DNA from: Neoarius graeffei
Lineage: Eukaryota > Chordata > Actinopteri > Siluriformes > Ariidae
Reading direction: 5' to 3'
NCBI RefSeq assembly: GCF_027579695.1
Contig: NC_083581.1
Coordinates: 60,462,200 to 60,526,199 of the forward strand
Length of the DNA: 64,000 nucleotides
How positions within the stretch are numbered: position 1 is the first letter of the stretch; each line of letters starts with the position of its first letter. The position numbers were made by a program, and so were the translations under genes. A model generated the notes under the pieces. That model made no database searches. It worked only from the letters and a program-made list of their open reading frames with translations, and had not been told where the DNA came from. This document shows, one piece after another, positions 1-64,000 of the stretch.

Positions 1-4612
<4,612 letters not shown>

Positions 4613-4860
4613 TCCTTCCCATCACTTCCCTCTTCTTCCACAGTGGTACAAGGAGGAGAATCTCTGATCCGGTCTTCCATGATATGTGTTTCTGTCGGTC
4701 TCAAAGTTGGTGCTATGTATGCTGTCCCAAATTGGGATTAAATCAGTTTTAAAGAGTCTATCTACTGAAACTGTCTCTTTCATCAGCACTGCCATGGCAT
4801 GGCTCCACCTTCTATTGTTCTCTTTCTCACTGGCTTATAAATCTACAGTATACACATTTC

Positions 4861-5399
4861 CTGTGCCCGAAATCACTCACTTGTTCACTACTCCCAACTC
4901 ACTATATAGGGAATATAGAGAGGACTATATAGTGAGCTCATTGATAAAATTTAAAAACGCTTTCGGACACTAGTCCATCACGCTGGTATTTACGTCATTA
5001 CTGTCACACAATTAAAACGTGCCAGATCAGTTGGCTGGTGGGTTTTCAAAACAAATACATGCATGTATTTTTGTGATAAATCCATAATATACTGAGCATA
5101 TTTCCCACATTAATCAATACAAAGTACTTTGTGTCTGCTGCATCTTTCAGTTCTTTTAAATCAAGACTAAATACTTTCTTCTTTGCCGCTGCCTTTTATT
5201 AAATCAAATTTGAGACTTTTTAATTTGATTTCTTTCAGCGCGACCGCAATGCATGATGGGATATGTTGCTTTGGTTAGTGACCACTGGTTGTACACTACT
5301 TTTCGTGATGCATTGTGGGATACTTTGAGTGCACTATATAGGGTGTAAATAATCCTCACTAAGGTTTCGGACAGCACTAGAGAGCGATTTCGGACACAG
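4861..5399. mobile_element. MITE with CTGTGYCCGAAATC inverted ends
   Basis: The left end CTGTGCCCGAAATCACTC and the right end GAGCGATTTCGGACACAG are inverted copies with two mismatches. Internal CACTATATAGGG blocks near each end are also inverted. No coding capacity was seen. No convincing target duplication was found, so the superfamily is left open. Confidence 0.65.
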
Positions 5400-6660
5400 G
5401 GAATGTCTTTCAACATTTTTCCTTTTTTATACTCTGCTTCAGATGTAATCATGAAATCCATTTACCAGTTATCATATTACAACAGAATTGTTTTGTTGGT
5501 CATTTTGTTAATGTCATAAAGGAGCCTAGAATTAACAGTAACGTTTGCTCAGACTCTTGTCACTTGATCAACAGAAATACTGTGTTTGACTTATAGACTT
5601 TAGACTGTATGGACTTCAGAGGAATCATGACTCCTCTATGAAATCTGTCATATTGCAGATAATCACTTAGACACAACACGTAAGCCATGTGGTAGGAGCT
5701 TCTACACTAGGGTTCGACACAATTGTGCATAGAGCACTATGCAATAAGCTGCTATGGACATGCTGTTAACTGTTGTTGGGTTTCCCCCCACTTCCTCTCC
5801 AGGGACATTCTTGGTATTTGGTATACCTGACTCAAAAAAAACTTGGGATGCTGTGTAAAACACAAATAAAAACAGAATGCAATGATTTGCAAATCCTTTT
5901 CAACATATATTCAATTGAATACAATGCAAAGACCAGATATTTAATGTTCAAACTGAAACTTTTTGTTTTTTACACTCATTGTGAATTTGATGCCTGTAAC
6001 ATGTTTCAAAAAAGTTGGAACAGGGTCGTGTTTACCACTGTGTTACATCACCTTTTCTCTTAACAACACTCAGTAAGTGTTTGAGAACTGTGGACACTAA
6101 TTGTTGAAGTTTTGAAGTTGAAATTTTTCTCATTCTTGCTCGATATACAACTTTAGTTGCTCAACAGTCCGAGGTCTCTGTCGTATTTTGCACTTCATAA
6201 TGCGCCACATGTTTTCAATGGGAGGCAGGCAGGCCAGTTTAGCACCTACACTCTTTTTTTACTATGAAGCCGCACTGTTGTAACACATGCAGAATGTTGC
6301 TTGGCATTGTTTTGCTGGAATAAGCAGGGATGTCCCTGAAAAAAACATCATCTGGATGGCAGTATATGTTGCTCCAAAACCCATATGTACCTTTCAGTAT
6401 GAATAGTGACTTCACAGATATGCAAGTGACCTGGGTTACTAACATGCCCCCATACTGTCCTAGATGCTGGCTTTTTTACTTTGTGCTGGTAACAATCTGG
6501 ATGGTCCTTTTCTTCTGGATATATGTCTGAAAGCCTATATTATAATGGCTTTTTTTTAATACATATGAAAAATATGAGGGAGAAAGAATGAATCAAAGTG
6601 AAGGGTAACGAGGAAGGGAGGAGTGGAGAGATTCATGCAATGTTTGTGCGAACAGAAATA

Positions 6661-7703
6661 TACTGCCCGGCCCAAAAAAGTAGCGCACACTTTTTTTGGT
6701 CTGCCTTTAGCTTTGATTACGGCACCCAATTACCATGGCATTGTTGCAACAACTTTATGCAGCATTGCAACTTTATTTCCACCCGGAGTTGCATTAATTT
6801 TTCACTGTGATATTGTACTGACAACAGGAGAGTCGAACCACTCTGTTAAAGTTTTCTCCAGCACATCCCAAATACTTTTTAATGGGGTTAATGTCAGGAC
6901 TCCGTGATGGCCAATTCATGAGTGAAAATGATTCCTCATGCTTCCTGGATCACTCTTTCATAATTTGATCCCTAATTTTATGCCTGTGTCATCAGGGAAG
7001 AAAAAAAATACATTGATGTGAACCTGGTCATTCAGTACATTCAAGTCATCAGCTGACCTTCATTTCATTGCCACGTAATGTTGCTGAGCCTCAACCTGAC
7101 TAAATGAAACAACCCCAGACCATAACAGTGTACAGAGATTTGTACAGTGGCAATTATGCATGCTTTCATGCGCTTCCCTTCTTACCCTGACTCGCCCGTC
7201 ACTCCAGAACAGGGTAAATCTGAACTCGTCAGACCGCATGACCTTTTTCCATTGCTCCAGAGTCCAATCTTTATGCTCCTGAAGCTTTTTCTTCTGATTA
7301 GTCTCACTAACAAGTGGTTTTCTTATGGCCACACAGCTGTTTAGTCCCAATCCTGTGAGTTCTCATCACAATGTGCGTGTGGAAATGCTCTTATTGTCAC
7401 TATTAAACATAGCTATGAGTTCTGCTGGGGTTTGGGGTGTGGGCTTTTTAAAAAAAATATATATATAAATGATTTGACTTCAAGTGTTTAAGTGATCTCT
7501 GATCACGGTCAGTCAGGATTTTTTTTCCTGGCCACGTTTCTTCTGTGAAGTTGACAGTTCACCACTATCCTTTCAGGTTTAATAATGCATTATTGCAACA
7601 TATTAATTACTGCAGTAATTATCCAATGAAAAGCTCTTTAGAATTTGCTTATTTCAGCCCAAACAGTGGCTTTTTATTTTTTATTTTTTGGCCAGGCTGT
7701 GTA
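6661..7703 (-). mobile_element. Tc1-like element nested in the 5825..8106 element, decayed
   Basis: The left end TACTGCCCGGCCCAAAAAAG and the right end TTTTTTGGCCAGGCTGTGTA are inverted. The minus strand from about 7350 to 7060 carries a transposase remnant with WTLEQWKKVMRSDEFRF and a serine-aspartate catalytic region. The remainder is interrupted. Confidence 0.7.
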
Positions 7704-7833
7704 TGTTGGAGAATGTGAAGTAGAAGCTTTTTTGAGGCAGAAAGGCTTGCAGACCTTAGACGCCATAGACCAAGACATTTGAATTTGTGTTGGTCTCGAA
7801 AAGAATATCAGTGTCAATGTCCTGCCGTGCTGT

Positions 7834-7995
7834 GTCTCTCTTTTACACAGACATCAATTCCGGCTCTGTTACGACCATTCGTTCCGGCTCAGAGGTGGAA
7901 CAACGGACCCATTCTGAATTCGGATATTTTATACAGAACGTGAGGTGGAATCATGGCGTAAGCCTCTCACCTTGAACAGGCTGTGTAAAAGAGAC
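7834..7995. mobile_element. Small MITE with CTCTTTTACACAG inverted ends
   Basis: A 13-bp perfect inverted repeat (CTCTTTTACACAG at 7838 and CTGTGTAAAAGAG at 7981) bounds about 155 bp with no reading frame. It lies between the nested Tc1 element and the right end of the outer Tc1 element. Confidence 0.55.
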
Positions 7996-8106
7996 TTTTG
8001 TATTGTATTCAATTAAAAGAACTGGTTGAAAAGGATTTGCAAATCATTGCATTCGGTGTTTATTTACGTTTTATACAGCATCCCAACTTTTTTGGAATCA
8101 GGGTTG

Positions 8107-8615
8107 TTGAAGTGCCCTGTTCTTATGTTACTTGTAATGCAGAAGGTTCAGTGTTCGGAGAAAGCTGATGCCAAACAGCAGAAAACCAAAACCCTTGTGC
8201 CTGCACACTGTTTTATACAGTAACTGTGTTGCCTTATTTGATTTTCCTTAGCTGTGCTTTTAAAAATGTTTCAAAACTGATCAAAGTTAGTAGCAGATAG
8301 AAAACACTGTGTAATGTACAAAAACATCAAGAAAAATAATACACCTGTTGGTTATCAGTGAAGCAAAAATGTCTTATTATTCATTATTGTTGATTTTGAG
8401 TTTTTGGAGTTTTTCTGTGTGTATATTTTCTGTATCTTTATAAAGGTCTTGTTTAGAGTTTTCTGTTATTATAATGCTGAATTATGTGGAGACTTTTAAT
8501 CACTGATCTTTTTTTTTTATTTATGGAAAAGACTCCTTCCTTTATATTTTAGCTTCTGCATAATGGTCACTTAATAAATCATTATTTATACACAGTTCTT
8601 TCTCTCTTGCCCTTC

Positions 8616-8664
<49 letters not shown>

Positions 8665-8744
8665 ATCCTCTCGACTTACATTGGGGTATAGTATAATTTC
8701 CTTAATTATTTTAGCTATTTTTTTTCTAATCCGTTAAATATCAG
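8107..8744. other. Intergenic stretch without recognisable gene
   Basis: AT-rich sequence containing the (ATTG)n run. No conserved reading frame or repeat family was recognised. Confidence 0.5.
8617..8664. repeat. (ATTG)n microsatellite
   Basis: About twelve uninterrupted ATTG units. Confidence 0.95.
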
Positions 8745-8966
8745 CAACAATGCTGGCCACCAAAGAGTCCTGACCTTAATCCCAATGAAAGTCTTTGGGA
8801 TGTGCTGGAGACGGCGTTACGTTGTCAAGACAAGACCTGGGGGGGGAATTAATACAGCTGTGAATGAAAAGTGTGATGTTGCATAAGGTTGTTGAAACAA
8901 CGCCACAGCGAATGTGTGCCATAATCATATCTCAAGGCAGTCCAACAAAATATTAGTGTCTGTGAC
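8745..8966 (+). mobile_element. Tc1 transposase 3'-end fragment
   Basis: The plus strand reads WPPKSPDLNPNESLWDVLE, the third catalytic region of Tc1 transposases. A degraded C-terminus follows, ending in the ...GGPTKY-like position (CAGTCCAACAAAATATTAG). Neither terminus is present. Confidence 0.75.
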
Positions 8967-9024
8967 TCCTCCCTGTTAGAGTATTTTTATAATGTAATAT
9001 ACTACAACTTTATTGTAGTCAAAG

Positions 9025-10436
9025 ACTACCAAAGTATGTGAACCTTTGCTTTCAGTATCTGGTGTGACCCCCTTGTGCAGCAATAACTGCAACTAAACGT
9101 TTCCAGTAACTGTTGATCAGTCCTGCACACCGGCTTGGAGGAATTTTAGCCCATTCCTCCGTACAGAACAGCTTCAACTCTGGGATGTTGGTGGGTTTCC
9201 TCACATGAACTGCTCACTTCAGGTCCTTCCACAACATTTTGATTGGATTAAGGTCAGGACTTTGACTTGGCCATTCCAAAACATTATTCTTCTTTAACCA
9301 TTCTTTGGTAGAACGACTTGTGTGCTTAGGGTCGTTATCTTGCTGCATGACCCACCTTCTCTTAAGATTCAGTTCATGGACAGATGTCCTGACATTTTCC
9401 TTTAGAATTCGCTGGTATAATTCAGAATTCATTGTTCCATCAACGATGGCAAGCTGTCCTGGCCCAGATGCAGCAAAACAGGCCCAAACCATGATACTAC
9501 CACCACCATGTTTCACAGATGGAATAAGGTTCTTATGCTGGAATGCAGTGTTTTCCTTTCTCCAAACATAACGCTTCTCATTTAAACCAAAAAGTTCTAT
9601 TTTGGTCTCATCCATCCACAAAACATTTTTCCAATAGACTTCATGGCTTGTCCACTTGATCTTTAGCAAACTACAGATGAGCAGCAATGTTCTTTTTGGA
9701 GAGCAGTCGCTTTCTCCTTGCAACCCTGCCATGCACACCATTGTTGTTCAGTGTTCTCCTGATGGTGGACTCATGAACATTAACATTAGTCAATGTGAGA
9801 GATGCCTTCAGTTGCTTAGAAGTTACCCTGGGGTCCTTTGTGACCTCACCGACTATTACACGCCTTGCTCTTAGAGTGATCTTTGTTGGTTGACCACTCC
9901 TGAGGAGGGTAACAATGGTCTTGAATTTCCTCCATTTGTACACAATCTGTCTGACTGTGGATTGGTGGAGTCCAAACTCTTCAGAGATGGTTTTGTAACC
10001 TTTTCCAGCCTGATGAGCATCAGCAACGCTTTTTCTGAGGTCCTCAGAAATCTCCTTTGTTCGTGCCATGATGCACTTCCACAAACATGTGTTGTAAAGC
10101 TCAGACTTTGATAGATCCATGTTCTTTAAATAAAACAGGGTGCCCACTCACACCTGATTGCCATCCCATTGATTGAAAACACCTGGCTCTAATTTCACCT
10201 TCAAATTAACTGCTAATCCTAGAGGTTCACATACTTTTGCCACTCACAGATATGTAATATTGGATCATTTTCCTCAATAAATAAATGACCAAGTATAATA
10301 TTTTTGTCTCATTTGTTTAACTGGGTTCTCTTTATCTACTTTTAGGACTTGTGTGAAAATCTGATGATGTTTTAGGTCGTATGTATGCAGAAATATAGAA
10401 AATTCTAAAGGGTTCACAAACTTTCAAGCACCACTG
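9025..10436 (-). mobile_element. Tc1-like transposon, family F copy 1, transposase in two frames
   Basis: The right end is GGGTTCACAAACTTTCAAGC..CACTG next to TA, and the matching family end is seen at 52628. The minus-strand transposase starts at 10068 (MARTKEISEDLRK). It has an HTH (LHQSTVRQIVYKWRKF), then the DDE parts [21 protein letters not shown] and SPDLNPIKMLW, where Lys stands in place of the catalytic Glu. The frame changes near 9680-9740. The low-coordinate inverted end is not recognisable, so that side is truncated or strongly diverged. Confidence 0.85.
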
Positions 10437-10477
10437 TATGTGCTATATCCATTTATTTTATTCTTAAGACCACATGG

Positions 10478-10641
10478 TATGGGGCGTCGTGGCTCAGGTG
10501 GATGGGGATCCGGGGACCTGGGTTCGGTTCCGGCCCGGGGTCATTTCCTGGTCCCTCCCCGTCTCTCTCTCCCGCTCGTTTCCTGTCTCTGCACTGTCCT
10601 GTCCAGTAGTGAAGGTGAAAAAAGCCCCCCCCAAAAAAAGA
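10478..10641 (+). repeat. tRNA-derived SINE with A/B-box head
   Basis: GTGGCTCAGGTGGATGGGG and GGTTCGGTTCCGGCCC look like pol III A and B boxes. They are followed by a CT-rich body (CCCCGTCTCTCTCTCCC) and an A-rich end. This is a different SINE from the DANA-like family. It is not a tRNA gene. Confidence 0.6.
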
Positions 10642-10649
10642 CCACATGG

Positions 10650-10990
10650 TATTATGGGATGGCATGGTGGCACAGTGCATAACTAGTCTGGCTAACGCGA
10701 CTTCAAAGCTCTGCCCCCGTGTTGCGTCACACTTAGGATGGGCGGGCCCAGGCTAGTGCATAACCACCTCACAGCCCCATGATGCCTGGTTAGATTGTGA
10801 GCTCGAGTTCATCTTTGTGTGGAGGTTTACTTGCTTTCCCCATGTCCATGTTGGTTTGTTCCTGGTTCTCTGGTTTGATTTCTCTGTAAGCAGGTAGTCT
10901 TGTGTGAGAGAAAGAAAGAATGAATGAACGGCCCTGAAATGGACTGGCATCCCATCTGAACAGTGACTACTGAAACTGAATGAACGAAGG
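10650..10990 (+). repeat. Old DANA-related SINE, interrupted
   Basis: ATGGCATGGTGGCACAGTGCA, then CACCTCACAGC and TGTGGAGGTTTACTTGCTTTCC, follow the DANA-like SINE order but are strongly diverged. The 3' part ends in GAATGAATGAACG repeats. The copy is split by a 72-bp insertion at 10684. Confidence 0.6.
10684..10755. mobile_element. 72-bp mini-MITE with 9-bp target duplication
   Basis: GTGCATAAC occurs immediately before (10675..10683) and after (10756..10764). The insert begins TAGTCTGG and ends CCAGGCTA, which are inverted with one offset. It interrupts the old SINE. Confidence 0.7.
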
Positions 10991-11599
10991 AGCTGCATGG
11001 CATTCTAATTAATATTAATATTTGCATTGCAATATCATCATAGTTATCAATAATTACAAATGATCATTTATTGCACATTGTTAAAGGAGTGTAAAAAAAA
11101 AATGCTTCCAAAGAATCAGCAACTTTAATAAGCAGAGTTAGAATGATGTATATGAATATGGGCTTCATAGAAAGTTTTAAAAACTGATAATAAACTGGAC
11201 ATTTTTATAATTATGAATGATTTATATCAATGTATGATTTTCTTTGTAATACTTTCACGATGGTGTGTCATAGTTTTTTGGCTTTGGTTTTTGGCCACAT
11301 GAAAATGACCATTATAATCAAGGACACATCATCATGTGTCTTCAGGCTCAATAATCTCTTTTACATGAATTTGCGTCTCTCACGTACAGGCAGCTATAGT
11401 GTCAAGTGCTGATGGTGTCATAGTGTCAAGTGTCAGGCAAATTGACCTTCAGTGGTTGAATGATACACTGAGCTGTAATTCAATCCCATTCAGTCAACAG
11501 AATTTGGATAAAGAATCGATACTAATTAGGACTTTGGAGAATGTATCTCTGAAGTCTAACTTAGAATATGACAGCGGGGGGGAACCCAAGCCTGTACCA
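10991..11599. other. Intergenic stretch without recognisable gene
   Basis: AT-rich; a short imperfect duplication of ATAGTGTCAAGTG occurs near 11397 and 11420. Nothing else was recognised. Confidence 0.45.
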
Positions 11600-11957
11600 C
11601 ATCCATCCATCCATTATCTGTAGCCGCTTATCCTGTTCTACAGGGTCGCAGGCAAGCTGGAGCCTATCCCAGCTGACTATGGGCGAGAGACGGGGTACAC
11701 CCTGGACAAGTCGCCAGGTTATCGCAGGGCTGACATGTAGACAAACAACCATTCACACTCACACCTACGGTCAATTTAGAGCCACCAATTAACCTAACCT
11801 GCATGTCACTGTGGGGGAAACCGGAGCACCCGGAGGAAACCCACGCAGACACAGGGAGAACATGCAAACTCCACACAGAGAGGCCCTCGCCGGCCACCGG
11901 GCTTGAACCCAGGACCTTCTTGCTGTGAGGCAACAGTGCTAACCACCATGCCACCCC
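11600..11957 (-). repeat. DANA-like SINE copy 1, GATG-tail subfamily
   Basis: Full length and reversed: a (CATC)n tail at the left and the tRNA-like head (TGCTGTGAGGC..GTGCTAACC) at the right. CCTGTACCA flanks both sides (11591 and 11958). Confidence 0.9.
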
Positions 11958-12398
11958 CCTGTACCATGTCTTGTATTCAAAATTTGATGCAGCTGTCTGT
12001 TTCCACTGTCTATTAAACATACAGTCGATGCAAGAAAGTGTGTAGAAAATAGTTTTACCTACAACCTGAATAAATAATTTTTTTTTAAAAAGCACAATGA
12101 TTTTCATCTAAGCCCTGAATATATTTGATAAGCATTCGAAATGATCATTCATGTTGAACGCTGTTGAATTATTAGTAGTCCTCAGTTATTTCGTCTGTCC
12201 ATAAGTTGCTAGGATGTTTGCATGGAAATCAATTTTGGTCAAGAAACAAATGGGCTAATGCAAATCCAATGTTTCAGTGATGATAACACTTTTACACATG
12301 CAAATCCTCATCGATCAGTTGGTAGAAAAGGGAAATGGGGTTGCACAAACAGAAGAAGCAAGTGAACGTGATCTGTAAAGACCAGCTGTGCTTACAGT

Positions 12399-14203
12399 AT
12401 GGGAACGCTCTTGTTTAAGACTCTGCTGTTGGTGTGTTTCTGGAGCTGCTGTTGTGGTAGTGGACTCCAGCATGAAGGAAATATTACCATCTATAGCATG
12501 TTTCCTCTCCATAATGTAGGTGCCACTGTCTCGGCGATACCTCAGTTGACTGGCTGTAACCGGTATGACTTGTCGATATATGCATACTTCTTACAGACAA
12601 TAAAAAGTTGTGTTCAATTTAATGAGCTGCTTTGGCTTTTGCAGAGGAACTGCCAACAGCCATGGCTACTACATGGCACAGGCTCTGCGCTACGCTGTGG
12701 AGGAGATCAACAGCGACAGTCAGCTCCTGCCTGGCATCACTCTCGGCTACCAGATGTATGACACTTGCTCGCTTCGAGCTAGTATTCTGGGCACGGTGAC
12801 CCTCTTAGCCCAGCAGTATAACAGAGAGAAAGTGGAGCCTCGAGCGATCGTTCTCATCGGACCAGACAGCAGCAGCTACAGTTTCACTCCAGCTGCTGGA
12901 CTCGGTGCCTTTCTGATGCCTGAGGTACCGTACATCTATGCTTGCTTTTAGTATCTGTATATAATAGGAAAATTGTTACCTTTATAAATTGATTATTATA
13001 TTTGTCTTAAAATACTTTAATGCTCAGTAGCCTAAGTGAGTAAACAGTTTTAGTTCTAAAAATTTTTGTGATTATGTTTATATACAGTGGCTGATTTAGG
13101 TATGGGCCACATGGGCATTTGACCTACGACCTCAGGTCTCCCCAATGGCAGCCTGAGATAAGGGAAACAGGGGACTCTGTTAAATAATGCACATAGTACT
13201 AATGCAGAGTAAAATCAGTCACACAGTGAAATACTACCAAATAAACCACAATTCGTTCATAATCCTGTGAGTAGATAGTTTCACAAACATAGTGTTGCTT
13301 TTTTTTTCCTGGTTTGTGCAAAGTTTTAAGAATGAGATAAAAACCACTTTGTACACCACCAAGGTGAACCAGTTTAGTCTTGACTCTCAGCTTACAGTGT
13401 TAGATGATGGGTAATGGAAGGATGCTCGAGTGCCAAATCAACACACACAGCAAAAAAAAAAAAAAGGTCTAGGGTCAACCATCAGGTGCCCAGTTTAGGA
13501 AAGAAGAAGAGCAGAAATGCACAAACGATAACGGTATGTAGCTATGCCATCACTTTGAATATAATATTCCGCATGTAATGAAATAGGCTCGTAGAACACT
13601 TATGTTTGTGAGCTTGTGTTGTTATGTTACTTGCATACAATGACAAGATTCTGTTTCCTGTCCAACTACTGTAGCTTCCACAACACTGGATATAATTTCA
13701 CACGGTTTCAACATATGTAACCCTGCAGAAAAAAACAACAACCCCAAGTAGCAAATTAATTTTAATAATTAGATTTATGTTTTATTTGTATTTGCATAAT
13801 ACAATACTACAAATAGTTTGTTGCGTCTTTTTGATAGTTGTCTTATTTTTGTATACATCTTTAATATTTTCATAGTTTTTAATTACTGATTTAGTAATAA
13901 CTAAATCATAACCTCCGCCAAGGAGGTTATGTTTTCGGTAGCATTGGTTGGTTTGTTTGTTTGTTTGTTTGTTAGCAACATTACGGAAAAAGTTATGAAC
14001 GGATTGCTCTGAAATTTTTTCCAGAGGTGTGACTGGGCACAAGTAACAATCCATTAAATTTTGGTGGTGATCCGGATCACCTTCTGGATCCCAGATTTTT
14101 TAAAGGATTCTTGGCGGAGGTCTGCGCTCTCCGAATGCTTTTCTAGTTTGTATTTGTGTTTTTTCAAATGTCTGAATAAAAATAGGAATGGTAATTTTTT
14201 TAG

Positions 14204-14265
<62 letters not shown>

Positions 14266-17200
14266 TTTTTTAGTCCATTATACTCACAGATATAAGGTTA
14301 ACATGCATTAGTGCCATTATTTCTCTTCTGTATTTATCTAGGATTATTGGTAGTTTATAATTACGATAGATTATAACTAACTATAACTAGAAAAGCACTC
14401 GGAGAGCGCAGACCTCCACCAAGAATCCTTTAAAAAAATTCCGGGATCCAGAAGGTGATCCGGATCACCGCCAAAATTTAATGGATTGTTACTTGTGGCC
14501 AGTCACACCTCTGGAAAAAATTTCAGAGCAATCCATTCATAACTTTTTCTGTAATGTTGCTAACAGACAAACCAACAAACAAACAAACCAACGCTACCGA
14601 AAACATAACCTCCTTGGCGGAGGTAATTAGTGTAATCTTCCCTTAGGAAGATTTTTTTTTGGGGGGGGGTCGTCTATCTGTCTGTCTGCCACAGTCCTCA
14701 CAGTTGAGGGTTAGCGATCCAGGAAACTATCACCTAGCATCCCTGAAATCTCTTGGGTGATTATAGGACATCAGAGGGACCCAAACCCTCATCTGGTGGT
14801 GGGTACACATACCGGTACACACCTATGGTGTAGCCAATTGACCTAATCCACATGTCTTTGGGAGGAAACTGGAGCACCCAGAGGAAACCCACGCAGACAT
14901 GGGGAGAACATGCGAACTCCATACAGAAAGGCCCGCGTCAGCCACTGGGCTCGAACCCAGAACCTTCTTGCTGTGAGGCGGCAGTGCTAACCATTACACC
15001 ACTGTGCCGCCCGTGTGTAGGGGGGCAGTTAGTAATTAAAAGCAGAATCGAACAGGCAGATGATGTAATGAGCAAAATACAAAATTATAAGAAAACTGAT
15101 GGAGCACATTATAGAATTGCAAAAACAGACTTTGCAAACGCTGTAAAAGACCAACAGCTATACTGCGTTGCAAAGGCAAACTGTAGTATCTGCATATTGT
15201 GTCAGTGGCAAAAGACAGTCCAATAATGAATAGGTGGCGCTATTGGACCATCTTTTTCCACCGACACAATATGCAAATACTGCAGTTTGCCTTTGCACTG
15301 CAGTATAATTAAGGAACCAGGAGCAGTAAATCTGGTGAAGCAACTTACAGCAGGTGAAAAGAAATCACAGTGCTGAAGAGGGTCATTTGGAGGCCGTAAG
15401 GCTCAAAACAAAGATAATCCTTAAATTTATATAATGTGTTTTGCATCACTGATTTGGGTTTGTTGCGTTTTTACATGCAGGCCTATTGAAGTCACTGGTG
15501 TCATTTTTATTCCCTAAATTTCACAGATCTCATATGAAGCTTCAAATGAAATGCTGAGCAACAAACAGCTATACCCATCTTTCTTTCGCACCATCCCCAG
15601 TGATAAAAACCAGGTGAAAGTCATGCTCGAGATTCTTGCGAGATACAACTGGACCTGGATAGCCCTTCTCGGGAGTGACAATTCTTATGGCTTGCAGGGA
15701 ATGTTGAGCCTGTCTCAGCAAGCATCAGATTTCAATATCTGCGTCGCATATCAAGCAGTGATTCCTAATCTTCAAGCTGACACACAGTCACGGATGCAAG
15801 ACATTGTCAAGAATATCATCAAAACCAAAGTGAATACCATTGTAGTGTTTTCCAGCAAGAGAATAGCCAGAGGGTTTTTCTCATTTGTAATAGAGCAGAA
15901 TGTGACGGGGAAGGTGTGGATCGGGTCTGAGGACTGGTCCGTGGCACCCTTAGTGTCTGGCATCCCAGGAATCAGTACAATTGGAACTGTCTTGGGCGTG
16001 TCTGTAAAATATACACCTTTTAATGGGTTCCAAGATTTTGTGAACCAGGCCATAGCTAAGCTTCAACACATCAGTGTTGAAAACAGTTCCAGTGAAATGA
16101 GCGTCCCATGCTTACAGAATACAGACCTGTACAAAATGGCATCTGCACAATATCCTCTGTCAAACTACGATATCGCCTCTTCGTTTAATGTGTATCAGGC
16201 GGTATATGCAGTGGCTCATGCATTGCACCAGGCTCTCAGGTGTGATTCTGAAAAATGTCAGAACACTGAAATACAGCCATGGCAGGTCAGTGTTTTAAAT
16301 ATGTTTTATGTTTGATCTCTCTTGATACCACAGTTTTGTGTTCAAATTATACTTCAGTTTTATATTAAACCCCATTTACTGTAACCTTATAAAAGTCCAT
16401 CCATGATGGATACCATACTTCTTGAGTTATTTTCTTTTCTCTTTGTTTCAGCTCTTCCAATATTTAAAACGGGTACGGATTTCCATCAGAAACACAACGC
16501 TATATTTTGATGAGCATGGAAACCCGCCAACAGGATATGACATTGTTGCATGGAAATGGATTAATCAAACATGGTCCCTCAGAGTGGTGGGATCATTTCT
16601 TACAGAGCCCCCTAGTCTTCAGATAGACGCTTCACAGATGCAGTGGGTGGGACATGTTTAAAATATAACCTGTGTGTATAGCACCAGTCGAAAATTTGGA
16701 CACATCTTCTCGTTTATAGGTTTTTCTGTATTTTGACTATTTTCTACATTATAGAACAATACTGAAGACATCACAACTATGAAATAACATAGGGAACATG
16801 TATGGAATCATGTGGTTAAAAAATAATAAAACTAAATGTTTCGTATTTTAGATTCTTCAGAGTAGCCAACATTTACCTTGATGACACTTTGCACATTATT
16901 GGCATTATCTTAACCAGCTTCATGAGGTAGTCACCTGGAATGCTTTTCAATTAACAGATATACCTCGTCTAAAGTTAATTAGTGGAATTTCTTGCCTTTT
17001 TAATATGTTTGAGGTCAAACAGTAAATAATAACAATACAATAAATAGTCCTATTCCACAACTGTAGTAATCCATATTATGTCAAGAGCCGCTCAACTAAG
17101 TAAAGAGAAAAGACATCCATCATTACTTTAAGACATGAAGTGTCCTTTAATTAATAAAAATCAAGAAAATCCATTGAATTAGAAGGTGTGTCCAAATTTT

Positions 17201-19155
17201 TTGACTGGTACTGTATGTGATATATGTCTCCAGTTTTGGTTTTATACTCATCTCATCTCATCTCATCTCATCTCATTATCTCTAGCCGCTTTATCCTGTT
17301 CTACAGGGTCGCAGGCAAGCTGGAGCCTATCCCAGCTGACTACGGGTGAAAGGCGGGGTACACCCTGGACAAGTCGCCAGGTCATCACAGGGCTGACACA
17401 TAGACACAGACAACCATTCACACTCACATTCACACCTACGGTCAATTTAGAGTCACCAGTTAACCTAACCTGCATGTCTTTGGACTGTGGGGGAAACCGG
17501 AGCACCCGGAGGAAACCCACGCGGACATGGGGAGAACATGCAAACTCCGCACAGAAAGGCTCTCGCCGGCCATGGGGCTCAAACCCGGACCTTCTTGCTG
17601 TGAGGCGACAGCGCTAACCACTACACCACCGTGCTGCCTGGTTTTATACTCACATTTGAAATTACACTATGGTTGAATACAATTTATCATGACAAACAGT
17701 TACCAAAATGTACCAAATGGATCGTATGCTATATTAGCATTGTATATTTTTGCATACCCAGATGCCTGAATCACGCTGTTCCCCAGACTGTCCCTATGGG
17801 CACAGGCAACTGCAGATTGGACAACACAAATGCTGTTTCAAGTGCATAGAATGTCCTGCTTCCACTTTCCTCAACAAAACTGGTGAACACACTAACCATA
17901 ATAGTACACATTTTAAGGTATAAGTTAAGAAGACAAACTATAGTTCAGTAAATCACCACCAGATGGTGCTCACTGCCTTGCTTTCAAGTGTGACATTTGC
18001 GATGGATAGCTGTGCAAGGCCATTTTTAAATAATGTACCTCCAGAGCAGTTGGGTGTGTGTGTATGTGTGTATACCAGTTTCTGTTTGTTTTATAAGAAT
18101 GCCAATTTCTGTTTGTTTTATACCAGGCTCTACTAGCTGCCAGCCCTGCAACAAAGATTATTGGTCTCCATCTGGGAGTGAGGACTGTTTACAGAGAACA
18201 GTTCTGTACCTGCGATGGGATGCTCCATTGGCCATTGTTCTCCTGGTTCTTCTGGCACTGACGCTGCTGCTCACCCTGGGCACTGCTCTTATCTTCCTAC
18301 TCAAACTGAACACCCCTGTGGTAAAGTCTGCAGGTGGCAGGACATGTCTGCTGATGTTGTTGGCTCTGACTCTAGCTGCCTGCAGCTCATTGTGCACTTT
18401 CAGCAAGCCCTCTCGAGCATCCTGCCTGTTCAGAAAGTCCTTGTTCATCTTCTGTTTCACTGTCTGCCTGACCTGCATGACTGTCCGTGCCTTCCAGGTG
18501 TGAAAGTTTATTTTGGAAGCCACCAGTCTTGATAAAAGTGTACAGTATTCTGGTTCACAGTTTCCATTCTTGAGTAGAACACACCTGTGCTTTCTCCCTG
18601 CAGGTGGTGTGCATATTCAAGTGGTCTGCAAAGCTTCCCAAGTTCTACGATATCTGGGTCAAAAATCGAGGCCCTGATATCTTCATCGTGGTCACCTCTT
18701 TGGTTGAGCTCCTCATCTTTGTTCTCTGTACAAGCTTAAGTACACCTCTCCCCTCAGCGGACTATGACTTCTATTTTGACAGCATTATATTAGAGTGCAG
18801 TGAAAGTGTGTCTGTGGTGCTTCCACAGTTTCTGTATTTCTTTATACTGACTGTAATATGTTTTTGTTTGAGCTACATGGGTAAAGACCTACCAGCAAAT
18901 TACAGTGAGGCCAAGTGCATTACATTCAGTCTGATGGTCTATATCATCTCTTGGATCACTTTCTTCACCACCTATAGTGTTAACAGAGGAACTTTAGCTA
19001 TGGCCTTGGAGGTGGTTGCCATTCTTTTTAGTGTTCTTGGAGTACTTGGTGGATACTTTTTGCCTAAAGTGTACATCATTTTATTACAACCAAAAAAGAA
19101 TACCACTGCTCACTTTCAAAATTGTATTCAAATGTATACCATGGCTAAACAGTGA
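12399..19155 (+). CDS. Taste receptor type 1 (T1R/TAS1R) family class C GPCR, complete, seven coding exons
   Basis: Exons inferred from GT/AG signals and phase: 12399..12562, 12645..12924, 15527..16285, 16452..16655 (or to 16646), 17762..17882, 18127..18497, 18604..19155; about 813-816 residues, near the usual T1R length of about 840. Order: signal peptide (MGTLLFKTLLLVCFW), Venus-flytrap domain with FPLH, HGYYMAQALRYAVEEIN and GKVWIGSEDW, Cys-rich linker (ESRCSPDC, CCFKCIEC, CQPCNKDYW), then seven membrane segments with TPVVKSAGGRTC, MGKDLPANYSEAKC and LPKVYIILL, ending YTMAKQ. T1Rs form heterodimeric sweet/umami-type receptors in taste cells. Known T1R genes have six coding exons with the 7TM region in one; here an intron (18498..18603) splits it. 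Subtype is open: some segments resemble T1R3 (SFFRTIPSD), the C-terminus resembles T1R2. Introns 2 and 4 hold repeats. The ATG was chosen for its signal peptide. Confidence 0.88.
12925..13910. other. T1R intron 2, left part
   Basis: No gene or recognised repeat was found apart from short A and T runs. Intron 2 as a whole spans 12925..15526. Confidence 0.5.
13911..14626. repeat. Inverted pair of the CCTCCGCCAAGGAGG repeat around a (TA)n core
   Basis: Arm 1 (about 13911..14150) starts CCTCCGCCAAGGAGGTTATG, includes TGATCCGGATCACCTTCTGG and ends TCTGCGCTCTCCGA. Arm 2 (about 14387..14626) is the same unit reversed. The roughly 235-bp spacer holds (TA)n. The unit is itself a widespread animal repeat; here two face each other and form a palindrome of about 240-bp arms within T1R intron 2. 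Confidence 0.85.
14205..14261. repeat. (TA)n microsatellite
   Basis: About 27 TA units in the spacer of the inverted pair. Confidence 0.95.
14826..15012 (-). repeat. DANA-like SINE copy 2, partial
   Basis: Reversed head half only: CCACATGTCTTTGGGAGG through GGAACC-type B box to TGCTAACCATTACACCACTG. The tail half is absent or unrecognisable. It lies in T1R intron 2. Confidence 0.85.
15157..15306. repeat. Imperfect palindrome with about 65-bp arms
   Basis: The left arm (about 15160..15226, with GCAAAGGCAAACTGTAGTAT and CATATTGTGTCAGTGG) is mirrored by the right arm (about 15240..15305, with ATACTGCAGTTTGCCTTTGC). Only about 14 bases lie between. It is probably a MITE. It is in T1R intron 2, about 220 bases before exon 3. 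Confidence 0.8.
16681..17213. mobile_element. Tc1-derived MITE (family M1) copy 1
   Basis: The ends GCACCAGTCGAAAATTTGGA and TCCAAATTTTTTGACTGGTAC are inverted and flanked by TA. The interior has no transposase frame but is shared with 42309..42856 and 49377..50003 (for example CTATTCCACAACTGTAGTAA). It sits in T1R intron 4. Confidence 0.85.
17251..17639 (-). repeat. DANA-like SINE copy 3, GAGAT-tail subfamily
   Basis: Full length and reversed, with a (CATCT)n tail at the left and the head at the right. The 13-bp duplication GGTTTTATACTCA flanks it (17238 and 17640). It is in T1R intron 4. Confidence 0.95.
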
Positions 19156-19279
19156 AACTCCACCTAAAACATATTTAGAAACATCATTTAGAGAAAGTAG
19201 TTATGGCTCCTGAGAGGTGCAGCAGAAAAGCATTTGCCATACAGTCTATATAGACCTTTCTGGGGATTGATAGTTTAAA

Positions 19280-19560
19280 TCCTAATGATGCCGCAGCCAT
19301 CCGTGGCTGGGATCCCAAGAGAGCAAACTTGGCCAATCATTGGCATCTGTGAGCTCATGCATACGGAAGTGGGCAGACAGCGCTTTCCTCCGAGAGTGTT
19401 ATGCCGCTCCTTAATGTTGCATAAGCAGCAGGTAAGCTGGTACCATGTGCCTCGGAGGAAGGCGTGATGGCCTTCACCCTTCCTGGTTCGTAGCTGTTGT
19501 GTGATATGGAGGGAATGGGTGTGGGGGTAGGAATTGGCCAGATCTAGATTGGGGGGGGTT
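19280..19560 (+). repeat. Unclassified SINE-like repeat
   Basis: CATCCGTGGCTGGGATCCC through GCCTCGGAGGAAGGCGTGATG to TAGATTGGGGGGGG has the composition and wording of fish SINE-like repeats known to the annotator. No target duplication was identified. It follows the T1R stop by about 130 bases. Confidence 0.4.
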
Positions 19561-19595
19561 AGTTATATAAAATCCCACTTTAATGGCAGCTAGTC

Positions 19596-19695
<100 letters not shown>

Positions 19696-19733
19696 TTGCA
19701 TATGCTTGATAGTCTAAAGGCAATTTTAATTAA

Positions 19734-19737
<4 letters not shown>

Positions 19738-19809
<72 letters not shown>
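19738..19809. repeat. (TA)n microsatellite
   Basis: About 36 TA units. Confidence 0.95.
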
Positions 19810-19814
<5 letters not shown>

Positions 19815-20964
19815 CATGCTAAAGCTTAATTTAATATATAACAACCATGTGTCCCAAGCTTCACTCCTGGGCATTCATTTTGGGTTTCATTTCAAGTAGT
19901 CTTGAACTAATGTTTCAATATGTACCTACTTTGAATAAAACACCCTGAAACACATTCAATATTTTTACATTGAAATATTTGTCATGTTTATAGGGATTTT
20001 GGTGCTAATTTGTTGGTTGTTGCTGTAATTTTTTTTGTTTTGCTCAAGGTTTGTGGTTGTATGCCGCACTGAGGTCGCAGGAATTCATTGCTAGTGCAGT
20101 TACAATGTTGTTAAATAGGATAAAAATGTCAAACACAAGTGGTGGTGGTCAGGTTATTAGCTCCGAAAAGCAAAAGAGCAACATTTTCATTTGCCATTTT
20201 CCAGCAACATTCAATGTCACATTAATGAGAAATCCAATGAAGTAGTGCATATTATAAATGTTGAACTTGGAGTTCCATAAGTGCAGCTATATGGTGCAGC
20301 AATGTTTGTACACGGTGGTAACTGTAATAACAACTGAAATGGTGACCATCCTTGTGGTTTTCCAGAGAAGACACTTTTTGACATACTCACAATTCAAACA
20401 CGTGAAGCTCCGCTGCAAATGTGTCTCGCATCTGTTTCAAGTCCTGTTTTTTACTGTGCAACAACAGAGTATTCTGCTTCAAAAGAGACATATTTTCTAG
20501 AAAAGAAATCATTTACAACCTCATCATAAGGTGAGTGTTTTTCAGAGAGGACATTTTTGATGGACAAAGGATCCTGTCCGAGGCACTTAGTTTACAATTT
20601 AAAAAAATGTAACTTCCATTAAAATATCTTTCTATTGTGAATGAAAGTATACGTCCCTAAATAAAACCTAGTTAGTGCTAAAAGATGCAATTCTGAATTT
20701 AACTAGTAAAATCTAAGTGTAATAATTAAAGTAGAATTAAATGAAATGACCACAAGGTCAAACCTGAACCTGCATTTGACTCTTACAAACATATTTATAA
20801 AAACTTATAAGAGGCATTACTGCTGTAGGTAGGGCTGGTGTGTCCTTGTAAAATAAGTTATAAGAAACTTCAGCACACACACATGCATATATATACTGGA
20901 CCTAGTTGCAGAAGTTAGTTGATGTTATACAAAAAGACAACAATGATTGTTAAACAGCCCCTAT
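19810..20964. other. Intergenic stretch without recognisable gene
   Basis: AT-rich; no coherent frame or repeat family was recognised. Confidence 0.45.
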
Positions 20965-21042
20965 AGATGACTTGCAACCACATGATCAAAATGTGCTACA
21001 TCACGAGCGTATGCCATGATGGTGAATATACAAAGCAACTAG

Positions 21043-21199
21043 GATGGCAGCCACTGAAAGCGTGTCTGTAAACAATGCTGAATTTTCTCAGTATTACCAC
21101 GATTTGAACAGTCGAGCGAAGATTCGATACGCAGAGAAGATAGATATGTGTGGTTTTGACACGTATTATTTAAAAAAGTCAGACTTTTCTGAAGATTAG
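21043..21199 (+). pseudogene. YqaJ-associated transposon protein N-terminus, relic
   Basis: The open frame from the ATG reads MAATESVSVNNAEFSQYY and continues to a TAG after DFSED. The segment RAKIRYAEKIDMCGFDTYYL aligns by eye with the minus-strand reading at 3977..3660. The downstream homology (EYPDISFYLV) is in another frame, so it is broken. Confidence 0.5.
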
Positions 21200-21578
21200 A
21201 TGCTCCTACTGACCATCGAGTACCCAGATATCTCATTCTATCTGGTTTGGCTGCCGAAGAATCAAGTCTGACTTTGGACAAAACATAGCCCATTTTCTGA
21301 GTGGGTGCCCAGTCTGGATTGTTTCCATCATATGATTTTGCTGGTGCTCCTAGAAGCGAAATGGTAATTAATACACATGTTAAAATTATAACAACTGAGT
21401 GAACCACGACAAGAGAACGTTCATTTAATAGCAAAATTCTAGCAACATGAAATAAAATTCTTCCATGATATTATTGGGAAAGCTTTTGAATTTCACCTGA
21501 GATAAAATGATTACTGCAAACACGAGCTGTTTTGGTTTTAGCCTCTGTTAGATCAGCCCTGCTGATGTTGTTCAACCG

Positions 21579-21717
21579 TGCTCATCTCCTCTCCATACTA
21601 AGCTTTAGAGTTTCCTTGCCCTCTTTCTGAATCATGGACGGAGTTCTAAGAAATTGGAACTTGCCACAGTCACGAGTACTGTTATGACCACAGCCATATA
21701 CAGCACAAAGATATGGC
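21579..21717 (-). pseudogene. THAP-domain N-terminus, relic
   Basis: It reads MPYLCAVYGCGHNS.. with the first C-x4-C pair of a THAP finger, followed by FQFLRTPSMIQK. It stops before any C-x2-H pair. Likely the start of a transposase first exon. Confidence 0.5.
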
Positions 21718-22049
21718 ATAGCTAAAAGAACGCTTAAAGCAGTGGAAAAACAAAGAGAGTTGCGCACGCGTGACTGTGTTTTGTATGGAATGTCGCTTGA
21801 TCCTGCATTTGTATATCCACCAACGTGGCCGACATCCAGGTTTCTATTTTGCTTTGACGTCACTTGCAAGTCAAGGATAGCAGCAGAAAATAAAAATGAG
21901 CTAATACAAATATATAAAACTGTACATATGTACAGTATATGTCAGGTTATACCTGTGTGTAAAGTGCCATTATGTAGCTTTGGACTGAGGAAAGTGAAGA
22001 AACCTGTGCTGACAAGAACAACAAAAGAGAACTTGGAAGAGCTGAATAG

Positions 22050-22457
22050 GGGCATAGTGGGTGGGTGTAGTGTAGGGGCGTGGTGTAGTGGTTAGCACTG
22101 TTGCCTCACAGCAAGAAGGTCCTGGGTTCGAGCCCAGTGGCTGGTGAGGGCCTTTCTGTGTGGAGCTTGGTTTGGATGTTCTCTCCATGTCTGCGTGGGT
22201 TTCCTCCGGGTGCTCCGGTTTCCCCCACAGTCCAAAGACATGCAGGTTAGGCTAATTGGTGGCTCTAAATTGACCGTAGGTGTGAATATGAGCATGAATG
22301 GTTGTCTCTGTGTCAGCCCTGCGATGACCTGGCGACTTGTCCAGGGTGTACCCCGCCTCTCGCCCATAGTCAGCTGGGATAGGCTCCAGCTTGCCTGTGA
22401 CCCTGTAGAACAGGATAAGCGGCTACAGATGATGGATGGATGGATGGATGGATGGAT
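22050..22457 (+). repeat. DANA-like SINE copy 4, GATG-tail subfamily
   Basis: Full length, with GTAGTGGTTAGCACTG head and a (GATG)n tail. The 11-bp duplication GAGCTGAATAG flanks it (22039 and 22458). About 25 extra bases precede the standard head. Confidence 0.95.
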
Positions 22458-22468
22458 GAGCTGAATAG

Positions 22469-23400
22469 ATGAGCTAAGGACAGACTTAAACAATCTAATA
22501 GCTGCCAGGAGGAAGGACCTGTGAAAGTGTTCCCTTTTGGACTGGGACTAAAAGGGTCTGCTGCTCATTGCACTCTGCACAGCACTGACTTCAGCATGAA
22601 GGGGGTGACTGGGTTCAGTCCTGATGACTAAGAGTTTAAAACAAGGACTATTTCCCACTGGCACCACTATAAGCAGGTAGTCAGTTAGCATTGTGGGTAA
22701 TGTAGGAAACTGCCAAAGTGAAAACAGACCAGAAATTTAAACTAAAAAAGACAAGTTCATTACAAATAAAATCTTGTATGACATTGAAGATCATGTGTTA
22801 ATTATAAAGCGAACACGGTAACAGTAAACCAGTTGTCATATGCCTTTGCCTTCCATCAATATAATCATATAGTCTGCATTACCTTATCCATCTCCATTTG
22901 TCACTATATACACACACAAGCATTCAGTTACTTCGAGGCAGATGACAAGATGAAAAGGTTTCATTGTCGAGGATGTCACTGCCACTGACTGCGAAGCGTG
23001 TGAGTAGGCTGACTGGATGTGTTTCCCACACTACTCTGCTATTCAGTGTGTAATATTCTCAGAAGGCTAAAACAATAGACGTGTGCCTGTAGGGACAGGC
23101 TGAACGCAAGACAGCATCTGTGCTTACGCTAGTGCTGCCTGTTTTCGAGTCTGAAATAATGATGTGAGGTGTTATCATTTGTAAGGAAATTAATCCTCAG
23201 ATAATCCATTAACGTAATCATTAAGAGCTAGTTTAGACTTGCTTTCTTATAAGGATGAAGTTTGAACTGAAGTAAAATTTCACTCCTACAAAACCAAATG
23301 TTGAGTTTACAAAAAGGTGTCCAGGTAGTATAGGTCGATAAATGTTCAAACCATTTCATATGAAATGAATTCAGACAATGAATATTTTATTTGAAAAATA
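22469..23400. other. Intergenic stretch before the her gene 3' end
   Basis: No repeat or gene was recognised. Minus-strand AATAAA signals at 23410..23405 and 23391..23386 suit the 3' end of the gene read from 24530 to 23962. Confidence 0.5.
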
Positions 23401-23961
23401 AAATTTTATTAACAGATATAAGAGCTTGCCTATGCAAAAGGAATCACAAAAATATGTTAAAACACAAGATATGTTAAGTAATGTTCACACACACAGACAC
23501 ACAGAGGATTGGATCCTTTATTAAAGGTTCTCTTAAATGTAATTTAATATATTGTGCTGTACTCGTAACACAATGAGAAACATTCTCCAAACCACCAGGA
23601 AATACAACAATTCATAGATCTGATTTGCATATATCATATCAAATAGACTCCACTGGAGTAAACCGTCATTAAATACACAGACATCACAGAAACCATGTAC
23701 AAACCATTTGCTCTAATAGAAGAAAATTAAACTGAGAAAAAAAGATACATGGGGGAAACATTACATTAAGAGCCAAACATCTAAATCTAATAAGGCCATA
23801 GTCTTTAAAGTCTTTCGTCTCACTGACGACAGAAAAAGTACAAGGTTTCGCCCAATCAATATGATGGCAAAACTTAAATCCTGGAAATTAATATCTCCTA
23901 CTTTCTTGAGGGACATGAACACCACTGTTCCTCAGGTTTTGTCAGTCAGTCCTCCATGGTT

Positions 23962-24530
23962 CTACCAGGGCCTCCAGACAGGCCTGCCAGGTTGTTGTTG
24001 ATCAGCATGGTTGTGTTTGGAGCTCTGCACGGATGACCTGGAGCTGAGCTCTGTGCTGGATCTCTGCTGGATCTGTTGGGCCTCCTGGGTAGATTGTCCA
24101 CTGTTGGAGTGGATGTTAAGGAAATGCAGAGACTCTCTCCAGCATTGAGAGTAGCCTTGATTATAGTCTCTCTGAGCCAGTGCTCCTGGAAGCCTCTGCT
24201 GCTGCTTCAGAAAGCTGACGGTCATCTCCAGGATGTCAGCTTTTTCCAGCTTGGTGTTTGGGTCTTGACTGCAAAGCTCCTTCTCCAACAGCTTCTTCAG
24301 CTGATCAATGCAATTGTTGATGCGGTCTCGGCGCATCTTTTCTACCATTGGCTTTCTCAGCTGTAAGTAGAAAAGACAGTGTTTGGTGGAACAAAATTTT
24401 AGTCAGACCACAATAGAGTTTAGGTATAAAATGTACAGCAACTACAAAGAAAAAAATCTACCTTAAATTTGTCCTTATCAGTAAATCTCTGGTGGTCAAA
24501 GGTGGAAAGTATAGTTGAGTGTGGAGCCAT
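23962..24530 (-). CDS. bHLH-Orange repressor, Hes5 / her12-her15 type
   Basis: Exon 1 is 24530..24462 (23 codons, starts MAPHSTILSTFDHQRF, GT donor at 24461). Exon 2 is 24360..23962 (after a TTACAG acceptor), giving about 155 residues. Order: basic region LRKPMVEKMRRDRINN with the Hes-type proline, helix-loop-helix to about residue 70 (KLEKADILEMTV), Orange domain (YNQGYSQCWRESLHFLNIHS), Gln/Ser-rich stretch, and C-terminal WRPW that recruits Groucho/TLE. Such proteins repress neurogenesis genes as direct Notch targets. The MAPHST start recalls zebrafish Her12/Her15; the exact orthologue is not settled. The bHLH through WRPW lies in one exon. A TATA box and an RBPJ-type site precede it. All key residues are present, so it looks functional. 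Confidence 0.9.
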
Positions 24531-24595
24531 GTTAATCACTGTCTCTTCCTGAGCTACAAAGTTAGTTTTGGGACTGTATGAGGGCCAGTGCCCTG

Positions 24596-24603
24596 TATTT
24601 ATA
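24596..24603 (-). promoter_or_regulatory. TATA box of the her12/15-like gene
   Basis: TATAAATA on the minus strand, 66 bases upstream of the ATG. Confidence 0.7.
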
Positions 24604-24650
24604 GTAGGCTATTTCCATTACAAAGCCATGTGGCTTGTGCTGGATTACTT

Positions 24651-24658
24651 TTCCCACA
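24651..24658 (-). promoter_or_regulatory. Su(H)/RBPJ-type site
   Basis: TGTGGGAA on the minus strand matches the YRTGDGAA consensus, about 120 bases upstream of the ATG. Less perfect CTTGGGAA and TCTGGGAA sites lie further upstream (about 24748 and 24803). Notch input is typical for this family. Confidence 0.6.
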
Positions 24659-25118
24659 CTCCAAGAGCAGAGGGTTGGATCATCACAACAATAGGGGACA
24701 TTCACTTTGTGGTTAGCCGGCTGCTTGTTTTCTGCCCGGTGAAAGTTTCCCAAGGTATCAGAAGAGTGCCGCTGTTATTATCAGAACTTTCTTATAAGCT
24801 CTGGGAAAGTTTCAGCGCTAGAAGACATTTGGCGGTTTTGCTTTTCATGAGGAGGAATATCTGATTATTTTGAAGATTTCTGAATATTCTGTGCAGTCTA
24901 TGTTGGGGCACATATATATAATTAAAGGATAAAAACAATAATTTTGTTCCTGACCAGACGTAAAGTTTTAGATCTCTTTTTAAACAGCTCATAACTCAAT
25001 GGCTTGAATTCTACTGCAATTTTTCTGTCTGTGTGCATAATGCTCATGGGCTAGTGTACAATACTTCCATTAGTACAGTACAATAATGTTCAACATTTAA
25101 ATATTTAAAGTGATCATG

Positions 25119-25121
<3 letters not shown>

Positions 25122-25149
<28 letters not shown>
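25122..25149. repeat. (GA)n microsatellite
   Basis: About 14 GA units. Confidence 0.9.
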
Positions 25150-25152
<3 letters not shown>

Positions 25153-25470
25153 AATTTTCTTTTCATGTCCTACAGGTTAACACTAATGCCAGTGTGCTTA
25201 AAGGAGATACGCAGAACCATGGCCTCACTTTTTGTTTATAAATGCCTTGAGACCTCAAGAATGGCACAGGAATAGTTTTAAGCGTTAACAATAAATCTAA
25301 TATAGTAATTTTTATGAGTAAAATGATTCATATAGGTAGCGGTCTGAGTGAATGACCTTGACATCTGTGACGTCACCGCAGGAAGTCTATCTGTCTCATC
25401 GCCATTTCCGCTATACTAAAACCAGAGCTGACTGCAACTTCGATCCTCCATTTTGAGCCAATTTATCGCC

Positions 25471-25854
25471 ATGCCATGTAGATGTGTTGCTGGTGAGTGC
25501 AGCAACATGACAGAAGGTGGATTTACATTGCAGTCATGGCCCAAGAATGTTCAAACTGCAAAGATTTGGACGCATTTTGCAAGAAGTTCACGGGCACATT
25601 GGGCGGCTATGAAGTGGTCCCTCCTCTGCTCTGCACATTTTACTGAAGACTCGTACGAGACCTCTGATCTGTTGAGGAGCGTTGGCTATAAGCCTGTATT
25701 GAAAGAGGGTGCAGTACCAACAGTTAAAGGAAAAGAAAACTACAAGAAAAGGAAAGCAAGTTCAGTTGCACCAGTTCTCCCAGAGTGTGAGCTGAGGGTT
25801 ATTGCTAAAACCCGGGATGGAACGGGATGTGACATATTATCACTTGGGCAGTGA
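25471..25854 (+). CDS. THAP-domain protein of a DNA transposon, 127 residues
   Basis: It starts MPCRCVAGECSNMTEGG, placed at the ATG that gives the typical THAP N-terminus with C-x4-C. It continues with WPKNVQTAKIWTHFARSSR and LLCSAHFTEDSYE (the C-x2-H pair), and reaches the AVPTV motif that closes THAP fingers. All four zinc ligands are present. After a basic stretch (KENYKKRKASS) the frame ends at 25854 without any catalytic domain. The frame sits inside a transposon with clear inverted ends, so it is element-encoded, not a host THAP gene. It may be expressed as a bare DNA-binding domain; that is inference. Confidence 0.7.
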   Translation: MPCRCVAGECSNMTEGGFTLQSWPKNVQTAKIWTHFARSSRAHWAAMKWSLLCSAHFTEDSYETSDLLRSVGYKPVLKEGAVPTVKGKENYKKRKASSVAPVLPECELRVIAKTRDGTGCDILSLGQ

Positions 25855-26483
25855 CCTCCCCACGGTTGATGCTAAAACCAGTGACGTCCCGTCCTGGGTT
25901 TTAGTAATTGCCTGAGCTGAGCAGTAATGGCGGAGTACTCAGTATGGAGAAAATGGAGAATGAGTGGAGCAGCTGTCTGATTTTTCCACTGGATATGCTT
26001 GCCTCAGCAGCAATATCTTGCCCTTATGTGGAAGAAGCGAATGTACGGAGAATTGAACGAACAACTGAAAGTCAGATTGTTTCAAAACAATCGGCCACAA
26101 GGTCGGCCTTCAAGAAGCGAGAACACAGACTGGTAAGCTCTGACTCTCACTTAGATACAAAACAACAAAAACAACACTCGTTGCTTACCTGCATTTAGAT
26201 TAATACATGCAACTTGTATTGTGTATTTAAGTTAGCGGTATAAGATTATTTAATTTGCTTCAGAATGTGATTGTCTCAGTTCATCTGATTATTTAATTAG
26301 CCTTTTACATTTTATCAGTGAAAATGCATGCACGTACATGTATGTTGCATACATTATAACACCTATCCTGTTTTAATGAGAGTCAACCCACAATCAATGA
26401 AGTCAAATCAGTCTTAGTTGAGCAAGTCGGTAACGGTATTTCTTACTTTCACCATAAATTTTTATTTATATGACTTTGGTCTG

Positions 26484-26859
26484 GGGTGGCATGGTGGTGT
26501 AGTGGTTAGTGCTGTCACCTCACAGCAAGAAGGTCCGGGTTCGAGCCCCGTGCCCGGCGAGGGCCTTTCTGTGCGGAGTTTGCATGTTCTCCCCATGTCC
26601 GCGTGGGTTTCCTCCGGGTGCTCCGGTTTCCCCCACAGTCCAAAGACATGCAGGTTAGGTTAACTGGTGGCTCTAAATTGACCGTAGGTGTGAGTGTGAA
26701 TGGTTGTCTGTGTCTATGTGTCAGCCCTGTGATGACCTGGCGACTTGTCCAGGGTGTACCCCGCCTTTCGCCCGTAGTCAGCTGGGATAGGCTCCAGCTT
26801 GCCTGCGACCCTGTAGAACAGGATAAAGCGGCTAGAGATAATGAGATGAGATGAGATGA
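26484..26859 (+). repeat. DANA-like SINE copy 5, GAGAT-tail subfamily
   Basis: Full length inside the THAP transposon. The 12-bp duplication GACTTTGGTCTG flanks it (26472 and 26860). Confidence 0.95.
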
Positions 26860-27365
26860 GACTTTGGTCTGTAGCTGTAAAAGGCCTCGGCCTTAAAACC
26901 GGTTCCTGTAGTGACGCCATGCACTCAGGGCTGGCTGGCTCAGTGGGGCAACTCAAATGCCAACTTTGCATTCAATTTTAACTCTCAAAAATATATATTT
27001 TTATTCCCATTTATGTAGCATACAAGAGTCAAGGATGGACATACTATCCACTCAGAAATTTATTTAAAAATAAAGGCTCTGCGTATCTCCTTTATCTTTT
27101 TTTTCCTGCCTAAAACATTTTCCTAACCATAGCGTAAATTTATAACCATATCTGTTATTTTGACCTACCTTGAAAGAAGATCCTCCCAGTGTAAATATGT
27201 GAAATATTATAGATAAAAACAAACCAAAAATATGTGCATTCCTCAGTGTTTAAGGTGGTGATACATTATTATGGGCTGTTTCATAATCATGGTTGTCTTT
27301 TAGAATAACACCAACTAACTCCTGCAAATAGGTCCTGTGTGTGTGTGTATGTGTGTGTGTATATA

Positions 27366-29018
27366 CAGTGCAATGCAATAATGAGTACACCCCCCCTGAA
27401 AAACGACATTTTTCACAGTATTAAAATGAACACAAACAATATGTCCCAAACAGTTCCTTGATGATGTTTATTGCACTATGTTCTTACATTATAACTCAAG
27501 CAGAAAGGTGAAAAGATGCCTTAAATTACATATTTTTCTGTTTCCGTGAAAGTGGGGTGGAGCAAAAGTGAGTACACCCCACAACAAACTCAACTACATC
27601 CAGTACATTTAGTACTTTGTATGGCCTCCATTATTTGCAATGACAGCCACAAGTCTCCTTGGCATGGAGTGCACAAGTTGACAACATTTGGCTACATCAA
27701 TCTTTTTCCATTCTTCAAGGATGACATCTTTCAGAGCCTGGATGTTGGATGGAGAGTGATGCTCAACCTGCCTCTTCAGTATTCCCCAAAGATGCTCTAT
27801 AGGGTTCAGATCAGGTGACATACTTGGCCATGGAATCACTCTCACCCTGTTCCTCTTCAGAAAGTCAGGAGTGGCCTTAGATGTGTGTTTTGGGTCATTG
27901 TCATGTTGAAAAACGGCACGACGACCAACAGCCCGAAGTGATGGAAGCATCTTAGTTTCAGTATAGAGCAGTACATTTGAGAATTCATGATGCCATCAAT
28001 GAAATGCAGTTCTCCAACACCCGCAGCACTCATGCAACCCCACATAAGAACACTACCCCCTCCATGTTTCACTGTGGGCACCATGCATTTTTCCTTGTAC
28101 TCCTCACCCTTGCGACGCCAGACTGTTTTGAAGCCATCAGTTCCAAAAAGATTGATTTTGGTCTCATCACTCCAGAGTCTAGAGTCCCAGTAGCCTTCAT
28201 CCTTTTCAGCATGTGCCCTGGCGAACTCTAGACGGGCTTTTTTGTGACTGGGCTTTAGGAGAGGCTTCCTTCGGGGACGACACCCATGCATGCCATTCTG
28301 CTGCACTGTACGGCATATTATGTCACGTGACACATTCACTCCAATTTCAGTCTCTACTTCCTTAGATACCTGTTGTGCACTTGCATGCCGATTTTCCTCA
28401 ACTTTTCTCATTACAAGCCGCTCCTGCCTGGGTGTTAATTTTCTTGGCCGGCCTGTACATCTCTGTACTTTGGCTGCAGTTCCATCTGTCTTGAATTTTT
28501 GGATCACTTTTGCAACCGTGTTCTTACTGATAAGTAAGGCTTTACTGATCTTCTTGTAGCCCTCACCTCTCTTGTGTAAAGCAAAAATCCACTTTCTCAG
28601 ATCCAGAGACATTTCCTGGCCATGAGGTGCCATTGCTGACAGCAGGAAATGGGAAAGGGTGGTTTGCTTTAGGTAACAGCCTTTTGTAGCCAACTGCCTA
28701 ATTAACACCTGTGTAATGACTAATTAGACTCACCTGTGGTTAATTGTTTGTTCAGGTCCACATTGGTAGCCTAAAAAGTTGCTTTACTCAGAGCCCTTCA
28801 GTGGGGTGTACTCATTTCTGCACCACACAAATTTCACTAAAACTGAAATAAAAATAATTTAAGTTATATTATTAGCCTTTGTTTTGAGTTCAAAAGCTCA
28901 ACAGAACCTGTGTTTAACTTAGTCTGGGAACATTTTGGAAATATATCTTTGTGTTCCTTGTCATATTGTGTGAAATGTTACTTTTCAAAGAGGGTGTACT
29001 CATTATTGCATTGCACTG
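27366..29018 (-). mobile_element. Tc1-like transposon, family H, near-intact
   Basis: TA-flanked ends CAGTGCAATGCAATAATGAG and the complement CATTATTGCATTGCACTG. The long inverted ends also contain GTGTACTCA and TGTTACTTTTCA. It holds one transposase gene with a single frame break. Confidence 0.92.
27609..28633 (-). pseudogene. Tc1 transposase, one frameshift from open (about 341 residues)
   Basis: It starts MAPHGQEMSLDLRKWIFALH. Paired HTH includes ISKNTVAKVIQKFK; a GRPRKLT linker follows. Catalytic parts are LWSDETKINLFG (D), FQHDNDPKHTSK (D) and SPDLNPIEHLW (E). It ends PRRLVAVIANNGGHTKY. Frame is lost near 27950, where the copy at 30430 has one base more (CATCTTAGTTTCAG here, CATCTTCTCTTTCAG there). 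Length and motifs are those of a full Tc1 transposase, which cuts and pastes the element at TA sites. Confidence 0.9.
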
Positions 29019-30365
29019 TATATATATATGTCATCTCTCTCGTTTGGTGTTAGGTGCTCAGGACAGCTGTCTTCAGTCATCTTTTTCTTGCCTTGACATT
29101 TTGATAAAAATCAACCATGTTTAATAGTATGTTTAGTCTTTGCTCATGCAAATAGTGTCACCACAAGACCCCCAGTCTTTGCAAAATCATAGATAATGTT
29201 GTGGAAACTTACCTGTCTCAAAAAGAGTCAAAGCCAAAGGAGTTGCATAAAATAGACTTTTACTGAATCAAACAAAAGCCAAACCAGTCTGCAGAGTGAT
29301 CTGATCAACAATGACAAAATTTCTCATTTTATACAGTTCTAAAGCATCATAATTCACACCCATTTTGATATCCCCAATCTTATTGGCTGACATTTCACAT
29401 CAAACTCTGCCAGATTTCTACCGTTGTTTTCTATTGTTCAGTACATCTCTCATTATTCAATGTAACCACCAATATTTCCAAGATATTGACAACATGATAA
29501 AAAAAACAAAGCAAAATGTGTTTTAATAGTACATGATTCAGGATACTTGGCAATAACAGTAATTAATTTTTATTTTACTTGCCAACTTTAATATCATCAA
29601 TCATTTTTAATTTATTACTTGAGCAAAAACAACTTCATTTATTCTTAATAAAATCAACAGAAATCATCATGTTCCAACAACTCACTCTTTTCACCTTCTC
29701 ATACTTTCTTGTCAACCAAACTGTCCAGTACATGAACACATGATCAAGAATGAACAATATGTAACTTGGAGTACTTTTTGATAGTCTGTTATTCATTAAC
29801 TTGCAAGACTAGCACAACACGTAATTAAAGCAATACATGATACAGTATGGATAAGTGCTTAAAACAGAATGCACACTTGATTGATTTTATGTAGTAAATT
29901 CAATGTAAATACATACAAACAATTGTAGCTACATTAAAAATACATGGATGACACAAGAAAGTGAAAACACTTATTTTCATTGCGGTTCATAAAATCAAGT
30001 GACAAAATGAAGGGAAAATATAGAATGTAAAATTAACAAAGAAAAATATGGTGTGTGTATATATACACTGATAATAAACAACATGAGTAGTATAAATAAA
30101 TATAAATAAATGATAATATAAATATAAAAAGATAATACTGTACAAAAGTACTTAGTGCAACATACGAGTAAACAAATACCTGTATCAAAATTAACAAAAC
30201 ACAGACAATATAATAACAGAGGACTAGTTAGATTATAACATAATAAAAGGGTTGAGTTCTTCCTCTAAAAGCTATTGAGATAAAAAGGTTCGGACTAGAT
30301 GTTTGAACTCTCTTACTTACTTAATTCAACATGGTCTTGGCTAGGTCATGATGATATATAAAGAA
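29019..30365. other. Intergenic AT-rich stretch
   Basis: No gene, transposon end or long repeat was recognised. The sequence is rich in A/T with short ATAAATATAAATA runs near 30100. Confidence 0.5.
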
Positions 30366-30544
30366 TGCAGGTTGATTTTTGGACCTCAAGGTAGCTATGT
30401 GTACCTTTCTAGTGCCAAAAAGGTACATACAGTGCTCAGCGTAAATGAGTGCACCCCCTTTGAAAAGTAACATTTTAAACAATATCTCAATGAACACAAA
30501 CAATTTCCAAAAATGTTGACAAGACAAAGTTTAATATAACATCT

Positions 30545-30920
30545 CATCTCATCTCATTATCTCTAGCCGCTTTATCCTTCTACAGGGTCGCAGGCAAGCT
30601 GGAGCCTATCCCAGCTGACTACGGGCGAAAGGCGGGGTACACCCTGGACAAGTCGCCAGGTCATCACAGGGCTGACACATAGACACAGACAACCATTCAC
30701 ACTCACATTCACACCTACGGTCAATTTAGAGTCATCAGTTAACCTAACCTGCATGTCTTTGGACTGTGGGGGAAACCGGAGCACCCGGAGAAAACCCACG
30801 CGGACACGGGGAGAACATGCAAACTCCACACAGAAAGGCCCTCGCCGGACCCGGGGTTCGAACCCAGGACCTTCTTGCTGTGAGGCGACAGCGCTAACCA
30901 CTACACCACCGTGCCGCCCC
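30545..30920 (-). repeat. DANA-like SINE copy 6, GAGAT-tail subfamily
   Basis: Reversed and full length. The 13-bp duplication TAATATAACATCT flanks it (30532 and 30921). It is inserted in one arm of the fold-back Tc1, so it is younger than that element. Confidence 0.95.
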
Positions 30921-31050
30921 TAATATAACATCTGTTTAACTTATAACGTGAAAGTAAGGTTAATAATATAAACTTAGATTACACAGTTTTCAGTTTTGCT
31001 CAAATTAGGGTGGTGCAAAAAAGTACACCCCACAACAAAAACTACTACAT

Positions 31051-32015
31051 CTAGTACTCTGTATGGCCTCCATGATTTTGAATGACAGCACCAAGTCTTC
31101 TAGGCATGGAATGAACAAATTGGCCACATTTTGCAACATCAATCTTTTTCCATTCTTCAACAATGACCTCTTTTAGTGACTGGATGCTGGATGGAGAGTG
31201 ATGCTCAACTTGTCTCTTCAGAATTCCCCATAGGTGTTCAACTGAGTTCAGGTCAGGAGACATACTTGGCCACTGAATCACTTTCACCCTGTTCTTCTTC
31301 GGAAATCCAACAGTAGCCTTAGATGTGTGTTTAGGATCATTGTCATGTTGGAAAAGTGCACGACAACCAAGGGCATGGAGTGATGGTAGCATCTTCTCTT
31401 TCAGTATAGAGTAATACATCTGTGAATTCATGATACCATTAATGAAATGCAGCTCCCCGACACCAGCAGCACTCATGCAGCCCCACATAAGGACACTGCC
31501 ACCACCATGTTTCACTGAAGGCACCATGCATTTTTCTTTGTATTCCTCACCTTTGCGACGCCATACAGTTTTGAAACCATCAGTTCCAAAAACATTTATC
31601 TTGGTCTCATCACTCCAGAGTATAGAGTCCCAGTAGTCTTCATCTTTGTTAGCATGGGCCCTGGCAAACTCTAGGTGGGCTTTTTTGTGCCTGGGCTTTA
31701 GGAGAGGCTTCTTTTGTGGACGGCATCCATGCATGCCATTCCTCTGCAGTGTACGCTGTATTATGTCACAGGAAATAGTCACCCCAGTTTGGGTTTCTAT
31801 TTCTTTAGATAACTGCAGTGAACTTGCATGCTGATTTTCTTCAACCCTTCTCATCAGAAGACGCTCCTGTCGAGGTGTTAACTTCTGTGGACGACCTGGA
31901 CGTCTCTGTGAGATGGTTGCAGTTCCATCTTTCTTAAATTTTTGTACCACTTTTGCAACAGTATTCTGACTGATAAGTAAAGCTTTGCTGCTCTTCTTGT
32001 AGCCTTCACCTTTGT
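31051..32015 (-). pseudogene. Tc1 transposase, family I, N-terminus missing
   Basis: An open frame of 299 residues runs from 31950 to 31051, with related sequence upstream to about 32015. It keeps GRPQKLTPRQERLLMR, LWSDETKINVFG, QHDNDPKHTSK and SPDLNSVEHLW and ends NHGGHTEY, so all three DDE acids are present. The initiating Met and first part of the HTH are lost at the fold-back junction. It is about 80% similar by eye to the family H transposase. Confidence 0.85.
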
Positions 32016-32216
32016 GGTGTCAAGAAATTATTTTCTTTGGGGAATTCTGAAGAGACAAGTTGAGCATCACTCTCCATCCAGCATCCAGTCACTAAAAGAG
32101 GTCATTGTTGAAGAATGGAAAAAGATTGATGTTGCAAAATGTGGCCAATTTGTTCATTCCATGCCTAGAAGACTTGGTGCTGTCATTCAAAATCATGGAG
32201 GCCATACAAAGTACTA

Positions 32217-33838
32217 CAGTGCCTTGAAAAAGTATTCATACCCCTTGAACTTTTTCACATTTTTCCACCTTACAACCACGAACTTAAAAGTTTTTTACTG
32301 AGATTTTATGTGATAGACCAACACAGAGTAGCACATAATTGTGAAGTGAAACGAAAATGATAAATGGTCTTCAAAATTTTAAACAAATAAAAATCTGAAA
32401 AATGTGGTGTGCATTAGTATTCAGCCCCCTGTACTCTGATACCTCTAAATACAATCCAGTGCAATCAATTGCCTTCAGAAGTCATCTAATTAGTTAATAG
32501 AGTCCTACTGTGTGTAATTTACTCTCAGCATAAATACACTTGTTCTGTGAAGGCCTCAGTGGTTTGTTAGAGAACACTGAAGAACAAACAGCATCATGAA
32601 GACCAAAGAACTCACCAGACAGGTCAGGGATAAAGTTCTGGAGAAGTTTAAAGCAGGGTTTGGTTATAAAAAATATCCCAAGCTCTGAACATCTCAAGAA
32701 GCACTGTTCAATCCATCATTCAAAAATGGAAAAAGTATGGCACAACTGCAAACCTACCAAGACATGGCCGTCCACCTAAACTGACAGAGCGAGCAAGGAG
32801 AGCACTGGTCAGAGAAGCAGCCAAGAGGCCCATGATCACTCTGGAGGAGCTGCAGAAATCCACAGCTCAGGTGGGAGAATCTGTGCACAGGAAAACTATA
32901 AGTTGTACACTCCACAAATCTGGCCTTTTTGGAAGAGTGGCAAGAAGAAAGCCATTGTTGAAAGACAGGCATAAGAAGTCCCGTTTGCAGTTTGCCAGAA
33001 GCCATGTAGGGGACACAGCAAACATGTGGAAGAAGGTGCTTTGGTCAGATGAGACCAAAGTTGAACTTTTTGGCCTAAATGCAAAGCGCTATGTGTGGCG
33101 GAAAACGAACACTGCTCATCACCCTGCACACACCATCCCCACTGTGAAACATGGTGGTAGCAGCATCATGCTATGGGGATGCTTTTCTTCAGCAGGGACA
33201 GGGAAGCTGGTCAGAGTTGATGGGAAGATGGATGGAGCTAAATACAGGGCAGTCCTGGAAGAAAACCTGTTGGAGGCTGCAAAAGACTTGAGACTGGGAA
33301 GGAGATTCACCTTCCAACAAGACAATGACCCTAAACATACAGCCAGAGCTATAATGGAAATGGAATGGTTTAGATCAAAGAATATTCATGTGTTAGAATG
33401 GCCCAGTCAAAGTCCAGACCTGAATCCCATTGAGCATTTGTGGCAAGACTTGAAAATTGCTGTTCACAGATGCTCTCCATCCAATCTGGCTGAGCTTGAG
33501 CTATTTTGCAAAGAAGAATGGGCAAAAATTTCAGTGTCTAGATGTGCAAAGCTGGTAGAGACATACCACAAAAGACTTGCAGCCATAATTGCAGCAAAAG
33601 GTGGCTCTACAAAGTATTGATGCAGGGGGGCTGAATACTAATGCACATCACATTTTTCAGATTTTTATTTGTTTAAAATTTTGAAGACCATTTATCATTT
33701 TCATTTCACTTCACAATTATGTGCTACTCTGAGTTGGTCTATCACATAAAATCTCAATAAAAAACTTTTAACTTTGTGGTTGTAAGGTGTAAAAATGTGA
33801 AAAAGTTCAAGGGGTATGAATACTTTTTCAAGGCACTG
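32217..33838 (+). mobile_element. Tc1-like transposon, family J copy 1, near-intact, nested
   Basis: Ends CAGTGCCTTGAAAAAGTATT and the complement AATACTTTTTCAAGGCACTG, with TA at the left and CA (a changed TA) at the right. The surrounding fold-back Tc1 reads continuously if it is removed. It carries a full-length transposase with one frame break. Confidence 0.93.
32596..33620 (+). pseudogene. Tc1 transposase, family J, one frameshift from open
   Basis: It starts MKTKELTRQVRDKVLEKF; frame is lost in the A-run near 32670 (one base short), then continues open to 33620. Parts in order: HTH (NISRSTVQSIIQKWKKYG, reading frame 2), GRPPKL linker, VLWSDETKVELFG (D), [10 protein letters not shown] (D), SPDLNPIEHLW (E), and a GGSTKY end. 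A 6-base duplication gives MEMEW where the sister copy has MEW. The catalytic triad is complete. Confidence 0.9.
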
Positions 33839-34182
33839 CAGATGTAGTAGTTTTTGTTGTGGGGTGTACTCATTTTTACACCACCCTCATCTGAGTAAAA
33901 CTGAAAACTGTGTAATCTAAGTTTATATTATTAACCTTACTTTCACGTTATAAGTTAAACAGATGTTATATTAAACTTTGTCTTTTCAACATTTTGGAAA
34001 TTGTGTTCATTGAGATATTGTTGAAAATGTTACTTTTCAAAGGGGGTGTACTCATTTATGCTGAACACTGTATATGTTCTCATGCAGTATATAAAGGGTA
34101 CAGATAAGTAATTTAGAGGGTACTGCCCCAGTGACAAGCTGTTATATACTTCTAAAGGTACAATAATATACTTTATTTTTTT

Positions 34183-34920
34183 CACGGTGCGGTTTCCATC
34201 AAATCTTGCACTCTGATTGGCTGGCGAGCGGGTCTGTATCCTACGGTATGGACCCCAGTTACGGACCTCTGGCGACTCGCTCGTTCACAACAACAACAAA
34301 CATAGTAGAATTTTTTGTCAACATTTATCTTTTTTTTTTAATAAGATTTATTTATAAGATTATCAAAAATCTTACAAATTTTTGCCAGCATTTCTCAGGA
34401 AAATAGCATTAATTTTACAGCATGGATAGTGATAATGACAGTGTTCACAGCAAAAGCGAGTTTTACTACCCTGAGGAAGACAAAATAAAAGAAAACATTT
34501 CGTGAGAAAGCTAAACACCTCTAACTTGTTAACACCAAGCAAAAACATGGCTGAATCCTGAATGACTCCTATTTGTATAAATAGGGGACTACATAGGCGG
34601 CAAAATGTAGTTTTTTTTCCTGCCATGGAAGTGCACTTGTATACCGAGGAGGAAGCAATTTGCATTACAGCCGTGAATGAGGATTCAAAATGGCGGCTCG
34701 CCTCGGCTCGGTTTTCTCTTTCGGGCGCTCTCGTTTTCTGTTAGAATTTTGTAAAGAAAAAAATAAATATATTATTTACTAGCTTAAGGTCGATCTGTAT
34801 GGTGAAATACTGTGACCTCGGTCTTGAATACTGACCTTGGCCCAGAGGGCCTCGGTCAGTACTTTCAAGACCTCAGTCATGGTATTTCACGATACAGACC
34901 TCCCAGCTGGTAAATAACAT
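34183..34920 (+). mobile_element. Unclassified repeat R, copy 1, with conserved short frame and hairpin
   Basis: It begins CACGGTGCGGTTTCCATCAA and ends in CAGCTGGTAAATAA. The second copy lies reversed at 60819..61335. Both carry the same short reading frame, here 34422..34505 (MDSDNDSVHSKSEFYYPEED..). The 3' side forms a hairpin of about 65-bp arms (34777..34915), with GTGAAATACTGTGACC mirrored by CATGGTATTTCACG. Superfamily not recognised. Confidence 0.6.
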
Positions 34921-35519
34921 ATATTTATTTTCTGAGAGTGGAGCAGAAAACAACCTCTCAGTAACATCAACCTCAGTTTCATTTAAAAGATATAAGTAGG
35001 TCAACACAAGGCATGATCTTGTGATATGATTACATGTGAAATATTCTGTAATAATCGCTTGAAAAGTGTTTGGTGTAACTCTGTGACTAATGACATATTG
35101 TCTTTAGATGTGAGAGAGTGTAAGACTTCAGTGTTTTAAAAATAATGTTCAGAATCTCTTCCAGTGTCTGATTAGCATTAGCTTACAGGAGTGTGACTAA
35201 CAAGAGGGTGTGATAAGGGCACGTGGTTGAAGTGTGCACTTTAAAGAGGCTCGAGCACAGCTACAAACACGCAGCCTGTTAACTTTTGCTGGGTTTATAT
35301 AAAGATTTGGCTCATAAAAAGACTTCACATAGTTATCACACAGATCTTGCAACCAACTCCTCGATCCATGCATAAACACACTAAACAGAGGATTAAATAA
35401 TGCTTTTTACACCATGTGCAGTGTGAGCCATTTGGGATTGAGCCTGAAGTCGCGGTGCTGTGACACCCACGTGCCTGCTTAAAAAAACAACAACTTAAAG
35501 TTTAAAGGTGGAATTGTAT
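34921..35519. other. Intergenic stretch without recognisable gene
   Basis: Nothing convincing was found. Confidence 0.45.
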
Positions 35520-35523
35520 TTAA

Positions 35524-36389
35524 AGGTTCTGACTGCAAAGTTGAATTCTGGGCAAAATGTTCTATTTCTATTGATGTTGGAGTTTTGAGATGTTTCGCTG
35601 CTGCACACACCGTGTATCCTATGTGTAATGTTTTGCTGAGATAAAATGCGTCCCTCATTTTACGATTCCGGAAATTGCCGAAGCAATTAAGTGAGCAACA
35701 ATATCATGTGACCACCGTGGGACGTGTTTGACCTACTTTTAACCAAAACAAGTGAGTATGGGCAAACATGGCGGACTCTGCGCTCCTGCCAGCTAAAAGC
35801 CAGCAGAAAATAAAAGGAAAGCCTGCCTAGTGAGTGCAACTGCAAGATCGAGCAAGGTTAGATGACATCATTTTTCTGGACACATAGCTAAATCATTCTA
35901 GCTAGTGCTTAGCTATCTTAGCCTTAGAATGCATGGGCTCGACTCCACGGTAGCGAGTATGGAGTTATACACCTAATGTTGTGATCTTACAGAGAAAGAA
36001 ACAACACAAAAGCAATAACAGAGAAAAAATATATTCGTCTTGTTTCACGGATCTATTTGCGAATGTCAACTACAAATTATATCCCTGCGAATCAAAACTC
36101 TCCGAGGTTGATGCAGAATCATGATGTTTTCTGCGTGTCGCTATCTTGGTGTGATGCAGTTCCATAGTTATGCTAATTAGTTCAAGCTCCCCGCGTTCAG
36201 CTATTTCCATGGAGCCATACTGTTTGTCTCAAGAGGAAGGATATTCAGTTCCAAAATGGAGAAAAGTGACCCTCAGCACATCAAAATGATCACATCTTGT
36301 CCACATGTTATTGTTCTTGCAAGACACAGGAAAATAGCATGCACAATAAAAAAAAAAAATTATTTCAGATGACTTTGCAGTCAGCACCT
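35524..36389. mobile_element. TTAA-flanked element with AGGTTCTGACTGCAAAGT inverted ends
   Basis: TTAA lies exactly outside both ends (35520 and 36390). The right end AC-TTTGCAGTCAGCACCT is the complement of the left with one mismatch. The interior has a short frame (MADSALLPAKSQQK near 35771) that stops quickly. TTAA target use points to Kolobok or piggyBac; the AGG start suits Kolobok better. Probably non-autonomous. Confidence 0.7.
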
Positions 36390-36521
36390 TTAAAAGTAGT
36401 AGGGGTGATAATTTGGCTTCAGTTTGTTTTGTATAATTAATTGTTTAATATGGACATTTAAAACACAGTTCATTTATAACTCCTATTTATTCAAATAATG
36501 TCTTTTGAGGTGTGTGTGCTG

Positions 36522-36866
36522 TGCGCAATGGTGGTGCAGTGGTTAACAATGCCGCCTCACAGCAAGAAGGTTCTGAGTTCAAATCTCACAGTTGGGGAGC
36601 TTGCATGTTCTCCCTGTGCCTGTGTGGGCTTTGTCCAAGTGCTCCGGTTTCCTCCCACAATCTAAAGACATGCAGATTAGGTAAAAATATCTAGCCACTG
36701 GGGTTGCACTTAATGCTGGTCCCAAGCCCAGATAGAATGGCAAGGGTTGTGTCAGGAATAGCATCCGGAGTATAAACCTATGCCAAAGCAAATATGTGGA
36801 TCATAAATTTGTACAGATGATCTGCTGTGGTGACCCCTTATGGGAGCAGCTGGAAGAAGAAGACGA
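36522..36866 (+). repeat. Diverged DANA-type SINE (second family)
   Basis: The head GGTGGTGCAGTGGTTAACAA, body TGCATGTTCTCCCTGTG and a tail with GGTGACCCCTTATGGGAGCAG and GGAAGAAGAAGACGA distinguish it from the main family. It resembles the DANA 3' region with its GTGGCGACCCC motif. Confidence 0.75.
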
Positions 36867-37219
36867 GTGTGCAATGATTTGGACATTTCACTTTTATGCA
36901 AACATACATTTATTAACATCAAGAATTTACTGGCTTTTAGGTCCTTAAAAGCCAGCATGATTGTTCTCTTGGGCCAATGTTGGTCCATTGTAGATAACCT
37001 ATGAGGCTATATAATTCACAGACAGCAGGTGGGTCATTCCAAGGCCAAGGACTTTTGTTGAGGTTCCCACCATCCTGTGCACAATCGCGGACTAAATAAC
37101 CCCAGAAGCACTTGAATGCACTGAATGGTACATCAGAAATGATAATTGGTTCAGTGTTTAACTACAAATACAGTGACTGACCAGGTGGATGCCTCAATCA
37201 CTCTCTGAAAGCATGAAAG

Positions 37220-37640
37220 AAGATTTTGTCATTTTTCTGGTCAGGCCCCTGGTTAATAACTGAAAATCTGCAGGGCCAAAAATCAACAAAATTTAAACAA
37301 CCATTTTCCACATTGACCTTGACTGAACAGGCCTGTGTCTGACACTCTATGGCCCTTCAGTCCTGAGAAACGTGCCCCCAGAGGGCCTTCCTGACCAAAA
37401 GGCCTAGGTTGGTCAAACTTTACAGTTGCATAGGGCATGCTGAGCCCAATAAGACCACGGTTTAGTACTTTATTCGGCCCAAAACACCAGCATTTTGGGG
37501 CCAGTAACTCATGAATGCTTGAGCCCAAGGCCACCAGATTTTATGGGCTTTTCCATCAAGCTGAGACCTTTCCCTCATCTAGAATCTAGCCCTTATGGGG
37601 TCAAGAAATGGGCCAGAGAATAAAAGGACAAAAAGGAGCA
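37220..37640 (+). repeat. Diverged direct repeat unit 1 of unknown type
   Basis: It contains CCCCTGGTTAATAACTGAAA, GAGCCCAAGGCCACCAGATT and GAGACCTTTCC, which recur in the same order at 40130..40445. There is no coding frame. The unit is less AT-rich than its surroundings. Confidence 0.55.
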
Positions 37641-37701
37641 TGCCCTGGTCAAACCCCCCACCCCCAAGAGAGGCCTTACCTGGAGCACCAGTAGTGTATG
37701 G

Positions 37702-38415
37702 CAGTGATTCCCAACCACTGTGCCGCGGCACATTAGTGTGCCGTGAGAGATCATCAGGTGTACCGTGGGAAATTATCCAATTTCACTTAATTGTTCCGAA
37801 AATGATTTATTTACTGCAAATAATTTGTCTTCGTTCGTCTATGCCAGCGACGTATAGTGACAGGCAGAACAATTAAATACTCTTCCACTAGATGGCAGCA
37901 GGTAGCTAATTAACCTGTGTATCTACCTGTTGCCATTCAAACAATAGAATTAGTAATGCTTCGGGTGTGACAGCGGTGATAGCGATGGATAAATATTTGA
38001 AAAGAAAAAGTACACAATCCAAACTGGGTCCTGGAGAAAATTCTGACCCAGATGAAGGCCCTAGTATGAGTAGAGGTCAGAAGAAAGCAAAAAAAGTTAT
38101 TTTCCAAAACCTATCTATGCGAGCTGGGCTTTTCAAGCATGACTGCTATAAAAACTAAAAAAGGAGAGTGACTCAGAGCTTTGAGGAAGATCTTTGTGTG
38201 TGTCTTTCTTCAATTCTTGCGAGTATATCAGCTTTGTGTTCAACTAAACAGGCCCAGGTTTCACACTGAGTAAGTAAATTGTGAGTAAATTGAGACTAGA
38301 TGATCATTATATTTCATTATATATACTTTTTGTGATATTTTTGTTTGGTGGTGTGCCATGGAATTTTTCGAATGTAAAATATGTGCCGTGGCTCAAGAAA
38401 GGTTGGGAAACACTG
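37702..38415 (+). mobile_element. hAT transposon, internally deleted, perfect 8-bp target duplication
   Basis: The ends CAGTGATTCCCAACC and GGTTGGGAAACACTG are inverted, and GTGTATGG flanks both sides (37694 and 38416). The start of the host protein frame is kept: MDKYLKRKSTQSKLGPGENS from 37986. BED finger and transposase core are deleted. It resembles Charlie-type hAT elements common in vertebrates. Confidence 0.88.
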
Positions 38416-38436
38416 GTGTATGGGCACCCACTCTTA

Positions 38437-40049
38437 CAGTGTCTTGCAAAAGTATTCATCCCCCTTGGTGTTTGTCCTGTTTTGTCACATTACAAGCTGG
38501 AATTGAAATGGATTTTTGGAGGGATAACACCATTTGACTTACACAACATGCCTACAGCTTTAAAGGTGAAATTGTTGTTTTATTGTGACACAAACAATAA
38601 TTAAGATGAAAAAACAGACATCCCAAGTGTGCATAGGTATTCACCCTCTTTCGTATGAAACCCCTAAATAAGAGCTGGTCCAACCAATTCACTTCATAAG
38701 TCACATAATTAGTTGATTAAGATCCACCTGTGTGCAATCAAAGTGTCACATGATCTGTCACATGATGTCTGTATAAATCAACCTGTTCTGGAAGGACCCT
38801 GACCCTTTCACTAAGCAAGCAACATGAAAACTAAGGAGCACTCCAAACATGTCAAAGACAAAGTTGTGAAGAAGTATGGATTAGGGTTGGGTTATAAAAA
38901 ATGTCCAAATAAAAAACTTTGAATATCCCACGGAGCACCATTAAATCCATTATAGCAAAATGGAAAGACTATGGCACCACTACATTCCTGACAAGAGAAG
39001 GCTGCCCACCAAAACTCACAGACCAGGCAAGGAGGGCATTAATCAGAGATGCAACAAAAACACCAAAGATAACACTGAAGGAGCTGCAAAGATCCACAGT
39101 GGAGTTGGGAGTATTTGTCCATAGGACCACTTTAAGCCATACACTCCACAGAGTGGGGCTTTATGGAAGAGTGGCCAGAAAAAAGCCATTGCTTAAGAAA
39201 ACACATTTGGAGTTTGCCCAACAGCTTGTGGCAGACTCCCCAAACACATGGAAGATTTTCTGGTCAAATGAGACAAAAATTTATCTTTTTGGCCATTATG
39301 AGAAATGCCGTGTGTGGTGCAAACCCAACACCCTGAGAACACCATCCCTACAGTGAAGCATGGTGGTGGCAGCATCCTGCTGTGGGGATATTTTTCATCT
39401 GCAGGGACAGGAAAGCTGGTCAGGACTGAAGGAAAGATGGATGGCACGAAATACAGGGCAATTCTGGAGGAAAACCTGTTTGAGTCAGCCAGAGGTTTGA
39501 GACTGGGATGAAGGTTCACATTCCAGCAGGACAATGACCCTAAACATACTGCTAAAGCTACACTGGAGTGGTTGAAAGGGAAACATTTAAATGTCTTGGA
39601 ATGGCCTAATCAAAGTGCAGACCTCAATCCAATTGAGAGTTTGTGGCATAACTTGAAGATTACTGTACACCAACGCAACCCATCTAACGTGAAGGAGTTG
39701 GAGCAGTTTTGCCTTGAGGATTGGGCAAAAATCCCAGTGGCTAGATGTGCTAAGCTAATAGAGACATACCTCAGGAGACTTGCAGCTGTAATTGCAGCAA
39801 AAGGTGGCTCTACAAAGTATTGACTTGGGGGTGGGGGGAAGAATACCTATGCACACTCCAGATTTCTGTTTTTTCATCTTAATTATTGTTTGTGTCACAA
39901 TAAAACAACAATTTTCACCTTTTAAGCTGTAGGCATGTTGTGTAAATCAAATGGTGCTAACCCCCCAAAAAAATCAATTTTAATTCCAGCTTGTAATGCG
40001 ACAAAACAGGACAAACACTAAGGGGGATGAATACTTCTGCAAGACACTG
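38437..40049 (+). mobile_element. Tc1-like transposon, family A copy 2, decayed
   Basis: Ends CAGTGTCTTGCAAAAGTATT and the complement AATACTTCTGCAAGACACTG with TA outside. The transposase runs from about 38826 to 39823 in at least three frames, with [22 protein letters not shown] and an altered third motif, [11 protein letters not shown]. It is better preserved than the copy at 228..1779. It starts 13 bases beyond the hAT target duplication. Confidence 0.9.
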
Positions 40050-40129
40050 TAAGCACCCCCACTCATCCAGACTAAAGCCCTTCCTCCTGAGCCACCAATT
40101 AGCCCCAGCCCCTGGGATAACTGAGAAGT

Positions 40130-40445
40130 TTGAACTTTGTCATCTTGCCGGTTGGACCCCTGGTTAATAACTCAAGATCCGCCAGGCCAAATTTCACCAA
40201 ACTTTAAATGGACATTCCACTGGCCCAGACCAAATGGGCCCAACCCTAACCCTCTCAGGCCCTGTGGCTCTGAGAAATAAGGCCCCTGAGGGCCCAAATT
40301 TAAAAACTCATAACTTGGACCCCCAAGTGATGCAACAAAAAAGTGTTCACCCTATCACCCAGAGCAAACAATGGAGCCCAGGATCACCAGATTTAAAAAA
40401 CTTCTCCATTTTGTCGGGACCTTTCCAACAAGCCCTTATTTGAAG
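40130..40445 (+). repeat. Diverged direct repeat unit 2 of unknown type
   Basis: It matches unit 1 at 37220 in order: GGACCCCTGGTTAATAACTC, CACCAGATTTAAAAAACTTC and GGGACCTTTCC. The two units now lie about 2.5 kb apart, with the hAT and Tc1 insertions between them. Confidence 0.55.
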
Positions 40446-41576
40446 CTATTTATCTTCAGTCAGCATGGGACAATTTGGATTACATTTATTTTGAAATACA
40501 GAAAAATCAGTGTTCAGTTTGGTACACCATTTCAGGTTTTTTTTTCCACATTTAAATCTTTTTGAATCTTATTTAATCTTTTTATATCTTATTTAATTCT
40601 TTACTGATTATGTACTTGTGTGCATTCTGAATGTGTAACCATAAAATGCAATTGCATAGAAACAATGATGTAGTGAGATTCCCATGAAGTCTGTGTGAGA
40701 GGCCTATCTTCCCTTTCCCACAGTCTACCCTCAATAAAGAGACAAAAGAAGTGTGTCTTGTTACACATCACATTAGCCACGGTGTTTGATCTCCCTTTGT
40801 TTAACAGGGACCTTTACGCCGAAAGACCATCTGGACTTGAAGAGCTGCTATGTTCCCAAAACCTTTCCCAAGATTTTGAACATTTTTTAGTGGCATATGC
40901 AGAGCTTCAAAAACCAGAGCCAGTGTACTGCCTGTCTATATAAAACATTACAGAATGCAAAAAAAGTGTGAATTAAAGGAAATAATTGTAACATTTATAT
41001 CAATGATATAAAATATAATGCTGTTTTTCAATGCATTTATTCAGACTGACATTTAAATTTATTTAGATTCTTTAAAATAGACCATAAGCTTAAACCAAAC
41101 CAATGTAGTTGATATTAAAATTGCAGTAATGTGACTTCGTGGTCTTTGGTACTACAGATGCTAGAAACCCCACACAGTAAGATGTATAATAAATATTCAC
41201 ACAGAATTTAGTAAAGAGGCTCTAGACATTCACTTTCTGCTCTTATTTGCAGATTTATTGTCTTAACCACAATTCGTTCATGAGTATGAGTCATGTTTCT
41301 GAGATGATTTTGAGCAATTAGTGCAAGTGTAGTAGTCACACTCTCTAAGGCTTCTTTCACACACACAAATAATGGATGTGTGGCCCCTCACTGGAATTCA
41401 GTGTTTTGGTCAAGCAGCTAATAATGACTGACAATGAAGAGACAAGATTCACCTAACGAAAAATAAAAATAGTTGCAATGTCACTCATCTCTTTTGTTGT
41501 TGTTGAAAATCTATAATTCGGCACTTGTCAATGTCTCTGCCCAAGTGAAAATAAATAAACAAATCAATAAATGTGT
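40446..41576. other. Intergenic AT-rich stretch
   Basis: No gene or recognised repeat was found. Confidence 0.45.
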
Positions 41577-41711
41577 GCCCTGTGATGACCTGGCGACTTG
41601 TCCAGGGTGTACCCTGCCTTTCGCCCATAGTCAGCTGGGATAGGCTCCAGCTTGCCTGCGACCCTGTAGAAGGATAAAGCGGCTAGAGATAATGAGATGA
41701 GATGAGATGAG
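41577..41711 (+). repeat. DANA-like SINE copy 7, 5'-truncated, GAGAT tail
   Basis: Only the 3' third is present, from TGTGATGACCTGGCGAC to the tail. The 11-bp duplication AATAAATGTGT flanks it (41566 and 41712), so truncation happened at insertion. This is the behaviour of LINE-driven retroposition. Confidence 0.95.
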
Positions 41712-42308
41712 AATAAATGTGTAACAGTCTGAGTGATATAGATTTTTTTTAAATAGATGTATAGATTTTTTTTTTAAGGAATATATCTTGAACATATGAT
41801 GAAACTAATGATTTGCATGCAAGCCTTTATGCCATTTGTCAAGAGGGTCAGTCTTTTTGCTATGTGCTGGCTTTATGTTTTCATGAGGCACACATCTACA
41901 GAGCTCTCAAGGTGTGAATGTGCAGAGTGTGAGAAACTCATGCAGACCTGTATTCAAACACTTGCCATTCAGCTTTTTTAAGCATTCTTGACCTAGGATA
42001 CACAACGGCAGCATTCTCAATCTGCGATGCATTTTCCCCATTATCAGCTTCCTCAGCCAGAGACAAAATTTCTTTCGTAAGAGTTATTCACTTTTAGTAA
42101 CTTTTACTGATGGTTTGGTAGATATACTGTTCAGAATGCCCATGTTGCAACTTGTAATGCTATTACTCTCTTCTCTTTTAGATATTAATTATTATAATGT
42201 GGACATTATTTTAAATACGTGTTGAATAAAACTATAAGTTTGTTTTCAAAACTCTTGAATCTTTCATTAATGTGCCATGTAAACATTTCCACCTATGTAA
42301 TCGATCTA

Positions 42309-42856
42309 CAGTGCCAGTCAAAAGTTTGGACACACCTATTCATTCACTGGTTTTACTGTATTTTGACTATTTTCTACATTGTAGAACAATACTGAAGACA
42401 TGAAAACTATGAAATAACGCATGGGACATATATGGAATTATGTGGTAAACAAAAATGCGTTTGAAACTAAATATATTTCATATTTTAGATTCTTTAAAGT
42501 AGCCACCGTTTACCTTGGTGACACTTTGCACAATATTGGCATTATCTTAACCAGCTTCATGAAGTAGTCACCTGGAATGCTTTTCAATTAACAGTTGTGC
42601 CTCGTCAAAAGTTAATTAGTGCAATTTCTTACCTTCTTAATGCGTTTGAGATCAAACAGTAAATAGTAAATAATAAAAATACAGTAAATAGCCCTATTCC
42701 ACAACTTTAGTAATCCATATTATGTCAAGAACCGCTCAACTAAGTAAAGAAAAACAACATCCATCATTACTTTAAACCATGAAGTGACTTTGACATAATA
42801 AAAAGAAAGAAAAACCATAGAATTAGAAGGTGTGTCCAAGCCTTTGACTGGTACTG
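42309..42856. mobile_element. Tc1-derived MITE (family M1) copy 2
   Basis: Ends CAGTGCCAGTCAAAAGTTTG and GCCTTTGACTGGTACTG with TA outside. Same interior as 16681..17213. It has no transposase. Confidence 0.9.
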
Positions 42857-42902
42857 TATGTCAGTATGGGTATCTTACTTGTTGGAAACACATCTTGGAA
42901 TG

Positions 42903-42905
<3 letters not shown>

Positions 42906-42978
<73 letters not shown>
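42906..42978. repeat. (CA)n microsatellite
   Basis: About 36 CA units, shortly upstream of the first array gene. Confidence 0.98.
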
Positions 42979-42979
<1 letters not shown>

Positions 42980-43014
42980 CTTATTAAGGTCAAGAGAGTG
43001 GTGGAATCTTCACT

Positions 43015-43022
43015 TTCCCACA
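43015..43022 (-). promoter_or_regulatory. Su(H)/RBPJ-type site, array gene 1
   Basis: TGTGGGAA on the minus strand, about 290 bases upstream of the ATG. The equivalent position in copies 2 and 3 reads TTTGGGAA, which breaks the consensus. Confidence 0.5.
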
Positions 43023-43162
43023 CACTCTCTACCACACATAGCCAGCTGTCCACCTGCTGTCCAGAGATGGACTCATTGTTTCCTTAGTAATACACACTTC
43101 ATTGAGCATGTGGCTGGTCCTCTGGTCTTTAGTCCCATCTGAGCTCTCCATTGGCTGTGGAC

Positions 43163-43170
43163 TGTGAGAA
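43163..43170 (+). promoter_or_regulatory. Su(H)/RBPJ-type site shared by array genes 1-3
   Basis: TGTGAGAA matches YRTGDGAA, about 145 bases upstream of the ATG. The same site is kept at 54405 (copy 3) and on the minus strand at 48089..48082 (copy 2). An ATTGGC CCAAT-type box lies just upstream at 43150. Confidence 0.55.
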
Positions 43171-43216
43171 CCTCCAATAAACTCAGGACTCACACATTCA
43201 TATGGAGATTAGAGAG

Positions 43217-43224
43217 TATAAATA
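43217..43224 (+). promoter_or_regulatory. TATA box, array gene 1
   Basis: TATAAATA, 88 to 95 bases upstream of the ATG, in the shared context GAGAGTATAAATAGAGGAGG. Confidence 0.7.
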
Positions 43225-43311
43225 GAGGAGGGAGTGAGAAAGAGGAAGTGAGAGAGAGAGAGCATAGCTCAGATCTTCTCCTCACAGAGAGCTTACAAAA
43301 GAAACATAGCC

Positions 43312-43897
43312 ATGGCTCCGACAATCATTGCATCAATGATCAACTCCAACCAACTTCTTCCACTTACTAATAAGGTAAATATAATAAGCCATGATATTTT
43401 GTACAATTTCATTTCACATTTGACTAAAATTTGAATATCTATTGAGTTAAATGATGTTTTAACAAACATTTCTGTTTTATCTGTAGCTGAGAAAGGCAAA
43501 AGTGGAGAAGATGCATCGAGAACAAATCAACAGCAGCATGGAGAAGCTCAAGTCTCTGCTGGGTGGAGAATTCCTAAAGCAACAGCCTGATTCCAGACAG
43601 GAAAAAGCCGACATCCTGGAGATGACAGTTTATTTCCTGAGACAACAGCAGCAATCACACAAGAAGTCAAGCTGCTCCACTGAAAGCTACAGCAGGTGTG
43701 TACAGGAGACCATCAACTTCCTGTCTCAGTGTCAAGTATACACTCAGTCCCAGAGAAGATTGTTGAGCCACTTCCTCACCATGCAGCCTTCCATGGAGAA
43801 GAGCAGAAGTGTCATTACTCAGTTCAACTCTCCAGCCTGCCAGATCAGCAGCAAAGAGGACACTTCAGGCTGCAGTGGCCTCTGGAGACCCTGGTAG
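43312..43897 (+). CDS. Hes5-like bHLH-Orange gene, array copy 1, altered basic region
   Basis: Exon 1 is 43312..43374 (21 codons, MAPTIIASMINSNQ..); exon 2 is 43487..43897; total 157 residues. The bHLH starts LRKAKVEKMHREQINSS and runs to DILEMTVYFLRQQQQ. The Orange domain is SRCVQETINFLSQCQ, followed by SQRRLLSHFLTMQ, and it ends GLWRPW. The family's signature proline in the basic region (KP-x-VEK) is Ala here, and a conserved Arg is His, so DNA contact may be changed; copies 2 and 3 keep the proline. The 112-bp intron is almost identical to that of copy 3, while the basic region is not. Probable Notch-target repressor acting in the nucleus; the altered basic region could make it a dominant-negative partner or an early pseudogene, which is inference. 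Confidence 0.88.
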
Positions 43898-44060
43898 ATC
43901 CACATGGTAGACACTTTACCATCAGGAAACCAACTTACAAATGCCACATTGACATTAAATTTGTTTTCCTAAGTGTGGTGGACTTTTTGTGTCAACGTTG
44001 CATGGACATAATATGGCATGTTGTTTTCAGTGTTGGAAAGCATGTGTAGATGTTTCCATC
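43898..44060 (+). other. Conserved 3'UTR block of array gene 1
   Basis: AAATGCCACATTGACATTAA and GGACTTTTTGTGTC..GCATGGACATAA.. recur downstream of all four array copies. The same block lies at about 47140..47290 (-), 55190..55330 (+) and 61560..61712 (-). Confidence 0.6.
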
Positions 44061-44754
44061 ACTATGTATTTTGGAAACCAAGAAGAATTGTTGCATCTTT
44101 CAAGGATTTCCTAAAAACCCCTTATTGGGTATTAGGTCTCTGCATTTGCAGAATGTTTGAAATCTGATTTCATTTGATGAAATATTTTGCTTTTTTCTTG
44201 TATTATAATTCTTACTATGTAAGAAAGCATCTTTATGAAATGCATAAATGATTGATTTAATTTGAACAAATTTTTGTTCTTCTGTAATACTGAAGCATTT
44301 AGAGTAAAATATGTGTTTATCCTATACACTAGTGCCAACATTTCTTGCTGATTGGAAAAATACATGTTTTGACATGTGCTTTATTCCTTTAGCTACATTA
44401 GCTGTGTGCACTTTTTGGTGAGTTGATTGTGAGACTACAGTTGTCTACCCTGAAAATAACTTGAATTTGCCTTCAGTGAAGGGCATCAGTGTTATTTGTA
44501 ACCTAATATAAGATGCAAACTCATTGTGCCAGTATGTTCTCAAAATAAAATCAAATGATCCAATCAAAGTGCTCTTTTGAATAATTTGTGTCTATTTATA
44601 GCAAGTTTTATTTTGATCATCACACAATCACAAAAAACAAAAATTGTACTCCTTCATATTCAAAATATCTACTATATTTTCATTCACTCTAACTTTAGTA
44701 ATTTGTAAATTCCCACCCACTAGCTAGCTCTCCATTATCACAACAGCTACCAAC

Positions 44755-45040
44755 TGTGGAGGGCGAATTCAGGCTAATGTGTTTTCTCAGAGACACATCA
44801 AGCCAGGCATTGCATATTTTCACACTTATGCTATGTTACAAGGCAGCTGAACACACTCAATGGAATGCGACGTACCATAGATAATACAATGTCTCTTCAA
44901 TTTTGTTTGCACCCAGGTAAAGGATATGCCAGATGGCAGTAGGTACCAATTTTATGATGATCTTTGGTTTGACTCGACTATGAGTAGGACTTGTGATCTC
45001 CCGGCCAAGAGGCGGACACGCTAACAACTAGGTCAACTTA
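44755..45040 (+). repeat. Unclassified SINE-like repeat
   Basis: GTGTTTTCTCAGAGACACAT.. through GATCTCCCGGCCAAGAGGCG and ACGCTAACAACTAGGTCA has a tRNA-like box (GATCTCCCGGCC) near the end and resembles fish SINE-type repeats. Weak. Confidence 0.4.
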
Positions 45041-47140
45041 TGGTAAAGGACATAGTACAGTACGGTAAATTAAATATATAGTTTAGTAAGATTTAAAAAA
45101 TCTAAGACCACTTTTGCCTTTCAAAATGCATCTAAATAATACCATCCTACTTATTTCAACATTTTATTTAAAAGACTTTAAATGTGCAAACAAATTGAGT
45201 GAACCAAATGTTAATGTCTGAAACTGCAAATGGAAAAACTAAAACTTGAACAAACAAAATAAACCAACAAATAAATACATTCTTATAATTTTTCTCAACA
45301 CAATTAAATCCATGCCCCGGCCTTTTTTAAGTGGGATATCCCCAAAGTCTCAGGTAACAAACTGTCGCAGCCATTCCATTCGCAGCCTAAAATGTTTGAT
45401 TCCACTGTTCCAAGACTCAATGTCACATCTAATGCCAAAGCCAATACTTGATCCTGCCCAGGCAAACAAACCTCTGGCCACTTAGATTGGCTCTTGAGAG
45501 ATAAAGTAAGTAATATCTTAAAAATAAATACTTCTCCAGTAATCTGGAACCTTGCTTTGCCATTGGAATAGCCCCTTTGATGAATCCATTCCCTCTGTGC
45601 TGAACGTGACGGTATTATACAAATTTCTAGACACAGAGTTGCAGACACAACATACGAAGAGTTTGTTCCAAAACTCTTATAAATAAAATGCCAAATTTGA
45701 AAAATTGAAACTCCTGCCACCAAACCATCAGCGATTATCATATCTTACTCGTACCATATTCAGTTTTCACCAAAACACAATATCTGCCATTGATTTACAC
45801 ACTGCATTACAGCCTTTCATTCCAAAACGCAACAAGCGCCATCACCAATTTTTCTCAAAACCAGACATATTTATTTGGCCAATTAGAGGCCGCCGTTGGT
45901 GTGAAGTCTTCTAAGTTGGCTGCGCCCATGAAGTAGGAAATCGCTTAGTCACTTCTCACATTTATTGGACAATTTCACACTGAATTATGAATAATCTCAA
46001 TAAAATAATCTATAAAATAAAATAATCTGTCATGAAAGAACACAGTTAAATGCACTTTAAATAGAGGATATGTAGCATTTTGGGGAAAAATGTCGTGGCA
46101 TGAATATGTAGCAACTTGACAAAAAAAATTACTTGGTTCAGTTAAAAGCTGTTAATTAGTCCTGGATTTCATTTTTGAAGTTTATTATCATTAAGGAGTT
46201 AGTCAAGAAATTTTAAAACAGGATACAGTGGTTTTCCTTTTATCATTTCCCGTAATCAGAAAAAGTGATTTTTCTCGAAACAATGGAATTAGATATATAG
46301 CATTTTGGAACCAAACTCTTCATACACACAATATATATTCTTATGAAAGTATATTTAATGATATAGATGCTCAACATCTTCATATTTACCACTTTGAATA
46401 AAGTGACAGAAATACCTATATGGTTATACAGAGAGTTCACCATTCACTTCTGATAAAAACAAAGGTATTAAGAAACATAGAATTATTTCCAGCAATAAAG
46501 TTGTTTAATACATGTGATCCACTAATCTACGTATAGACAAATAACAAAAAACAGACTTAATCTCAATATGAGTGATAGTAAGGAGAAACATTATCCTAAG
46601 ACAATTGATTATATAATAAAGAGAACTACATCAATATGATTTGCTCATGTCAGGAATTTGAGATTTCCTGAAGTAGTAAAATAGAATATAATGAGGGCAA
46701 ACCCATACTCTTCTGTAAATACATATTTTTAACAGACACACTGTTTAACTTTCCAAGCCACTGTTTGTCAGAAATAACTTCTTCTGTTTTCTGCAATTAG
46801 TTAATGCAATACATGTATAAATGTTCTCAATTCAAACATCATCTAAATTAAATTTCACTACTGGAGTCAGGTGTACAGTAAATACATTCAGAGTTTCCGA
46901 ATACAAATCAACTGAATAATAATTGATTATATCCTAAATAATTCAATAGCCATTTTCTCTCATACAGTACAAGAGATGATATCAAAATTGCAAAAGCATT
47001 TTTTAAAATTTGAAAAAGAATAAAAAAAATTCTGTAAAGTCTTATAGCCAATATGGGCTGTTCTATAAACATTCGAAAAAAAATTATGAGTGTAATAACT
47101 GTTTTTGCATAGCAGGAACGTGGTATAGTGAGAGAAAAAC
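45041..47140. other. Stretch between array genes 1 and 2
   Basis: AT-rich. A 145-codon minus-strand frame at 45741..45304 has no recognised family motif and was not called. No transposon ends were recognised. Confidence 0.4.
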
Positions 47141-47300
47141 ATCTACACATGCTTTCCCAGACTAAAAGCAACTTGTCATATTCTGTCCATGCAAAACTGG
47201 ACAAAAATATTCTAACACATTTAGGAAACTGCATTTAATGTCAATGTGGCATTTATAAGTTGGTTTCCTGATGGTAAAGTGTCTAGTCTACCATGTGGCT

Positions 47301-47893
47301 CTACCAGGGTCTCCAGAAGCCACTGCAGCCTGGAGTCTCCTCTTTGCTGCTGATCTGGGAGGCTGGAGAGATGAACCGAGGAACGACATTTCTGCTCTTC
47401 TCCATGGAAGGCTGCATGGTGAGGAAGTGGCTCAGCAGTCTTCTCTGGGGCTGAGTGTGTACTTGACACTGAGACAGGAAGTTGATGGTCTCCTGCACAC
47501 ACCTGCTGTAGCTTTCAGTGGAGCAGCTCGACTTCTTGTGTGATTGCTGCTGCTGTCTCAGGAAATAAACTGTCATCTCCAGGATGTCACCATTTTCCTG
47601 TCTGGAATCAGGCTGTTGCTTTAGGAATTCTCCACCCAGCAGAGACTTGAGCTTCTCCATGCTGCTGTTGATGCGTTCTTGACGCAACTTCTCCACTGTT
47701 GGCTTTCTCAGCTACAGACAGAACAGAAATGTTTGTTAAAACTCAGCTAATATTAACTAATATTTAGTTAATATTTATTAACTAAACAAATATTCAAATA
47801 TTAATAAAAATGTAAAATGAAGCTGTATACAATATCATGGTTCAGTATATTTACCTTATTAGTAAGTGGAAGAAGTTGGTTGGAGTTGATCAT
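47301..47893 (-). CDS. Hes5-like bHLH-Orange gene, array copy 2, expected start codon lost
   Basis: Exon 2 is 47711..47301 (136 codons and stop); exon 1 ends at 47855 (GT donor at 47854). The codon that aligns with the ATG of copies 1 and 3 reads CCG at 47917..47915. The first in-frame ATG is Met9 at 47893, giving MINSNQ.. and about 149 residues; this start is chosen here. The basic region LRKPTVEKLRQERINSS keeps the family proline and an Arg that copies 1 and 3 have as Gln. Helix 1 follows, ENGDILEMTV replaces EKADILEMTV, then the Orange domain and CSGFWRPW. All domains after exon 1 are open. The lost residues lie before the bHLH, so a functional product from Met9 is possible. Tail-to-tail with copy 1. 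Confidence 0.82.
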
Positions 47894-48013
47894 TGATGCA
47901 GTGATTGTAGGAGCCGGAGCTGTATTTCTTCTGTTAGCTGTCTGTGAGGAGAAGATCTGAGCTGTGCTGAGCTTTCTCTCTCTCTTTGTCTCACTCCCTC
48001 TCTCTCACTCCCC

Positions 48014-48035
48014 TATTTATACTCCTCTATTTATA
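48014..48035 (-). promoter_or_regulatory. Duplicated TATA box, array gene 2
   Basis: TATAAATA occurs twice (48035..48028 and 48021..48014) through a 14-bp tandem duplication; copies 1 and 3 have one. Confidence 0.7.
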
Positions 48036-48081
48036 CTCTCTAATCTCCATATGAATGTGTGAGTCCTGAGTTTGCTGGAGG

Positions 48082-48089
48082 TTCTCACA
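48082..48089 (-). promoter_or_regulatory. Su(H)/RBPJ-type site, array gene 2
   Basis: TGTGAGAA on the minus strand, at the position shared with copies 1 and 3. A CACCTG E-box (minus) lies at 48201..48196. Confidence 0.5.
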
Positions 48090-48586
48090 GTCTGCAGGCA
48101 AAGGGGAGCTCAGATGGGACTAAAGACCAGAGGACCAGCCACATGCTCAGTGAAGTGCATATTACTAAGGAAACAATGAGTCCATCTCTGGACAGCAGGT
48201 GGAGGAGTGTCTAAGAGAGCAAGAGGTCTTTGGGAAAGTGGAGACCTTGACTGAAAGCAGCTCTGTCACATTTTGGGCATGTGCCATGACAATGCACATG
48301 TCATGCATATGGTTTAAATTGTAATGTCATAGTTTTGTAATATCAGACGCGTAAAAGCAAATCAATTGTGTTAGTTCTTGATTTTTTTTTTAATTTTATA
48401 TAATATGAGAAATTCTACAAATGTTAAAAGAACTGATGTGAAACTTTCACACACATCCATACACACGTGAAAAACACATTCACAAATACATATACTTATG
48501 AAACGTTCGTACGGATACACATGAACCGGGCACATTAATACATATGAAACATACATACAGACTTGTATGAAACACCTTCACATACA

Positions 48587-48958
48587 GGGCGGCACGGTGG
48601 TGTAGTGGTTAGCGCTGTCGCCTCACAGCAAGAAGGTCCGAGTTCGAGCCCCATGGCCGGCGAGGGCCTTTCTGTGCGGAGTTTGCATGTTCTCCCCGTG
48701 TCCACGTGGGTTTGCTCCGGTTTCCCCCACAGTCCAAAGACATGCAGGTCTTTAACTGGTGACTCTAAATTGACCATAGGTGTGAATGTGAGTGTGAATG
48801 GTTGTCTGTGTCTATGTGTCAGCCCTGTGATGACCTGGTGACTTGTCCAGGGTGTACCCCGCCTTTCGCCCGTAGTCAGCTGGGATAGGCTCCAGCTTGC
48901 CTGCGACCCTGTAGAAGGATAAAGCGGCTAGAGATAATGTGATGTGTGATGTGTGATT
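48587..48958 (+). repeat. DANA-like SINE copy 8
   Basis: Full length with a small deletion after GGGTTTGCTCCGG; the tail ends in (GTGTGAT)-like units (GATGTGTGATGTGTGAT) instead of GAGAT. Confidence 0.9.
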
Positions 48959-48967
48959 TTAGATTCT

Positions 48968-49374
48968 GGGCAGCACGGTGGTGTAGTGGTTAGTGCTGTC
49001 GCCTCACAGCAAGAAGATCCGGCTTCGAGCCCCGTGGCCGGCGAGGGCCTTTCTGTGTGGAGTTTGCATGTTCTCCCCGTGTCTGTGTGGGTTTCCTCCG
49101 GGTGCTCCGGTTTCCCCCACAGTCCAAAGACATGCAGGTTAGGTTAACTGGTGACTCTAAATTGACCGTAGGTGTGAATGTGAGTGTGAATGGTTGTCTG
49201 TGTCTATGTGTCAGCCTTGTGATGACCTGGCGACTTGTCCAGGGTGTACCCCGCCTTTCGCCCGTAGTCAGCTGGGATAGGCTCCAGCTTGCCTGCGACC
49301 CTGTAGAACAGGATAAAGCGGCTAGAGATAATGAGATGAGATGAGATGAGATGAGATGAGATGAGATGAGATGA
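48968..49374 (+). repeat. DANA-like SINE copy 9, GAGAT tail
   Basis: Full length with a long (GAGAT)n tail; it follows copy 8 after nine bases. Confidence 0.93.
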
Positions 49375-49376
49375 GG

Positions 49377-50003
49377 TTTGCCTGGTCTAAAGTTAATTAG
49401 TGCAATTTCTTGCCTTCTTAATGTGTTTGAGACCAAAACAGTAAATAGTAAATAATAAAAATACAGTAAATAGCCCTATTCCACAACTGTAGTAATCCAT
49501 ATTATGTCAAAAACCGCTCAACTAAGTAAAGAGAAACGACGTCCATCATTACTTTAAGACATGAAGTGACTTTTGACGAATAAAAATAAAGAAAAACTAT
49601 TGCAATAGAGGCAGCACAGTGGTGTAGTGGTTAGCACTGTTGCCTCACAGTAAGAAGGTCCTGGGTTTGAGCCCAGTGGCTGATGAGGACCTTTCTGTGT
49701 GGAGTTTGCATGTTCTCCCCATGTCTGTGTGGGTTTCCTCCGGGTGCTCTGGTTTCCTCCACAGTCCAAAGACACGCAGGTTAGGCTAATTGGTAGCTCT
49801 AAATTGACCGTAAGTGTGAGTGTGAATGGTTGTTTGTCCATGTGTCAGCCCTGTGATGACCTGGTCACTTGTCCAGGTTGTACCCCACCTCTCGCCCATA
49901 GTCAGCTGGGATAGGCTCCAGCTTGCCTGCGACCCTGCACAGGATAAGCGGCTACAGATGATGGATAGATAGAAGGTGTGTCCAAATTTTTGACTGATAC
50001 TGT
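49377..50003. mobile_element. Tc1-derived MITE (family M1) copy 3, truncated and split
   Basis: The left terminus is missing; the homology begins at GTCTAAAGTTAATTAGTGC. The body is interrupted by a SINE (49608..49970), and the right end GTGTCCAAATTTTTGACTG follows. Confidence 0.85.
49608..49970 (+). repeat. DANA-like SINE copy 10, GATG-tail subfamily
   Basis: Full length inside the MITE. The flanks ATAGAG and ATAGAAG suggest a short target duplication with one change. Confidence 0.92.
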
Positions 50004-50009
50004 ATATAT

Positions 50010-50618
50010 GGGCGGTACGGGGTGTAGTGGTTAGCACTGTCACCTCACAGCAAGAAGGTCCGGGTTCGAGCCCCGTGGCCGGCGAGGGCCTTTCTGTGCG
50101 GAGTTTGCATGTTCTCCCCATGTCCGCGTGGGTTTCCTCCGGGTGCTCCGGTTTCCCCCACAGTCCAAAGACATGCAGGTTAGGTTAACTGGTGACTCTA
50201 AATTGACCGTAGGTGTGAATGTGAGTGTGAATGGTTGTCTGTGTCTATGTCTCAGCCCTGTGATGACCTAGTGACTTGTCCAGGGTGTACCCCGCCTCTC
50301 GCCCATAGTCAGCTGGGATCAGAGGTGGAAAAACTGGATTGACAAAGTAAAAGTCCTGCTTAGGTTTTCCTTCTGCCTGTGCTCTCAACACAGGTGATTT
50401 CACCAATTAGTTCATCAACCTGGCTTAGGGGATGTGGTAATTAGGATCAGCTGGTTCATTGAATTAGCTGGAGCAAAAATGTGGCAGGGTTTTTACTTTC
50501 TGCACCCGGGTTTTTCCACCTCTGGCTGGGATAGGCTCCAGCTTGCCTGCGACCCTGTAGAAGGATAAAGCGGTTAGAGATAATGAGATGAGATGAGATG
50601 AGATGAGATGAGATGAGA
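50010..50618 (+). repeat. DANA-like SINE copy 11, GAGAT tail, split by a hAT MITE
   Basis: Normal head from GGGCGGTACGGGGTGTAGTG to GTCAGCTGGGAT; it resumes after the insertion at GCTGGGATAGGCTCC and ends in (GAGAT)n. Confidence 0.93.
50320..50524. mobile_element. 205-bp hAT-type MITE with perfect 8-bp target duplication
   Basis: The ends CAGAGGTGGAAAAAC and GTTTTTCCACCTCTG form a perfect or near-perfect inverted repeat, and GCTGGGAT is duplicated at 50312 and 50525. The SINE it entered is otherwise continuous. No coding sequence. Confidence 0.93.
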
Positions 50619-51385
50619 CTGTATATATGAAATGATCATACAGATAAAGGTGAAACAGACTGAGCCTGAGAAGTTTACGGTCCTGTTGTAAAGTAAATTC
50701 TTTGAATCCCTTTGTATTTAATGGCTTTATATGACCAAATACATAGGCTACATTCCAGCAAATATTTCACAGAATATTTAAAACCACTGACATGCCATAT
50801 GATTCAGTATTAATTTATTAATTTGCCAAAAATGGCTTGACTGTGATTTTCTAAAGCACTGATAGCTTGACTACAGTATAAAACTGCATTTAACAAGCCA
50901 ACATCCTCAATCATCACATGAGCCAGTTCAAATCCTTCATGATGTGACGTGGAAAGCGCATAGAGAACCAAATTTGAATTGAAGTGCCTTCTGGGTATAT
51001 TGAATTGCCTTCCAGATATAGGCCTACTCAAATATTCTCAAACACATACATGTGTGAAAAGCTTCACTCATTCTATAAGAATTTTTCACACACACTTAAA
51101 GCATACAGAAGCATGTATGTAAGTGTGCAAGGTTATAAAATAGTCTGTTTCACATATGAGTATTTCATATGTATGTGCAAGTCTGTTCCACCTCTATCTG
51201 TATGAACGTTTCACAAGTATGTGTGTGTGTGAATGTGTTTTTCACGTCTATATGATTGTTTCACATATAGCCAATGTGTGTGAGTTTTCAGTTGTATGGA
51301 TGTGTGTGTGAAAGTTTCACTTGTGAATGCATACATGTTTCTTGTGTTTGAGTAGCAAAAGTTTGAAATATTTCCTACACGGGCC
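50619..51385. other. Intergenic stretch without recognisable gene
   Basis: It contains GT-rich runs (TGTGTGTGAATGTG) but no gene or known element. Confidence 0.4.
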
Positions 51386-51760
51386 CCTCATATCACACTC
51401 GTCGTTGTCGGCTGTCCATCACTAGTGATGATGACTGCTTCATTATGCACATGCACAGAAACGGAGATGGGCCGGACCAGAGCTCCTTTCCTAATGAAGC
51501 GCCTTGCACAGTAAGGTAAGACAAAAGATGTTGTGCCCCCATCTCTGGACCTCCAGACCTGGTGCCAAGTGGTGCACAAAAGTGCCACAGACCTGATGGG
51601 TATGGAAGTTGCCCCGCAGTGACAACTGACTTCCCAAGTGATGCCATCCATTGAACATTTGAGTGGCTCTTCTGCATGCCATCTGGTGGTGTACCATTGA
51701 TCCACGTTGGGTTCATCTGCCACATTGCACCAAAAAGTGCCCTGCTGCCAGCACCTTATA
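51386..51760 (-). repeat. Unclassified GC-richer block with overlapping minus-strand frames
   Basis: Two overlapping minus-strand frames of 110-111 codons span the block without known motifs. Its composition stands out from the AT-rich flanks. The direct repeat CCAATAAGGTAATATTA/ CCAATAAGGTAATG follows at 51761. It may be a repeat fragment; not identified. Confidence 0.3.
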
Positions 51761-52627
51761 TTACCAATAAGGTAATATTACCAATAAGGTAATGTACTAT
51801 TTAACTCATAGCTGGAACCCAGGCATGTGCAGCCACTCTGGGTCAAAGCAGACTTGGGAGCAATGGTGATTAAGGGGTAACTCCATTTTCCCCAATACTC
51901 AAGTTCTCCCAGACCTGAGACTCATCACCAGTTGGAGTTTAAAGTCATACCCAGGACTACATATTACATTACAGGATTAGTTGGGCAGATAATCATTTCC
52001 ATCCAGTCTTAAATTGGGTTCTATGATTATCAGAAGGGCAAATTGGACCCAAAATTGGCCCAATTATCCTCTAGTGTGGGGCCAGCCTTAAAGAAACACA
52101 GAGGAGCTAAAAACAGTCTTGAAATATCTAGTGTCTTATAATAATTTTCATGGCAAGGTGGGTTGCAACATACATTCCAACAGGATATAAATCTACCGTA
52201 TCACAACAGCAGTAACTGCATGAAGTGTGCATACAATTGAGGTCAGGCTTTAGTGAGTAATACAGGACTGAGAGTGCACTCCCCAGAGCTTTCCCACACA
52301 TTCCCCATTCACAGCCTCAGCACTGAATAACTGAATAGACATGCGCCTCATTAAATGCAGCAGATGTTCCCTCAGAAAGAATCCTCAGGATCAGACACTG
52401 CACAAATGTGTGCATTTTACTTTGTTGCAAACCTGTCGGTCAGAAAGGACAACAGTGCCTGATGAACCAAATCACAACAATAGTTTTGTTGTACTTTTAG
52501 AACAACAACAACAAAAATAAATAATAAAAGTTATTTTATGAATAATACATTTAAAATGAGTGCAATTATTTACATTTTTTAAATACTTTTTTCTTCTCTT
52601 CTATTAAAAAAATTCTCCAAAATTGTA
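51761..52627. other. Intergenic stretch without recognisable gene
   Basis: No gene or element end was recognised. Confidence 0.4.
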
Positions 52628-53803
52628 CAGTGGTGCTTGAAAGTTTGTGAACCCTTTAGAATTTTCTATATTTCTGCATAAATATGACCTAAAACAACAT
52701 CAGATTTTCACACAAGTTCTAAAAGCAGATGAAGAGAACCCAAAATGAGACAAAAATATGATACTTGGTCATTCATTTATTGAGGAAAATGATCCAATAT
52801 TACATATCCATGAGTGGCAAAAGTATGTGAACCTCTAGGATTAGCAGTTAATTTGAAGGTGAAATTAGAGTCAGGTGTTTTCAATCAATGGGATGGCAAT
52901 CAGGTGTGAGTGGGCACCCTGTTTTATTTAAAGAACAGGGATCTGTCAAAGTTTGATCTTCACAACACATGTTTGTGGAAGTGTATCATGACACGAACAA
53001 AGGAGATTTCTGAGGACCTCAGAAAAAGTGTTGTTGATGCTCATCAGGCTGGAAAAGGTCACAAAACCATCTTTAAAAGAGTTTGGACTCCACCAATCCA
53101 CAGTCAGACAGATTGTGTACAAATGGAGGAAATTCAAGACCATTGTTACCCTCCCCAGGAGTGGTCAACCAACAAAGATCACTCCAAGAGCAAGGTGTGT
53201 AATAGTCGGTGAGGTCACAAAGGACCCTAGGGTAACTTGTAAGCAACTGAAGGCCTCTCTCACATTGGCTAATGTTAAATGTTCATGAGTCCACCATCAG
53301 GAGAACACTGAACAACAATGGTGTACATGGCAGGGTTGCAAGGAGAAAGTGACTGCTCTCCAAAAAGAACATTGCTGCTCATCTGCAGTTTGCTAAAGAT
53401 CACATGGACAAGCCAGAAGGCTATTGGACAGATGAGACCAAAATAGAACTTTTTGGTTTAAATGAGAAGCGTTATGTTTGGAGAAAGGAAAACACTGCAT
53501 TCCAGCATAAGAACCTTATCCCATCTGTGAAACATGGTGGTGGTAGTATCATGGTTTGGGCCTGTTTTGCTGCATCTGGGCCAGGACGGCTTGCCATCAT
53601 TGATGGAACAATGAATTCTGAATTATACCAGCGAATTCTCAAAGAAAATGTCAGGACATCTGTCCATGAACTAAATCTCAAGAGAAGGTGGGTCACGCAG
53701 CAAGATAACGACCCTAAGCACACAAGTCTGATGATGTTTTAGGTCATATTTATGCAGAAATATAGAAAATTCTAAAAGGTTCACAAACTTTCAAGCACCA
53801 CTG
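52628..53803 (+). mobile_element. Tc1-like transposon, family F copy 2, internally deleted
   Basis: Ends CAGTGGTGCTTGAAAGTTTG and the complement CAAACTTTCAAGCACCACTG with TA outside. The transposase (from 52989) keeps the HTH and the first two catalytic regions ([19 protein letters not shown]) but is then fused directly to the 3' flank. The third motif and C-terminus are missing, and several frame changes precede this. Confidence 0.92.
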
Positions 53804-54404
53804 TACATACATTTTAAATCGATGATATTAGAATCAAACGGAAACCAACTATTTGTCCTCATTTGTACCCAAATATGTAGGTTGTATTTCTACTCATGCC
53901 AATCATTTGGAACTACTTGATCAAAACACTGACTTTCACTGAGGGCCACATTTTCATTGTGATAGAAGTTTGGGAAAGTTTGAATGCACAACGTTCACTT
54001 ACACTTGCTTAGCATGCACTAATTAATGGAACTGATCTTGAAGTGAGATTTTGCAGAATTTCTCGTATTCTGTTGTCATATTCTTTAAGTTAAAATGAAA
54101 TAAAAGCATCTTTTCCACGTATATAAGCAAACATTTCACATGTATGATATTACATTTGCTAAATAAAAACCGCATGAATAACGCATGCACTGTCATGGCA
54201 CGTGCCTCAACCATGTAATGTCAAGTGACAGACCATTTTTCAGTCGAGGTCTCCACTTTCCCAAAGACCCCTCACTCTTTTAAACACTCCTGCACCTGCT
54301 GTCCAGAGATGGACTCATTGTTTCCTTAGTAATACGCACTTCATTGAGCATGTGGCTGGTCCTCTGGTCTTTGGTCCCATCTGAGCTCCTCATTGGCTGC
54401 AGAC

Positions 54405-54412
54405 TGTGAGAA
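54405..54412 (+). promoter_or_regulatory. Su(H)/RBPJ-type site, array gene 3
   Basis: TGTGAGAA, about 180 bases upstream of the ATG, in the same context as copy 1. A CACCTG E-box lies at 54293. Confidence 0.5.
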
Positions 54413-54458
54413 CCTCCAACAAACTCAGGACTCACACATTCATATGGAGATTAGAGAG

Positions 54459-54466
54459 TATAAATA
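54459..54466 (+). promoter_or_regulatory. TATA box, array gene 3
   Basis: TATAAATA, 123 to 130 bases upstream of the ATG; the 5'UTR is longer than in copy 1 because of a GA-rich run (54486..54533). Confidence 0.7.
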
Positions 54467-54588
54467 GAGGAGGGCATGAGAGAGAGGGAGTGAGACAGAG
54501 AGAGAGAGAGAGACAGAGAGAGAGAGAGAGAAAGCTTAGCACAGCTCAGATCTTCTCCTCACAGAGAGCTGAGAGAGGAAACATAGCC

Positions 54589-55180
54589 ATGGCTCCGACA
54601 ATCATTGCATCAATGATCAACTCCAACCAACTTTTTCCACTTACTAATAAGGTAAATATACTAAGCCATGATATTTTGTACAATTTCATTTCACATTTGA
54701 CTAAAATTTGAATATTTATTGAGTTAAATGATGTTTTAACAAACATTTCTGTTTTATCTGTAGCTGAGAAAGCCAACAGTAGAGAAGATGCGTCGAGAAC
54801 AAATCAACAGCAGTATGGAGAAGCTCAAGTCTCTGCTGGGTGGAGAATTCCTAAAGCAACAGCCTGATTTCAGACAGGAGAAAGCCGACATCCTGGAGAC
54901 GACAGTTTATTTCCTGAGACAGCAGCAATCGCACAAGGAGTCGAGCTGCTCCACTGCAGCTGATGAAAACTACGGCAGGTGTGTGCAGGAGACCATCAAC
55001 TTCCTGTCTCAGTGTCAAGTACACACTCAGTCCCAGAGAAGACTGCTGAGCCACTTCCTCACCATGCAGCCTTCCATGGAGAAGAGCAGAAATGTCGTTC
55101 CTCAGTTCATCTCTCCAGCCTCCCAGATCAGCCGCAAAGAAGAGACTCCAGGCTGCAGTGGCCTCTGGAGACCCTGGTAG
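54589..55180 (+). CDS. Hes5-like bHLH-Orange gene, array copy 3, looks intact
   Basis: Exon 1 is 54589..54651 (21 codons); exon 2 is 54764..55180; total 159 residues, in a context GCCATGG that suits initiation. The basic region LRKPTVEKMRREQINSS has the family proline; Gln stands at the position where HES5 and the gene at 24530 have Arg. Helix-loop-helix ends near DILETTVYFLRQQQ (Thr where the others have Met). The Orange domain is GRCVQETINFLSQCQ, and GLWRPW closes it. No broken splice site or stop. It is head-to-head with copy 2 (about 6.7 kb apart) and tail-to-tail with copy 4. Expected role: Notch-induced transcriptional repressor using Groucho/TLE. It is the best candidate for a working member of the array. 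Confidence 0.9.
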
Positions 55181-55339
55181 AGATGCGTGGACACTTGGTC
55201 ATTAGGAAACCATCTTATAAATGCCACATTGGTATTAACTACAGTTTCCTAAATGCGTTAGAATATTTTTGTCCAGTTTTGCATGGACAGAATAAGACAA
55301 GTTGTTTCCATATTGGAAAAGTATGTATATTTTTCCATT

Positions 55340-56405
55340 ACTGTGCCATATATTGTACTTACTAAACAAAAAGAACTGCTACATCCTTCAAATATATATT
55401 TTTTTACTTTGAATGTATAAGAAAAAGCTCATAATGAGTATACATTTACTGCTTTTGCAGTACTTTAAGAAATTAACTTTTTAAATGTCACATTGGCATT
55501 AATCATGTTTTCCAGAGTGTTGGACTTTTTACAGTTTTGCATGTGCAAAATCTAAGTTGCTTTCACTGCAAGAAAGCATATATAAATGTTTTGACTTTTT
55601 CAGAATCTATTCCATTTTCTTCCCATGCAAGAAGAATCATTACAGTCATCATGTTTTGAGTGCATTACTAAACCCATACTGGGTGTAAACTTTCTGCATT
55701 TGTAAACTGTTTGAATTTCAAGCAATTAAACTTTTTCTAGTTTTTATACAGCTCACTTATTGTGTAAGCCACTATTTTTCTATTTGAAATAGAACTTTAA
55801 GGCTTAAAAAAACCCAAAAAACTTTTCTTTATTGAGACTCGTGAACCTTGAGTTTGTGACATTTTTTGTGACATTTCCTCATCTAGTAACGCCAGCTCCA
55901 GTGGAGTAACATAGAAGGGATGCTGATGCTGGCTTCTGCACAGCGTAAACATGTTTACAGTGGGTCCTTGTGACTGAGAGAAAAAAAATATATAGTTCAG
56001 GCTTTTATTTGAAGATATTTGCTGCTTTAGCTTTTTTATTTTTTAATGTTCAAACTGGAAATGACTTTGCCTTCTGTGAAGGTCTTGTACTTTACTGCAT
56101 GACTATAAACCAATATTGCCAAAATAATGAAAATAAATTCTAATAATACAAACGAGATGGTCTCTGAATGATTCATTCAATCTGCTTATTGAAATAAAGG
56201 TTTATTCTAGAAGCCTCAAATGTTTTTCAGTTTGTCCTTCTAGGAGAAATTATAAAAATTTGAAGATTTGATTCTGTTTCATAGAAAGTTCCAAGTAGAG
56301 AACTTGTAAAGAACCCTTGAAGAACCATTTCCCCTAGTGTTTACTATGATTCCCATCTTTGGTGTGTGTCTTTAAAGGTTTACACTGACACCATATATTT
56401 CATTG
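55340..56405. other. 3' flank of array gene 3 and intergenic
   Basis: A second, weaker copy of the 3'UTR block lies at about 55470..55590 (CACATTGGCATTAAT, GTTTTGCATGTGCAAAAT). Nothing else was recognised. Confidence 0.45.
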
Positions 56406-56487
56406 TACAGGGTGTTTCAAAAAAGTTTGATATTATTTTGGATGTAAATATCCCAGAATGATATAAAATTTTTTGAAACACCCTGTA
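56406..56487. mobile_element. 82-bp mini-MITE with TACAGGGTGTTTCAAAAAA ends
   Basis: The right end TTTTTTGAAACACCCTGTA is the exact complement over 19 bases. TA is part of both ends, as for mariner-type elements. About 45 bases lie between the arms. Confidence 0.85.
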
Positions 56488-57246
56488 CTTTAAAATTACA
56501 GCAACATCTTGAAGTGGGAAATTACGCTGGTCAACTATTTTTCAGAAGTTGTTTGCTTCAGAGATGAACTTGGCTGTTTGTTATGAAATTTGGTGTGTTG
56601 AATTCAAATATGACAATTAAAACAGCTTATTGGCTACGTCTTCCAAGATATTTAAGATTTTACATTTTATACTTACAGTATGTACATTGTGTAGATAGTA
56701 ACGTTTAAAGTATAAATTGTAAACCTAGGTCTCTTCATGTGTTTCTGCTTGGTTTACATGATATTTCACCTGTTCTCTTTATGTAACACTACAAAATCAG
56801 CAAAAAGTTGATATAAATAAAATGTATTATGAACCAAATGGCAAAAAACAATTATGTATAAGTACCGAATAGGTTTAGTTCTTATTCAGTGTTTACTCAG
56901 TGCTTTTTGGCAGCTTGTCTCTTGTATTCACGAAACGGAGCATCTCTTGTCAAGCTTGTCAAGCAAAGACTTAATCTCGAGTGTCTAGCACTGTATGATT
57001 TTTTTTCTGAGCTGATTATAGGGCAATTTGGTCAGCAGAGCGATGTAAGTTGACTTATGATTGCATCATCAGTGACTTCTAGGAACAACATTATATCATG
57101 TATTATGCAATACCGGCTTCAGATTGCATCATTTATTGTTTTGCCAAAAAAGTAAGTACTGTCCAAACTCAATCATAGATTTATTCATGGAACCAATCTT
57201 GAAAACTAGAGCCAATGAACAATTTTAAGTTTCATTTTTGCTCTCA
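56488..57246. other. Intergenic AT-rich stretch
   Basis: No gene or repeat was recognised. Confidence 0.45.
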
Positions 57247-57616
57247 GGGCTGCATGGTGGTGTAGTGGTTAGCACTGTTGCCTCACAGCAAGAAGGTCTG
57301 GGTTCGAGCCCCGTGGCCAGCGAGGGCCTTTCTGTGCGGAGTTTGCATGTTCTCCCTGTGTCTGCGTGGGTTTCCTCCGGGTGCTCCAGTTTCCCCCACA
57401 GTCCAAAGACATGCAGGTTAGGTTAACTGGTGACTCTAAATTGACCGTAGGTGTGAATGGTTGTCTGTGTCTATGTGTCAGCCCTGTGATGACCTGGCGA
57501 TTTGTCCAGGGTGTACCCTGCCTTTTGCCCGTAGTCAGCTGGGATAGGCTCCAGCTTGCCTGCGACCCTGTAGAACAGGATAAAGCGTCTAGAGATAATG
57601 AGATGAGGTGAGATGA
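57247..57616 (+). repeat. DANA-like SINE copy 12, GAGAT tail
   Basis: Full length. ATTTTTGCTCTCA precedes and ATTTTTGTTCTCA follows, a 13-bp duplication with one change. Confidence 0.93.
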
Positions 57617-59116
57617 TATTTTTGTTCTCAGCGACCCAGAATTAGTAAAGTTTGACTACCGTATATTTATTTCAGAAGCATTTTGGCTGTAGACCAGTGT
57701 TATCAATGAGGAGGCACTACAGGTTATAAAGAGCAGTAGGTCTAAACCCTAAACAAATCATTTTCGGTTTTTAAATGTGTTTATTTCACTGACAGATTGC
57801 TCATGCTTTCAGATCTCTCTCTGTTGATGATGGTTATGGATGTACGTAGAATGATATTGGTGTTTTACTTAATCCAGGTGTGAGTGTTTCTATGCTCATC
57901 AGCATATCTTGATCGTCTCTTTAGTCTATTGTTTTGAACTATACTCAGCCATGTTAAAGTGAACCTGAAAGGAAACTATCTGCAAAGTACTTTTTACCAT
58001 GATGAGCTCTCAGACCACTTATTGTTCACACTACAACTTCTTAGACCTGGCTGTGTAATACTGAATCATGGATAATTGTGGATGCCATTCAAAATGGTTC
58101 AAAAACAAAATTGTAGTCAAATATCAGAAGGGGCTGGGGAAAAATAAATCAACAAGGAGAAATAATTTTGTTAGGGAGCCATCACACATGCTTTATGTTA
58201 TCGGCCCACTTGTGACTCTCATTAGGTGGTTGGCATATAAAACAAATGCATTCTCTTTGTTTGTTTGTTTGTTTGTTTGTTTGTTTGTTTGTTTGTTTGT
58301 TTGTGAATGATGTTATGGGAAATATGGCTGGACCAATCTTCATGAAACTTTCAGGATCGATGGGTATTGGTCTCAAATAGAACCTCCAACATTTTGGGGG
58401 TCATCCAGTCAAGGTCAAGGTTTTTGTGGCAACTGCTTCATAAAGAGGTGGTAGCCACTATGTCATCGTGCTGTAAGAATGTAAGAGTGTAACAGTCATG
58501 CAGTATGGTGTGTACTGATTGGCTGAGAGCAGCAGAGAATCAGAATCAGAACCATGTTTCTTGGCCAAGTATGTTCACACACAAGGTCAAAATCAAGTTC
58601 AAGGTCACCAAAAAGGTCAAAATCATTTTTTCGCGATATCTTCCTTCATATTCATCAAGTGCTACCGGGTGAGGTTTGTTTTGCCTGGCAACACTTCTTA
58701 TTATTATTGTCTAAGTACTTAATTTCAATAGCATAAAAGCTAGTTCCATAATGCTACAGCTGCAAGCAAATGTGAAGGGGACTGAGACTAATTTGACACG
58801 AATAAAATGGATTGCAAAATGAACCACAAAGCAACTGTATTGGGACCATCTTGAGAGGTGATCTGAATACAGTTTGCTTGTAGGCCTTTTTAGGGGTTTG
58901 AGTTCATTTGTTGTGTTTATATAGTCATTAATCTAAGACCACAGAATGTAAAACTGGACCGGGTGTGAAAACACCCTTGAGTGTTTAAAATCAGAGTTCA
59001 CAGCTTTAGTATATTCAGTGAAGTTTAAGTATTGATGGTTAAGTCAGATATCTTGTCCTGCCATTGCTGTGTCTATAGGAGAGCGGTGTCATTTGCTTTC
59101 ATCAGGTCTTGGTTGG
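57617..59116. other. Intergenic stretch with (TTTG)n and a repeat-like block
   Basis: (TTTG)n lies at 58256..58304, followed by GTGAATGATGTTATGGGAAA and TCAAGGTCAAGG.. to about 58740, which resembles the AACATTACGGAAAAAG-type widespread repeat class (compare 13970) but is a different unit. No gene. Confidence 0.45.
58256..58304. repeat. (TTTG)n microsatellite
   Basis: About twelve TTTG units. Confidence 0.95.
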
Positions 59117-59494
59117 GGGCGGCACGGTGGTGTAGTGGTTAGCACTGTCACCTCACAGCAAGAAGGTCCTGGATTCGAGCCCAGTGGCCAGTGAGGGCCT
59201 TTCTGTGTGGAGTTTGCATGTTCTCCCTGTGTCTGCATGGGTTTCCTCCGGGTGCTCCGTCTTCCCCCACAGTCCAAAGGCATGCAGGTTAGGTTAAATG
59301 ATGACTCTAAATTGACCGTAGGTGTGAATGTGAGTGTGAATGGTTGTTTATCTCTGTGTCAGCCCTGCGATAACCTGGAGACTTGTCCAGGGTGTACCCC
59401 ACCTCTCGCCCGTAGTCAGCTGGGATAGGTTCAAGCTTGCCTGTGACCCTGTAGGACAGGATAAGTGGCTACAGATAATGGAGGGATGGATGGA
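59117..59494 (+). repeat. DANA-like SINE copy 13, GATG-tail subfamily
   Basis: Full length. The 12-bp duplication GGTCTTGGTTGG flanks it (59105 and 59495). Confidence 0.95.
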
Positions 59495-59506
59495 GGTCTT
59501 GGTTGG

Positions 59507-59780
59507 AGCATGTCGGTCCCAGGGGTCATCTACAGAGGATGTGGTCTATGGTCTGTAGTGTCTCACCACAGGGACACTCACCACTGGTGATGAATCCTCA
59601 CTTGTGGATATTGTCTCCAGTTTTGCCCACTTTTGCTCTTGCTCTAGTTAGGGTTACCCAGTGCTTTCTAGTGAGAGTTGTTCCACTGGGCAGGCTTTCA
59701 CTTGGGCTTGGCAGGGCTTCATTGGGTGGGCAGCGAACACTTTCCCAACTATATTCGCTCCAGACCCTCCATGACTGAAG
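59507..59780 (-). mobile_element. LINE (non-LTR retrotransposon) ORF2 C-terminal fragment
   Basis: The minus strand reads WVTLTRARAKVGKTGDNIHK, a stop, then SGECPCGETLQTIDHILCR, a stop and PLGP. The C-x-C..H..C pattern after the reverse transcriptase is typical of LINE ends. There are at least two stops. It is a short relic, and the clade is not assigned. Confidence 0.7.
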
Positions 59781-60370
59781 CTTTTATGAGATTTTAATTG
59801 TCATCTTACTTCCAGGTGACCGTAAAGTGGGCGATGGTTAAGTGATATACAGTGATGTCTAATGTAAAGGGTGGAAATAAAAATAGCTATAAGAATAAAA
59901 TGAACCACTCACAAAGAGCATATTGATTGTCAACAATTTGACAGTTTATTTTCAGAACTTTTTTTTTTTTTTGCAAGAATGGCTTTGTGTACTCACAAAT
60001 AAACTAACATATCATCTAAGACCTTCACTGAAGGCATACTCATGCCTTTTCCTTTCTGGAAAAAAAAAAATTTACACCTGCAATTAACTCACTGAAGAGC
60101 TTACCCAGCTAATCTAGCTAAATAAATAATATTCTCAAGAATGAAAAAAGGTGTTTTAAAATCACAAATGCATAATAATACAGTAAAAATATTCCAGTTG
60201 CATCGCACTGGATTGGAAAGATCTGTATTAAAAATATCACAGATATTTTGTACTTATCTGTTCATATTAGATATGAATAACAGATGAAATAGCCTAAACA
60301 AAATTAAAATCATATTTCAAAAGTCAGATAGAGAACTCTTATACAATAAGAGATCATTAAAAAAAAAAAA

Positions 60371-60379
<9 letters not shown>
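59781..60379. other. Intergenic AT-rich stretch
   Basis: No gene or repeat family was recognised. Confidence 0.45.

Positions 60380-60437
<58 letters not shown>
60380..60437. repeat. (TA)n microsatellite
   Basis: About 28 TA units next to the SINE head. Confidence 0.95.
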
Positions 60438-60441
<4 letters not shown>

Positions 60442-60444
60442 TAC

Positions 60445-60818
60445 CGGGTGGCACTGTGGTGTAGTGGTCAGCGTTGTCGCCTCACAGCAAGAAGGTCCAG
60501 GTTCGAGCCCCGTGGCTGACGAGGGCCTTTCTGTGCAAAGTTTGCATGTTGTCCGCGTGGGTTTCCTCCGGGTGCTCCGGTTTCCCCCACAGTCCAAAGA
60601 CATGCAGGTTAGGTTAACTGGTGACTCTAAATTGACCGTAGGTGTGAATGTGAGTGTGAATGGTTGTCTGTGTCTATGTGTCAGCCCTGTGATGACCTGG
60701 CGACTTGTCCAGGGTGTACCCCGCCTTTCGCCTGTAGTCAGCTGGGATAGGCTCCAGCTTGCCTGCAACCCTGTAGAACAGGATAAAATGGCTAGAGATA
60801 ATGAGATGAGATGAGATA
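60445..60818 (+). repeat. DANA-like SINE copy 14, GAGAT tail
   Basis: Full length with a small deletion after GCATGTT. It is wedged between (TA)n and repeat R copy 2. Confidence 0.93.
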
Positions 60819-61335
60819 TTATTTACCATCTGGGAGGTCCGTATCGTGAAATACTGTGACTGAGGTCTTGAAAATACTGACCGAGGCCTTTGGGCCGAGG
60901 TCAGTATTTTCAAGGCAGAGGTCACGGTATTTCACAATATGGACCAACCTTAAGTTGGTAAATAATATATTTATTTTTTTCTTTACCAAATTCTAACAGA
61001 AAATGAGAGCGCCCGAAAGGGAAACCATATTTAGAACAAACCTGCTACAAGCTCCTTTTCAGCTTTCTCCTGAAATGTTTTCTTTTATTTCGTCTTCATC
61101 AGGGTAGTAAAACTCGTTTTCGCTGTTAACACTGTTGTTATCGCTATCCATGCTGTAAAATTAATGCTATTATACTGAGAAATGTGAAAATAAATGTTGA
61201 CAAAAAATTGCTAGTATGTTTGTTGTTGTGAACGAGCGAGTCGCCAAAGGTCCGTAACCGGGATCTGGATCATAGGATTCCGGACTGCTCACGAGCCAAT
61301 CAGAGCACACAATTTGATGGAAACCGGACCGTGAA
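60819..61335 (-). mobile_element. Unclassified repeat R, copy 2
   Basis: Reversed relative to 34183..34920. It keeps the hairpin (about 60840..60960), the short frame at 61151..61059 (MDSDNNSVNSENEFYYPDED..) and the end GGAAACCGGACCGTG. It lacks about 200 bp present in copy 1. Confidence 0.6.
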
Positions 61336-61391
61336 AAAATAATTTAAAATATTTTCTTCTTGCATAGTTATGTGAATTTTTTTAAGTTTCA

Positions 61392-61712
61392 CAAAGCAGT
61401 GATGGAAACATCTACACATGCTTTCCCATAATGAAAGCAACTTGTCATATTTTGTCCATGAAAAATTGGACAAAATATTCCAACACACTTTAGGAAAACA
61501 TAATTAATGCCAGTGTGGTATTTGTAATGTGGTTTCCTAATGGTAACTTGTCTATACATCTACACATCTACACATGCTTTTCCAGTATGAAAGCAACTTG
61601 TCATATTCTGTCCATGCAAAGTTGGACAAAAATATTCTAACACATTTAGGAAACTGCATTTAATGTCAATGTGGCATTTATAAGTTGGTTTCCTGATGGT
61701 AAAGTGTCCACA
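61392..61712 (-). repeat. Tandem duplicate of the 3'UTR block behind array gene 4
   Basis: Two units of about 160 bp (61392..61553 and 61560..61712) each contain CTACACATGCTTT..C, CAACTTGTCATATT.TGTCCA and the GTTTCCTRATGGTAA motif. The unit next to the gene is closer to the block of copy 2. Confidence 0.75.
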
Positions 61713-61717
61713 CATCT

Positions 61718-62128
61718 CTACCAGGGTCTCCAGAGGCCACTGCAGCCTGGAGTGTCCTCTTTGCTGCTGATCTGGAAGGCTGGAAAGCTGAACTGAGAAA
61801 CAACATTTCTGCTCTTCTCCATGAAAGGCTGCATGGCAAGGAAGTGGCTCAGCAGTCTTCTCTGGGGCTGAGTGTGTACTTGACACTGAGACAGGAAGTT
61901 GATGGTCTCTTGCACACACCTGCTGTAGCCTTCAGTGGAGCAGCTCGACTTCTTGTATGATTGCTGCTGCTGTCTCAGGAAATAAACTGTCATTTCCAGG
62001 ATGTCACTGTTTTCCTGTCTGGAATCAGGCTGTTGCTTTAGGAATTCTCCACCCAGCAGAGACTTGAGCTTCTCCATGCTGCTGTTAATTTGTTCTCAGC
62101 ACAACTTCTCCACTATTGGCTTTCTCAG
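61718..62128 (-). pseudogene. Hes5-like bHLH-Orange gene, array copy 4, pseudogene
   Basis: Only exon 2 is present (62128..61718, length identical to copies 1 and 2). The basic region reads LRKPIVEKLC, then TGA at 62098 where the others have Arg, then EQINSSMEKLK. After the stop the frame is open through ENSDILEMTVYFLRQQQQ, the Orange domain (SRCVQETINFLSQCQ) and GLWRPW. Exon 1 and promoter are not found: a Tc1 element starts 65 bases into the intron and runs to the window edge. A single stop and full frame otherwise suggest recent loss; translation from a downstream Met (Met at SSMEK) would lack the basic region. Tail-to-tail with copy 3. Confidence 0.88.
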
Positions 62129-62194
62129 CTAAAGACAAGATGGAATAGAAATATTTCATCACACTTTTATATATATATATGTATATATAATATA

Positions 62195-64000
62195 CAGTTG
62201 TGGTCAGAAGTTTACATACAATTACATGAATGTCATCTTGGATATGAATGTCGTAGCAATATCTGGGCTTTCAGTAATTTCTTTGAACTGTTATTTTTCT
62301 GTGGCAGAATGACTGTACAGCATACATCTCTAATTAAAAAAAACACTAGAATTTGGTGCACAAATTTTAATTTTCTTTGGGTTTTCTGAAATCAACACAG
62401 GGTCAAAATTGTACATACAGGGTCAAACATTACATACGCTCACTTAGATTATTAATTCAGTGGTGCTGAAACTTCCAAAATGTCTCTTATCTTGCCAAGG
62501 CTGAGGCCTCTTAACTTCTTGTTAGTGATCATGATTGACTCCAGCTGGTAGCTTTTCTGTGCCTTCATAAAACAGGTTTGTTTACAGCACTCATTGGATT
62601 GACCAACACACAGTAAAATGGGAAAGTCCAAGGAGCTCAGTGCAGATCTGAGAAAGAGGATTGCAGATACAGTGCCTTGAAAAAGTATTCATACCCCTTG
62701 AACTTTTTCACATTTTTCCACCTTACAACCACAAACTTAAAAGTTTTTTATTCGAAAACATGAATATTCTTTGATCTAAACCATTCCATTGTAGCTCTGG
62801 CTGTATGTTTAGGGTCATTGTCTTGCTGGAAGGTGAATCTCCTTCCCAGTCTCAAGTCTTTTGCAGCCTCCAACAAGTTTTCTTCCAGGATTGCCCTGTA
62901 TTTAGCTCCATCCCTCTTCCCATCAACTCTGACCAGCTTCCCTGTCCCTGCTGAAGAAAAGCATCCCCATAGCATGATGCTGCCACCACCATGTTTCACA
63001 GTGGGGATGGTGTGTGCAGGGTGATGAGCAGTGTTAGTTTTCCGCCACACATAGCGCTTTGCATTTAGGCCAAAACGTTCAACTTTGGTCTCATCTGACC
63101 AAAGCACCTTCTTCCACATGTTTGCTGTGTCCCCTACATTTATTATGCCTGTCTTTCAACAATGGCTTTCTTCTTGCCACTCTTCCAAAAAGGCCAGATT
63201 TGTGGAGTGTACGACTTATAGTTGTCCTGTGCACAGATTCTCCCACCTGAGCTGTGGATTTCTGCAGCTCCTCCAGAGTGATCATGGGCCTCTTGGCTGC
63301 TTCTCTGACCAGTGCTCTCCTTGTTCGCTCTGTCAGTTTAGGTGGATGGCCATGTCTTGGTAGGTTTGCAGTTGTGCCATACTTTTTCCATTTTTGAATG
63401 ATGGATTGAACAGTGCTTCTTGAGATGTTCAGAGCTTGGGATATTTTTTTTATAACCTAACCCTGCTTTAAACTTCTCCAGAACTTTATCCCTGACCTGT
63501 CTGGTGAGTTCTTTGGTCTTCATGATGCTGTTTGTTCTTCAGCGTTCTCTAACAAACCACTGAGGCCTTCACAGAACAAGTGTATTTATGCTGAGAGTAA
63601 ATTACACACAGTAGGACTCTATTAACTAATTAGATGACTTCTGAAGGCAATTGATTGCACTGGATTGTATTTAGAGGTATCAGAGTACAGGGGGCTGAAT
63701 ACTAATGCACACCACATTTTTCAGATTTTTATTTGTTTAAAATTTTGAAGACCATTTATCATTTTCGTTTCACTTCACAATTATGTGCTACTCTGTGTTG
63801 GTCTATCACATAAAATCTCAGTAAAAAACTTTTAAGTTCATGGTTGTAAGGTGGGAAAATGTGAAAAAGTTCAAGGGGTATGAATACTTTTTCAAGGCAC
63901 TGTCTACACAACTCTGGAATGTCTCTTGGAGCCATTTCTAAACAACTGCAAATTCCAAGATCAGTTTGAACAATTGTATCCAAGTTATTGTGAGGTGTAG
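62195..64000 (+). mobile_element. Tc1-like transposon, family K, 5' part (runs off window)
   Basis: The left end CAGTTGTGGTCAGAAGTTTAC follows TA at 62193. The transposase starts at 62618 (MGKSKELSADLRKRIAD). It is split by a family J element and resumes at about 63904 with LHNSGMSLGAISKQLQIPRS, then stops. It sits in the intron of array copy 4. Confidence 0.9.
62670..63902 (-). mobile_element. Tc1-like transposon, family J copy 2, internally deleted, nested
   Basis: Ends CAGTGCCTTGAAAAAGTATT and its complement AATACTTTTTCAAGGCACTG. The minus-strand transposase starts near 63523 (MKTKELTRQVRDKVLEKF), and frames are broken. It includes VLWSDETKVERFG and [12 protein letters not shown], but the part after WFRSKNIHVFE is deleted, so the third catalytic motif is gone. 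It is inserted into family K at GCAGATA. Confidence 0.92.

What the first reader, a model, noticed from the sequence alone, without database searches (positions are those of the whole stretch)
43312..62128. Four Hes5-like bHLH-Orange loci in strict + - + - order
Seen: four copies with the same two-exon plan, the same 63-nt first exon (three copies) and a 411-417 nt second exon, alternating strand. Known: zebrafish and other fish have her4/her12/her15-type clusters of Notch targets. Inference: inverted duplications, not simple tandem unequal crossover, built this array, and the shared promoters may fire together.
Basis: partly seen in the sequence, partly recalled or inferred. Interest (0 to 1): 0.75.

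Follow-up and report, generated by a model that had tools for sequence, protein, structure and literature searches.

The report
Half-broken catfish her4 gene array
A sea catfish carries four copies of her4, a gene that in zebrafish answers the Notch signal and restrains nerve-cell formation, on alternating DNA strands beside its neighbour her12; the copies have likely been overwriting parts of one another, and two of the four have lost their start codon or reading frame.

Summary
In detail: four related two-exon genes in + - + - order (second exons 411, 411, 417, 411 nt). The genome is Neoarius graeffei, a sea catfish. Tree and synteny (emc1, tas1r1, her12, her4) make this the counterpart of zebrafish's her12/her4 cluster. 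Only copies 1 and 3 have intact frames: copy 2 has lost its ATG, copy 4 has a TGA in the basic region. Each copy has its own promoter with a Notch-type paired site (exact 16-nt gap) and TATA box; none is shared. Exon 1, intron and bHLH group copies 1+3 against 2+4, the 3'UTR groups 1+2 against 3+4, and each rejects the other's tree. Copies 1 and 3 share 110 of 112 intron bases, yet their distal flanks have diverged far more. This points to old duplication followed by gene conversion. The three N. graeffei array proteins in the database each lack at least one of three basic-region arginines that 254 of 258 other readable relatives keep. A lineage-specific member of a known cluster type, of modest interest.

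The parts
43312..43374 (+). her4 copy 1, exon 1 (63 nt, ATG intact)
   Evidence: sequence
43487..43897 (+). her4 copy 1, exon 2 (411 nt, ends WRPW; basic region KAKVEKMHREQIN)
43163..43224 (+). copy 1 promoter: TGTGAGAA, 16 nt, GACTCACA, then TATAAATA starting 54 nt after the first base
47301..47711 (-). her4 copy 2, exon 2 (411 nt, ends WRPW; basic region KPTVEKLRQERIN)
47855..47917 (-). her4 copy 2, exon-1 equivalent (63 nt); ATG lost, next in-frame ATG eight codons later
48014..48089 (-). copy 2 promoter: paired site (48089-48058) and two TATAAATA
54405..54466 (+). copy 3 promoter: paired site and TATAAATA
54589..54651 (+). her4 copy 3, exon 1 (63 nt, ATG intact)
   Evidence: joined exons identical to P0001
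54764..55180 (+). her4 copy 3, exon 2 (417 nt, ends WRPW; basic region KPTVEKMRREQIN)
61718..62128 (-). her4 copy 4, exon 2 with in-frame TGA in the basic region (pseudogene)
62129..64000 (-). start of copy 4's enlarged intron (2.9 kb in all, to 65049 window-style) with two nested repeat elements (ends 62242-62420/64767-64947 and 62669-62750/63822-63903); its exon 1 and promoter lie beyond the window at 65050-65112 and 65211-65299
23962..24360 (-). her12 exon 2, ends WRPW
24462..24530 (-). her12 exon 1 (69 nt)
12372..19155 (+). exons of a type 1 taste receptor, best match T1R1: synteny marker

Best explanation
This stretch of the sea catfish Neoarius graeffei holds the counterpart of the zebrafish her12-her4 cluster, one her12 gene and four her4 copies on alternating strands, likely built by an inverted duplication and then a duplication of the resulting pair, and since then likely homogenised by gene conversion. 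Shown: grouping with her4 and her12, the alternating order, a mosaic in which different parts of the four genes support different trees, loss of the ATG in copy 2, and a stop codon plus inserted repeats in copy 4. Inferred: each intact copy would be switched on by Notch through its own paired site and TATA box, and its protein would dimerise through the HLH and recruit a co-repressor through WRPW to hold back neural differentiation, as her4 does in zebrafish. Inferred: because every copy has lost at least one basic-region arginine, DNA binding is predicted to be weakened, so the array would be decaying or partly working as a dimerisation sink.
For: Tree: array rows with otophysan her4 incl. 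Danio her4.2 (95/89), the four copies together (98/97), the 24-kb gene with Danio her12 (99/91). Synteny: T1R1-type receptor beside the cluster, EMC1_C 246 kb away, as described for fish T1R1 (PMC5931979 passages). Paired site with exact 16-nt gap in 4 of 4 array promoters and 7 of 7 her4-like paralogues; 16 nt is the gap Notch complexes prefer (PMC7685452 passages). Mosaic: core tract 13|24 by 39 log units (AU of rivals about 0.0003); 3'UTR 12|34, rejecting 13|24 (AU 0.0025); 16 of 17 core sites against 2 of 16 outside support 13|24, scan permutation 0 of 2000, or 0.001 with close sites collapsed. Copy 1/3 intron 110 of 112 identical against 94 of 133 in the distal flank. Basic-region loss in 3 of 3 database array proteins against 4 of 258 others.
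Against: Segment borders were chosen after seeing the sites. Promoter+5'UTR and C-terminal segments favour a third tree (14|23) without rejecting the others, so no simple history fits everything. Spacers of the two tail-to-tail pairs match only in short distal 3' stretches, as an old pair duplication predicts but also as rearrangement would. The tree tool warned of long branches, Danio rows among them. In PMC7685452 the isolated mammalian Hes5 paired site did not need Notch dimers. The 3 basic-region losses are in related copies, not independent events. No expression or binding data were available.
Confidence: 0.72

Rival explanations
1. Recent serial inverted duplications alone built the array, without later exchange among the copies.
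For: Copies alternate strand without exception and form one species clade.
Against: One tree should then fit the whole unit, but core and 3'UTR reject each other's tree. Flanks should be as alike as introns, but distal flanks are far more diverged.
Confidence: 0.12
2. The high similarity of the gene bodies reflects selection (promoter and coding constraint) on old duplicates, not gene conversion.
For: Promoter paired site and TATA are conserved even in paralogues on other chromosomes; coding parts are under some constraint (omega 0.40-0.75).
Against: The intron of copies 1 and 3 is 110 of 112 identical, and selection does not explain conflicting trees between neighbouring segments.
Confidence: 0.1
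3. Assembly artefact: haplotypes or one gene copied or flipped by misassembly.
For: Repeat-rich region, with repeat elements between the copies.
Against: Copies differ by 7-16% in their aligned halves, carry different damage and sit in different flanks; the published assembly used HiFi, Bionano and Hi-C (PMC11579386 passages).
Confidence: 0.03

Closest known systems
Zebrafish her4.1-4.5 plus her12 cluster, chromosome 23 (PMC10112928 passages; PMC8320183 section 6)
   Same: her12 plus several very similar two-exon her4 copies, emc1 and T1R1 nearby, her4 group in the tree.
   Different: Amplified separately (N. graeffei copies form their own clade); two of four copies damaged; basic-region arginines lost. 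Zebrafish gene orientations are drawn in figures that are not held, so I cannot say whether alternation differs.
her4 (HES-5-like) genes of other catfishes: Pangasianodon, Hemibagrus, Silurus, Clarias, Tachysurus, Ictalurus
   Same: Same gene; 79-86% identical proteins (rows P0002, P0004-P0011); more than one sequence listed in Hemibagrus guttatus and Silurus asotus, clustering by species.
   Different: The array proteins lack basic-region arginines that the other catfish rows keep. Their gene order could not be read here.
her4-like paralogues of the same genome on C27, C17 and C11
   Same: Same paired-site spacing, similar exon plan, also with damaged copies.
   Different: Separate sister clade, dispersed over three chromosomes.
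Frog hes5 clusters (PMC8320183)
   Same: Clustered, lineage-specifically expanded hes5-type genes.
   Different: Frog genes mostly have three coding exons and were expanded separately.

Membership tests
hes5/her4 genes | bHLH domain | tested here: met
   Pfam HLH 23-37 bits in all four copies, cut-off 20.7; copy 4 only after its stop
hes5/her4 genes | Orange domain | tested here: inconclusive
   Pfam Hairy_orange 16.6-23.4 bits, below the cut-off 25.3; HES-1 Orange chain only at E 0.28
hes5/her4 genes | C-terminal WRPW | tested here: met
   all four copies and her12
hes5/her4 genes | proline and arginines of the basic region | tested here: not met
   copy 1 lacks the proline, R12 and R15; copy 2 R13; copy 3 R15; copy 4 has C and a stop. 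This lowers the claim of normal DNA binding; kinship rests on tree, gene plan and synteny.
hes5/her4 genes | teleost two-exon plan with intron before LRKP | tested here: met
   copies 1-3, copy 4 with exon 1 outside the window; zebrafish genes have two coding exons (PMC8320183 passages)
hes5/her4 genes | place in the her4 clade | tested here: met
   95/89, with a long-branch warning
zebrafish-type her12/her4 cluster | her12 linked to her4, near T1R1 and emc1 | tested here: met
   icmt not tested
Notch target genes | paired RBPJ sites with 16-nt gap | tested here: met
   first half-site consensus and exact gap in 4 of 4 array promoters; second half-site off-consensus, as in mammalian Hes5
Notch target genes | expression responds to Notch | not testable with these tools
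   no expression data
simple direct tandem array (unequal crossing-over) | all copies in one orientation | tested here: not met
   + - + -
Id-like dominant-negative HLH proteins | basic region absent or non-functional with HLH kept | tested here: inconclusive
   basic region present but altered, HLH kept; binding not measured

The most novel reading that the evidence does not exclude
The N. graeffei her4 array has given up normal DNA binding: every copy has lost one or more basic-region arginines that nearly all other fetched hes5-type proteins keep, while HLH and WRPW persist. Gene conversion between inverted neighbours spreads this altered domain, so a Notch-induced repressor family is turning, in one lineage, into Notch-induced dominant-negative partners that titrate other Her proteins.
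Probability: 0.1. Interest if true: 0.7.

Novelty: new member of a known kind. Interest (0 to 1): 0.36.

Why it matters
It is a clean case of a Notch-target cluster whose copies appear to exchange sequence while losing genes, and it separates copy number, orientation and working copies, which are often lumped together. The exact 16-nt paired-site gap in all 11 her4-type promoters scanned in this genome (one with a changed second half-site) supports its importance. If the basic-region losses change function, sea catfishes would offer a natural test of how much Her4 DNA binding neurogenesis needs.

Tried and rejected
Rejected: copy 4 as a promoterless fragment (exon 1 and promoter lie past the window). 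Shared promoters inside the array (copies 2 and 3 start 6.7 kb apart, each with its own TATA and paired site). The repeat at 42598-42827 / 49379-49609 / 65850-65970 as part of the duplicated unit (its orientation relative to the genes varies, so I read it as a dispersed repeat). N-terminal extensions in 12 of 272 database proteins as coding (they translate the paired-site and TATA stretch). The two-exon plan as unusual (it is the teleost norm). Little gained: two literature searches combining her4/hes5 with gene conversion or concerted evolution (listings only, 15 papers listed of 85 and of 998) showed none on it in those clusters. PF07527 over the whole genome did not list the array. Never answered: ICMT (PF04140), PF24419 (meant as NOL9), and genome-wide searches with the proteins of copy 3, her12 and the taste receptor. 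Gene order in other catfishes could not be read.

Full report
What is there. The window is C13:60462200-60526199 of a 2.34-Gb, 38-contig genome. The joined exons of copy 3 are identical to a Neoarius graeffei HES-5-like protein (P0001) whose contig length, 82585149, is that of C13; the published assembly of this species has 2.34 Gb in 38 scaffolds, built from HiFi reads, Bionano maps and Hi-C (PMC11579386, passages). A tblastn of 264 kb around the window, with the five second exons as queries, found five hes5-type second exons: one at 24 kb and the four of the finding in + - + - order.

Gene by gene. Copies 1 and 3 have an open frame, a 63-nt first exon, a 112-nt GT-AG intron and a second exon of 411 or 417 nt ending in WRPW. 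Copy 2 has the same plan with a 143-nt intron, but CCATGG has become TCCGGC; the next in-frame ATG is eight codons later. Copy 4 reads EKLC*EQIN, a TGA inside the basic region. Its first exon and promoter lie 1.05 kb past the window's end (match C13:60527167-60527605), with ATG and GT donor present. Its intron is 2.9 kb long and holds a repeat element with inverted ends (62242-62420 and 64767-64947, 93% alike) and another nested in it (62669-62750 and 63822-63903, 96%). I recognise both as Tc1-like from their ends and transposase-like frames; they were not profile-scanned. So two genes have intact frames, one has lost its start, one is a pseudogene.

The fifth gene. At 23962-24530 (-) lies a two-exon gene whose protein is 93% identical to a Pangasius relative and 60% to Danio rerio her12.

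Family and place. In a 46-row tree (41 of 44 chosen database rows, three dropped because my trimming pattern missed them, plus 5 rows read from this genome) the array joins otophysan her4 including Danio her4.2 (95/89), its four rows form one clade (98/97), and the 24-kb gene joins Danio her12 (99/91); the tool warned of long branches, Danio rows among them. A receptor at 12-19 kb matches Taste receptor type 1 member 1 best (E 6.8e-104; next T1R3, 5.3e-52), and EMC1_C lies 246 kb to the left. In fish, HER4.1-4.3 and HER12 lie near T1R1, with EMC1 upstream of it in zebrafish (PMC5931979, passages); zebrafish her4.1-4.4 and her12 lie between emc1 and icmt (PMC8320183, section 6). icmt did not complete here. 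dnajc11 lies on C13, 5.1 Mb away, and again on C27, where three her4-like genes lie at 10.94-10.96 Mb, reminiscent of the doubled synteny reported for zebrafish chromosomes 23 and 11.

Promoters. All four array promoters hold TGTGAGAA, exactly 16 nt, then GACTCACA (AACTCACA in copy 4), with TATAAATA starting 54 nt after the first base. Seven of seven her4-like paralogues on C27, C17 and C11 have TGTGAGAA, 16 nt, then GACCCACA (GACCCATA on C11); exact TATAAATA at that spacing is present in four of these seven. Notch complexes prefer a 16-nt gap, and the mouse and human Hes5 site is one canonical plus one cryptic half-site; but when isolated, that site did not need Notch dimers (PMC7685452, passages). 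I infer that each intact copy answers Notch on its own; no promoter is shared.

How the array arose. Bodies are 79-92% alike over 0.6-1.4 kb; the distal 3' stretches that still match between copies 1, 3 and 4 are 61-65% alike (one 72-nt stretch 69%). Upstream, matches end about 0.3-0.55 kb before the start codon, leaving aside stretches I had listed as dispersed repeats and one 34-nt match. The intron of copies 1 and 3 is identical at 110 of 112 bases, against 94 of 133 in a distal flank aligned end to end (Fisher 6.6e-10); copy 2's intron is less alike (93 and 95 of 112). So the duplications look old and the bodies young. The mosaic agrees. From exon 1 through the bHLH and Orange part, 13|24 wins by 39 log units and both rivals are rejected (AU about 0.0003); the 3'UTR favours 12|34 and rejects 13|24 (AU 0.0025) and 14|23 (AU 0.035); promoter plus 5'UTR and the C-terminal part lean to 14|23 without rejecting the others. 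Segment borders were set after seeing the sites. A scan that sets no borders: of 33 informative sites, 16 of 17 in the core support 13|24 and 2 of 16 outside; 0 of 2000 shuffles, or 0.001 with close neighbours collapsed; a simpler adjacency test gave 5e-5 and 0.012. My reading: one inverted duplication, then duplication of the pair, then conversion, including at the 3' ends of tail-to-tail neighbours. The order of events is inference; conversion can imitate it.

Protein wear. Of 272 fetched relatives (best 120 of each of three searches), 261 could be read with a basic-region pattern. Seven lack a basic residue at one of three arginine places: all 3 N. graeffei array proteins (copy 1 R12 and R15, also the proline; copy 2 R13; copy 3 R15) and 4 of the 258 others. 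The 3 are not independent. Of the 11 unread rows none showed an arginine loss in the letters printed, but one (P0267) was cut before the place, and at least three lack the proline. The numbering and its DNA-contact meaning are recalled. Nei-Gojobori omega between copies is 0.40-0.75, against 0.30-0.42 for array versus paralogues and 0.24 for C17 versus C27; but one paralogue pair, C27a-C27b, reaches 0.51. Constraint looks relaxed rather than gone.

Verdict. The cluster type is known: zebrafish has nine hes5-type genes in two clusters (PMC10112928, passages) and lineage-specific duplication of HES5 in teleosts is described (PMC3396596, passages). The role of her4 in restraining neurogenesis under Notch comes from PMC4192589 (passages).

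Noticed in passing
proteins P0003, P0004, P0006, P0007, P0008, P0009, P0034, P0052, P0060, P0101, P0250, P0267; window 43150-43235: 12 of 272 fetched HES-5-like database proteins carry an N-terminal extension (RTHTFIWRLESINRGG-like) that translates the paired-site and TATA stretch: probably gene-model artefacts caused by a conserved promoter.
   Followed up: partly
P0008; window 24553-24864 (+): The database model of copy 1 begins with residues found in a frame antisense to the her12 promoter, 18.7 kb away: a chimeric model, or a bidirectional her12 promoter.
   Followed up: no
C27:10940442-10959250, C27:19025299, C17:68681612 and 68715323, C11:41537614 (L014-L026): At least seven her4-like paralogues, several damaged: a stop in one C27 copy, ATA for ATG at C27:19.03 Mb, broken alignments on C11 and at C17:68.72 Mb. 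The genome-wide count is a lower bound.
   Followed up: partly
C24:1099109-1235242 (L005-L007): Four near-identical-scoring Hairy_orange matches within 136 kb; in L005-L007 the basic region is MRKPLVEKKRRARINESL, another hes/her subfamily amplified in tandem.
   Followed up: no
window 25432-25854 (+): A THAP-domain open frame (E 2.7e-10) about 1 kb upstream of her12; gene or transposon-derived.
   Followed up: no
window 61408-61561 and 61564-61717; 55469-55657: The proximal 3'UTR segment is doubled downstream of copy 4 (84% alike), and a second, more diverged match lies downstream of copy 3.
   Followed up: partly
L040:3554-4138 (window-style -66446 to -65862, +): An exon with a weak intermediate-filament match (24.8 bits, below the cut-off 40), which I recall as iffo2-like, possibly another synteny marker.
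   Followed up: no
window 52624-53807: A repeat element with 84-bp inverted ends (96%) and transposase-like frames between copies 2 and 3.
   Followed up: no
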